Shown: positions 1-64,000 of the stretch, piece by piece | Layout: every line of letters begins with the position of its first letter | Numbering within the stretch: the stretch's first letter is position 1 | Source: Cinnamomum chago | Taxonomy: Eukaryota > Streptophyta > Magnoliopsida > Laurales > Lauraceae | Length of the DNA: 64,000 nt | Direction of reading: 5' to 3' | Assembly: GCA_038049695.1 (NCBI GenBank) | Contig: CP142451.1 | Span: 66,717,501-66,781,500 of the forward strand | The notes under the pieces: generated by a model | The model's input: only the letters and a program-made list of their open reading frames with translations | Told to the model about the DNA's origin: nothing | The model's database searches: none | Translations under genes and position numbers: made by a program

Positions 1-855
1 GAAGTAGGGTCATAAACCCTTCACCTCCTCAAAATACGGTTTTGAATATGATTGCATGGGACGTTTCCCTAAGAACAGGATTATGCTAATTTCGGTAACA
101 GTACCGACTTGATTTATCTCGATCTCAGTTTGCAAACTCGGCAATAGTACCAAGGTACATCCAGCTTGACAACAGTGCCAGCTAGCACCGAGCTTGAGCT
201 AGCTTCGGTAAAAGTATCAGCTAGGCTCACCTTGGTCTCGGTATAAGGCACATCGGCAACAGTGCCAGGATGCATCCATACCTGGTCTCGGTATCATCTT
301 CAGCTCGGCACAACCAACTGAGGTGAACACTAAACCATAATTATACTCCCACAAAAACTACGGTTACGTTACAGAACGTACTGACAGATAAGATGGGCGC
401 CGGATATTGATAAGGGATTGTCCTTATCTAACGATCACATCCGCATTAATATAAGAAGTCAGCACATGATCCGATGGGACAGTGCCTCCACCTACCTGCA
501 CTAAGGAAATATGGTGTGGGCTGATGGGACAGAACTTCCACCAACCCCCACTAAGGGAACGCTAGATGAAACTTCTCCCTATATATATACGAGGGTAAGA
601 TCCCAAAGAGGTACACAACACAATACAAAACAAACTCATATAATCCAGACCTTACCCTTCTTCTCCACTCATCCTTTGTTCAGTAACTGTACTAACTTAA
701 ACGTCGGAGTGCCTTCGGCTGACTGCAGTCAAGGGCCTCTAACCACTGTCTCCTTCCCTTTCAGGTCTCAGACATTTAATCTCATCCCAAGAGAAACTTA
801 ACAGCAGTATCACGAGTTTCATACTCGCCTAATCCAGTTCGTAATATTTAGGCAC
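1..855 (+). mobile_element. Tat-like Ty3 LTR fragment
   Basis: The stretch has the layout of an LTR. A U3-like part (about 60-330) is built of degenerate repeats of a CGGyAACAGTrCC word. A roughly 38-bp segment is then duplicated at 471-508 and 522-560. A TATA-like run follows at 579-590, then a transcript-start-like region. The motif TTAAACGTCGGAGTGCCTT near 694 resembles a motif I recall from Tat-type Ty3 LTRs. The left edge is outside the window and the right edge is not defined. No partner LTR is present, so this is a fragment or solo LTR. The lineage call rests on recalled motifs. Confidence 0.45.
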
Positions 856-859
856 TTTC

Positions 860-1635
860 AATGATAATCAAAGTTGATGGCAGTTCAGATGAGTCCCATC
901 ATTTGTCATTCGATCATAACCAAGGCTTAGTTTGACTGTCTCAAGATTTTGTCTGTCTTTTCTCTTGTAGCCTTTAATGTTGTTAATGGTAAATCTGATT
1001 TTGGTTTTGCCTTTTGGCATGACTATCGTTTCGTGGGTGTAGGGTTTGTAATGGCCCAAAATTCTCTTCCTCCAAAGAAGATGAAACAAGGGCGATTGTT
1101 GCAACCTTAAGTGAAGCTAGAGCTCGCTACTTCCGTAGATCAGTCCACATTTTGTCCGATGCTTTTGATGTTGTGTGAGCTATAAAAGGATCCTTCAAGT
1201 TGGTCTATTGAACCCATTGTGCAAGACTTCAAAGCCCTTTCTCTTCATTTTGAGTTTGTTTATTTTTATTTTATTCGTAAAAAGGTTGAACTCTTTTGCC
1301 CATGTACTTTTGGGGTTTTGGAGTTCAGGTCACTCGCTCTTTTGCTTCTTTGCTTAATCCCTGATGTAGTTGTTTTGGTGGTTTTTAAATGATACTTATG
1401 ATTTACAGAAAAAAAAAAGTTATCTTAACAGCTGAAGAATATGCTTTGGTCATAAATGATAACCAATGGTTGTGTTTCTAAATCATGTCATGGGCACCCA
1501 AATAGACAAGAAGCAATATGGGTTGTCGCGTCATCATCATCATCTTCATCATTGAAGTCTTATTTGGATTATAGTTTAAATAAAAATGTTCTCCTAGGCT
1601 CTATAGGGCTCACTTGTGGCAGTGCATTCCTTTTG
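860..1635 (+). mobile_element. L1-type LINE 3' end with RNase H remnant
   Basis: Translated in several frames, the segment resembles the C-terminal RNase H region of plant L1 retrotransposons. Examples are SDAFDVV near 1158, WSIEPIVQDF at 1201-1230, and RLNSFAHVL near 1285, which matches the usual N-x-x-AH-x-L ending. The pieces lie in different frames, so the copy carries frameshifts and is dead. A run of ten A at 1409-1418 may mark a tail. The Tat-type element inserted just downstream at 1641. The reverse transcriptase is absent, so this is a 5'-truncated copy. The same WSI-x-x-I-x-x-DF signature recurs in the LINE at 13.8-16 kb. Confidence 0.4.
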
Positions 1636-1640
1636 ATACT

Positions 1641-2146
1641 TGATGATGCCAAAAAGTGTTTTCGGGCACCACCGGTCAACAAGTAATAAGTAATTAATGT
1701 GAAAATTAATGGGGAGAGAGAGAATTTATAGTGGTTCGGTCAGTGTGACTTACGTCCAGTTCAAACTGGTGATATTACTTCTCTGAGGTAGAGCTTACAA
1801 GTCAAAAGAAAACAATGATAGTGTAAAAATGGAGAAGAATTGCTTACCCCCCAGTGCTAGTGGGGCTCTGTAATTTATAGTCTTCCCCTAACAGATGGGG
1901 ACGACTCTTCAGCAACGGCGCTTCGTTCTGGCGGAGTCTTCGAACTCCCTCAACAGACGAGGCAGGTAGGATCTTCTCTGTAGGACTTGGTAAAAGTGGG
2001 TTAAGGGAAACGACGCGCTGACTTCGTCGCTTCGTGGATCCGGATCCAACTTTCAACGAATGGATTTAGACCTGGACTTATCACGAACTCGAGTCACTTA
2101 GGCCTGACCCGTCATTGTGGACCGAGTCATTTGGGCCGACCCATCA
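1641..2146 (-). repeat. 3' LTR of the Tat-type element
   Basis: Begins TGATGATGCC and ends GACCCATCA on the plus strand. It matches 11009-11511 almost end to end. It contains the stem-loop module CCGAACCACTATAAA (read on the minus strand, about 1728-1760), whose TATAAA may be the promoter box. The G-rich minus-strand sequence just inside (rc of 2147-2162) is a plausible polypurine tract. Confidence 0.85.
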
Positions 2147-3077
2147 TTTGCCCCCCAATGCCCCTTGTGTAAGAAAACTTGGAGAAGGGGCATTAGCTTG
2201 AATTTTTGATCTCTAGGTGGTGGAGACTCCTTCTGCTAGATGACTATTTCCCTTCATGATATATTTTTGCCTCGCTAAACACCCCAAGTATTTCCCATTT
2301 TTTGAATGATGGGCCGTTGTTGGGCGTGCAGCTGGAGTGGAATTGGTTGGGCGTGCAGCTGAAGCCCTGGGCGCCTGTGGGGGCGACGCGGGAGAGGAGA
2401 TCCAGGCGGGAAGAGTGGCAATCCAGGCTAGGGGCGCAATCCAGCTGGGCGAGTTGGTTGTTTGAGCAAAAGGCGCTGGGAGCGCGGGCGCCGCCCGAGG
2501 TGGAAGCGCGGGCGCTGGCAGCGCTGGGCGAGGGCGCGGGCGCGGGTGCAGGAGTAGGCGTTGGGAGCGGGAGCGGGTGCTGGGAGCGGGCGTCCCGGAC
2601 TTCTTTGTGGACCACTTGAATATATATCAATAATGGGAGGATAGGAGCTTACGTCAGCTCATTGAAAGGCCATGTCGCAGCCTCACTCTAATTCAATACA
2701 TTCATTCTGTATTTATTTTCGTCGTACGTGTACTATATGTGACCATCGGGATTGTCTCTACCCATCTAACAAGTTTAATTGTGGGTCCGAAAGAATAAAT
2801 GCTTCTCAAGATAAAATAATCTGCAGCAGTATAGGTTTCTCTTCTAGTTCTAAATCTAGAGGTGTCAATTCCATGCATGTGTTTCTTTTCGGATAATATT
2901 TCTAGTACGATTAGTACCATATTTGGTTTGGTTTGTAGTACTTGATCAATAATCGTTAATCAATCCAACAGTTAAAATTTTGAACTACACCAAACATGGC
3001 CACTAACACTTCATTTTCCCTTGTATCCTTGTTACTCTCCTTGGTCCTGGGTGTTATATTTTCTTGCAAATGCAAAG
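2147..3077 (-). other. Tat element interior, 3' noncoding part
   Basis: Noncoding interior between the 3' LTR and the nested SIRE LTR. Positions 2300-2600 are very GC-rich, with GGCGCC and AGCGCT palindromic words and a 27-bp tandem repeat of TTGGGCGTGCAGCTG near 2317. The long open frames here on both strands follow from GC-rich simple composition and show no known domain. From 2640 to 3077 the DNA is AT-richer and I recognise nothing in it. Confidence 0.4.
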
Positions 3078-3437
3078 TGTTAGGAATTTTGTATTTGCAA
3101 TTTGATGGATGCATTAACATATTCACATCTTTTGAATTTACACTCTTGCATTGTTTTAGAAAACCTTGAAATCTGGTTTTATACATGCATTGTTTTTAAG
3201 TTTTGTAAAAGTATTGTTTTATGCATGTTTTGGTTTTAAACTTGGATGCATTGTTTTTAGAATCTAAACTCTTTTGAAAACCTAATTCTTTGTGAATTAT
3301 ATTTGGAAAATCATTTTGAGAATTTAGGTTTGAGCATTGCATACATTCATCATTTTCAGAATCAGTTTTGTATGCATTCTCATTTGAAAAGAGTTTTAGA
3401 AATCAAGCTAGCCTATGAGTTTTAAATCTTTCAAAAT

Positions 3438-6400
3438 TGTGAGAACCCGACCCCTAATCTCTTGGATTAGTGTTGTTTTATTTGTGGATTAGTTCTTTTA
3501 GTGGGATTAGTAGTTGTTGGGTTGAGTTTGTGAGCTAGAATGGTTTTTCTTCTAGTTTTGGGCTTTTGAGTGCTTTGGTAGCTTGTGGGGCCCTTTGGGG
3601 GTTCCCTTTTCGGCTTTGCTTTTCTTGTGAGATTTTCCCGATCTGCTTCGTATTGTGTTTTTGTCCCATTGCATTCATCTTGAGGAATCCTACAACTTTC
3701 ATGTTGATCCCATATCCATTTGAGAACCCGAAAACCGATTTCTTGGCCTTGAGGGCAAAACAGTCTTTTCACACCAAATCTGTACCCAAAACTCGATATT
3801 CTCGAAACCCGCGAAACATATACTTTTTGGAAATTAGATATTTCGACGATCATTTCTTCCTTCTTCGTCGAATTCGTCCGAGGTACCCAAAGAGATGATT
3901 TCAGCCCATTTAGCTCCTTTAGTTGTGGGACCCAACCCAACCCAACTCACTTGTTAATAAAGGGGAAGCCATTAGCCATTCATTTCATCCTTCTTGTTCC
4001 AGCACAACCCTTTTGAGTCTAGGGTTTTCTTGCCTTTTCTTCTTCTTGCTTCTCCTCCTCTAATCCACACCAAGATTGGCATCAACCAAGAAATGGAACT
4101 CATCATCTTCTTCCTCATCTTGCAAGCTTTCCATTGATACCATTTGTGAAGAGAACCCTCCATCACAAGACTTCCTTTGAGCTTACCTTCTCCATTAGAG
4201 GACCTTCCAAGTAAGTGATTCTTCCCATCTTCTAGATTTGTAATCTTCTAGCCTTAGAGAAGCTCCACCTTGATTATTGGAAAGTTTCATTGTCATTTCA
4301 TTGTTTAACCCATTTTTGGGTTGTTTTGGGGGCTTTTGTAGAGATTATGGATCTTGAGCCTAAGAGGTGATTAGGAGCTTGATTTGCTTGATTAGAGTCA
4401 AAGGCAAGTGGATGAATGGATTGTTTTGATTATTAACATGTTTTGTGAGAAAATCTTGATTCATTAATGGTTTTGGTGATTTTAATAGTTGTCTTTAATA
4501 TGATTAATATTGATTTCAAGATGTGCTTATTGATGGGTTATTTCTCCCTTGTTAATCTCTTGGAAATGTATGCATCATATTGTCAAGGTTTCAAATGATT
4601 TCACATGAATGAGTTTTCTCCACCTTGTGATTAATTGTGAATGGAAAGAATGGAAAGAATGGAAAGAGAGGAAATTGAAATGAGGAGCTCTTTAGCTCAT
4701 GATATTGTCTTGGAAACATGTATTTAAACCATCTTGTTTATGGTTCTTTGTGATTGATTATATGTTGGAAGGAAAGGAAACAAAGAGGAAGAAAAAATCA
4801 GCTTTCCTGGACCTGCTGTACCCAGGTCCGATCGATCGGACCTACAGGCCGATCAATCGGACTGTCAGTAACTGTAAGCCTTTTTGGGCCGATCGATCGG
4901 ACCCTGTACATTCTGGTACAGAAATTTGATATTGTGTTTTTTTGGAAACCTTTGGGCCTTCTATGAGTCCTAGAGGTATATACCTTAGTGTTAAGACCAA
5001 TTGTACCCTAATCTAAGGTCTCTAAGACTAGGGAACTAAAAGAAAAGAATGGTGTTGATTTAGACACTAATCCTTGGTTTTAGGTGGGACCCTTACCCTT
5101 TTTGGACCGTTTGGCCTATGAGTGAGGATGTCTTGAGCCGACACTCCTCCCGGTGGGTTCGGTGACATCAAAGTTAATCCATTTCAATCTTGAACGGGAT
5201 GGAACGACGCGATATCTTCGTTATATCTAAACACAAGTCTATTTCCTTGTTATCGCTAATTCTATTCCTTTCGATGACTGAATCGGTTGCTCGATGTTCC
5301 GGATTAATGTCATGCCTAGGATGGACCGTGTATAATCTTGATTCTTGCTATTGTAACACCTAGTACTACCCATAAGCTCATGTTAAGATTTTTGAAAGTA
5401 GTAAAAGTGTATAAGGAGCCCGGAATGTCTTCAAACTCAAGGAGTACCAAGTAATTTTTATAATCGACATACGGGACCCCTATTCACTTAAATAGATCTT
5501 GAAACCGATATTTTTACCCGAAATTGTTATAGTTCATTGTTTCACCTCTTTTCCCGAGATTTGCATTATATGGCTTGTTTTCCCGAAAGCATTGGAGTTA
5601 CTCTAGTAACAGTCATTTGTCCCGAAGTGCATTGCATCACATGATATGACAGTGTGCCCTTGAGCACCCCGTTTTACCCGTTTAATTATTGTACTTGATT
5701 GACTTGTTTCCCGAAAGCATTGAAGTTACTTTAGTAACAGTTATTTGTCCCGAGATGTATTCCCGATATGAAGTGACAGTGTGCCCTTGAGCACCCCCGT
5801 TTTACCCGTTTATTTACTGTACTTGATTACTTGCATATGTCTCGATTGGTTTTGACCTATGAGTCGGCATCACTAAGCTTGGATACCTTGTCGGTTTGAT
5901 CCACCGACTTGGAAATCCCTCTCCCGTCCCGCCAGCTGCAGTTTGGATCCCGATACCCGGTTATTGCCGTGGTCCCGTCCCGATACCCAGTTCGCTACTG
6001 TGGTCCCGTTCCCGTTCCCGTATATTTATTATTGTATATATGATTTACGTTGAGTCTCCTCACCTTGTGTGACTGAGACCAACGTCCCGCTCTTGTCACT
6101 TCGGTGATAGAGGACTTAGCTTCTTGTGATTGCCATCTTGCCAGTTCCCGATTCCTTGGACACCCGACATGGTTTATATTGCTTACTTGTTTTCAGATAA
6201 ATGATTCATTGCTTTTATGAAAGTTGTTATTTAGATAAGTGTTAATGCTCTCTATTGTAAATTCAGTCACTATTATATTGTTTTATGTCCTTTGCACACG
6301 TACAAGTTTTACATGAATGCCGGTTGGGTGAATACCCGTGCTTTTACATATGGTTCTAACGATCGATGGTTTTGCTAGAGTTATAGGATTACACATGTTT

Positions 6401-7596
6401 TAAAATGAATACCCGAGTTATTAAATGTCCATGCTTTGGAATGCGTTTTAAATGACACTCGTTTTGTTAGATCCCGATGTTTATACACGTTTTAAGTGAA
6501 TACCCGAATTGCTAAACATTCGTGCTTTGTCTTAAATGACCCTTGTTCTGCCAGGTCACTATGTTTATACCGGTTTCAAATGAATACCCGATTTGTTAAA
6601 TATCCCTGTTTTGAAATATGTTTTAAATGACACGTGTTTTGTCAGGTTTCCATGTTTATACCTGTTTCAAATGATTACCCGAGCTATTTAACATCCATGC
6701 TTAAGAATATGTTTTAAATGACACGCGTTTTGCCAGATCCCTATGTTATACCTGTTTTAAAGGAATGCCCGATCTGTTGAAGATCCATGCTTTGAAATAT
6801 GTGTAAATGAACGTGGTTTTGCCAAACTTCCATATTCATACCTGTTTTCCACGAACACCCGATTGTCAATTATCTATGCTTTTATAGATGATGTAAATGA
6901 ACATATGCTTTATTAGATCTTCCTGTTTTAACCATGTTTGAAAAGAATACATGTTTTACCCGAGATTCCTGAGTTTTCACCCGTTTAATTATATGCAGCA
7001 TTTTGAGCAAATAGCATGATTTATCATTTGTATTATTATTCGCTATATTGTGTTCTTTTCATCCACCTGCCAGACCGTCGTGTCTGACCCACTACTTTTG
7101 GTACTCAGGTTCAGATTTCTTCGCCCCGAGTTGAGTGCTTTTGTTGGCTGTAGAGCCATGCTTTGCAGGTTAGTTTGTCGGCTATGTCATGTAGACATTG
7201 AGCTTGACATCGGAGCTACGTCACATTTGGGTAGTGGTTTATAGCTTCTTGTTGTATGGCTTTTGTTAGCCTTTTTCTTGGGATTCTTAATTAATGTACA
7301 TTGATAATTGTAACTTGAACATATTTGGGAATGTAATATCCTGTTACTGTCAGCTCTGTATTTTATTGTGATGATTACTCCAGTCTGATATGATTCTTGA
7401 TATAATAGCTATGGGCTAAAGGTTGAGTGCGACGCGGAATCCGATGGCCACGGGCTTCGGGTCGCAACGCCACAAATGCTTCCGCAAAATATTCAGAATG
7501 TGTTGTCTTCACACACGCGGATCTTGGGAGAAGTAAAATATAATTATACCTTAATCCCATCTCCCGCCCCCGAGGTTTCGGTTCGGGGGCGTGACA
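3438..7596 (+). mobile_element. Tekay-like solo LTR, copy A (4.16 kb)
   Basis: Begins TGTGAGAACCCGACCCC, ends GGGGGCGTGACA, and is flanked by the TSD AAAAT (3433-3437 and 7597-7601). No coding domain is present. TG...CA ends, a 5-bp TSD and the great length fit a solo LTR of a Tekay/Del-type chromovirus, though a long non-autonomous element cannot be excluded. Two related copies lie at 26789-30971 and 48378-52267. The 3' quarter (about 6300-6950) holds degenerate repeats of about 90-110 bp around TTTTAAATGAAyACCCGA. A palindrome cluster sits at 4824-4900, upstream of a TATATA near 4976. Confidence 0.85.
4824..4900. repeat. GATCGATC palindrome cluster, Tekay copy A
   Basis: A perfect 20-bp palindrome, AGGTCCGATCGATCGGACCT, occupies 4824-4843. 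A near-copy with core CCGATCAATCGG starts at 4849, and a perfect CCGATCGATCGG lies at 4889-4900. Core-to-core spacing is 21 and 40 bp, about two and four helical turns. The same 20-bp word occurs in copy C. Confidence 0.85.
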
Positions 7597-7747
7597 AAAA
7601 TGTTTTAGGCTTTTTATGTTCCATGTTTTAAAACCCTTAGAATGATTTAAAACATGTTTTTAAGCTTGATTTATTGGCCCAAAAAGTTCCACAAAGAAAA
7701 TCTTTGAAAATTGCAAAACTGGAATTTGGGGCCCTGGCAGTGTCGCC

Positions 7748-7885
7748 GGTCGACCGAGACCTGCTTCCCGGTCGACCGGGAACACTGTCGGTCGAGTGTG
7801 CAGGTTCTGAACTGAAACCTGCCAACGGTAAAAAATATGACCGTTGTGCATTCCCGGTCGACCGAGACCTCTTTGCAGGTCGACC
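7748..7885. repeat. GGTCGACC palindrome pairs, SIRE solo LTR
   Basis: GGTCGACC occurs at 7748, 7770, 7856 and 7878, as two pairs each spaced exactly 22 bp. The second copy is the centre of an 18-bp perfect palindrome, TTCCCGGTCGACCGGGAA (7765-7782). The cluster lies just upstream of the presumed promoter region of the LTR, whose TATA-like box is clearer in sister LTRs. Confidence 0.85.
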
Positions 7886-8554
7886 GAGGACTAGCCGTTG
7901 GGCACTTTTTGGCTACAAAGTCCATTCATTTCCAACCTTTTTCAAGGCTTGACACATGAACTTTTGAGAGCATTTTGGAGCCAAAGAAAGGGGAAGAAGT
8001 TGGAAAGGCTAGAGGGCTATTTGGAAATCAAATGCTTGAGTTTTTAAAAGGTACATCATTATAGTTATTTTGATTTCCATTCAAATGAAATCCATGCATG
8101 TTCAAATCCTTTGTATTTTCATTTATGCATGATTTCAAGCCTTTAAAGAGTTGTGTTGCAAACTCATTATCTTCATTGGTATATTAGAATGGTTTGCAAT
8201 CACTCTCATCTAAATCACATGTGTTCTTAGACTTTTATATTCATACAACATGTTTTAGATCATTTCTTTAAGTTGTGTGAATCTTTCATGTGATTAGTTT
8301 TATCTTCAATCATCATTTTATAAACCTTGATTTTAAAATGCATCATGCATTCATTTAAGAGCTTTATTGTTAAAATTGATTGAAGAAAAGCATTCATACA
8401 CTTGTGCACACACTTTAACTTATTCAAGTGTATGTTTGTAATTTGAATTAAACTTTCATATTAGCCTATGTAGAGGCAATTCAATTGAGCTTAAATTGTA
8501 TCTCTTGGAGTGTTCTTTTGTGAAGACACCTTCTTTGAGAAATCTCTCATTTGT

Positions 8555-8755
8555 AAAGGTTATTGCTTAGCCTAAGAAAAGCATTGTGTAAAGGTTATTG
8601 CTTAGCCTAAGAAAAGCATCTTGTAAGGTTATTGCTTAGCCTAAGAAAAGCATTTTGTAAAGGTTATTGCTAAGCCTATAAAAGCACATTGAGAGGTTGT
8701 TGTTAAGCCTAGAAAAACAACATTGTAAGGGTTATTGCTTAGCCTAGTAAAAAGC
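8555..8755 (+). repeat. Tandem hairpin array in SIRE LTR
   Basis: About six units of roughly 30-36 bp of the form AAGGTTATTGCTTAGCCTAAGAAAAGCAT. Each unit can fold, with TGCTT pairing to AAGCA around a central AGCCT. One unit (8697-8722) has different arms that still pair: GTTGTT with AACAAC. Sister LTRs carry equivalent arrays. Confidence 0.7.
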
Positions 8756-9018
8756 ATACATAGTGGAAATCCGGTGGGGTGATTGGATCACAAGCCGGTA
8801 GTGGACGTAGGCATTGAGGCCGAACCACTATAAACCTTGGTGTTGTGGTGTATGCTTGTGGTGATTCATTTATTAGCTTCCGCATATTGTTTGATTAATC
8901 ATCACATGTGACTAGTTTTTGTTAAGAAGTTAAAATTGGTTAAAATTGGTCACAATTGTAGCTCACCCTATTCACCCCCCCCCCCTCTAGGGTTAGGATC
9001 CCAAGGACTTTCACAAAG

Positions 9019-9290
9019 GAGATTCATCAGAAGCAGAAGCTCTCCTCAAATGGAAAGGTAGTCTTCTACGAAGTGAAGCTCTCCGCACTTGGTCTCTGGG
9101 GGCGCTGGGCGCGATGGAGGAGGCTGGCCTTGGCGTGCAGGCATCAAGAGGGGCGAGCTAAGTGGGTCAGGCGCCCCTCCAGGCGCTGGCTTGGCTCATT
9201 TGGGCGGCCCGACTGTTGGGTACGCTAATTAAATGTAGTCCCTTGGGTTGCAGATGACCTGAGTTTCAAGATCCTACCTTTTGAGACCGT
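9019..9290 (-). other. Tat interior, GC-rich noncoding segment
   Basis: Interior of the Tat-type element between the nested SIRE LTR and the minisatellite. It has a GGCGCT/GGCGCC-rich composition like that at 2300-2600. No coding domain is recognisable. Confidence 0.35.
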
Positions 9291-9680
9291 GCTTTTGGCG
9301 CCCCATGAGAGAGCCGCTAAGCTTGAGCTAGGCTTCCTGTTTGAGAACAGTGCAGAGGTAGGCCAAGCTTTTTTGGCGACCCGCGAGAGAGCAGCTAAGC
9401 TAGAGATAAGCTGCCTGTTTGAGAAAAGTGCAAAGGGTAAGCTTTTTGGCGACCCGCGAGAGAGCCGCTAAGCTGGAGATAGGCTGCCTGTTTGAGAACA
9501 GTGCAGAGGTAGGCCAAGCTTTTTTGGCGACCCGCGACAGAGCCGCTAAGCTGGAGATAGGCTGCCTATTTGAGAACAGTGCAGAGGCCAAGCTTCTTGG
9601 CGACCCGCGAGAGAGCCGCTAAGCTGGAGATAGGCTGCTTGTTTGAGAACAGTGCAGAGGTAGGCCAAGCTTTTGGTGAT
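9291..9680. repeat. 73-78 bp minisatellite in the Tat interior
   Basis: Five tandem units share the word TTTTGGCGACCCGCGAGAG followed by GCCGCTAAGCTGGAGATAGG and TTTGAGAACAGTGCAGAGG. Unit starts (GGCG) fall at 9297, 9375, 9448, 9526 and 9599, with a degenerate sixth start near 9675, giving alternating steps of 78 and 73 bp. The short open frames across it repeat the same peptide and are by-products of the repeat. Confidence 0.85.
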
Positions 9681-9719
9681 CCACGAGATGATTCACCTCG
9701 CCTGGACCTGTTGATTTCC

Positions 9720-10970
9720 TCAGCATTCATATATTTTTGAGCTTTTGCCAATAGTTCTGGCATGCTCTTTTGGTGGTCGCTTCGTTACTGAAAAGAGGAA
9801 ACTGGATGAACGGAGGCCTCCCAGAAAGGCGGTCATGGTGACTTTGTCATTGGGCTCCTCGACTTGGAGGACCTCCTCGTTAAAACGAGTGAGGTAACTC
9901 CTCAGACTCTCATCTCGGTCCTGTTTTATGCTAAGTAGGTGTGTGGCAGGCTTCTGGTGGCGGCGCCTATCGATAAAGTGTGAGACAAAAGATTTGCTCA
10001 ACTCTCCAAAGGTGGCAATGGATGCTTAGGGGAGATTGGCAAACCACTATCAAGCGGAACCCTTCAATGTAGTTGGAAATGCCCTGCACATTATCTCGTT
10101 AGGGATATTATACAGCTGCATTTTTTTTTGTACGTCTCCAGATGGTCCAGTGGATCCTTCGTTCCATCAAAGGTCTCCAAGGATGGCATCTTGAACTTCC
10201 GAGGGAGTTGGTAGTTCGCCACGGCGGGTTTGAACAGTGTGTCCGTCCATTGTACAAGGTAGTCTATTGTTTCTGGTACCTGTGCCTTCATGGCATTGAA
10301 GACATTGCCAATCTGATTCTGCATTTCCTTGATCTTCTCATCCCAATGATTGGGGCTTCTCTGGACTGGCCTTGGAAATGACTCTCATCTTCCAGGCTGT
10401 GATTTTCACTTCCCCCCTCCAGAAAATGAGGATCTTCATCGTTGGAAGCAGAGGGAGGGGGTGGAAGTCCACCGCGATTCGATCCTCCAGGTGGGGCTCT
10501 GCCCGGGGGTGGAGGCACGTCGAGATGGGCACGACCTTGAGGGTCGACCAGAAGTCTTCCGTGTAGGGCGACATGGGGAACTCCACTGGAGGCGCCCTGG
10601 GCGCCCAGGTGTACTCCTCGACCCTGGGCGCCCAGGTGAGGATGATGACGGGCGGCACCTTGGCCCCGGGCACCATGTGGACGGGCGCCCGGGTGAGGTG
10701 CCCCTCTGCGTGGAGCAACTGGTTGCTCCGAGCGTGGTACTTCTTACTGTCATGTACCAATTGGTGCTCCTCCTTGCCCTACCAGCATGAGTTGCAATAT
10801 CTGCTGGTTCTGGATCACCAGCTGCTGCATGGTCTCCAGCATCTGTTGAGGAGAGGGAGTAGGAGCATTCGGTGCAGGGTTAGTCGATGGAGGGTTACCC
10901 TCGCCCTCCCGCGAAGGATTACCATCTTGTCGCCTTGTTGACCTTGTGGTGATTGGCATAGCTTTAAAAA
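9720..10970 (-). pseudogene. gag: Tat-type gag coding remnant
   Basis: Minus-strand translations match the capsid (gag) protein of Tat/Retand-type Ty3 elements. MPSLETFDGTKDPLDHLETYKK lies near 10,110-10,190, and the stretch with FVSHFI, KPATHLLSIKQ, SLRSYLTRFN and KVTMTAFLGGL lies at about 9790-9995. The N-terminal part near 10,760-10,970 is rich in proline and glutamine. Gag forms the particle that packages element RNA. The coding region is broken in several places and is a fossil. A GGCGCC palindrome cluster sits inside the N-terminal half. No zinc knuckle or pol region follows before the minisatellite. Confidence 0.75.
10596..10636. repeat. CCTGGGCGCCCAGG palindrome pair
   Basis: The 14-bp palindrome CCTGGGCGCCCAGG occurs at 10596-10609 and 10623-10636, 27 bp apart, within the gag-like part of the Tat-type element. 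Related CCCGGG and GGCGCCC words lie within 100 bp. Confidence 0.7.
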
Positions 10971-10990
10971 AAAGAAATTTTCTTTGATTC

Positions 10991-11006
10991 CCACAGACGG
11001 CGCCAA
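10991..11006 (-). promoter_or_regulatory. Primer binding site of the Tat-type element
   Basis: On the minus strand, directly inside the 5' LTR, the sequence reads TGGCGCCGTCTGTGG. This TGGCGCC-type tRNA primer site is common in plant Tat/Athila-type Ty3 elements. Confidence 0.75.
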
Positions 11007-11008
11007 AC

Positions 11009-11511
11009 TGATGATGCCAAAAAGTGTTTTCGGGCACCACCGGTCAACAAGTAATAAGTAATTAATGTGAAAATTAATGGGGAGAGAGAGAATTTATAGT
11101 GGTTCGGTCAGTGTGACCTACGTCTACTTCAAACTGGTGATATTACTTCTCTGAGGTAGAGCTTACAAGTCAAAAGAATACAATGATAGTGTAAAAATGG
11201 AGAAGAATTGCTTGCCCCCCAGTGCTGGTGGGGTTCTGTAATTTATAGTCCCTAACAGATGGGGACGACTCTTCAGCAACGACGCTTCATTCTGGCGGAG
11301 TCTTCGAACCGCCCTCAACAGACGAGGCATGTATGATCTCCTATGCAGGACTTGGTAAAAGTGGGTTAAGGGAAACGACGCGCTGACATCGTCGCTTCGT
11401 GGATCCAGATCCAACTTTCAACGAATGGATTTAGACCTGGGCTTATCGCGAACTCGAGTCACTTAGGCCTGACCCGTTATTGTGGACCGAGTCATTTGGG
11501 CCGACCCATCA
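11009..11511 (-). repeat. 5' LTR of the Tat-type element
   Basis: 503-bp partner of the LTR at 1641-2146, followed by the TSD copy ATACT at 11512-11516. It carries the same stem-loop module (about 11096-11130) with the TATAAA box on the minus strand. Confidence 0.85.
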
Positions 11512-11516
11512 ATACT

Positions 11517-13765
11517 GATATTATTCCAATTTGGCACGAGGCTCAATTTTGTGGTCATTGAACATTAAATCACCATTGGTTTCAATCTTAAAACATTCTA
11601 CTATTATGATACCATTAGACTTTAAGGCCGTTAGATCAAGGGCTAGGCTAATCTAGCGTGGCTGATTTTTGTGTCCCCTCGTCTATATGTAAACCTAACT
11701 ATCCACCATCTTTCCATTGATAGACATTCATCTAAGTAGCCCCATGAGATAGATTTTTTTTTGTTAATTTGTAAAATTGTATTTAAAAAAGAAGAAATGA
11801 CCAATTGGCCCCAAGAGATAGATTGCTTTTGAGAAAATGCAGTGTGCTCACAGGAGAACATTCTCACAAATTCATAAGCTCAACTTTTCTACTCAACCTT
11901 ATTTAAAGAGCTTTTAGAAACTTCATAATCCTTTTTTTCTTTTCCTACCATTGCATTCTTGACCTCTCCAAATACATATTTCGTTTACGCTTCTTGAATA
12001 CATCTCACAAAATTCATTTTTGTTCTTTTGTGAATAAAGGACTTGCCTCTAAGTACGTAACATGTTCGATCATATAACATTTCTTCATTTAGTTTTCTAC
12101 GGGAGAGCTACTCTTACGTTCCAATATAAGTTGTGGAACAAAATTTTCAATTTTAATTATTTGACCACTGGACCATAGCCCACATTGGTTTTTACCTGAT
12201 TCATGAAATGGGCGGATGATATCTTGATCTTCTGTACTCATAGAAAATCAACAGCTTAGACCTTATGGCACCCATTAACCCATAGCCACTTGTTAGCACT
12301 GGGAGGCCGACTTTGTCCTTGTACTCACCTTTCAAAGAAAGAGCCAAGGGGTGGGTCCGCCCTTCAGCATGCAAGTGCTTGTATATTCTCCCTTACTTTA
12401 TAGGACTTGGAGCCCTGCATGCTGTGAGTTGTGACTCAGTGCCGTGCAACTCAAAAAAGAAGCCATTTCCTCCAACAACTTTTGGGGATGCCCACTTGAG
12501 TTTGTTGGGTGCTCTAGATGTGGGTTTGATGGTCCCCAAGGAGCATGTGGCGTAGGGATTCATTCACCATCCTCTTGAGAGATTTTGTTTCTTTTAGTTA
12601 AATAAAAGGGAAGCATGCCACAGTAAGGGCATGTGTCCCCATCTCAAGATGTAATCAGTGTTTACCCTTAAGCTATTTTTCTAATGCTTAATCACCATTT
12701 AAGCAAGTGGCATGACCTTTTCTGCCGACAAGCTAGTGTGGCAACATTAATGACAGTAACTACCTGCTTATGCTCAATAAACACAATGGTCACCTCGAAA
12801 GGCGTCATCATTGTCAGGAGATAAGTACAAGTGTTGAGGGGCCCTAATCAACATTTGCAATCGCTTTTACCTCAACTGATTATGGATACGGTCTGATCAG
12901 ATTTAAGTACACACGCGACTGGTATTGTAGAGTGGTTGATATGTTTTGTAAAATGACCCTTGTAATTTGTAAATGGATGCACCTGATGCATGAGAATACA
13001 GTGATGCACTATATTGAAAATATTTAGATGTAAATTATTACAATATGTGACATAAGCCAATCCATTGACCCCAGCATTTACTTTTGAGTCCTTATTTGCG
13101 CCATACCATGGCAAAATCTATGACAAAGTCCCAAGTGGAATTGGGAACTTTACTCCTTCCATCCCAACGACTAGGGATCGATTTCTGGTGGGTGGCTTTA
13201 TTCCTCTCCAACTAGGCCACTGACCCAAGTAAGAAAAAAATAAAAATAAAAAGTCCCAAGTGGAATAATGTCTGGACAATAAATTGTTGCCCATTTAAAG
13301 GGGCCGCAGTGACCAAAGAATTCCAATTATTTACTAGCACAAAAACCCATGTTGCTAAGCATGGTACAGCCATATAATGCAAATCAAACTACTATAAAAA
13401 AAATCAAACACTCATAAATTTAACATCCATATATTGAACAATTAAACACTAATAAACCTAAAAAAAATGTAAGTGATGAATAAATTTGTAATGAACATTA
13501 CCATAAAGTCATGACTGCTTAGGAGATTAAATATTGGAGATTTTATAAGAGGAACAAAATAATAGACATTTTAAAAGAGACTAATTAAGTTATGACGTCA
13601 ACAACAGTAAGCACTTTCAATTCAAATTAATTATAAATTTTTTTCTTATATTTGAATAGTTAAAGAAGAAGAAAAAGTGTATACCAGCTATGGAAGACCA
13701 AAACCAATTGTATAAACCACAATGAATAAAAAAGCTAATGGTGCATCTCTTACTTCCACCTTATT
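11517..13765. other. Unassigned AT-rich DNA
   Basis: No recognisable gene or transposon boundary. Open frames are short (up to about 80 codons, for example 12313-12555) and have no domain or composition signature. It is the continuation of the DNA into which the Tat-type element inserted, since the TSD joins 1640 to 11517. It may be decayed repeat sequence. Confidence 0.4.
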
Positions 13766-14527
13766 CTCTAAGCTTCCTTGTTAGCATCCTCTCAATAACC
13801 TAGTAACCATAGGAGTTCTTCACGAGTTCATGAGCAAACCTATGGGAAAATGGAGATCAAATCTTTGAAGTCCAACAAAATGGACTGGATAGACCAATCT
13901 AGTGTCCCATTGATCGCTCTCGAACCATGTTAAGAGCTTCAAACAAAAGATGAATCGTGTGGAATACTCATAAACTAGTTTATTTAAACTCAGATTCGAT
14001 AGTTCTCACCTCTGCTTCTTTCGGAGAATAGACTTTATATCCATCAAGCGAACAAGCATGCACCCAAGAGCCATTAAACCAAATATCAAAGTCAAATCTA
14101 TCTTTTCCATCCATGGCTATAAATGAGGCATTTGATAAGACATGAGTTGTGCCTCTAGGGGTCCTCAAACTAAAATCGCGATGAAACTCTGAAGATCCTT
14201 TTCGATCCATTTCAGACCTGTGCATATAGATATCAATCAATCTTTTAACAATGTTGATCGTAATAAAAAAAAATTTTGATTTTCATGCCTGCAAAAATTA
14301 GATCATATTAGATTTTCCATATGGCCCTTCACAAATCCAAGACCCAAATATTAGTTTGAGGATGGGTAGGTGGAACCGACGAATCAAGGAAGCCCATGAA
14401 AGAACTCGACCAATCCCGGATCCTAAGAAGAGCAACAATATGAGATAGCATTTCAATATTAGAACCAAACCAAGTAGCTCTCGCATGTTCACATAGAAAG
14501 AGAGTTTGCTCAATTGACCCTTCAAGG

Positions 14528-15078
14528 TAGGGGTGTAACGGTTCGGTTAACCGGTCTTTTTGGGGAAACCGTTAACCGAACCGTAACCGCGGTTTTCCAT
14601 CTTTAAAAACTGTAACCGTAACCGTATGTACAAAAACCGTGGAAAATCGAACCGCGGTTAACCGTATTATACGGTTCGGTTACGGTTAATAACCGTGGAA
14701 AAATATACACAGTAATACAGTATAATTACAGTATTATACGGTTACGGTTACAGTTCAGTTACGGTTAATAACCGGCGATGACGATGTGGGAAGCTAGGGT
14801 TTGGTTTTAGGTAAGGAAAATTCCGTTTACCCCTCATGTATATATTATTTTATTTGTTATTGGTGCGGTTAACCACATACGGTTAACCGAACCGTATTTT
14901 ACGGTTCGGTTCGGTTAATAACCGTGAATATTGTGGAAAACCGTAACCGAACCGAACCGTGCGGTTTTTTTGTTTTATTTACCGTAACCGAACCGAACCG
15001 TGAAAATACAGTTAATAACCGCGGTTCGGTTCGGTTCGGTGCGGTTTGACGGTTAGGCGGTTTTTTCTTACACCCCTA
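14528..15078. mobile_element. hAT-like MITE
   Basis: The ends TAGGGGTGTAA and TTACACCCCTA are inverted repeats. The flanks CTTCAAGG (14520-14527) and CTTCAAGA (15079-15086) form an 8-bp TSD with one mismatch, as in the hAT superfamily. The 551-bp interior is noncoding and almost entirely built from ACGGTTCGGTTAACCG words in both orientations. It sits inside the minus-strand LINE. Confidence 0.85.
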
Positions 15079-15366
15079 CTTCAAGAAATCATATAGTAGA
15101 GAAAATGCATCTTCAGAAATATTTTTATTGTAAAGAAATTTGCATGCCTGAATTGTGCTATTAAGGAATCCCAAATAAAAAGAAAATAACTCTTTGAGGT
15201 AAGAAAAGATGCCATAAAGACTTTGAATTAATGGGAGAGGTAAGGATATCTCTACCTTCACTATGGATGGGTTTGTAGGCAGATCTTGAAGACAGTTCAT
15301 CCCCTTTCAAAAAGGGCTAAATTCTCCTATCATTTCTTCTATAAGGGATATGGATTTTATTGATAC

Positions 15367-15590
15367 ACAACACCAAAAACAGGAAATTGGAACGGAAAAG
15401 CGTTCCTAATCCTTCCGTTCCTAATCCGTTAAACCGTTCCAAAAGCGTTCCAATTTCCGTTCCAATTTGGTACCAACCGTTCCTAATCCGTTAAAGCGTT
15501 CCAATTTCCTGTTTTTGGAACGGTTTAACGGATTAGGAACGCAAGGATTGGGAACGCTTTTCCGTTCCAATTTCCTGTTTTTGGTGTTGT
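15367..15590. mobile_element. Foldback MITE with long inverted repeats
   Basis: ACAACACCAAAAACAGG at the left is mirrored by CCTGTTTTTGGTGTTGT at the right. The inverted repeats extend through GAAATTGGAACGGAAAAGCG (about 40 bp each). The 5-bp flanks GATAC (15362-15366 and 15591-15595) look like a TSD. The interior repeats GGAACG and GGTTTAACGG words in both directions, so the whole 224 bp could fold into a stem. No coding capacity is present and the superfamily is not certain. It is inserted in the LINE. Confidence 0.8.
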
Positions 15591-16021
15591 GATACTCTCC
15601 ACATCAGTAGTAGAATTATTGAAATTACTTCTAATTAGCTAGGCATTCTAGATTTTGTCCGAATTCCAAAGGTCTTTAATCAAAAGGTTCTGACTGACCA
15701 CATTAGAAACAAGTTTTCTAAGACAACTGTCCAAAGGGATCCAATTAAGATTCCAAATAAACTTTGATCCTCTTTTGCAAATAACCCATCACACCCTCTC
15801 ATTAATCAGATTAGTTGCTTCTATAAACCCTTTCCAAAATCAGAAATTTCATTTTCTAAAGTTGGCCTCCCAAATAGGCTTATTCATAATATATTATGCA
15901 TTAAGAATCTTTGAACTTATAGTCGGCTTTCATTAGAAAGGAACCTCCAACTCGTTTTATTCAAGAGGGTAAGATCGTTCTCTTTGGTGTCTCGAATCCC
16001 TAATCCCTGGTCTTTTAGTAG

Positions 16022-16466
16022 TGTCACGCCCCTATACCCGATTAATAGGTAAACCGGATCCAGGGTGTGAGATTAGGGGCCAATTGAAAAAAAAAAATCT
16101 CTATTCATAGCCTATGTTTAGGTCTCAAAGATCTAAGTCTGTGGTCAAGATAGAATGTTTCAACCTCTGAACAACCTGCGGAAGATTTAATAACAATAAT
16201 CATTCAATAAAGTTCATAACATAGTTTGTAATGCAAGGCTTTGATTTCCCTTTTTATATTCAAGTTTATAAACAAAAGATATAAAGTTTATAAAAAAACA
16301 TGGCCATCCCAAAACCTAGGCCATGATACAAAAAATAAAAAATAAAAAAAAATCAAAAGATAAGACTCCAAAAGCAAGTGCCCCCAATGTTATGCTCACT
16401 TGCCAAGAGTGACGACACTACATTACGTTGTCGGCACGCCACTCATGGAACTCCTCTGGCCGAGGA
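16022..16466 (-). mobile_element. Tekay-like LTR end, copy E (fragment)
   Basis: Starts TGTCACGCCCCTATACCCG, the inverted 3' terminus expected of a Tekay-like LTR on the minus strand. Text such as CTGCGGAAG and ACGACACTACATTACGTTGTCGGC resembles the corresponding part of the other copies. It is cut at its inner side by the copia element at 16467, and its remainder is not found in the window. Confidence 0.5.
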
Positions 16467-17817
16467 TGTTATGGAGAGTTTTTGATGAAGTGTCCAGCAT
16501 GATTATGTGTTGGAATTACTGTCAACACATTGTCACAAACTTTGCAAACAAGTGTGGTGAAGTACAACAACGCAGCTATGAACCAACTGTTGTTGTGCTT
16601 ATATCTTCACAGCTACCATCTGGACTAAAAAATGGTCAACATGACTTTTGTGCATCAGTGATAGGACTTGATTTTTGGTCTTGGAATCGGGTTGATCTGA
16701 CTTTAGGTTTTAAAGTTATGGCCCGGACAGCGGGACAACTCTATCTCTCTCAGGTTGCTGTTTTTCCTAAACCAGTCAGCTTCAAGGTGTTTTTACTCTA
16801 CCGTCCAGTCAATCTGGGTTAAATCTCAAAACATGAAAGTTGTAGCCCTCTGATATATCTTTCATTTGGCTCAAGAATCATGTCATTTCGAGCTCGGAAG
16901 AGGAAGTTATGAATTTTCTAGTGGAGATATATTTTGCAGTTTTTCTGCACTGCGAGATTAATATATCTTCTGGGTAGGTTGCTGTGGGTCCCATTATGTG
17001 CTGGAAAGTAATAAGCAGATGGCCCATCATATTCATCTGACCCAAATGGTAAGTCAGCCTAGCCAAAACGTGAAATTTCATGTTGGGTTCTTTTGCTTGG
17101 CAAGAAAGCCAAAAAGATATTCCTCCTATCTTTTTGTTGTGAGCAATTTCCTCTATTGGCTAGAGATCCAACTTTTTAGGATCTGAAAATATGAGGTTGG
17201 AAAACGGCATTATTAAAAGAAGAAGATGAGAGATTAAAAATAGCGTGAGGAGAGTTTTTCAAGAGAGATTTAGAGAGAAGAGTGATTGTGAGAAGAAGGT
17301 GCTGCTGGGGTTGCTGTGTTGCACGTTTCTATAGCAAGTGTGGACGAGAATGTGCTCATGAAGATGATGATTCGTCCATAGATAAGTGTCTCTCTGTTTA
17401 TGGCTTAAATTTCAATCTGTAAAGGATTGAGAGAGAGAGAGATTGTAGTGGGGAAGGGCTGTAGAAAGATCTAAACTTTTATTCTGTAAAACATCAAGTG
17501 GGTGCTTGGTGTTGGGGATTTGGTGATCCTGTCTGTGGGTGCAGACATCTTGGAAAGGGAGTAGGTGCTTCCTAGATAGTGGGTGCTATCTGAAACTCAA
17601 GGGTTGGTGCTCTTTGTCGTTGGTGCGACTAAATAGATTCAGACCTATTCCGGATCGGTGTTCGGACAGTCTTTGAACCGTGGACGTAGCCTTTTTTTGG
17701 TGAACCACGTTAAATCCGTTGTCCGTGTGTGTGATTTGATCTTTTGTTGTTGAAATTGGACCTGGTTTTAAGAAATCACTGATTCACCCCCCCTCTCAGT
17801 GATCGCGATATCCAACA
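16467..17817 (+). repeat. 5' LTR of the SIRE-like copia
   Basis: Aligns from its start with 23071 onward. It ends ATCCAACA just before the primer site. Near its end it carries the module GTGGACGTAGCC ... GGTGAACCACGTTAAAT (17680-17716) and a short poly-C tract. The 3' LTR begins 14 bp further out than this copy. Confidence 0.85.
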
Positions 17818-17819
17818 AT

Positions 17820-17832
17820 TGGTATCAGAGCC
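17820..17832 (+). promoter_or_regulatory. tRNA-Met primer binding site
   Basis: TGGTATCAGAGCC lies two bases after the LTR end. It is the standard copia primer site complementary to initiator tRNA-Met. Confidence 0.9.
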
Positions 17833-17871
17833 AGGCTCCCTTGATAAGCTTAACACGCTGAGGGTGATCTC

Positions 17872-20800
17872 TTGTCAAATCACATGGCATCTAATACAGG
17901 GAATATGAAAGCACCTTTGTTTGATGGTTCTAATTACTCCTTCTGGAAGATCAGAATGCAGGCCTTCATCAAATCACTTGGCTATGATGTCTGGGAGGCT
18001 GTCAGAGTCGGTTACAATGCTGCCATCGTACCCACTGATGCTGCAACGAAGAAGTTAGCAGACAACGACTCCAAGGCGCATAATGCACTCTTTAGTGGCC
18101 TTGTGGACAGCGAGCTGGTCAAAGTTATTGCATGCAAAACAGCCAAGGAAATATGGGACAAGTTGCAAAGCATTCATGAAGGTGATGAGAAGATTAAAGA
18201 GGCAAAGTTGCAAACTCATCGCTCTCAATTCGAGTCTCTTCGCATGGAGGAAAGCGAGAATATTGACTCTTACTTGTAACGAGTGAATGAAGTCACGAAT
18301 GACATTCGTGGACTAGGGGAGGAGATTAAGGAACCAGTCATCGTCAAAAAGGTTCTAAGATCTCTCCTTTCCCGGTTTGATTCCAAAGTCTCTGCCATTG
18401 AAGAAGCTAAGGATCTGAATGCTTTCACCATGGATGAATTGCATGGTTCTCTCACTGCGTACGAGATGCGCATAGGCAAGACGTCCTCGTCTGATAGAGA
18501 AGCGACCTTCAAAGCTCAGAAAAAGGGGAAAGAGATTGCTGGCCATGATGCTGATACTGAGGATGATGAGCTTGAGGCTCAATTTGTTAGAAAGCTGAAG
18601 AAAGGAAGCAATGGAAAGTACAAAGGGAAGCTACCCTTTAAATGCTTCAATTGTGGAGGTTTTGGTCATTTTGCTGTGAAGTGTCCACTGAAAGAAAACA
18701 ATGATAATGACTCTTATGCTCATAAGAGTAAAGGGAAGAAAAATTTCAGAAAAAGGGGCAAAGCAAAAAACTTTATAAGTCAACAAGATGACAGCACGTC
18801 TGAAACTTCAGACGATGATGAATCAGCTGAAGCAACTGAAGCTCTCTTCATGGTTACTATTGAAGAAGAAGAGGAGCAAGAGCTGGAAGAGGAAGAGGAG
18901 GCTGAGGTCAATCTTGAAGAAGAACTCATTGCTGCACTTGAGGAGCTTAGCATGGAACGTAAAACAAGTAAGAAAAATCTGAAACTTCTCCATGAATCTG
19001 AAAGTTCAGTTGTTGCTCTGAAAACTCAAGTTGAAGAATATAAAAGAATGGTGGAAGGCCTTGAAAATCAAATAAGTATAAAAAAGGAAGAGGCTATGAA
19101 ACTTGAAACTGAAATCGCTAGAGCAAAGGCTGAAAACTTGGAAAGTAGCCAAAAACTCAAAGCGCTCCAAGCGATTGAAGGGACAATGAAACTCAATGAA
19201 ATTCTGAAAGTTCAAAAGCCCTTCCACAATAAATTTGGTATTGGATTTGAGATCGGAGAGTCCTCTAAGGCTGCACCTTCTTTGTTTATGAAACAGAGTG
19301 CTATACCTCTCAAGGCTACAAAGCTTCAAATTCAGCCTAGTATTGAGATGGTCAATAAGAAAAGGTTTTTGGAGTTTAACCAGCCACCTAAGAAAGGAAG
19401 AATGTTCAGATTCTATGGTTATTGCTTTCATTGTAATAGATATGGACATAAAAGAGCTGATTGTAGATTCTATGTTAGAAACAGTCCATTAGTGACTAGG
19501 AACCCTTTTTCAATCCTAAAAGGCCACAAAATTGAGTGCCATAAGTGTTATAATTATGGACACTTGGCTAGGGATTGTAGGTTGCCTATTGCTAACCAAT
19601 TTCAGGTTGAAAAGAAACCCAAGTTAGTCAAGGCTTGGAGGGCAAAGAAAAGTGCAGAAAATTCCAAGGAATCGCTCATTGTGCAAATGGCATTCAATGC
19701 ACAAAAGAAGGCAGCACCATGGGTCCTTGATAGTGGCTGTTCAAGCCATATGATAGGTGATAAGGATAAATTCATCAAATTACAGCACTGTGAAGGCGGA
19801 ACAGTGAAGTTTGGTAACAATGATGGTGCCAAAATCTGCGGAAAAGGTGTTGCTCAGCTAATGGCAAACAAGATCAGATCAGAAGAAGTCTTATATGTGT
19901 CTGGACTGAGACACAACTTGCTAAGTGTGAGCCAGATCTGTGACAAGGGCAACGAAGTTGTCTTCACAAAGAATGGGTTTGTTATCAAGAAGTGTAGCAA
20001 CGGCAAAACAGTGGCTACTGGATCTAGGACTGCTGGAAATCTCTATACATTTTCAGATGGAGCCGAAAAGACTTGCTTGATGAGTCGGACAGAGGAAAGT
20101 TGGTTGTGGCACAAACGCCTCGGGCATCTAAGCTTTGATAACATGTCAAAGATTTGCAATTCAAAGTCTGTAAGAGGTATGTCTACAGTTGAAAAGCCTT
20201 CCAACCCCATTTGCGACTCTTGCCAAAAGGGAAAGCAAACGAGGGTAATGTTCAAGTCAAAGGAGCATCATTCAAAGAAACCTCTTGAGCTAGTGCACAC
20301 TGATCTCTGTGGACCGATGCGAACTCAAAGCACCAATGGAGATAAGTATTTCATGTTATGCATTGATGATTATACTCGTATGACATGGGTATTGTTTCTT
20401 AAACATAAACATCAAGCACTTGATCGTTTTAAAGTGTTTAAAGCACAGGTTGAAAATCTAATTGAAAAACGTATCAAGATTTTAAGGTCTGATCGTGGAG
20501 GCGAGTTCACATCTGAAGAGTTCACTAAGCATTGTGAACACCATGGCATTCAAAGACAATACTCAACCCCTAGAACTCCACATCAAAATGGAGTTGTGGA
20601 ACGGAAAAATCGCACCGTGCAAGAGATGGCTCGCACAATGCTAACTGAAAGCAAGCTGGCTGACAAATATTGGAAGGAGGCAATTCATACGGCTGTATAC
20701 ATTCAGAATCGATGCTTGATCAGGCCACATGAAGACAAAACTCCCTATGAGCTATGGTTTGGGAGAAAAGCAACAGTCAAGCACTTCAGAGTCTTCGGTA

Positions 20801-22737
20801 GCAAGTGTTATATCAAGCGGCTCGAACAAAATCCAGGCAAATTCGAAGAAAGAGCTGATGAAGGTATATTTCTGGGTTACTCCTCCTCTAGTAAGGCTTA
20901 CCGGTGTCTTAACAAAAGGACCAGAAAGATCATAGAAAGTGCTGATGTTAGAATTGATGAACATCATGAATCCATGCCTATTTCTAGTGAAGGAAGCACA
21001 ATTTATGAAAAACTCTCTGAATCAGAGAATGAAAGGTCTGAATCCAATACATCAAGGGACGGTTCAGAAGTCGCCTCCCCTACTAAACATAGGACTTGGG
21101 TAGAGCAACACCCTAAGGATCAAATCATTGGAGATCCTAAGGCCGGTGTTCAAACTAGACAAAGTGTAGTTAGCAATTACTCACTTGTGTCCACCATTGA
21201 ACCCAAGACTGTGGCTGAAGCCAGTCTCGATGAAAGTTGGTTGAAAGCTATGCATGAGGAGTTGGAGCAAATTGAGAAGAACTCCACATGGGAACTAGTT
21301 CCTAGACCTACTGATAAGAATGTTATTGGTACTAAATGGGTCTTTCGGAAAAAGCTGAATGAAGATGGTCAGGTCATAAGAAACAAAGCAAGGTTGGTTT
21401 GTAAAGGCTATGCTCAAGTTGAAGGCATAGATTTTGAAGAGACCTTTGCACCGGTGGCTCGTCTGGAAGCCATTCGTATGTTTCTTGCATTGGCTGCATA
21501 CAAAACCTTCAAGGTCTTTCAGATGGATGTTAAGTCAGCTTTCTTGAATGGATTACTTGAAGAAGAGGTATACATTGAGCAACCTGATGGTTTTCTCATT
21601 AGCAAAAATTCAGACCTAGTGTGCAAGTTGAAAAAGGCTCTTTATGGACTGAAACAAGCGCCAAGGGCGTGGTATGCAAGGCTGGACCTCTATCTCCGCA
21701 AGATCGGCTTTGGAAAAGGACTGGTTGATAGCAATCTTTATGTCAAAACAGAGTTAAGCAAACAACTGGTTGTTATTGTTTATGTCGATGACATAATCTT
21801 TGGCGGAAATGATGAAGAATTGTGCAGGAATTTTGCTGAAGAGATGAAGAAAGAATTTGAGATGTCAATGCTTGGAGAACCGAAGTTCTTTCTTGGTTTG
21901 AAAGTTCAGCAGCTGAAACATGGTATCTTCATATCACAGATGAAGTACATCAAGGAAATGCTGAAGCGTTTTAACATGGAAGACAGCAAGCCAGTGAGCA
22001 CACCAATGTCAACGAACACAAAGCTAAGCAAAGATGATAAGGTTTCGTCCGTTGATCACACCACCTATCGTTCTATGATAGGAAGCTTGCTTTACTTGAC
22101 TGCTACAAGACCGGATCTTCTACAAGCAGTATGCATGGTGGCTCGATTTCAAGCATCCCCAACTGAGACGCACCTTACAGCAGTAAAAAGGATCTTTCGA
22201 TATCTGAAAGGTACTATGGAGCTTGGTATCTGGTATCCCAAAGGCAAATCCTTCACTCTTGTTGCATACTCTGACGCCGATTGGGCTGGATGTATAGATG
22301 ATCGCAAGAGTACAAGCGGTGGTGCATTCTATCTCGGTGAAAGGTTGGTGGCATGGCACAGTAAGAAGCAAGATTCAGTATCCCTTTCGACAGCGGAAGC
22401 GGAATATATTGCAGCGGCAACTTGTTGTACGCAAGTGTTGTGGATGCGGCAAATGCTCTCTGATCTAGGAGTTCAGACAACTGATCCTACGCCGATCCTA
22501 TGTGACAACACGAGTGCAATTCACATCTCTAAGAATCCTGTTCAGCACTCTCGAACGAAGCATGTTGCAATCCGCTATCACTTTCTCAAAGAAAAGGTTA
22601 CTGCTGGAGAGGTAAAGTTGGATTACGTTCCAACCACTGAGCAAGTGGCTGATATCTTCACAAAGCCACTACCAAAGGAAGTCTTCGAGTATCTTCGCAA
22701 GAAATTGGGAGTTACTCACTCTCCAAAGACTTAGAAG
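17872..22737 (+). pseudogene. gag-pol: SIRE-like gag-pol coding region
   Basis: Encodes the proteins a copia element uses to make particles, copy its RNA and integrate. In order: a gag domain of UBN2 type (LFDGSNYSFWKIRMQAF near 17,915); zinc knuckle [14 protein letters not shown] (18643-18684); an acidic coiled-coil region (18,830-19,200); two further knuckles (19423-19464 and 19537-19578); protease [11 protein letters not shown] (19,720); the pre-integrase box [10 protein letters not shown] (20,106); and integrase (20,290-20,640) with [15 protein letters not shown] and [10 protein letters not shown]. Reverse transcriptase follows (21,290-21,900) with YVDDIIFGG at 21,781, then RNase H (22,260-22,700) with SDADWAGC and STAEAEYIA. 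About one break in the frame is present. Everything else looks whole, so this is a very recent fossil or a near-active copy. Confidence 0.92.
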
Positions 22738-23043
22738 ACCTTCAAGGAAGAGGGAGGAGGTACTCATGCTTATTTTATTTGCTTCCCTGAACAGTCCCTT
22801 TGGATTTGTTGTCAAAGGGGGAGAACAAGACTCTGAGACCGTCATCAGTGTTTCATTTCGGCCAGAGACTATGAGAATTAGCATGATGACAGGGGGAGTC
22901 TATGATATGGATTATTGAAGAGCTGTCAATATGATGGTAACTGATAGAAGAGCAGCGCTGACATAAAGCCGACGATCAGAAGATTAGAAACTTGTTTGCA
23001 AGTAACATGAAGATCAACATGTTCCATGTGTTGCCAACAATTC

Positions 23044-23056
23044 CAAAGGGGGAGAT
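23044..23056 (+). promoter_or_regulatory. Polypurine tract of the SIRE-like copia
   Basis: CAAAGGGGGAGAT directly precedes the 3' LTR start TGTTATAATTTG. Such a G-rich purine run primes plus-strand DNA synthesis in LTR elements. Confidence 0.85.
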
Positions 23057-23863
23057 TGTTATAATTTGAGATGTTATAGAGAGTTTTTGATGAAGTGTCC
23101 AGCATGATTATGTGTTGGAATTACTGTCAACACATTGTCACAAACTTTGCAAACAAGTGTGGTGAAGTACAACAACGCAACTATGAACCAACTGTTGTTG
23201 TGCTTATATCTTCACAGCTAACATCTGGACTAAAAAGTGGTCAACATGACTTTTGTGCATCAGTGATAGGACTTGATTTTTGGTCTTGGAATCGGGTTGA
23301 TCTGACTTTAGGTTTTAAAGTTATGGCCCGGACAGCGGGACAACTCTATCTCTCTCAGGTTGCTGTTTTTCCTAAACCAGTCAGCTTCAAGGTGTTTTTA
23401 CTCTACCGTCCAGTCAATCTGGGTTAAATCTCAAAACATGAAAGTTGTAGCCCTCTGATATATCTTTCATTTGGCTCAAGAATCATGTCATTTTGAGCTC
23501 GGAAGAGGAAGTTATGAATTTTCTAGTGGAGATATATTTTGCAGTTTTTCTGCACTGCGAGATTAATATATCTTCTGGGTAGGTTGCTGTGGGTCCCATT
23601 ATGTGCTGGAAAGTAATAAGCAGATGGCCCATCATATTCATCTGACCCAAATCGTAAGTCAGCCTAGCCAAAACGTGAAATTTCATGTTGGGTTCTTTTG
23701 CTTGGCAAGAAAGCCAAAAAGATATTCCTCCTATCTTTTTGTTGTGAGCAATTTCCTCTATTGGCTAGAGATCCAACTTTTTAGGATCTGAAAATATGAG
23801 GTTGGAAAACGGCATTATTAAAAGAAGAAGATGAGAGATTAAAAATAGCGTGAGGAGAGTTTT
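23057..23863 (+). repeat. 3' LTR of the SIRE-like copia, cut by an insertion
   Basis: Starts TGTTATAATTTGAG and aligns with 16467-17250. The alignment stops where the TGTTAGAG start of the next SIRE LTR begins at 23864. The missing distal part of the LTR is not seen elsewhere in the window. Confidence 0.85.
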
Positions 23864-24245
23864 GTTAGAGTTTTTGTTTTGTTGCAATTTGATAGGATAC
23901 ATTCACTTTCATAAAGCTTGTCCTCTCATTCATTCAGGGTTTTATTCATAGGATCATCATGCATATTTCTCATTCTTGTTCTTTGTATTTATCTTTTGAT
24001 ATGCATGATTTTCATTTCTGTTTGACTCTTAAGTTGTTGGAGTTTTTGGTTTCAAAAATCATCCAAGCTTTCCAAAGTTTCTAACTTTAAAATCATTATT
24101 TTGATTTGGAGTTTTCATGACTTTTAAAATTCAGTTTCCATCTTCTTTCAGTCATGATTTAATGCTTGGTTAATGTGTCTCAAAGTCCCCTGGAAGACAT
24201 GTTTCTCACACTTTTTCAAAAAACTGGGCATCTCCCAGTGTTGCC

Positions 24246-24381
24246 GGTCGACCGGGCCAAGCTTGCTGGTCGACCGGGATCACTGCAATTTTTAAATGCA
24301 GTTTTGAGCAGAATTTTCCAACGGTAAAAAATATGACCGTTGTGCTTTCCCGGTCGACCGAGGCCTGTGTGCAGGTCGACC
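24246..24381. repeat. GGTCGACC palindrome pairs, SIRE F LTR
   Basis: Four GGTCGACC sites lie at 24246, 24268, 24352 and 24374. Spacing is 22, 84 and 22 bp. The last is about 35 bp upstream of the TATAAAA near 24410. Confidence 0.85.
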
Positions 24382-25072
24382 GAGGACTAGCCGTTGGCAA
24401 CTTTTTCTTTATAAAAAGTGGTTTTTTGGTTGAAGAAAGTTGCTGATCTTGGAGGGACTTTTGAGGCCAATTGTTTGCAACTTCTCAAGAGCATTTTCAA
24501 AGGGATTATGAAGCCATTCCATTAATTCAACCTTTGATCTTCAAATGGGTGTGCTTTCTTTAATCCTAGTCTTTTTAAAATCATTTTTTGTTTCAAATCT
24601 TTGATCTCTTTCTATACATGATTAACAAGTTGCTTTTCTATTAATATGTTGTCTTTCATATCATGCTAAGTACTTTAGAAATCACATGAGCTTTATGGAT
24701 GCAACATTTGGTCTATGTTACACATGATTTTACTTTCTTGTTTCAAAAATCAACTTGTTAGACTTTAGAACATCTTTCTTGAAAACAAGTTATTGTTCAT
24801 TGTTAATCACATGTGTTAGACATATAACTCTTTCTCAAATATATGATTAACATCTTTGCATCATTCAAGTTTTTATCTTTTCAAAGAGAAAGAGTTATTT
24901 CTAGAAAATGCAACATTCATAGACTTTGTCATTGTTATGCATATTTCTAGGAGTTGAGTTTTCACTTTCTAATTAGCCTAATTAGAGGCACTCAATTGCA
25001 CTTCATTGTTCTCTTTATCCATGCATTCTTAGGCATATTTCTTAAGAGAAAAGTTCTTTGTTGTAAAGGTTC

Positions 25073-25166
25073 ATGCTTAGCCTTGAAAAGCATATGTTGT
25101 AAAGGTTTATGCTAAGCCTTGAAAAGCATAGTGTTGATTGTAAGGTTTGAGGTGATCCTAAACCTT
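25073..25166 (+). repeat. Three covarying hairpins in SIRE F LTR
   Basis: ATGCTT pairs with AAGCAT around AGCCTTG (25073-25093). A second, similar unit follows at about 25108. A third unit has quite different arms that still pair: AAGGTTT with AAACCTT (25142-25166). The arms change together, as expected if the fold matters. Confidence 0.7.
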
Positions 25167-25496
25167 ATTTGAAGATAGTGAATACCGGTAGGTGTACCGG
25201 GAGTGGATGTAGGCAATTTGGCCGAACCACTATAAATAAGCTTTACGTGAAAGGTACTAAGAGTGATTGATTTTTTTCTCTTTACATGAATGATTTACTT
25301 TTGGTTAAATGAATATTGTAGTTGTGATTACTTGTGTATGCTCATCTTAGAGATTTCTATCTATCACAAGATAATTAATCTTCACCAAATCTTAACTGAC
25401 TTAAAAGTTAAAAGATTTCAAATTGGTCTAGGTTTTTAGAGCTCATCCTATTCACCCCCCCCCCCCCCTCTAGGATTCGGTCATTGGACTTTCAAT

Positions 25497-25509
25497 TGGT
25501 ATCAGAGCA
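25497..25509 (+). promoter_or_regulatory. tRNA-Met primer binding site of SIRE F
   Basis: TGGTATCAGAGCA directly follows the LTR end, with two intervening bases. Confidence 0.9.
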
Positions 25510-25579
25510 AGGTTGCTCTTGTTTTGGTTTAACCACCTAGAGTTAGAATCCTAGTGAGTGTTTTTCTTTTGTTGCCACC

Positions 25580-26770
25580 ATGCAATCTCAATTGGGTGAA
25601 GGAAATGCCACCAATAGACCTCCTCTGTTTAATGGAACACACTATCGCTATTGGAAAATTAGAATGCAAGTGTTCTTAGAATCCCAAAACGTAGATGTGT
25701 GGAACATCATTGAAGATGACTATCATCCTCCCACTACCATAGAAAAAGACTCTGAAGGGAATGTTATATCCATAAAAACCAAACCCAAAAATACTTGGAC
25801 TCAAGGAGAAAAGGATAGAGCTAACTTAAATGCTAAGGCTAAAAATTCTCTATATTGTGCTCTATCTCAAGAAGAATTTAATAGAGTAGTTAATTGCAAC
25901 ACTGCTAAGGAAATTTGGGATACCCTAGAGATCACCCATGAAGGCACGGATCAAGTCAAGATAGCCAAAATTCAAATGTTAACCTCTAAATTAGAAGACA
26001 TTAAGATGCTTGAAGAAGAAACATTTGATGAATTCTACTCTAAATTCATGGAAATTGTCAATTCTCTTATAAGTCTAGGAGAAAAGATGGATGAATCTAA
26101 AGCTGTTAGGAAAATTTTAAGATCTCTCCCAAAAAGATTCAAACCTAAAATTGTTGCCATAACAAAAAGCAAGGATGTTGATAAAATCAAAATTGAAGAA
26201 CTAAGAGGAAATCTCCTTACATATGAATTAGACTTTGAAGTTCAAGACAAAAAGAAAGGAGTAGCTTTTTCCTCTCATTCTAAAGAAAATGAAAGTGATG
26301 TTGATAGTGATGAGGACAATGCTTTATTTGTTAAGAAATTTAAAAGTTTCTTTAAGAACAACAATATCAATAGAAAGCTTGATGAAAGCAAAAGTCCTAG
26401 ATTCCAAAGAAATCCCAAATGATCATTTATTAAAAAGGATGTGCAATGTTACAATTGCAAGGGGTTTGGACACATTGCCCAAAATTGCTCCACCCCTAAA
26501 GACTTTGAAAAAGGAGACAAGAAAGGAAAGAAGGCTCTAAACATAACTTGGGATGAGGAAGATGAAGAGTGTGACAAAAATGAATCCTCTAATGATGAAG
26601 ATGAAAATTACCCTAATTGGCTTCTACTCTCTTCTATTGAAGATCCTAATGAGCAACATATATTCGATTTCCAAGTCAATGGGAAGTTACAAGCCAATCC
26701 TACGTCCTTAGTTGTCAATTGTGTATGGTACACAACCTCGGCCGAGTCCATATGGTTCCTGAGGCGATAG
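25580..26770 (+). pseudogene. gag: SIRE F gag region (UBN2 domain and zinc knuckle)
   Basis: The start ATG at 25580 gives a UBN2-type gag domain: LFNGTHYRYWKIRMQVFLES near residue 12, then WDTLEITHEGTDQVK and KILRSLPKRFKPKIVAI. A basic and acidic linker follows. A zinc knuckle CYNCKGFGHIAQNC lies near 26,447-26,488, with an acidic tail after it. The order matches the N-terminal half of SIRE gag. The coiled coil, second knuckle and pol expected downstream are absent because the copy is interrupted. The region is broken at about one place. In the intact family it would form the particle shell and bind RNA. Confidence 0.85.
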
Positions 26771-26788
26771 TGTCCTTAAAGGGGGCCC

Positions 26789-29700
26789 TGTCACGCCCCC
26801 GAACCGAAACCTCGGGGGCGGGAAATGGGATTAGCATAAATATATTTTACTTCTCCCAGGATCCGCGTGTGTGAAGACAACACATTCTGAATATTTTGCG
26901 GAAGCATTTGTGGCGTTACGACCCGAAGTCCGTGGCCATCGGATTCCGCGTCGCACTCAACCTTTAGCACTAAGCTATTATATCAAGAATCATATCAGAC
27001 TGGAGTAACCATCACAATAAATTACAGAGCTGACAGTAACAGGATATTATATTTCCAAATATGTTCAAGTTACAATTATCAATGCACATTAATTAAGAAT
27101 CCCAAGAAAAAGGCTAATAAAAGCCATACAACAAAAGCTATAAACTACTACCCAATTGTGACGTAGCTCCGATGTCAAGCTCAATGTCTACATGACATAG
27201 CCGACAAACCAACCTGCAAGGCATGGCTCCACAGCCAATAAAACACTCAACTCGGGGCGAAGAAATCTGAACCTGAGTACCAAAAGTAGTGGGTCAAACA
27301 CGATGATCTGGCAGGTGGATGAAAAGATCACAAATATACTAAAGAGTAAAACATATGATAAATCATGCTATTCGATCAAATGCTGCATATAATTAAACGG
27401 GTGCAAAAATCGGGGATCTCGGGGAAAGCATGTATTCGTTTCAAGCATGGGCAAAACATGAAGATCTAATAAAACATGTATTCATTTACATCATCTATAA
27501 TCATAGATATTTGACAATCGGGTATTCGTCTAAAACATGTATAAACATAGTGGTTTGACAAAACAAACGTTCATTTGAAACTTAAGTAAAAACAGTATAC
27601 AACAACCCAGGTATTCATAGCAGTCTGGCTAAACCAAAGTCCATTTGGAAGATATGTGAAAATACAAATATTTAACAAAACCGGGTGTTCATTTAAAACC
27701 GGTGTAACCAAAGCAATCTGTCAAAACTAGTGTTCATTTAAAACATATCTCAAAGCAGGGATATTTAACAAATCGGCTATTCATTTGAAACCGGTATAAA
27801 CACAGTGATCTGGCAAAACAAGTATCATTTGAAACATATTTCAAAGCATGAGTATTTAACAATTCGGGTATTCATTTAAAAATAGGTATAAACATAGATA
27901 TCTGACAAACCAAATGTCATTTACAACAAAGCACGGATATTTAACAATTCGGGTATTCTTTTAAAACATGTGTAATCATATAAATCTAGCAAAATCATTG
28001 ATCGTTTGAAACATATGTAAAAGCATGGGTATTTAACGAATCGGGTAATCATTTAAAACATGTGCGGGTACAAAGAACAGAAAACAATATAATACTAACT
28101 GAATTTACATTGGAGAATATTAGCACTTGTTTAAATAACAACTTTCATAAAGGAAACGAATCATTTATCGGAAAGCAAGTAAACAATATAAAACATGTCG
28201 GGTATCCAAGGAAATCGGGAACTGGCAAGATGGCAATCACAAGAAGCTAAGTCCTCTATCACCGAAGTGACAAGAGTATAACGGGACGTTGGTCTCAGTC
28301 ACACAAGGTGAGGAGACTCAACGTAAATCATATATACAATATAAATATACGGGAACGGGACCACGGTAGCGAACCGGGTATCGGGACGGGACCACGGCAA
28401 TAACCGGGTATCGGGATCCAAACTGCAGCTGGCAGGACGGGAGAGGGATTTCCAAGTCGGTGGATCAAACCGACAAGGTATCCAAGCTTAGTGATGCCGA
28501 CTCATAGGTCAAAACCAATCGAGACATATGCAAGTAAATCAAGTACAGTAAATAAACGGGTAAAACGGGGGTGCTCAAGGGCACACTGTCACTTCATATT
28601 GGGCAATACATTTCGGGACAAATAACTGTTACTAGTGTAACTTCAATGCTTTCAGGAAACAAGTCAATCAAGTACAATAAATAAACGGGTAAAACGGGGT
28701 GCTCAAGGGCACACTGTCATATCATGTGATGCAATGCACTTCGGGACAAATGACTGTTACTAGAGTAACTCCAATGCTTTCGGGAAAACAAGTCATGTAA
28801 TGCAAATCTCGGGAAAAGAGGTGAAACAATGAACTATAGCAATTCCGGGAAAATATTGATTTCAAGATCTATATAAGTGAATAGGGGTCCCGTATGTCAA
28901 TTATAGTCATCACTTGGTACTCCTTGAGTTTGTAGACATTCCGGGCTCCTTATGCACTTTTACTACTTTCAAAACTTAAAATGAGCTTATGGGTAGTACT
29001 AGATGTTACAATAGCAAGAATCAAGATTATAAACGGTCCATCCTAGGCATGACATTAATCCGGAAACATCGAGCAACCGATTCAGTCATCGAAAGGAATA
29101 GAATTAGCGATAACCAAGGAAATAGACTTGTGTTTAGATATAAAGAAGATATCGCGTCGTTCCATCCCGTTCAAGATTGAAATGGATTAACTCCGATTCC
29201 ACCGAACCAACCGTGAGGCGTGTCGGCTCAAGACATTATCACACATGGTCCAAACAGTCCAAAGAGGGTAGCCAGGGTCCCACCTAAAACCAAGAATTAG
29301 TGTCTAAATCAACACCATTCTTTCTTTCAGTTCCCTAGTCTTAGAGACCTTATATTAGGGTACAATTGGTCTTAACACTAAGGTATACACCCCTAGGACT
29401 CATAGAAGGCCCAAAGGTTTCCAAAAAAAACAAATATCAAATTTCACTGACCGATCGATCGGTCGAAATTTCTGTACCAGAAATGTACAGGGTCCGATCG
29501 ATCGGCCCAAAAAGCCTTACTGTTAAAAGACAGGCCGATCGATTGGCCTGTAGGTCCGATCGATCGGACCTGGGCGTGCAGCAGGTCCGGGACACTGATT
29601 TTTCTTCCTTTTTCCTTTCCTTTCCAACACTTAAACCACTAGCATTTCTCTTCCATAATCACTTCAAAACCTCATTAAAACTCCAATGAACAACTAAATT

Positions 29701-30971
29701 CGAACACCTCTTTAAACGGGTATCAATTTCAAGTCAATGTAACTTATGAACATAACCATGAATAGCCAATCCAACCTCATTCCTTATAAAAGCATATGAA
29801 CAAACTTGACCAAATAAAATGCATACATTCCCAAGAGTTCCAAGAGACTTAACAAGAGAGAAAAACCCATTCATATGCATTTCGAAATCAATAGAAATGT
29901 GACAAGAAGCATATGTGCAAACATGTATCCAATGATCAAGAACAAGTAATAAAACTTAGGATTTTTTTCATAAAACTTAATAACTTTCAAACCATCCATT
30001 CATCCACTTGCCTTTGACTCTAATCAAGCAAATCAAGCTCCTAATCACCTCTCAAGCTCAAGATCCACAATCTCTACAAAAAACCCCAAAACAAACCCTA
30101 AAATGGGTTAAACAATGCAATGACAATGAAACCTTTCAATAATCAAGGTGGAGCTTCTCTAAGGCTAGAAGATTACAAATCTAGAAGATGAAGAAGAACA
30201 CTTACTTGGAAGGTCCTCTAATGGACAAGGTAAGCTCAAAGGAAGTCTTGTGATGGAGGGTTCTCTTCACAAATGGTACCAATGGAAAGCTTGCAAGATG
30301 AAGAGGAAGAAGGTGGTCTCCATTTCTTGATTGATGAAATATTGGTGTGGCTTGGAGATGAAGAAGCAAGAAGAAGAAGAGAAAACACAAGAGCAAACCC
30401 TAGGCTCAGCTGGAACAATGGTGAAGAAATGAGCAATGAAGGAGATGGGTTCCTCTTATAAACAAGTGAGGTTTGGGTCCCACAACTTAAGAGACTTGGG
30501 TGGCTGAAATCATCTAATTCGGGACCTCGGATGGATTCGACGAAGAAGGAAGAAATGATCGTCGAAATATCTAGTTTCCAAAAAGTGTATGTTTCGCGGG
30601 TTTCGAGAATATCGAGTTTTGGGTACAGATTTGGTGTGAAAAGACTGTTTTGCCCTCAAGGCCAAGAAATCGGGTTTCGGGTTCTCAAATGGATACGGGG
30701 CCAAAAGGAAAGTTGTAGGATTCCTCAAGATGAATGCAACGGGCCAAAAACACAATACGAAACAAATCGGGAAAATCTCACAAGTAAATGCAAAGCCGAA
30801 AAGGGAACCCCCAAAGGGCCCCACAAGCTACCAAAGCACTCAAAAGCCCAAAACTAGAAGAAAAACCATTCTAGCTCACAAACTCAACCCAACAACCACT
30901 AATCCCGCTAAAAGAACTAATCCACAAATAAAACAACACTAATCCAAGAGATTAGGGGTCGGGTTCTCACA
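26789..30971 (-). mobile_element. Tekay-like solo LTR, copy C (4.18 kb)
   Basis: TGTCACGCCCCC ... GGTTCTCACA, flanked by a perfect TSD GGCCC (26784-26788 and 30972-30976). It is the reverse complement relative of copies A and B, with no coding domain. It inserted in the SIRE F element. The palindrome cluster at 29449-29571 uses the same GATCGATC word as copy A. The minus-strand 3' region (27,400-28,050) repeats the TTTAAATGAAyACCCGA word seen in the other copies. Confidence 0.87.
29449..29571. repeat. GATCGATC palindrome cluster, Tekay copy C
   Basis: Four sites: GACCGATCGATCGGTC (29449-29464), CCGATCGATCGG (29494-29505), a near-perfect CAGGCCGATCGATTGGCCTG (29531-29550) and the 20-bp palindrome AGGTCCGATCGATCGGACCT (29552-29571). 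Core starts at 29451, 29494, 29535 and 29556 are 43, 41 and 21 bp apart, close to multiples of 21. Confidence 0.85.
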
Positions 30972-31006
30972 GGCCCTTTAGTGCTCCGAAGTTAACGAGC
31001 ACCAAC

Positions 31007-31825
31007 TGTTGGAAGTAGGTGGGTCTCGTAGATAGATTTTCAAAACTTTTTGACCCACTTGACTTAAGGATCAAATACCCTTAAGGCCATAAACCACATC
31101 CAAGATGCAATCCCTCCATCTCATCAATCACGTACGACAATAAAACCTATCTAAAAAATAGAAATCAGCAACACCATGCATCCAAAAACAATCCACAACA
31201 AATAGAGAAGTAGATTACACCTTTGAAGCATGGTAGTGCTCTAATGGAGAAGAAGATTTGCTAGTTGAAGAAACTCTTTCCTTTAAGCAAACTTAGGATC
31301 TCCAAGACCTCTTTGTCTTCCACGGTATGACCCACTATCAGATCTCTTTTCTCAAGAAAATTGGTGGAAACTTTAAGAGAAAACCCTACTAGAAACTCTA
31401 AGGTACTGGAAGAGAAAGAGAGAGACGAGAAAGAGATGTGCAACTCTTGCATAAAGGGGGGTTGGGCGTGAATTCCAATGTGTTGGACGTCCAGCCCCCT
31501 TTCTCTCCTTTTATAGCCTTTAAACAACCTCTCTTTTACTAATTGAAATAGAAGTCCAACCTCCATTAAGAATTAGTAACTTTCTCCTTTCTAATTATTA
31601 TAGAAGTCTCACTTCCACAACAATTAGTGACTTACTATTACCACTATTAGAAGTCCTACTTCAAATAGAAATAGTAACTTTCTAATTCATTCCTTTTCAA
31701 GTTCAAGTAGGATTAGTATCTTTCTAATAACTTGGGCTAGCGTGAGGACCAATAGAGATTCCATAGAAAGCTAGCTTCAACTAGGACACCGCGACCCCAC
31801 ATCTCATGTGCGATCCGGGCCCACA
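31007..31825 (-). repeat. Putative 3' LTR of the Tork element
   Basis: On the minus strand it starts TGTGGGCCCGGATCG and ends TACTTCCAACA, with TG...CA ends. A TATAAAAGG box lies near 31,513 on the minus strand, with a GGACGTCC palindrome shortly downstream of it. No second LTR is available for confirmation, so the outer edge is inferred from the ends. Confidence 0.5.
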
Positions 31826-32721
31826 GTTTATTGCAAATAACACCACTATATAAACGCAATTGCACTCCATTCTCAGAAATATATTACAAAGAAAATCATA
31901 AATTTCCTAATTACCATAAGTACGCCCCTCTATCAATATCCATGATCAATTGGAATAAATCTGTCCCATCCAATCTTAGATCCACATCTTATCATCCTTG
32001 AGCGCCAATTAATCACAGTGATCATCAGTACCATCCAATGAACTCTTAATCGAGATGGGTGTGCACTTACTAATGACAAATCTATTAATTGGCACAAGAG
32101 GATAATATAGATAGATTTCATCTTGACCATTGAATGTTCCCATAGTCCTACTACCACGTACCCAAGACACCGAGGTGTTGATCTACATTTGGCCTCACTC
32201 ATTGGTGACTCAAAGCAAATGAATAAACAAAAACTTGAGTTCATCAATGTCTCTGGATTAAGAGCCTATTGCTAGGTAATTTTGAGAGCAGACCTTAAAA
32301 TCGAGACAGTATTCCATAAGGTGCTTGTCATGGTCCTTCAATGCATCCAATGTACCAGCACCATGATGCATAATCTTACATTCGGATGATCGCGACAAAT
32401 CACACTATCTCATAGTGATCAAAATAATGCAACCTTATCAGATGAAATGCACAATCTCATCACTGGTTGTGAAGATATTTAAGTATAAGATTTGTGATAC
32501 ATATCTCCCGTATGTGGATCTCATCCATATACATATATCACATCTAATATACTAATGGGACCCGGTTCATCTCATGAACCATCATGTCATATGTATTGGT
32601 CATGTGCATTAAGTAATAAAACATCATTCATCTCATGAAAGGAAAGCATGATTTTATTGATAAATAAAGAAATTAATCAATTTATTACATCATCTGATGG
32701 ATTGAGACCACACAAACTAAC
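31826..32721 (-). other. 3' untranslated region of the Tork element
   Basis: The minus-strand text, including AATACTGTCTCGATTTTAAG and ATAGTGTGATTTGTCGCGA, matches the long conserved 3' region that I recall between RNase H and the 3' LTR in Tork-type copia elements. It is noncoding and AT-rich. Confidence 0.5.
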
Positions 32722-34631
32722 TGTCGCGACCCCGAAACGGATCCCGGGCCCGCGACGGTGAATATTGCGTTGTTTATTGTTTTCCCACAGGTTCCCGCGG
32801 TGAGGATTCCCAAAGACACGCGGAATCTGACTCACACGATCAAGTATGCGGAAGCGTGTAGCAAAGCACATCAAGATGAACACCAATAAAATATTTAAGT
32901 GCCATAACAAGTAATAGCAAGACATAGTATCAAAGAAAGAAGTTAGCATGGCATTCCCAACATAATTTGAGTTATGAAACTACACAAAGAAGTTAAGTTT
33001 TAGTTACAACCCATAAGAGGCCAACAGAGGCCAATACACTTCTCAAAATAATCAAAAGAAACCCCAAGATAAAATGACGAAACTCAAGAAACCTGCCCGA
33101 CGTCTAAATGACATCGTCGGGCTGCCACTCTCTCAGAGGGTTGGCTCACAAGCCTCCTCCTGACGCTCCTCCTCAAAGGTAACGTCTCCTGCACCTGGGT
33201 ACCAACAAACAAGGGTCAAACACAACGGTTTGGCAGGTAATCAATTTAGGCATGAACCTGAACAATAACGTTTTAGGAAGCATATAAGCAAATCCTTGAT
33301 TTGAAATACTATAATGACTGAGATACATTTGCAGAAATATGTAATTGAGCTGAAATACTAAAACAAACTAACATGAGTACATAATATATCATGAATAGTT
33401 ATAATCCACAAGAGCCCATCCATTCTCTATCATTTATATAATGAAAAGAGCAAGCACGCACGATAAGCATGATATACATAATATAATCACGACACGATTT
33501 CCCACAAAGACGGGAATTCCGGCCGTGGAACCGGACACGCACGATGTGTAATAAATACACGACCAGTCTGCAGACAGTCCAAATGTTTAAGGACCCCCAA
33601 ACAGTGGATCAAACTGAAAGGGCAGTCCAAACTCAGTGGTGTTTACTAAATTCATGAATGCACAAACACACGAAATACTATCAAAACTTGTCGAGATAAA
33701 AAGGGGGAAATCACTTATCACAACACGATGAACACGACTAGCAAGGCATACTTAATATGCATAACACGCGTAGGAAGTGATCCCCTTTTTCTTGAATCAA
33801 TTCTTCAAAACAAGCTTATACTTGAAATTCAAAACTAGTACACGATGGTACTTATCGTACCAAAAACGGAATTCGAACATGAAATCTAACAAGCATGTGT
33901 TAAGGCTGCTAATTGACCTTTGTGTAATTGGGACCCCAAATGTCGGAATATACAAGAATTGGTGTCCCCAAAGTTGGGTTGCATTTCGAAGTTCCATTTG
34001 CACAATGTCAAGTCAAAACCCTTAACATAGTCTAGTTTTTAACCTTCGAGAAAATACAAAAATGAAATAATTCTTCTTCCTGAATCTGGCAGGTTCGCTC
34101 GAGCGAACTTTATAAGGTGCTGACACTTCGCTCGAGCGAGACAGTTCGCTCGAGCGAGACAGTGCGCTCATACAGACAACTCTCTGTCTGCGCTCGGAGC
34201 AAACAGAGGCTTGGTCGCTCTAGCGGACCCAAGGGTCGCTCGAGCGGACAAGCTTCTGCCTGTGCTCGCTGAGTGCAGAAAATGCCTTTCTCTCCCACAT
34301 CTTCCACTACATTTTTCTCCTTCTTCTCATCCATCAATCACATACAATCCCTTGAGCCTTCATGCTCACCAAGGGTTCATTTCCATCATTTCACACATCC
34401 AAATCCAATAAAACAAAATCATGCAGCTTGTAAACAATTTATATGCACAATTCTTAAAACACAATGGAATCAAAATACACATGCACATTGAACCTATAAA
34501 GATTACTTGCCTTGCCCAAAGTTAACAATCATCTCAAGCACTTCACTCAAGCTAATCCAACACTACAAGAAAATCCAAGAGAAAATCCACTCAAAACTCA
34601 ATCAAAAATGGAAACAAAGAACCCATTTTAA
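32722..34631 (-). mobile_element. Diverged Tekay-like LTR, copy D (truncated)
   Basis: Starts TGTCGCGACCCCGAAACGG and shares the order of landmarks with copy C: a GGTCAAACAC-type box near 33,212, CGGAAGCGTG and a palindrome cluster. The sequence is strongly diverged, so it is a separate family. The inner side joins abruptly to the SIRE derivative near 34,632, indicating loss of the LTR's remaining part. No TSD can be tested. Confidence 0.55.
34093..34250. repeat. GCTCGAGC palindrome cluster, Tekay copy D
   Basis: The cluster starts with the 16-bp palindrome GTTCGCTCGAGCGAAC (34093-34108). GCTCGAGC then recurs at 34130, 34148 and 34238, with degenerate versions near 34166, 34192 and 34217. 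Spacing is 18-33 bp. It sits in the same LTR region as the GATCGATC cluster of copies A and C, but with a different word. Confidence 0.8.
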
Positions 34632-35606
34632 CAAAAGGTACATATTACTAATCATTTTGATTTCCATTCAAATTAGAATCAATGCATGTTTAAACCTTTG
34701 TATTTCCATTTATGCATGATTTCTAGTTCTTAGAGAGTTGTTTTGCAAACTCATTATCATCTTTGGTATATTAAAAATGGTTTGCAAACTCTAATGCTCA
34801 AATCACATGTGTTCTTAGATCTTACTACTCATACAACTTGTTTTTAGATCATTTCTTTAAGTTGTTTGAATTCTTCATGTGATTAGCATTTACTTTCAAT
34901 CATCATTTTATTAAGCTTTGATTTTAAAATGCATCATGCATTCATTTAAGAGCTTCATAGTAGAAATTGATTGAAGTAAAGCATTCATACACTTGTGCAC
35001 ACACTTTAGCTTGTTTTAAGTGTATGTTTGTAAGTTGTTTTAAACTTTCACATTAGCCTATTTAAGAGGCAACTTCATTGAGCTTAAATTGTATCTCTTG
35101 GAGTGTTCTTTTGTGAAGACACCTTCTTAGAGAAATATTCATTTGTAAAGGTTATTGCTTAGCCTAAGAAAAGCATCTTGTAAGGTTATTGCTTAGCCTA
35201 AGAAAAGCATCTTGTAAGGTTATTGCTTAGCCTAAGAAAAGCATTTTGTAAAGGTTATTGCTTAGCCTAGAAAAGCACATTGAGAGGTTGTTGTTTAGCC
35301 TAGAAAAACAACATTGTAAGGGTTATTGCTTAGCCTAGTAAAAAGTAAAAATAGTGGAAATAAGGTGGGGTGATTAGATCACAAGCCGGTAGTGGATGTA
35401 GGCATTGAGGCCGAACCACTATAAACCTTGGTGTTGTGGTGTTTGCTTTGTGATGATTGTTTTATTAGCTTCCGCATTTTGATTATTTATCATCACATGT
35501 GACTAGTTTTTGTTAAGAAGTTAAAATTGGTCTAAATCGGTCACAATTGTAGCTCACCCTATTCACCCCCCCCCCCCCTCTAGGGTTAGGATCCCAAGGA
35601 CTTTCA
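34632..35606 (+). repeat. 5' LTR of SIRE G (inner part)
   Basis: Nearly identical to 40317-41291. It contains the hairpin array (35142-35340), the GTGGATGTAGGC module (about 35391-35425), a poly-C run and the end GACTTTCA. The outer part, with palindromes and promoter, is missing at the junction with copy D. Confidence 0.88.
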
Positions 35607-35608
35607 AT

Positions 35609-35619
35609 TGGTATCAGAG
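35609..35619 (+). promoter_or_regulatory. tRNA-Met primer binding site of SIRE G
   Basis: TGGTATCAGAG follows the LTR end ACTTTCA after two bases. Confidence 0.85.
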
Positions 35620-35706
35620 ACAAGTGCTCTATCTTTTAGGATCAAGTGTTTGGAACTCTTGATTAGGTGTAAAAACCTAGAGTTAAAACCCTAGAGTTGT
35701 GTTTTT

Positions 35707-37122
35707 ATGAAAATCATTAAGATGGACTCCACTATGCTAGATCTTGTAGATTCTTCTAGACCCCTCCTTCTTCCATCTATTGGAGATTCAAACATTCAAT
35801 TAAAAGAATCTCAATGTGAATTAAAAGAAGAAGAAATTAAAGAAAATGAAGAAGATCTTCAACAAGCCTTTGAGGAATTATATGAATTATCCTTAAAGAC
35901 TGAAAAGAGAAACAAAAAGTTAAGAGAAGAATCTAAAAGACTAAACAAAGAATTAGTCTCTTCAAAAGATGAGCTTAGAGAGAAAGAAGAAGTAATACAA
36001 TGTCTAGACTCTAAGTTCATGATCTCTTTAAATAATCTATCTAACATTCAAGATGAACTAAAAGAATTAAAGATGGATTATGATAATGTCAATAAGGAAA
36101 ATTTAAATCTAAGAGATCAAATAAAAAGGCAAAATGAAGACATTGACAATTTAGAATCCAAATTGATTAAAAGTAAGTTAAAAACTCAAGAACTTGGATC
36201 TAATGTCATCAATGAACTTAAACTTGAATTAAAACTTGCCAATGAAGAGCTAAGCAAATATAAGGAAATTGAAAATGAACTTTCAAAAGTCAAAAATGAA
36301 AATTCAATCCTTATAACCAAAGTCACTCAACTTGAAAGCTATAAACAAAAGTATGAGTGCAAATTTACCCAAGGAGAAGATAAATTTGAAAAATTATTTA
36401 GATTGGGTAAATCTAAAGGAGATAGGATGGGTCTTGGATTTAATAGGAATTTGTCATATGACCCTAAATTCACTAACACTTTTGTGAAAGGTGAGTCCTC
36501 TTTCTCTAGCACTCTTTCTCCTTTGCCCAAAACCAAATGTAATTATTGTGGCATTGAAGGGCATTTTTCGTTTGAGTGCAAACTAAGAAAAAGAAGCCAT
36601 GTGTCTAAACCCATCTTTGAACTCAAAAATGTAAAACCTAAATCTATGAAGGGTAAGACACTAAAAATCAAAGAAGACTCCAAAAATACTAAACAAGGTA
36701 AATCATTTAAAATGGAGTCTCCTAAAATAGATTTTAAAAAGTTTAAACAAGTTAAACCAAGCTTGAAAGAATCTATGAACAAAAAGCTTCTCAACCTATC
36801 TCCCTTATATAAACTCATGAAAGAACTTTTGAATAAAGTAACAAAGTTAAATTTAAAATTCAAAAGTCAAGTAAAGGGAGAAAATAAGAAGAAAAGAAAA
36901 GTGAATCAATCCCCAAAGAGACAAACTCACCAACCTCAAAAGACTAATCACCATTCTAAGCTAAACTTAGTAAAATCTAAATATCATGGTGATAAGTTTA
37001 AATTGAAAATTTATCAAGTCAAATCTCCTTTAGTTGGTGAGAAGTCCAAAATAGACCTCAAAGTTCAACCCTCCCAAGACCTTAGGTGGATTCCTAAAGT
37101 TATTCACTTAGACAAACCTTAA
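35707..37122 (+). CDS. Coiled-coil and zinc-knuckle protein of SIRE G
   Basis: A 471-residue open frame starts 98 bp after the primer site. Residues of about 30-225 are a long acidic/basic coiled coil rich in K, E, L and N. GDRMGLGFN (about 238-246) matches a conserved box of SIRE gag. CNYCGIEGHFSFEC (278-291) is a zinc knuckle. The tail is very lysine-rich (about 300-430) and ends with DLRWIPKVIHL, like the KxVWVPK box that precedes the protease in SIRE. It therefore corresponds to the middle of SIRE gag-pol. The N-terminal UBN2 domain and all enzymes are absent. It looks whole. A likely role is RNA binding or self-association inside particles made by a relative, which is inference. Confidence 0.75.
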   Translation: MKIIKMDSTMLDLVDSSRPLLLPSIGDSNIQLKESQCELKEEEIKENEEDLQQAFEELYELSLKTEKRNKKLREESKRLNKELVSSKDELREKEEVIQCLDSKFMISLNNLSNIQDELKELKMDYDNVNKENLNLRDQIKRQNEDIDNLESKLIKSKLKTQELGSNVINELKLELKLANEELSKYKEIENELSKVKNENSILITKVTQLESYKQKYECKFTQGEDKFEKLFRLGKSKGDRMGLGFNRNLSYDPKFTNTFVKGESSFSSTLSPLPKTKCNYCGIEGHFSFECKLRKRSHVSKPIFELKNVKPKSMKGKTLKIKEDSKNTKQGKSFKMESPKIDFKKFKQVKPSLKESMNKKLLNLSPLYKLMKELLNKVTKLNLKFKSQVKGENKKKRKVNQSPKRQTHQPQKTNHHSKLNLVKSKYHGDKFKLKIYQVKSPLVGEKSKIDLKVQPSQDLRWIPKVIHLDKP

Positions 37123-39498
37123 GGCCTTGAACCTACTTGACCAACCTATTCTTTAATAGTTAAATCTCTTTGGTGGTCATGTTGTTTTGCATTTTGTTTC
37201 TATTTAGTTACATCTATTAAAATGCAATGTTTATTTATGATCATTTGATTTTGTCTTCATGCACCATTCTAAGTTACATGTCATGGTTTTCAAAATCATT
37301 TGATTATAATTTCATCATGTTTAGATTTGTTTTTTGCTCACATTTAGTTTTATGTTTTGCATTGCATTTCTACATGACTAATTGATTGTGCTTTTAAAAG
37401 CTTTCATAGCTAATTTATTCATGATCAATTATTGTTGAATCATTTGTGTAGATGTCATAGTAAGATTATTTGAACAAATGATTTGAATCAATTCAAGTTT
37501 TTCCATGGATTTCTAAGTTATACTATTATATGGAAAATCATTGTTTTGAAAATTCAACTTGTATGTGTTTCTTTTAAGTTATATCTTTTAAAATACAATG
37601 TTGACAAATGATCTTCAAAATCATTCTTTTTATGCTCATTGTTGGATTTTGTTTTTCAAAATGATTTGAAGATTGTTTGAATGGAAATGCTCTATAACAT
37701 CATTAGTTATAATCATCTAAGCATGTTCCATGTTTTCATTTCCTTTTCTTTTGGTTTCATTATCTTAGAAATGGAGATGTATGTTGTTTGCATTCTTGCT
37801 TATTTATTTACATTCTTTTTATATGCAAATGACTATTGGTTCCATGTATGGTTGTGATCTTAGTTATATTTGTAGAAACTATACTAGAACCCAAATCCAT
37901 CCTCTATGCTTTATAGTCATTTCTTTTTGGATGGTTATGATGTTGATTCATGTAGATTCTCTTGGTGTCATCTTTATACATGTTTCAACTTCATAGTAGT
38001 GTTCTTAATCATATGAAACTCTTTGAAATCCATTCCTTGCATTTATGATGGTTGATGGAGATCTTAGATGTTGAATTCATATGATTTTGACACTTTGGAA
38101 ATTGCATGCATTACAAAGTTATATCCTTTTGCATTGCAATTTATCTTGTTCATCACTTTGCTCATTAGTTATATCTTTAAAAGTGATGAATATCCATTTA
38201 TGATGATTGATGGAATTTTGTGTTTGCCTCATTCTTGCTCCTTATCATGTTATCAAATTCAATTGGTTTCATTTGGTATAATTTTTGATTGATTTGATTT
38301 CTTGTGATTGTGATAGACCTTGTGTACATTGGATTGAGCTTGATAGTTATATATTTGTTCCATGTCACATTCCATTAGCATCATAATGTTCATGATTTGC
38401 CACCTCACTTGCTCATATAGGTATATCTCATGACCACCATGTTTATGTGTTCATAATATTGGTTGGTTATTAGTTGAGGTTGGCTTCATGTTTGAATTTC
38501 ATTTCACTCATCTTGCACTTTAATAGTCACATTTATTGATTGAATGAAATGATTTTCAAAACCTTCATAGCATATGCTTTCCATAGTTAGATTACTTGAT
38601 GCTATGATTAATAAACCCCATTTCATGGATAGCTCTAATTTGGAGTTTTTCCTAATAGGTATATCTTTAAATCCATGTTAGAGTGATTGTGTTTAATAGA
38701 CTTATCTTTTAATCTCAATTGGTATTCTTTGTTTTTCCAATTGATATCCATGATTGCTTTTCCCATTAGATCTTGCTTTCTTTTGGTAATTTGATCATAA
38801 TGTGCCTTATAGTTAAATGAATCTAATCCTTTCCTTGAAGTTGACCCTCATTTGGTTGAACCATCTACTTCTTGAACGAAATAGTTATATCTTGTCAAAA
38901 GTTTGACAAAAGAAGAGAATGGATTGAGGGGGAGTGTAAACCTTCATAGGAAGTATTAGTTTTGATCAAATTGACCCTTGGATTGACTTTGAACCCTTAG
39001 AGTCTTCTTCCATACATGATAGCCTGTTATGATTATCATTTTCGATTTCATTTGTTAACAGGTGCTACTAAAAGGTATTTTCCTTATTTCATGTGTGTAG
39101 GTACCTTTGCAATTTAATGGCAAAGGGGGAGAAAGTATTCAAGTTCTCAAAAGGGTGAAGAGAATGTCCATGCTTCCTAAGGAGAGTTGTGTATGATCTT
39201 CTACAAGGGGAGAGAATGCATTTCTTGCCAAAGGGAGAGAGAGGCATGGTCAAAGGGGGAGAGCAAATAGAAGAAAGAAAGCTTGGAGCTAAAGAAGATG
39301 CTTGGCCAAAGAGAGGAAGATGAATAGAAAGCTTGAAGAATGATCAAGCTCCAAGCATCAAGAAGAATGAAGAAAAGAGCCCAAGAGCCCAAGCTAAGAG
39401 GAGGAGCATCCAAGAAGATTTCAAGACTTGTCCAGCTTAGGGGGAGCTGAAGACTTAGTGTGTAATTTCAATGATGAGTAAGTTGCCATCAAATTGCA
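37123..39498 (+). other. Noncoding interior of SIRE G with a recurring TAGTTATATCT word
   Basis: AT-rich and without domains. A degenerate word close to TAGTTATATCTTT recurs near 37204, 37271, 37514, 37576, 37704, 37861, 38116, 38167, 38344, 38417, 38655 and 38881, often followed by AAAAT or GCAATG. The last about 300 bp before the LTR are purine-rich with several AAAGGGGGAGA boxes. Confidence 0.5.
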
Positions 39499-39509
39499 AA
39501 GGGGGAGAT
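39499..39509 (+). promoter_or_regulatory. Polypurine tract of SIRE G
   Basis: AAGGGGGAGAT immediately precedes the 3' LTR start TGTTAGGG, the same junction as in the young copia at 23057. Confidence 0.8.
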
Positions 39510-40029
39510 TGTTAGGGATTTTGTATTTGCAATTTGATGGATGCATTTTCACTTTAGCATCATTTGAATTCTCACACGTGCATTGTTTTAGAAAACCTTG
39601 AAATCTGGTTTTATACATGCATAGCTTTTAAGATTTGCAAAAGTTTTGTTTCATGCATGTGTTGGTTCTAAACTTGGATGCATTGGTTTTAGAATCCAAA
39701 CTCTTTTGAAAACCTAATTCTTTGTGCATTATATTTGGAAAATCATTTTAAGAATTTAGGTTTGAGCTTTGCATACATTCATCATTTTCAGAATCAGTTT
39801 TGTATGCATTCTCATTTGAAAAGAGTTTTATCAAATCAAGCTAGCCTTTGGTTTTAAACTTTTGAATCATTTTAGGCTTTGTGTGTTTCATGTTTTTAAA
39901 CATCTTAGAATGACTTAAAACATTTTATTCTAGCTTGATTTAGTGGCCAAAAAGTTCCCCAAAGAAATACCTTCAAATGTGCAAAAAATGGATTTTTTGG
40001 TCCCAGGGCAGTCACCCGGCAGTGTCGCC

Positions 40030-40157
40030 GGTCGACCGAGACCTGTATCTCGGTCGACCGAAACCACTGCAGGGTGACTGCACCCTGAAACACCAACGGT
40101 CATTTTTTTGCCCGTTGTGTGTTCATGGTCGACCGAGGCCTCTTTGCAGGTCGACTG
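40030..40157. repeat. GGTCGACC palindrome pairs, SIRE G LTR
   Basis: GGTCGACC at 40030, 40052 and 40127 and GGTCGACT at 40149 form two pairs, each 22 bp apart. The last is about 40 bp upstream of CTATAAAG. Confidence 0.85.
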
Positions 40158-40827
40158 AGGACTAGCCGTTGGGCACTTTTTTGCTATAAAGTCCATTCAT
40201 TTCCAACCTTTTTCAAGGCTTGAACCATGAACCTTTGAGACCATTTTGGAGCCAAAGAAAGGGGAAGAAGTTGGAAAGGCTAGAGGGCTATTTGGAAATC
40301 AAATGCATGAGTTTTTAAAAGGTACATATTACTAATCATTTTGATTTCCATTCAAATTAGAATCAATGCATGTTTAAACCTTTGTATTTCCATTTATGCA
40401 TGATTTCTAGTTCTTAGAGAGTTGTTTTGCAAACTCATTATCATCTTTGGTATATTAAAAATGGTTTGCAAACTCTCATGCTCAAATCACATGTGTTCTT
40501 AGACCTTACTACTCATACAACTTGTTTTTAGATCATTTCTTTAAGTTGTTTGAATTCTTCATGTGATTAGCATTTACTTTCAATCATCATTTTATTAAGC
40601 TTTGATTTTAAAATGCATCATGCATTCATTTAAGAGCTTCATAGTAGAAATTGATTGAAGTAAAGCATTCATACACTTGTGCACACACTTTAGCTTGTTT
40701 TAAGTGTATGTTTGTAAGTTGTTTTAAACTTTCACATTAGCCTATTTAAGAGGCAACTTCATTGAGCTTAAATTGTATCTCTTGGAGTGTTCTTTTGTGA
40801 AGACACCTTCTTAGAGAAATATTCATT

Positions 40828-41030
40828 TGTAAAGGTTATTGCTTAGCCTAAGAAAAGCATCTTGTAAGGTTATTGCTTAGCCTAAGAAAAGCATCTTGTA
40901 AGGTTATTGCTTAGCCTAAGAAAAGCATTTTGTAAAGGTTATTGCTTAGCCTAGAAAAGCACATTGAGAGGTTGTTGTTTAGCCTAGAAAAACAACATTG
41001 TAAGGGTTATTGCGAAGCCTAGTAAAAAGT
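40828..41030 (+). repeat. Tandem hairpin array, SIRE G 3' LTR
   Basis: Six units of TAAGGTTATTGCTTAGCCTA type, with TGCTT/AAGCA arms and one GTTGTTGTTT/AAACAAC unit. The array is nearly identical to that of the 5' LTR at 35142-35340. Confidence 0.75.
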
Positions 41031-41291
41031 ATAAATAGTGGAAATCCGGTGGGGTGATTAGATCACAAGCCGGTAGTGGATGTAGGCATTGAGGCCGAAC
41101 CACTATAAACCTTGGTGTTGTGGTGTTTGCTTTGTGATGATTGTTTTATTAGCTTCTGCATTTTGATTGTTTATCATCACATGTGACTAGTTTTTGTTAA
41201 GAAGTTAAAATATTATTCTAAATTGGTCACAATTGTAGCTCACCCTATTCACCCCCCCCCCCCTCTAGGGTTAGGATCCCAAGGACTTTCA

Positions 41292-43726
41292 CACTGATCC
41301 TTGGAAAGGTGCACTCCATACCTGAAAGGTGTAATACCCTTCTTGGAGTCTTGCGTACTAGTACCTTATCTATGTATGCAGCTTGGGATAAGCCAATCAT
41401 CCTATTTTTCCGGTTTCAATAGAGTTTGATCCCTAGGATGTAACTAGCTTCTCCCTTGTCCTTCATATCAAAAGTCTTGGCTGACCAAACTTTCACTATT
41501 GACAACATTCCTATGTCTTTCCGAAGGAGTAGGATGTCGTCGACATATAAAACAAGAAAAACTACCCTGTCACCTTCACTTTTTATGTACACACATGACT
41601 CATCCGGATTTTGACAAAAACCAAATGACTTGATTGCATGGTCAAAACGGATGTTCCAGCTTCGGGATGCCTGCTTCAGTCCATAAATAGACTTTTGCAG
41701 CTTGCAAACCTTTTGCTCTTAGTTTTTAGCTACAAAACCGTCTGGCTGCACCATATAGATGTCTTCCTCAAGATGGTCATTGAGAAATGCTGTATTGACA
41801 TCCATTTTCCAAATCTCGTAATTGGGATGAGCCACAATGGATAAGAGTATCTGGATGGACTTGAGCATAGCTACCGGCGAGAAGGTTTCCTCATAATCGA
41901 TACCATTTTTCTGAGTATACCCTTTCGCAACAAGCCTGGCCTTAAAGGTCTCCACTCTACCATCTGGTCCTCTTTTTCTCTTTTAGACCCATTTGTACCC
42001 AATAGTTTAATATTGGTAGGCAAGTCCATAAGTGTCCAAACCTGATTGGAGTACATGGACTCCATCTCAACTTTCATAGCATCTTGCCAACGTCCCGAGT
42101 CTATGTCATTAATTGCTTCATCATAGTAACAAGGATCTTGTTTCGGTTCTTCCGGGATTGCCTCACAAGACTCTCTCAAGAACGAGAACATGTCAGGGGG
42201 TCTGATAATCCTCCCACTACGACGAGGCACTAGTGTAACTACTGGGTCTGGTAAGGGCGATTCTTCTTCAAGTTCGGTCATATTTGGATTTGGAATTGAT
42301 TGCTCTTGAATTTCTTCCAAGATCACCTTATCTAAAGATTTCTGGTCCATCATATAATCTTCCTCCAGAAAAACCGCATTAGTGCTCACCAGCACTTTCT
42401 GATCTCTGGGATTATAAAATAATCAACATTTAGTTCCTTTAGGATATCCTACAAACGTGCATACTTCCTACTTCGTTTCCAACTTATCTGTCTTAACCTT
42501 TAGCACGTGTGCCGGACAACTCCAAATGTGTAAATGTTGTAGACTAGGCTTTCGCCCGGACCACAACTCCCGGGGAGTCTTAGGTATAGACTTAGATTGT
42601 ACGAGGTTTAGTATGTACATCGCAATATCCAAGGCGTATCCCCAAAAGGATATAGGTAATCTTGAGAAACTCAACATAGACCTGATCATATCTAAAAGAG
42701 TCATGTTCCTTATTTCCGCTACTCATTCTGTTGAGGCATACCAGGAGCAGACAACTGGGATAGAATCTCATTTTCTGATAAGTATCCCATAAATTCAGCA
42801 GAGAGATATTCCCCTCCTCGATTCGATCGAAGAGTCTTGATACTCTTACCTAATTGCTTTTCCACTTCTGCTTGAAATTCTTTGAACTTTTCAAAAGCCT
42901 TGGACTTGCGGTTGTGTATCCATATCTCGAGTAATCATCTGTGAAAGTGATGAAATACTCATATCCTCCTCTGGCCCTAACATTAATGGGTCCACACACA
43001 TCAGTATGCACTAATTTCAATAAATCTTTAGCCCTATTGCCCTTAGATGAAAAGGGTCTTTTGGTCATTTTGCCTTCCAGATAGAACTCGCAGACAGGCA
43101 TTGGTTCTACCACCAATGAAGGCAAGATACCATCTTTCATTAGCCTGTCAATCCTATATAGGTTTATATGACCTAGCCTCAAGTGTCAAAGTTTTGTTGG
43201 ATTAGATGAAGGTAACTTCCTCTTTAATGATGGTCTATTAATTGTTTCAATATCATGTATCTCATATATCATGGGAGTTAACAAATAAAGTCATTGGTTA
43301 CCTTGCCAGAATATATAAAAGTATCATTCCTCTTTATGACAACTTCAGTACCAAAAGTAATAGAATAACTTTTATTCACCAATCTAGAAACTGAAATTAA
43401 ATTCCGCCGTAAAGATGATACATATAATGTGTCTGACAAAGCCAATTTATTATTTGAGAAACATAAAGTAATGACTCCCACTAAAACAGCATCCACTTTC
43501 GCGTCAGATCCTAGGTTGACAATGATTTCTCTGTCACTAAGCCTCCTGGTTTCCTTGAACCCTTTCAACGAATTACATATGTGATTAGTTGCACCGGAGT
43601 CAACACACCAGGATTCTGAAGTATCAGTTACAAAACTAACTTCAAAAATAAGTAACTCAATCATATCTGAGGTCTTCTTTTTAGACAGATAATCTAGACA
43701 ATTCCTTTTCCAATATCCTGTCTTAC
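41292..43726 (-). pseudogene. pol: Tork-type pol remnant (PR, INT, RT start)
   Basis: Minus-strand translation gives, from right to left, a gag zinc-knuckle end (KTGYWKRNC near 43,700), protease (WCVDSGATNHICNS near 43,600), the pre-integrase box (MRLGHINLYRI near 43,170) and integrase (HTDVCGPINVRARGGYEYFITFTDDYSRYGY, about 43,010). The integrase C-terminal part with PRRSGRI follows near 42,230. Reverse transcriptase starts at about 41,950 ([35 protein letters not shown]) and ends where the SIRE G LTR begins. The frame is broken at several places. These enzymes process, integrate and copy the element. Confidence 0.85.
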
Positions 43727-45491
43727 TGATGTGAATTTAATTTCAATCTTTTAATACTACAAGTGCACAACTGTCCTTTTGAGAGAGTGGCAAGTACATG
43801 TCGAATCCCACAAGGAGCACTACTAAGTTAAAATTTAAAATATGATTTTTTTAATCAAAGATTAATAAGGAATTGAGATCCAAGAAAAAAAAAACTATAA
43901 ATTTCAGAAACACAAACCAATCAAATATATAAAACAGATCCGAGCATCCAGAATCCACTAAGCAAGATAATTAATCCATCCATGCAATTATTCTACTATT
44001 TGTCTAAAAAAATTAACTCAGATCATAAACAAATCAATGTTTTGGATCCGGACGATTTGTCTTTCGCAAAAATTATTTTTTAATAAAAAGAATAAGGTTA
44101 CAACCCAAGACCTCCTTCACCTCATAAAAGAAGGAAAAATCATAAGCATGACTCATCAAATTAAACATAAACTATCAAAGGATTTCGGCCCTAAGCATAA
44201 TCTATCAAAATAAATATAAATCATCAAACTATTTTCACTAGAAATCAAAATAGAGGTTGCCTAAAGCATGAAGACAGATCTATTATTCTAATAGAGCATA
44301 CATTTAAAAGAGACAAGAAAGTAATAGAAGAATCACATAGATTAGATTAAAGATCTACTTAGCTTCATCTGTGTGCTCCACTCCAGAAATCTAGTCAGCC
44401 ATCGAAAAGAACTCCATAAATAATTTCATTGATAGCATCTCCTTGTACAATGGTCTCTCATAAATCTCTTTTCTAAAAATCCTAATTTCTGGAACAGTGC
44501 TCCAGAATCCCCAAAAATAACTCTTAAATTCTATTAATTAGAGAAAGAAGAGAAAGAGGAGAGAGAATGATTATGGACGTCCAAGGGGAGGGAGTTTTTT
44601 CGTATGTTACCTTTTGGTTCCTTTTATTTATCCGGATATCTTACAGATACATTGAATCTGGACACCTTCTTTGCAGATTTGATTTATCTTCATTAACAAG
44701 GTATATCTCTTATCCTTTTTGAATTTGAATGAGGTGGAAGCTTCTAGAAACCTCTGGGTGTCTTGGCTAATCTTCAAATGGGGTCCCACAAGGAATGTGC
44801 AGTAATTGATTATCAATGGTGTGGATTTCATTTGCAATCCCGTCTAAAAATAAATATGAAAATCTCTGGACCCATAACTTTGTCAATATACCTCTGATTT
44901 GCACATTCTTGGGCTCCACGAGTATCTACTCTGAATAAGCTTTCTAACGGTAGGTAAATTTCATCGATCCGACGGTTAGATTGAAAGTTATGGCCATTTG
45001 AAGATGAGTTATCCTGAGAAAAACGGGATTAACTTTTAAAATTTGATTTGCAATGGATTCTATCTCTGCACAACTTCCATTTTCGAAAGAACAACAAATG
45101 TGGATGATTCAAACTCTTCTTTTTTTGTTCCAATCAGAATGATACTCTTTGAATTATCATTTAATAATTTCAAATTTGCAACCACTATGATCCAGCCATG
45201 TGAGACATTTCATCTATTTGAATAGTGGGCCCTATGAGAAATCTTCTACTGTAGTTAGGATTCTTCAAGTGACATCATGAGTGGACCCCTCCTTTGATTG
45301 ATTTGCATATGGCTTGTATGTGGGGTCCATGTGGTGAATTCTTCAATTTTCTTCTTTTCAATCTTTAATTTAGCAATGTAGGGCCCGTGATAACTATGTG
45401 TGCTTGAAAGTGGGTTCCGTGATAGAGGCCTGCAATTCTCATTTTCTGCACATTCTAATTCACACACATTAACAAAAGCATTGAATCATCA
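43727..45491. mobile_element. LTR-like block of unknown family
   Basis: The ends TGATG ... CATCA are inverted, as in LTRs. The motif TCGAATCCCACAAGGAGCAC near 43,800 resembles a phrase common in plant LTRs. A GGACGTCC palindrome lies at about 44,576. There is no coding domain and the flanks (CTTAC, TTGAT) do not match as a TSD. It could be one LTR of an otherwise absent element. Confidence is low. Confidence 0.3.
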
Positions 45492-47031
45492 TTGATCGCT
45501 CCGAGATCGCCAACCGGCTGACCAAGAAAGTACACTTTCTGTCCGACCGATTAAGAAATCGACAAGACAGATGGTACCGGCCTGTTGTTAGCAATCTATG
45601 TCTGAAGTTGCATGATCATCCGACATAGATCAACATGAAGATCCATCGTCGATCATCACAGGAAGAATTCCAAAAGACGCGGCACGACTCGCAACTCTTC
45701 AAATCCCCGGCGACCACTTAATGTTGTTAATTGACCCAACTAAATGCGGTCATTAACTCATTATTTTGGATGGCCCAATCAGAAGCAAGGAAATGGGAGT
45801 TACAAGTCAAATCCATCATGGCATTAAAACCATGAAACTCCTCTCATCATGGAGATTAAAGGCGATTAAAAGCCCATCATTCTCTATCGGCCAATCAGAT
45901 TCAAGGAAAAAGGAGTTACAAAATCAAGAAATAAAAACTTGTAACTCCTCCCATCGTGAAGCTTTAAAGCCATCAAAGCTCATAAACCCTCCTAAATGGC
46001 TACCAAAAGCCTCTAAATAGGAGAGCATTCCAAGAAGAACGGATAAAAAAAAATTGAAGAAAAATCAGTCAGAAAGATCGTCCAGAATTCCTAGAAGCCC
46101 TGCTATTCTAAAGAAACTCTGCTGTAACAAACACTACAAGGTGATTGAAATCCCTTGGGGAGACACTCCCCCCAAGGCAAAGTCCTCTCTTCTCATATTC
46201 AACACGGCCTAGACATGGCTTTTCAGCCCGTCTCTTCATCTTTTTTATCGGATATAGGACCTTCCTTGGTCCTTATCCCCTAAAAAGCTAAAGTCCAAGC
46301 CAAGCCAAAAGAATCAAGGCATCGTACGTTCTCATCTGAAGGACGATGGCGAAGTCCATACATGACTTGCGACCATCGATCTGAACGTGTCCCCACAATC
46401 TCCTGAGAAGTAAGATCCCTTTTTTTACTTTTCTGTTGTATTTTGTATTTTCTTTAAGTGACAAAAAAAAACTCACAATTCTTGTCTCTCATTTTGATAA
46501 GATTTGTAAATCACCTTTCACGGCAAAATCGCCTTATACGGCAAAATCGCCTCTCACGGCATTAAAAAAGACTTGTCTCTTTTCTTAAATATATGTGCAA
46601 TGAAAAGTTAGAAAAAAGATTGATTTCCTTTCTACTTGTGAAGGTGGATCTCCAGATCATCATTTCTAAATTCCAAGTAGAATAGAAAATCTGGCATACC
46701 CGTACAAAAATATTGATACCTGCCTTTCTCCCCCCTTTTTTTCCCTCCATTCGGCTCTCTCGGTGACCCCGGGGACGGATGGGGGAGGAAAGGAAGGAAA
46801 TCGGGTCCATCAAGTTGGCATATCGGATGGGACTCCATTCATTTGAGAACGCGATGCTTGAATTCTTAGGCTCCTTTCTAGTTGGTGGCCTATGTTGGAT
46901 CTTTCATCCAAAAAAAATAAAATGAGATGGGATTTTTGGAAAATTTCTACCTTTGAACTTATTTCCATTCTTTCTCATTTCAAAAAAAAAAAAAAAAAGA
47001 AATTTGATTTCTCTTTTTTTTTAATTCAATT

Positions 47032-47720
47032 TTGAGAAACTTTGATCCTCTCCTCTTAGAACTTGATAGCTCACAGAAATCTTCGCAGCTATTGTTCTTA
47101 TCGGGGAATGAGCCATCTTTTCTCTTTGATGAGTCTGATAGGTATTTCCAAAAAAGAAAAAAAAAACTCTTAAAAAAAAAAACCTCCTTAAAAAAAAATT
47201 TTCTTTTTTTTTTAATCAAATTTGAGAAAGTTTGGTCCCTTCTTTTTGGATTTAGCGCTCGCAGAAATGTTTGAGCCCTTATTCGGATTGGGACACCGTT
47301 CGTTCTCTTTGATGAATCCAAAACACAAAAAAAATCAAAAACATTTTCAAAACCCACTAAAGTTGTACCAATTGCGTTCTTTGACCAAAGTGGATCTAAG
47401 GAAAGCCTTGTCCAGAGTGTGGAGGCAGCTAGACTGTTCGAGGCAAGAGTCCTCCAAACGGGTTCATTAAGTAATCATATACTTACCTGGGGGCTGATCT
47501 ATCTACTAAGGCTTCTTAAGACCGAATTGAAAACCTTTGTGCTTCTTTAAAAAAAAACAAAACAAAAAATTTTCAAAAACAAAATCGTCATCTTTGGGTT
47601 TGATCTGAGAAATCTTGGTTCCTTCCCTTTCGGATAAAAGCTCGCGGAAATCGCTTGTAGCTTGCGTTCGGATTGGAATACCATTTGCTCTCTTTTATGA
47701 ATTCGATTTTGACCTTTCAA
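47032..47720 (+). repeat. Diverged repeats of about 190 bp in the leader
   Basis: Three copies share TTTGAGAAA-TTTGGTCC, then GCTCGCAGAAATC, then TTCGGATTGG-ATACC and CTCTTTGATGAATCC. They start near 47,032, 47,221 and 47,605, that is one and about two steps of 190 bp. They are separated by A- and T-rich runs. Lysine- and phenylalanine-rich open frames here follow from those runs. Confidence 0.6.
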
Positions 47721-48377
47721 AAATCCCATGTCGTGTCAATTCCAAGGATGCGATTTGCAACATTTGTGCCTAGCGGTGCTAGTACCCCCTTCCGGGTCTA
47801 CTGCATTCGTGACCGACACATTTGTATCTCTAACCTTATATCATCTTACCTCGAGTGAGCCTCGCTTCTCGGTAATTTGAATTAAGGTCTACAATTGCTT
47901 CTAGCAGTCACTGGAATGCTCGCTCTGAGCCTCCTGTAATTGCGTTCAGAACAATTGTATTCTCTATGGCGTTTTGCATTCTTCACCTCGCTTGGACTAG
48001 GCCATGTTCCCTTGAGCAATTTGAAAAGACAAAACCATAGTTATTTCCCTTTTATGATCACTATATTCTTGTGATTACTAATGGACGTGGTCTTGTTTCA
48101 AAAGTTTTCCAAAACTAACAATGGCAGCTTCATTAACCATCACTTTCGATGAGAACAAGTACCAGCTCATGCTCCAGGAGAAGCAGAACAAGCGCACTCA
48201 TAAGCGCCCTGCTAGCTGCCAACGCGTCACCTCCCTCGACAAATCTCAGAACACCGGATCGACCCCTACTCCCCGGACTATCATCTTCAGGTCGCTGGGA
48301 CTGTTGCCACTTCCCGTAGAGGAAACCGCACCTGCTAAGAAGCAAAAGATCGCCCCGCAACGTGTCACTGCCATGAC

Positions 48378-51300
48378 TGTGAGAACCCGACCCCTAATCT
48401 CTTGGATTAGTGTTGTTTTATTTGTGGATTAGTTTCTTTTAGTGGGATTAGTATTTTTTGGGTTGAGTTTGTGAGCTAGAATGGTTTTTCTTCTAGTTTT
48501 GGGCTTTTGAGTGCTTTGGTAGCTTGTGGGGGCCTTTGGAGGTTCCCTTTTCGGCTTTGCATTTACTTGTGAGATTTTCCCGATTTGTTTTGTATTGTGT
48601 TTTTGGCCCGTTGCATTCATCTTGAGGAATCCTACAACTTTCATGTTGATCCCGTATCCATTTGAGAACCCGAAACCCGATTTCTTGGCCTTGAGGGCAA
48701 AACAGTCATTGCACACCAAATCTGTACCCAAAACTTGATATTCCCGAAACCCACGAAACATATACTTTTTGGAAACTAGATATTTCGACGATCATTTCTT
48801 CCTTCTTCGTCGAATCCATCCGAGGTCTCGAATTAGATGATTTCAGCCAAACTAGTCCCTTAAGTTGTGGGACCCAACCTCCTTTGTTAACATAAGAGAA
48901 CCCACCCCCTTCATTGCATCCCATTCTCCATTTTTCCAGCACAGCCAGCTGAACCTAGGGTTCCTTGTGTTTCTCTTCTTCTTCTTGCTTCCCCTTCTCC
49001 AATCCTCACCAATCTTGCACCAAACTTGAAAGGGAGATCATCAACCTCTTCCTCACCTAGCAAGCTTCACTTTGATACTTTTTTAGAAGAATCCATCAAC
49101 TTTGAGACTCCCTTTGAGATATCTCTCTTCATTTGAAGGTCATCTAAGTAAGTGTTCTTCTTCATCTTCTAGATTTGTATTCCTATAGCCTTAGAGTAGC
49201 TCCACCTTTATTATTGAAAGGTTTCATTGTCATTTCATTGTTTGACCCATTTTAGGGTTTGTTTTGGGGGTTTTTTTATTGTAGCTTGGCTTTGAGCAAT
49301 AGAAGTGAATAGAGGCTTGATTTCAGCTAGCTTGGACTTGAGGCAAGTGGATGTTTCGATTTTTATAAGCTTTCAATGATTTTGGAAATTTCCACTCATG
49401 CCTATTTATTACATTAGTTTGAAATAAATGCCCATGATAGAGCTTTGGTAGTGCATTTATGGTAGTGCATTTATGTCTTTTAAAATGTATTGGTGAATGT
49501 CATTTAATTTCTTCTTGCTCATATCAAATGTACCCTATTGTGAAATGGTTTCCTTCTTTCTTTAATTTCATTGGATTTGATGTTGATGGATGAGGTGATG
49601 GAATGAACCCATATTGGAGTTGTGGAGAAGTGTAGATGGATGCATTGGAGGAGCTCTTAGCTCAATTTTATTGTAGGGACTCAGTAGAAGTGGGGAGAAT
49701 GGTTTTAAGGAGGAGAAATGGCTAAAAATCTGATTACAGTGGGTGTTCCCGCACCTGGTGGTCAGCCTGCGGTCACCTGGCGGCTAGCCGCCTGGTGACG
49801 GGCGGCTAACCGCCAGCTAGCCGAAATGTCACGGTGGCTTTTCCAGAGAGCACACTTCTCCTCCTCAAAACTCAGTCAGCACCACGGTTGGCTAGCGGCT
49901 AACCGCCGAACACGTCGGCGGCTACCCGCCAGCTAACCGCACTTGGCGGTCAGCTTTCCAGTAAGCTGCATTTCTGCAGTCCAACCGCAGTCAGCTGGGC
50001 GGTCAGCCAGCGGCTAGCCGCCTGCCCCAGCGGCGGCTAACCGCCAGGTAACCGAAATTCCCCAGATTTCAAAAAAAAAGCCCCAGCGGCGGTTCGTTCG
50101 AGCGTTGAGCTTTGTCGATCAAAGGAGATTCCCTAGGCATTGTATTAGGACATCCGAGAAAGAAACCATATCACAAGGATTTCATTCATAGTTTTGAAAG
50201 GATCGAAGTGTATAAGGAGCCCGGAATGTCCCTAAACTCAAAGAGTACCAAATTGTTATGTGATCGACGTACGGGGTCCCTATCCATTTCAAATAGATAT
50301 TTTCCCAAAATGTCAATTGCTTACAGTACTTTACTGATCCCGAGATTTGCACTACTTGTCTTGTTTTCCCGAAAGCATTGTTATACACTTGAAATTGTTA
50401 CTTGACCCGAAGTGCATTGCACCATTTGATATGATAGTGTGCCCTTGAGCACCCCCGTCTTGCCCGCTTGATTACTTACTTATCCTTGATTTGCTTGCAT
50501 ATGTCTCGATTGTATTTGACCTATGAGTCGGCACCACTAAGCTTGGGTAACCCTGTTGGTCTGATCCACCGACTTGGAGATCCCCCTCTTGTCCCGCCAG
50601 CTGCAGTTTGGATCCCGCCACCCGATTATTACCGTGGTCTTGTCCCGATACCGCAGATTGCTACTGTGGTCCCCGATGCCCGGCTCGCTACCGTGGTCAT
50701 GTATAGTATATGTATATGTATTTATATGAGATCCCCTGTTTCTCCTCACCTCGAGTGACTGAGATCAGGGCCTAGTTATTGCTCTATCACCTTGGTGATA
50801 GAGGACTTAGCTTCGTGTGGTTGCCATCTTGCCAGTTCCCGATTCCTTGGATACCCGACATGTTTTATATTGTTTACTTGCTTTCCGATAAATGATTCGT
50901 TTCCTTTATGAAAGTTGTTATTTAAACAAGTGCTCATATTCTCCAATGTAAATTCAGTTATTATTATATTGTTTTCTGTTCTTTCTACACGCACATGTTT
51001 TAAATGAATGCCGGTTGGGTGGATGCCCATGCTTTTACATATGTTTCAAACAATCCATGATTTTGCTAGATTTACATGATTACACATGTTTTAAAGGAAT
51101 ACCCGAATTGTTAAATATCCGTGCTTTGTTTTAAATGACATTTGGTTTGTCAGATCCCTAGGTTTACCCACGTTTTAAATGAATACCCGAATTGTGAAAT
51201 ATCCATGCTTTGAAATATGTTTTAAATGACACGTGTTTTGTCAGATTCCTATGTTTATACCTGTTTTAAATGATTACCCGAGTTATTTAATATCCATGCC

Positions 51301-52267
51301 TTGAAATATGTTTAAATGAACACTAGTTTTGACAGATTTCTTTGGTTACACCGGTTTTAAATGAACACCCAGTTTGTTAAATATCCGTATTTTCACATAT
51401 GTTTCAAATGGACATTGGTTTTGCCAGACTGCTATGCATACCTGGTTTGTTGTATACTTATGTTTTTACCTAAGTCTCAAATGAACGTTTGTTTTGTCAA
51501 ACCACTATATTTATACATGTTTTAGACGAACACCCGATTGTCAAATATCTATGATTACAGATGATGTAAATGAACACATGTTTTATTAGATATTCATGTT
51601 TTACCCATGCTTGAAACGAATACATGTTTTGCCCGAGATCCACGATTTTGCACCCGTTTAATTATATGCAGCATTTGATCGAATAGCATGATTTATCATA
51701 TGTTTTATTCTTCAGTATATTTATGATCTTTTCATCCACCTGCCAGACCGTCGTGTCTGACCCATTACTTTTGGTACTCAGGTTCAGATTTCTTCGTCCC
51801 GAGATGAGTGCTTGGGTTGGCTGTAGAGCCATGTTTTGCAGGTTGTTTTGTCGGCTATGTCATGTAGACATTGAGCTTGACATCGGAGCTACGTCACATT
51901 TGGGTAGTGGTTAATAGCTTATTGTTGTATGGCTTTTATTAGCCTTTTTCTTGGGGTTCTTAATTAATGTACATTGATAATTGTAACTTGAACATATATG
52001 GGAATGTAATATCCTGTTACTGTCAGTTCTGTAATTTATGGTGATGGTTACTCCAGTCTGATATGATTCTTGATATAATAGCTATGTGCTAAAGGCTGAG
52101 TGTGACGCGGAATCCGATGGCCATGGACTTCAGGTCGCAACGCCACAAATGCTTCCGCAAAATATTCAGAATGTGTTGTCTTCACACACGCGGATCCTGG
52201 GAGAAGTAAAATACATTTATGCTTAATCCCATTCCCGCCCCCGAGGTTCCGGTTCGGGGGCGTGACA
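48378..52267 (+). mobile_element. Tekay-like solo LTR, copy B (3.89 kb)
   Basis: TGTGAGAACCCGACCCC ... GGGGGCGTGACA with TSD ATGAC (48373-48377 and 52268-52272). It aligns with copies A and C at both ends, including GTGTATAAGGAGCCCGGAATG near 50,209 and GACATCGGAGCTACGTCACA near 51,880. The central palindrome cluster has a different word. No coding domain is present. It inserted in the gag of the Ogre-type element. Confidence 0.86.
49779..50085. repeat. GCTAGC palindrome cluster, Tekay copy B
   Basis: GGCGGCTAGCCGCC (49779-49792) and GCGGCTAGCCGC (50010-50021) are perfect palindromes. Between and after them are many imperfect forms (GGCGGCTAACCGCC, CAGCTAGCCG, GGCGGTTAG-like). It occupies the place of the GATCGATC cluster of copies A and C, in a longer array of about 300 bp. 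Confidence 0.8.
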
Positions 52268-53408
52268 ATGACACCAAGGGCGAACACGAAGAATCCTGAA
52301 GCCCATGGCAACCCCACTAAGCCTCAACTCGCAGAGAACCAGGTCTACCCTAAGACTTGGTCCCCAAGACCTTCACCAAAACAAAGGAGGTCCGAGCATC
52401 TGTAAAGCCATCATACCTGGCACCTCTAAAAGAAAATCGGTTCTATCCTCTCACATACATGAAGGAGGAGAAACCAGCCTCTTGCCTGACAAAGAAGTCA
52501 ACCCATCATGAGTCGGCTTATTTCTACAAGCCAAAAATCAAATCATACATCACCAGGCCTCTGCGAGAACCTGCCAAGGCCTGCACTCCTGCAGTTCGAC
52601 CCTTTATCTCAACAGGGGCTGAACTCGCAAAATTCAAAGCTTCATTATGACGGTCGAAGGACCGAGTCCAAATCATGTCTATGCCCAGCTTCAAAGAAGA
52701 CAGGCTCGGCTGTTGCGCTTGAGGGAGTACATCCTTCATTGCTAAAGCCCAGCCAGAGCTGACAGAAGCTCAAATTGCACGTCGTATACGTCACCACATG
52801 TCGTATTGACAAAAGAGATTAGAGAAGCAAAGGAACAAGCATCCTATCCTCCAAGTCCCCCAAAAATGGGTCGAAAAAGAAAGACCTGATCAAGTTGCTG
52901 CTGTCCATATGGTTGGCAAAACCAGAAGACGTCAGAAGTCGGCAACTAAACTTCATGTTCGACGACCAGTGACTCGTAGCGTCTCCTGGACACGAAGACA
53001 TCTGGAAAAATCTTCTACTCCTTCAAGCCAAGGACAACGAAGTAATCATTCCTCGAGCTCTTCAAGAATGAGCCCCAGCTCAGTCGCTAGGACGATCTCC
53101 TCGTTCGAATCATGGGGGATGAACGTCTTAGCTACAAATTCTGAGCCACCTCGTAATCCACCACCTGATGAAACGACCGCACGCATCCAACAATTGGAGC
53201 AAGGTTAGCAGAGGATTGAGGCTCTGATGGAAAATCTTCTTCTCGCTTTTCAGCGTCAAGAAAACAACCAACCTCCTCCAGATAACGAGGAAAATGCAGA
53301 AAACAATGAGTCACGTGCCCTTACCAAAAAGGACATTGACAATATCCTCGCCAAAGCAAGAAAAGAGGACACACTAAAGGAGCATGGGATCAAGCCACCA
53401 TATCCCTT

Positions 53409-53515
53409 CACTACTAGAAAATGAACTTTTGGCGCACCAAAACGCGGGCGACCGCTTCTGGCGGTCGCAAATACTCACATTAGCGAGCGCCAGAAGCTCA
53501 TTAGCGACCGCTTGA
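53409..53515. repeat. CACTA terminus and subterminal repeats
   Basis: CACTACTAGAAAATGAAC is followed by a hairpin: GCGACCGC (53448-53455) pairs with GCGGTCGC (53461-53468) around TTCTG. Further TTAGCGA-CGC words follow to 53,515. Such subterminal repeats are the usual binding sites of TnpA-like proteins. Confidence 0.8.
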
Positions 53516-53529
53516 AGTCGTTGACTTAC

Positions 53530-53982
53530 CCCCCCACCCGAAACCCACTTTCCTTTTCCCTTCCCTCCGTTTTTTTCCCCTGCTCCCGCGCGCGCCTCTC
53601 CCTAGCTATCTCTTGCGCCATCTCTCCCTCCCTCTTCCTCTCTCCCTCTTCCTCTCTCCCTCCCTCTTCCTCTCTGTCGCTGAAATCTCTCTCCCTCCCT
53701 CTTCCTCTCTGTCGCTGAAATCGCTCCATGCTTCCACGCTCTGCCCTCCCGCCGCACGAGCCACGCCACCGTCGGTGAATCCCTTGCGCCGGAGCCCCCA
53801 CTGGTTCTCTCCCTCTCCCTCTCCCTCTCTCTTTCTCTATTTCTCTCTCTCCCTCCCCCTCCCTCCGTTTTCGCGGCCGCTCTGCACTGTCCCCTCCCGC
53901 CCCTGTGTTCGTCGGATTCCAGACCGGATTCGCGTGAATCTGTGCAGGTGCTCTGTCGTCATCGATCCTCTTCTTGAAGCAG
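53530..53982 (+). other. CT-rich leader exon of the CACTA gene (putative)
   Basis: Strong CT bias (repeated CTCCCTCCCTCTTCCTCT) with a GC-rich end, like a plant 5' untranslated exon. It ends at a plausible splice donor, AAGCAG|GTATAG (53982/53983). The open frames here on both strands come from low-complexity sequence and are not called as genes. It could be the element's own leader or a captured host promoter region. Confidence 0.4.
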
Positions 53983-55476
53983 GTATAGACACTGTTTCTC
54001 CCTTCCAGTTTTCAATGCATTCTTATTTTCCCAGAAAGTTCTTGACTTTATGCAGTTTTCCTTGTAATCCTTCCATCTTATGGCTTCTCTTTTCTTGCAT
54101 TCTCATCTCGAAACATGGATTGAATGTGCGTGTTTTGTATTTATATGGTGTTGGTTTCTTGCTAGAAGCTGTGATTTTTATTTTTATGTTTTTTCTGTTG
54201 TTGTTTTGTTTTGGTTTGTGGGTTTGTTGTTGGATTCTTGGTTGTGGATTTTGATGAGATGAGTGTTTGGTGAGGAGGGAATGGGAGGGTGTAATGGGTG
54301 TCAGTGAGAGAGTTTGAGGATTAGGGTTTGTGGAGAAATGGGGTGTTTGGACTTTGGATGTGGCTAGAATTTTGAAAACACAATCTAGAATTTTCATCAA
54401 AAATAGAATTGACATCATATGAAGCACTCTGCGGATGGGGTTAAAATTTGTAATTTTTTTTTTTTGAATTTTCTATTTGTTGAGTTAGAGTAGAACTCTT
54501 TTACCAAAAACCTGCATTGAAATTATAAGGATTTATTATAAATATTGATTTATTAGTAAAACTCTTTTGGATATCAAATAAGAAAGAGATAATCCTCAAA
54601 CCTTTCTTATTCCCATTTGGACTCTTTTTTTATTTTTTGAAGTTGATTTCCAGTTGGACATCATAAAACCAAGTGGATTTCTGTTCTTCATGTCAAGTAA
54701 TTGTCATCTGTTGAAATCAGGGGTCACAAAATTGCTTACTTTTTTTTAGCATTGAGGTCTTTCTCTATGATGGCATTGGTCAAACAATGACTCAACACAT
54801 CATCTATCATCGTCCAATCTTTTTCAATAGTGGCTCAACTCCTCAACTAACTAGTGATTAAATAAGAATTGCAACTAAGGTTTAAAATGATTTGCAGAAA
54901 CTCAAATCAAGAATCTTTGATTTAATGAAACTGATTGGAGGGTTAGGAGTGCCATGTGCTATTGGTGGATGATAATTGTTTATGATTTGAGTGCATTAGG
55001 GGAAGAAAAGGTCACACTCCTTGGTCAATGAGTGAGCAACCTCTTTAGATGCATTCACATGATCCATTCAATAATATCCCAACAGTGAAAGAGTCTTTTT
55101 CAACTTTCTGCGTTTTTGGCTGGCGGAAAGATGAGATGATGAGAACAAAAGAGTCATTCCTCTCTTTTTCTCGGTTTTGATTGAAGGAAAGCTTCTGAGT
55201 GTCTTCTGTTGTTTTAAACCATGTGGGTTTCTTTCTTCTATACGAATGAAGGCACTTTTTTCATAAGCCAGTTCATATAAGATTTTACAATTGGTAGCAA
55301 GCGAGGTTGTGATTTATGCATTCAAAATTCTTTTAATTTTAATTATATAAAAATCTAACCATAATTTAATATTTATGTTCTTTCTTTCTTGATGGGCGTG
55401 TGGATGCATACAGTAACCCTTTGAAGCTCTCCTTTTGATATTAATCTGTTTTTGTGATGGAGATCGTAAAGTGGGA

Positions 55477-55580
55477 ATGATTCCATCGTTTTTTTCATAT
55501 TATTTAAACTTATGCTGTGTTTTAAATAATTATGATTCTATCGTTTTTTCATATTATTTTAACTTATGCTGTGTTTTAAG
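55477..55580. repeat. 55-bp tandem duplication
   Basis: ATGATTCyATCGTTTTTTC ... TTATGCTGTGTTTTAA occurs twice, 55 bp apart, with a few differences, inside the presumed CACTA intron. Confidence 0.8.
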
Positions 55581-56582
55581 TTATTATTGCCCATAGCACT
55601 TGTGCTTAAGCTTCAAAACCCCCAATTATGTTGGACTTCGTTATTTGAATTCTATCTGCAAAGTGCAAACAAACAGGTTTTTCCAAAGGAAAGGAAAGCT
55701 AACCAAGTGGAAAACCTATCACCACTCAGTAGCCTCTTGTGGAAAAAGGAATTATTGTGGTAGTAAGACTACAACGGGATATTCTTACTTGTGACCCATC
55801 TTTATCCATCCCAAAGAAAGAAGGAAGAAGAAGAAAAAAAAAAAAGAAAAGAAGAGAGATTGGATTTGGGCTGTAGCCCAACCCCTGATGTTCCCAAATA
55901 CTATGATGATGGGTGCAGTTGTTACTTCTTGTATATATTTATTTGTTGTATGCTAAAAACATGGACGTGAACAAGACCCAACTAATTATACTTGGATCAG
56001 GGGCCTGGCTGGAATAATCAATGTCTAAAAACTGTACTACTTCAACCTGGTTGAAGTGGAATCACTATCGCCTTTGTTTGCATGGAATTGGATTTTAGGA
56101 ATTCAAAGCAAAAAGGGTTTCTTTTTTTTTTTTTTTTTTGTGGGAGTTGATTTACTAGGGTCATATACCTTGGTATTTATCGTCAATGAAAGTGGAGATT
56201 ATTGGATGGCCATTATGGATCTTCACCTTTGTGTGAACAATTCATAGGAGTTCAAATCAATGCAAACAAATGGGCTCTATGTTAAAACTATCATTGTTAA
56301 TTAAATTGTGTTTACTGTGCATTTCAACTGTTGAGTAGTTCACACTCACCAGTCTTTTAGAATAGTTCCAATGAGTGTTTTTTTTTAAGGACATTCAAAA
56401 CGAGAATTTAAAATGTTAAATTGTTATTAGTTTCTTTAATAACATAATTTTAAAACTTTTGTTTGAAAGCCAATCAATATTATTAAAACCTATTATTTCT
56501 TTACTTTTTAATTTTATTTCAACCAGGATTACTACAAACCCACCTTGGAGTTGGTGAGTGCCATAACTCTTTCACTGTTGGG

Positions 56583-56586
<4 letters not shown>

Positions 56587-56623
<37 letters not shown>
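56587..56623. repeat. (TA)n microsatellite
   Basis: An uninterrupted TA run of about 18 units. Confidence 0.95.
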
Positions 56624-56625
<2 letters not shown>

Positions 56626-58199
56626 AGATATGGGGGTGGGGGGAACCATGTTGATAAAACAGTTAGGTTGCTTACAGTCACAAGGTGTCAAGTGTGAGTC
56701 TTTTCTAATTAAAATCTTAATACAAAAATGTAAAATGTCATGTTTTCAATAGGATATTGTGCAAGTGTCTTGAATTAGAGCCAGCCTGCTCCCTAGACCC
56801 ATGTCTAGGAATCATAGATTGACCTATTGCTATTTTGTCACATTTTTCTTTTCTTTTCTTTTCTTTTACTTGCAACTGTCTATCTGTTTATTTAATACTG
56901 GGCATCATGGTCATTAAAGAGTAAAGTTTACGTGTTAGGTGCGCACAGGTGAATATTGTTCCATTAAAGATTTTATTTTAGAGAACCGAGGTTGATATCA
57001 TATCTTAGATCCCAATAATGATATTGGTTCCATCATGGCAGATACCAGTTGCTATGGCTGATGTGATATTCAGTAGAAGTTGCCATATTAGTGGTATATA
57101 TTTTAATCTATGGTTAAAGGGCATATGACCATACAATGTGATTGCAAACCATTGTGTATCAATGTTATGAATGTAGTAGTATATATATGTTTTGGCCAAA
57201 CCAGATATGTGTGTTTCATTCCTTCTCTGTGTTAAATTGGGTGTGTATTTGTTGTTAATTTTTGTGATTCAATTGAATAGTGAAGAAGAGCTATGTTGAT
57301 TGCAGTCTCACAACAGGTAAGTGTAGCACCAATGCCTGCAGATTCTTTATTCAATCTAACTGATTCAATGTAGCACTCGACTTATCCACATTGCTAGGAA
57401 GGATTATAAGTTTATAACTTATATGATGGTGTGATTTTTCTTCTTGGCAAACTTCTTATATAATATGATTTAAGAAATGAACACTTGGGAATTTGTTCGA
57501 GACAATAGCAATTTCATTAGATGCCATACATTGAGGGTTTTTACTTTCCAATTCATGCAATTTTACTTAAAGTATAGGAGGGTGTTCTTGACTCTCCAAT
57601 TCATACAACTTTACTTATAAAAAATTTTATATTTGAAGATTTCATTGGTTGTGAACCTTTCATTATCAACTTATTCTATTCATTTGCATGCATTAGTGAA
57701 ACTTAGACCCGTTCGAGAATTGTGTACGACATAATTTCGGTAATCCTTGACGCGACGGATTGGGTCTTCGACTAGATTCGTTGTTCTTGTGATGTACATT
57801 CGAACTTTGTCGTATACAATTCTTGAATTGTCCAGTTCGGACAGTTTGAGAATGCAATTATACATCTTATACTCAATAGCTCATGCAAGTCTGATGTTAG
57901 ACAGAGTTTCGGTTGATGTCCCATTGTTCTCTAGGTACATACATAGGTACGACTGATGTTGTACCTATGTCGTGTACTTGGAGAACCACGCGGACATGCT
58001 GCCGAAATTTTGTTTGACTAGGGGACGAAGCATTCGAGTTGTTGAGTGCAAGTTGGATCGTGCATTCTCGAATGGGATAGGACCAACCACCTTGTAGTAA
58101 GGAGTTTGCAGTTTATGGATAGGTGACTTGCATGATGACACGGTACATTGGGCTAATTGTACTTGCTCATTTTAGATTTCCACAGAAGCACTTACGGAG

Positions 58200-58616
58200 A
58201 TGGACAAGAGTTGGATTGATTTACCGAATAGGATGTCTCGGGAATACATGGAGGGGATTAACCAGTTTATGGAATTTACCAATGGGTTTGACAATGAGTT
58301 CATCAGTTGTCCATGTAGAAAATGTGTGAATCGGTATTTTTATAGAAGAGAGATTGTCCGAGAGCATCTGATTCTGAACGGATTCTTGAAGGACTACAAG
58401 AACTGGATAAAACATGGAGAAGAGTATGTTTCCTGTCGCAGAGAGGAAATAGATGAAATTGAGGTGGATGATATGTCAGAGGCTGATCCGATGAACGTGA
58501 TGTTAAATGATATCGCGTGCGGGTTGGCACCCGAATACAGAAGCTGTGCGACTGAGGGGGCGGGTGGGAGTAATCCTCGCTCTGGCGCCGATGAAGAAGC
58601 CTTGTTTAAATGTTAA
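58200..58616 (+). pseudogene. CACTA transposase N-terminus (Transpos_assoc), truncated
   Basis: ATG at 58200 in the good context CGGAGATGGAC gives 138 residues. MDKSWIDLPNRMSREYMEGINQFMEF and SCPCRKCVNRYF ... REHLILNGFLKDYKNWIKHGE match the Transpos_assoc domain that starts En/Spm-type transposases. An acidic linker (EIDEIEVDDMSEADP) follows, and the frame ends shortly after EALFKC. Full proteins of this class continue for many hundred residues with Transposase_21 (catalytic), DUF4218 and DUF4216, none of which is found here. The next gene's ATG lies 52 bp downstream, so an internal deletion probably removed the catalytic part. Alone this fragment cannot cut DNA; it might act as a DNA- or partner-binding peptide. 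Confidence 0.8.
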
Positions 58617-58667
58617 ATTTCAATTATCTTGTTTAATGAAATTTATCTTACAAACATTTGAACAGAT

Positions 58668-60668
58668 ATGTCAGGACGAAAGAGGAGTTTGCCATCGGCA
58701 TCTCATTCGAGTCCATCCACTCCAGTGGATGCTTCAGCGTCGTCCAGTGCGGCAGCTCCACCATCTTCAGCACCACCATCAGGAGATACACTGACTGGTA
58801 TAAGTTGATTTAATTAAAACATTTTAATTCTAGCAAATTATTTTATTTCAATTTAATTAGATTATCTCGAATTTAAACAGGTGCTACGAGCACGGGCCCA
58901 TCTTCCAGCATGGGGGAGAGGCCCTGCTAGAGGGATCCGGACATGGAATTCCGGGCATCCCATTGACGTACAGTTTGATGAGTCATATCATCCGGTGGGC
59001 CCTCATGCTCGCCAGCTCATCAGCCAGTTAGGACATATGGTCCGGGATCCATATGTATTTCCTTTGACCACACATGATTGGGACGCATTCCCGGTGGCGA
59101 CGCTAGATCGGACCTGGCAGCAGGTCAAGGTAATAATTTAACATTTCTCCTCAGGATGTGTCAATTTAAACCATAACTTAATGAAAAATAATTTGTCAAT
59201 GAAAAATTATTTGTCCTTTTCAGGACAATCTGAGAGCATGTCCTGAGCTCTTCCGGCCAGTTTGCATGTCTAAGTGCCGGAAGATGTGGAAGGATCATAA
59301 AAATAAAATAAAGACGCGGCACTGGAAGCCTCATCAAGGTGCGCCTGACATACTTCAGCGAGTTCCGACTGGCGTTCTCCCTGATCAGTGGACTCAGCTC
59401 GTCGGGTACTGGTCGAGCGAGGAGGCTCAGGTGAGAAACTTGTACTTTTTTATTTTAATTTTAACATTTTACTAATAACTAACGTAACTAACAAAAATCC
59501 CTACTAATAAATATTGAAAACAGAGAGTGTCTGCTACGAATGCGCAGAACCGCGCATTGCAGGGTCCTGCACATAGGTTGGGGACTCGACACATCACCCA
59601 GGTCCGCCACGAGGTAAAAAGTTATATCGTACATTTAATTTATGTTTTTGTCATTCTGTATGATAGTATACTAGTAATACATTCCTCCACCAACCAGTTG
59701 CGTACCGAGGGTGTTCCGGTTGATAGGATGTCCGTCTGGATGCGTTCTCGAGATCCTCGCCATCCAGAGGTTGCAGCTATCTTCGTAAGTTTTTATATTG
59801 AACTGTTTAAATTATGTTTCTATTTGTATGTATTGTTATGCATGATAATATACTAAATGAATGAACTACGCAGGCCCAGTATCAGTCACGCTTGGAGGAG
59901 TTACCCGAGGAGGAGCGCAGATTGCCATCGCGGAGGGATGCGATATTCCACTCCGTCGTTGGCCGGGATGGGCATGGATACACTCTGACGTATGGGACGA
60001 GCATTCCACGCTCGCACATCACGCGATCGGAGTCATCCGGTGCTAGCTCCTCCCAGGGCATACACTTCCGTACGGATGAGGAGATTCAGGCGATGCTGCA
60101 GTCCATGAGGGCATCGATCAGAGAGGAGGTCAGGGCAGAGGTCAGTGCAGAGATTAGTGCAACGATGAGGGCCGAGTGGAGAGCGGAGATAGCAGAGCTT
60201 GAGAGTCGTCTATCACAGAGTCGCGCCCCGCTTGCTTCAGACCCACCACCCACTACTCAGGTTAGTAAGAAAAAAATTTCGTACATATAAATTGTCAATT
60301 ATGTAATTGATGCATCAATACTTATGTCTTATTTTATTATTTTTTACTGTATAATAAATAATTATAGGCACCAGACGCTGGCAGCGGCCACAGGGCTAGA
60401 CATGACTTCGGTGGAGAGGGCAGTCATGATTTAGCAGGCTCGAGTGATCCTGACCAGGTAAAATTATTTTTTATAATTCAAGATTTCAACATTTAAGTTA
60501 AAAGCTTAACATAAAACTTAGAAAACGAGCCTCCGGGCGCCCAAAACGAGCAAACGGGCTCCGTTGCCAGTGAAACTTGACGGGCACGGGCCCTTAGTCA
60601 TTCATGACAAGCAGGAACTGACGGAACGAGAATCCGACTCCCGGATTGCTCGTAATGTTGAAAAGTAG
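58668..60668 (+). CDS. CACTA accessory protein, Transposase_24-like (8 exons)
   Basis: Predicted exons: 58668-58797, 58909-59129, 59224-59430, 59524-59613, 59698-59784, 59874-60260, 60368-60457 and 60615-60668. All junctions are GT-AG and the frame stays open, giving about 421 residues. The N-terminus MSGRKRSLPSASHSS is basic and serine-rich. The middle (PIDVQFDESYHPVGP, PELFRPVCMSKCRKMWKDHKNK, SAxNAQNRALQGPAHRLGTR, ELPEEERRLPS) matches the plant Transposase_24 family found as the second gene of En/Spm elements. A coiled coil with EEVRAEVSAEISATMRAEW follows. Such proteins probably bind subterminal repeats, like maize TnpA. The first acceptor and the last exon are my least certain choices. 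The last exon (ELTERESDSRIARNVEK, stop) is the first unit of the 178-bp array. Confidence 0.7.
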
Positions 60669-63056
60669 GTTTAAGTTAGAACGTTAAGTTAAAACTTAGA
60701 AAACTAGCTTCCGGGCGCTCAAAATGAGCAAACGGGCTCCGTTGCTTGTAAAACTTGACGGGCACGTGCCCGTAGTTATTCATGACTTGCAGGAACTGAC
60801 GGAACGAGAATCCGACTCCCGGATTGCTCGTAATGTTAAAAAGTAGGTTTAAGTTAGAACGTTAACTTAAAACTTAGAAAACGAGCTTCCGGGCGCTCAA
60901 AACGAGCAAACGGGCTCCGTTGCCTGTAAAACTTGACGGGCACGTGCCCGTAGTTATTCATAACTTGCAGGAACTGTCGGAACGAGAATCCGACTCCCGG
61001 ATTGCTCGTAATGTTGAAAAGTAGGTTTAAGTTAAAACGTTAAGTTAAAACTTAGAAAACGATCCTCCGGGCGTCCAAAACGAGCAAACGGGCTCCGTTG
61101 CCCGTGACACTTGACGGGCACGAGCCTCTAGTCATTCCTGATTTTCAGGAACTGACGGAACGAGAATCCGACTCCCGGATTGCTCGTAATGTTGAAAAGT
61201 AGGTTTAAGTTAAAACGTTAAGTTAAAACTTAGAAAACGAGCCTCCGGGCGCCCAAAACGAGCAAACGGGCTCCGTTGCTCGTAAAACTTGACGGGCACG
61301 AGCCTCTAGTCATTCCTGATTTTCAGGAACTGACGGAACGAGAATCCGACTCCCGGATTGCTCGTAATGTTGAAAAGTAGGTTTAAGTTAAAACGTTAAG
61401 TTAAAACTTAGAAAACGAGCCTCCGGGCGCCCAAAACGAGCAAACGGGCTCCGTTGCCCGTGAAACTTGACGGGCACGAGCCTCTAGTCATTCCTGATTT
61501 TCAGGAACTGACGGAACGAGAATCCGACTCCCGGATTGATCGTACAGTTGAAACGTAGGTTTCAGTTAGAACGTTAACTTAAAACTTAGAAAACAAGCAT
61601 CCGGATGCCCAAAATGAGCAAACGGGGTCCGCTGCTCATGAAACTTGAGGGGCACGGGCTCCTACTCATTCAAGACTTGCAGGAACTGTCGGAACGAGAT
61701 TCCGACTCCCGGTCTTTTCGTACAGTTGAAACGTAGGTTTCAGTTAGAACGTTAACTTAAAACTTAGAAAACGAGCCTCCGGGCGACCAAACTGAGCAAA
61801 CGGTGTCCGTTGCTCGTGGAACTTGACGGGCACGGGCCCCTACTCATTCAAGACTTGTAGGAACTGACGGAACGAGATTCCGACTCCCGGTTTGATCGTA
61901 CAGTTGAAAAGTAGGTTTGAGTTAGAACGTTAACTTAAAACTTAGAAAACGAGCATCCGGACGCCCAAAATGAGCAAACGGGGTCCGTTGCTCGTGAAAC
62001 TTGAGGGGCACGGGCCCCTAGTCATTCAAGACTTGCGGGAACTGACGGAACGAGATTCCGACTCCCGGTTTGATCGTACAGTTGAAATGTAGGTTTAAGT
62101 TAGAACGTTAACTTAAAACTTAGAAAACGAGCATCCGAACGACCAAACTGAGCAAACGGTGTCCGTTGCTAGTGAAACTCGACGGGCATGGGCCCCTAGT
62201 CATTCAAGACTTGCAGGAACTAACGGAACGAGCTTCCGACTCCCAGAATGATCGTACAGTTGAAACGTAGGTTTAAGTTAAAACGTTAACTTAAAACTTA
62301 GAAAACAAGCCTCCGGGCGCCCAGAATGAGCAAACGGGTTCCGTTGCTCGTGAAACTTGACTGGCACGGGCCCCTACTCATTCAAGACTTGTAGGAACTG
62401 ACGGAACGAGATTCCGACTTCCAGAATGATCGTACAGTTGAAACGTAGGTTTAAGTTAGATCCTTAACTTAAAACTTAGAAAACAAGCATCCGAGCGACC
62501 AAAATGAGCAAACGGTGTCCGTTGCTCGTGATACTTGATGGGCACGGGCCCCTAGTCATTCCTGACTTGCAAGAACTGACGGAACGAGATTCCGACTCTC
62601 GGTTTGATCGTACAGTTGAAACGTAGGTTTAAGTTAGAACGTAAACTTAAAACTTAGAAAACGAGCCTCCGGTCGACCAAACTGAGCAAACGGTGTCCGT
62701 TGCTCGTGAAACTTGACGGGCACGGGCCCCTAGTCATTCCTGACTTGCAGGAACTGACGGAACGAGATTCCGACTCCCGGTTTGATCGTACAGTTGAAAA
62801 GTAGGTTTGAGTTAGAACGTTAACTTAAAACTTAGAAAACGAGCATCCGGACGCCCAAAATGAGCAAACGGGGTCTGTTGCTCGTGAAATTTGAGGGGCA
62901 CGGGCCCCTAGTCATTCCTGACTTGGCGGAACTGACGGAACGAGATTCCGACTCCCGGTTTGATCGTACAGTTGAAACGTAGGTTTGAGTTAGAACGTAA
63001 ACTTAAAACTTAGAAAACGAGCATCCGGGTGACCAAACTGAGCAAACGGTGTCCAT
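60494..63056 (+). repeat. 178-bp tandem array in the CACTA element
   Basis: The landmark GAAAAC of CTTAGAAAACGAGC recurs at 60521, 60699, 60877, 61055, 61233, 61411, 61589, 61767, 61945, 62123, 62301, 62479, 62657, 62835 and 63013. Every step is exactly 178 bp, giving about 14.4 units with no net length change. Two sequence types follow one another: early units have GATTGCTCGTAATGTTG, and units from about 61,540 on have GATCGTACAGTTGAAA. Each unit contains GGAACTGACGGAACGAG, CCGTTGC and GACGGGCACG-like words. The array ends where a SIRE-type LTR inserted. Confidence 0.95.
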
Positions 63057-64000
63057 TGTAAGTCCATGGGGATCCGAACCCTAGAGGGGGGTGAATAGGG
63101 TGAGCTTCAATTATGACCAATTTTAATCAATTTTAACTTCTTTAAAACAAACTAGTCACATGTGATGATTTATCATACAAGATGCGGAAGCTAACAAAAG
63201 AATCACCACAAAGCAATCACCATCACACAAGGATTTATAGTGGTTCGGCCTCAATGCCTACATCCACTACCGGCTTGTGATCCAACACCCCACCGGATTT
63301 CCACTATTTATGCTTTTCAATAGGCTAAGCAATAACCTTTACAATATGCTTTCCAAGGCTAAGCAATAACCTTACATTGATGTTTTTCAAGGCTTAACAT
63401 CAACCTATACATTGATGTTTTTCAAGGCTTAACATCAACCTATACAATATGCTTTTATAGGCTAAGCAATAACCTCTTCAACCACAAGGTTGGTTATCTC
63501 TCTAATTTAGTGTCTTTAATACACTTGATGGAAATAGGCGGATATGGAAGTGTAAAACAAATACACACTCACACTATGAATGCAAAGATGAAAGTATATG
63601 AAGTGTGTGTGTGTGGTCCTCAATCATTTAGAAAATGAAAGCTCATAAATGTATGCCTAAGGCTTTTGAAAGTTTTAGCTCAAAAACATTTATGATTGAG
63701 GAAGTAATGCAATCACATGTTAAAAGTAACAACTTGTTAATGATATCAAAGTTACACAAGTTGTATGAAATGGATTAGCTCTAAACATGTGATGCATAGG
63801 GATGTCAATCAAATCAACATGAAGCTCAAAACATAAAAATAGATTTGATTGAAATTAGGGGACAAATCATATGTAATTATAAATACAACTTGAAAGTGAT
63901 TTACCAATCAAAGTAAGGCAAGTTGTGAAACTTTAAAACAATAATACACATATGATTTGTAATGTTGTTGAATCCAAAACATAAGATACATTTGAGAGAG
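63057..64000 (-). mobile_element. SIRE-type LTR, 3' half, runs off the window
   Basis: On the minus strand it ends CCATGGACTTACA, next to the 178-bp array. It has a short C run (TTCACCCCCC), the module GTGGATGTAGGC ... GCCGAACCACTATAAA (about 63238-63275), and a hairpin array at 63310-63485 that includes two GATGTT/AACATC units. The family is related to, but distinct from, the other SIRE LTRs here. Whether it is a solo LTR or part of a longer element cannot be seen. Confidence 0.75.

Follow-up and report, generated by a model that had tools for sequence, protein, structure and literature searches.

How related LTRs of a single family come to carry different palindromic words at one and the same internal position is the question raised by this locus. 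The window, the whole stretch of 64,000 nucleotides that was analysed, is part of one contig, and the genome searched comprises 1.06 Gb in 14 contigs. Three solo LTRs of about 4 kb in the window (A, B and C, Table 1) start with TGTGAGAACC, end with GGGGGCGTGACA and are bordered by 5-bp target duplications. BLAST aligned A with C along the whole length. A and B were aligned at 3438-4425/48378-49364 and then again downstream from about 5390/50192, and the non-aligning part between them, about 0.83-0.96 kb long, holds the palindromes. Since A and B align on both sides of this part, their clusters occupy a common slot, which lies about 1.4 kb into the 4.2 kb LTR of A, with the repeated palindromes in the upper half of the LTR. 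The initial annotation had described one slot with several palindrome words between related flanks, which agrees with these alignments; however, the swapped piece, taken to be the cluster of about 300 bp, is in fact the longer non-aligning part. In B, GGCGGCTAGCCGCC (49779-49792) and GCGGCTAGCCGC (50010-50021) have degenerate copies nearby, and 6 sites lie within 2 mismatches of the 12-mer. For the distant, truncated copy D, the annotated CGCTCGAGCG words are present but their membership in the slot is less secure: D has short collinear matches to B at three places, of which one is clear (downstream of the cluster, E 3e-7) and the one upstream of the D cluster has an E of 0.002; this weakly suggests that D is a member of the slot-bearing LTR family. 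Degenerate 91-92-bp tandem repeats were also observed in the downstream part of the LTRs (6389-6900 in A, 27668-28060 in C and 51088-51448 in B).

Table 1. Positions in the window of the LTR copies, their palindrome clusters and the word pairs of family E.
Feature	Position	Strand	Basis or remark
LTR copy A, solo LTR	3438-7596	+	target duplication AAAAT; BLAST and ends read directly
ATCGAT-class palindromes of A	4824-4900		CGATCGATCG words
GTCGAC-class word pairs, E1 (unrelated copia-type LTR)	7747-7886		centre spacing 22 bp twice
GTCGAC-class word pairs, E2	24244-24382		centre spacing 22 bp twice
LTR copy C, solo LTR	26789-30971	-	target duplication GGGCC; BLAST and ends read directly
ATCGAT-class palindromes of C	29449-29571		CGATCGATCG words
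Copy D, distant truncated LTR-like	32720-34632	-	three short collinear matches to B, one to A
CTCGAG-class palindromes of D	34093-34246		CGCTCGAGCG words
GTCGAC-class words, E3 (LTR 39510-41291)	40029-40160		one 22-bp pair
LTR copy B, solo LTR	48378-52267	+	target duplication ATGAC; BLAST to A and C, ends read directly
GCTAGC cassette of B	49300-50150 (limits approximate)	+	sliding-window matches to GCTAGC LTRs
Palindrome cluster of B	49779-50053		GCGGCTAGCCGC and near copies, pairs 22-23 bp apart

The family is very abundant. A 23-base flank marker downstream of the slot was found at 10,554 places genome-wide (5,362 + 5,192, at most 2 mismatches), while its reversed control was found at 1 + 0 places. 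We sampled 70 slots from 100 places listed among the 10,554, all on contig C1 and with a marker mismatch of 0, and skipped 5 tandem neighbours; A, B and C brought the sample to 73 slots. Palindrome words were present in 72 of the 73, and L097, which had neither a word nor a left-flank match, was dropped from the labelled analyses. By word class the 72 slots divided into ATCGAT (35), GCTAGC (14), CTCGAG (14), GTCGAC (4), TCCGGA (2) and mixed CTCGAG + ATCGAT (3), while one base-shuffle per LTR left no more than 0.04 sites of a given word per LTR in the slot regions. The phenomenon was thus larger than had been claimed, with no fewer than five spellings at the same LTR position. Counted by its dominant word, an LTR held 1-9 sites. 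Left flanks matched in 70 of the 73 extracts, some of the matches being short, and a GAGCT..AGCTC motif preceded the first word by 146-150 bp (once 159) in 18 of the 35 ATCGAT slots and by 134-137 bp in 11 of the 14 GCTAGC slots, and it was found in 0 of the other 23 slots. These distances and the alignment of flanks on both sides led us to reject clusters at differing LTR positions, which had been named as a check on the common slot. Slot-bearing LTRs also followed one another every 5.95-6.04 kb at 36.918-36.985, 32.424-32.442 and 58.988-59.006 Mb of contig C1 (G000:C1), a spacing that suggests tandem arrays of the LTR plus about 2 kb.

The palindromes recurring within slots were CGATCGATCG, CGCTCGAGCG, CGGTCGACCG, CGGCTAGCCG, CGTCCGGACG and CGTTCGAACG; two LTRs each held a single perfect copy of CGTCCGGACG, plus near copies, and CGTTCGAACG was seen in 10 LTRs with one occurrence each. 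All six fit CGNYY|RRNCG, and the only difference among ATCGAT, CTCGAG, GTCGAC and the rare TTCGAA lies at position 3 and the base symmetric to it. The words, which had been called unrelated, are therefore symmetrically differing relatives. Their homogeneity within slots is incomplete: most slots hold a single class, but 3 of the 72 mix CTCGAG with ATCGAT, and in the GCTAGC class the imperfect GCGGCTAACCGC accounts for many of the sites. The symmetric core is mostly 12 bp long: 51 of 79 distinct ATCGAT contexts reach exactly one base past the 10-mer. A CGG-CCG signature occurs in the GTCGAC and GCTAGC words and is absent from the ATCGAT, CTCGAG and TCCGGA words. Genome-wide, exact 12-mers outnumbered their reversed-pattern controls about 550- to 4,000-fold for four words (TCGCTCGAGCGA, 20,150 vs 5; CCGATCGATCGG, 15,936 vs 24; CCGGTCGACCGG, 11,616 vs 21; GCGGCTAGCCGC, 5,366 vs 6), and TCGAGCGCTCGA, a rearranged CpG palindrome made from the same letters, occurred 10 times. 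A chance origin of the words was rejected on these controls and on the rarity of TCGAGCGCTCGA. Elsewhere in the window, a 178-bp tandem repeat (60492-63058, 14.4 copies) has the palindrome ACGGGCACGTGCCCGT in two units, and a CGGTT/AACCG-rich stretch at 14540-15040 contains several CGGTTAACCG and AACCGCGGTT palindromes. The latter was set aside as a slot, being by eye a degenerate CGGTT repeat and not an LTR slot.

The words are often paired. Neighbouring word centres gave 295 intervals of at most 130 bp with near-identical LTRs included, which were reduced to 61 sequence-distinct clusters; 19 of these 61 fell at 20-24 bp, 2 each at 15-19, 25-29, 30-34 and 35-39 bp, and 5 at 40-44 bp. All five main word classes showed the peak at 20-24 bp, as did D and family E, and the spacers differ in sequence while the spacing stays. 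In counts inflated by shared descent, pairs of TCGCTCGAGCGA genome-wide had gaps of 8-12 in 3,797 cases and the thirty gaps of 13-42 together in 2,360, and pairs of CGGTCGACCG had gaps of 10-14 in 15,304 cases and of 15-44 in 785. Beyond the peak, a 10.5-bp rhythm was weak, with p about 0.04 once the 19-25 intervals were removed. Pairs of CCGATCGATCGG, 22 bp apart, were observed to repeat every 2,200 bp at G000:C1:3784444, 3786644 and 3788844, perhaps as part of another pair-carrying element.

Family E is an LTR family of copia type, with the primer site ATTGGTATCAGAG after the LTR and a copia gag downstream of one copy; copy A sits inserted in one of its LTRs. Its word CGGTCGACCG is also found in 4 of the 72 slots of the A/B/C family, and by direct reading its words stand just upstream of a TATA-like box. 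A scan behind the slot of the A/B/C family gave nothing consistent, and a TATA consensus was present behind the final word of just 4 of 72 slots. The window also holds a copia element at 16465-23863, with terminal repeats (16465-17258 and 23070-23863) that are 99.2% alike and an open frame of 1484 residues that encodes integrase and reverse transcriptase domains.

Outside the words, the outer arms of the pairs are mutually complementary: 25 sequence-distinct modules had a mean of 6.04 matches in 12, compared with 3.07 (SD 0.34) for exchanged arms, and 0 of 5000 shuffles were as high. The complementary arms are of unlike sequence (TTTCTGGACCGT/ACTGTCCAGGAA, AGAAATGACTGC/GCAGTCATTCTG and TTCTGCCTCCTG/CAGGAGACAGAG; GCAGAAGCTTGT/CCAAGCCTCTGT in D; CTGGCAGTGTCG/GAACACTGTCGG in E1). 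However, the complementarity is not general. It amounts to at most 4 matches in 8 of the 25 modules, and the arms of four ATCGAT modules average 3.5 of 12, apart from a 3-base match shifted by one. Slots of 20 LTRs folded with a median z of -6.5 and -7.7 on the two strands, against 0.19 and -0.31 for the controls, and the weakest-folding slot, L090, reached -2.25 and -0.49. A wobble bias was not found among the arm mismatches (13 G-T and 16 A-C in the 25 modules, 102 and 127 over redundant modules), nor was there an excess of G-T over A-C mismatches in the words.

Conservation follows the same anatomy. Between LTR pairs less than 93% alike in the three larger classes, words agreed at 0.90-0.95, a figure possibly biased upward by picking sites with at most 1 mismatch in at least one row, whereas outer arms agreed at 0.79-0.88, spacers at 0.73-0.78 and neighbouring sequence at 0.63-0.84; in the GTCGAC class (four slots) no excess of word conservation was seen (words 0.883, spacers 0.893). 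The comparisons had 12, 10, 25 and 4 rows. Median CpG observed/expected ratios were 1.38 in slots, 0.21 in left flanks and 0.88 in right flanks, so that the slot has CpG-island character; the left flanks of the sampled family are strongly depleted in CpG compared with the right. In methylated DNA, CpG-rich words are expected to decay fastest. That the words outlast their spacers although they are rich in CpG points to selection or conversion.

The comparison of flanks with words indicates how the swap came about. Separate trees of aligned LTRs, as had been proposed for a check, required 12 word changes on the left flanks (49 of 58 rows with a left match of at least 330 bp, near-identical rows dropped) and 16 on the right flanks (60 of 72 rows, near-identical rows dropped). 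Copy B is itself a mosaic. In windows 48978-49218 its closest relatives are ATCGAT LTRs (94-97%), a GCTAGC LTR tying in the first window only; in windows 49338-50058 GCTAGC LTRs match at 90-98%, ATCGAT LTRs not at all and CTCGAG LTRs at 78-87% in three windows only; in windows 50178-50298 the CTCGAG LTR L007 is closest at 96%, with all others at most 88%. In AU tests, for which the B groups were picked after the trees were seen, two placements of B were rejected, one with L007 for the left flank (p 1.5e-4) and one, for the right flank, with the LTRs related to it on the left (p 6e-36). A single GCTAGC clade was also rejected on either side (p 5e-4 and 3e-44). Furthermore, four kinds of cassette follow a single left-flank segment whose copies are 91-94% alike over 230-490 bp: GCTAGC (L020, L024, L036), ATCGAT (L012, L081), CTCGAG + ATCGAT (L009) and TCCGGA (L019). 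The discordance between flanks and words, the mosaic B and this left segment together indicate that the swap is an exchange of cassettes; on these comparisons the swapped block, about 0.8 kb long, appears to move by recombination between LTR backbones. Within a class, the same spacers recur in many copies, and a spelling therefore looks like a cassette lineage and not like many fresh inventions. Words are also duplicated locally inside a cassette and vary in number, but this does not explain the swaps. The initial annotation had proposed rapid turnover by amplification of a new dyad; as the main mode this failed, since the words travel with the cassette in the flank trees and the sliding comparison. 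Point-mutation intergrading of words within a lineage, also named there as a check, was rejected as the main mode, as the swaps are block exchanges even though the spellings are related.

The anatomy of the slot is well supported within the sample, and from it we infer a function. We give roughly an even chance to the slot being an array that is recognised by a DNA-binding protein of two-fold symmetry and is exchanged in cassettes. Its unit would be a dyad of about 12 bp with the core given above, often paired, and two protein dimers, or one tetramer, would be seated on the same DNA face, because centres 20-24 bp apart are about two helix turns apart. The spelling of the dyad would set the specificity class, and cassettes of different classes would be traded between LTR backbones by recombination, most likely through template switching between co-packaged RNAs or conversion between copies. 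The array might then serve the element in transcription or in resistance to silencing. Such a protein would account for the symmetric spelling of words present in nearly every slot, the preferred spacing (19 of 61 distinct intervals, the 22 bp of family E and the genome-wide pair gaps), the CpG-bearing half-sites in a CpG-rich slot, the greater conservation of words than of spacers in three classes, the lack of a G-T excess in the arms and the discordance of words and flanks, with B as a mosaic. It would also account for the reuse of CGGTCGACCG in family E, in four slots and in a Vitis Sirevirus (PMC2829016). However, a 12-bp site needs no arms that are complementary far past its core, as RNA or DNA hairpins would, and the scarcity of a TATA consensus behind the slot, unlike in family E, the weak 10.5-bp rhythm, the GTCGAC slots without word excess and the inflation of the genome-wide spacing counts by descent also speak against it.

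The arms and the fold are what RNA or single-strand structure, the main rival, accounts for. Each pair would form one hairpin (arm, word, loop of about 10, word, arm) used in packaging, dimerization or RNA processing, and as only self-complementarity would count, the spelling may drift symmetrically, in keeping with the changes at position 3 of the words. We regard this as unlikely, though still to be reckoned with, as G-T mismatches do not exceed A-C mismatches in arms or words, an identical word recurs in an LTR family unrelated to this one, CG stands at both ends of all six words although base pairing by itself does not require it, and the ATCGAT arms are complementary only to about the level expected from the shuffles. 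An inverted duplication would also leave complementary arms on either side of a palindrome, and word number varies within cassettes; it is conceivable, but distinctly improbable, that template switching produced inverted duplications and tandem words that hitch-hike without function on successful LTR lineages. Words that outlast their spacers in three classes, a pair spacing that is the same with different spacers and in an unrelated family, and the rarity of control palindromes of the same letters are difficult to reconcile with such a by-product. We consider it more doubtful still that, in line with the escape from silencing brought up in the initial annotation, the hairpin words are siRNA sources in an arms race in which new words are favoured by escaping existing siRNAs. 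Palindrome-rich LTR regions of maize Sireviruses are described as highly variable sRNA hot spots (PMC5311732, PMC10760457), but the words here are few and conserved within classes, and the observed swaps exchange cassettes that already exist. Beyond the recognition array of a single family, it is a tentative and somewhat improbable extension that several unrelated LTR families of the genome share a palindrome code made up of a few such dyads in 22-bp pairs, in which each spelling would have its own dimeric factor, encoded by host or element, and a trade of cassettes would switch the factor, making the spelling a swappable tag for activation or anti-silencing.

Arrays resembling the repeated motifs (RM) described for Sireviruses in a study of Ty1/copia elements (PMC2829016, as far as its consulted sections go) are thus found in a very abundant LTR family of 4 kb. 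The arrays here differ from that description in their five or more spellings in one slot, their exchange as blocks, the pair geometry and the complementary outer arms. A testable geometry is supplied: the dyads measure about 12 bp, and the two members of a pair lie about 22 bp from each other. The left flanks that are 91-94% alike and carry four kinds of cassette are natural swap experiments, which opens the readers of LTR palindromes to binding and reporter tests.

Dimerization initiation palindromes of retroviruses are self-complementary words at a fixed place, whose spelling may vary between strains; however, each is a single palindrome in a leader loop, whereas several paired dyads of about 12 bp stand in the LTR here. 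In maize, Sirevirus palindromes reportedly go with sRNA hot spots (as Bousios is said to have described in 2016). Dense short noncoding motifs that differ between relatives and change fast by repeat formation are known from VANC/VANDAL anti-silencing, but in the consulted sections these belong to a DNA transposon, are non-palindromic and of one orientation, and have a reader protein encoded by the element (PMC5735166), while the motifs here are dyads. For the LTRs of HERVH a mosaic cis-regulatory evolution is reported, although this is a vertebrate endogenous retrovirus and the consulted part of the report does not mention palindrome cassettes (PMC8912925). For palindrome cassettes in non-Sirevirus plant LTRs, the titles and opening abstract lines of the open-access literature yielded no paper under limited search terms, and the consulted parts of PMC6911290, PMC11656987 and PMC11963269 do not treat them.

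The nearest relatives of the palindromes of the A/B/C family are the Sirevirus repeated motifs, and the initial statement that no named system of this kind exists therefore holds only in part. In the sections of PMC2829016 consulted, these are palindromes of Ty1/copia elements clustered in the 5' half of the LTR; each element has a word of its own, present eight or more times and a short distance upstream of a TATA promoter, and the motifs have CpG-island character and mostly a CGG-CCG signature. The word of a Vitis Sirevirus (Table 3 of that study) is CGGTCGACCG, which also occurs here in identical form, and AATCCGGCTWRCCGGATT, the word from Citrus, is similar to the GCTAGC class (PMC2829016). 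However, there one word belongs to one element, whereas here at least five act as exchangeable cassettes in one LTR family, the A/B/C LTRs are about 4 kb long and mostly lack a TATA consensus after the slot, and pair spacing and complementary outer arms are not mentioned in the RM section of that paper. In maize Sireviruses the palindrome clusters likewise lie in a variable, sRNA-rich LTR region, and among the structured motifs of Helitrons the maize palindrome word is the most frequent one (PMC10760457), which gives a precedent for a word common to unrelated element types; the exchange of cassettes between subfamilies and the 22-bp pairs seen here do not appear in the consulted parts of PMC5311732 and PMC10760457. 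If the A/B/C element proves to be a Sirevirus, it would be a further case of Sirevirus repeated motifs, with cassette exchange added.
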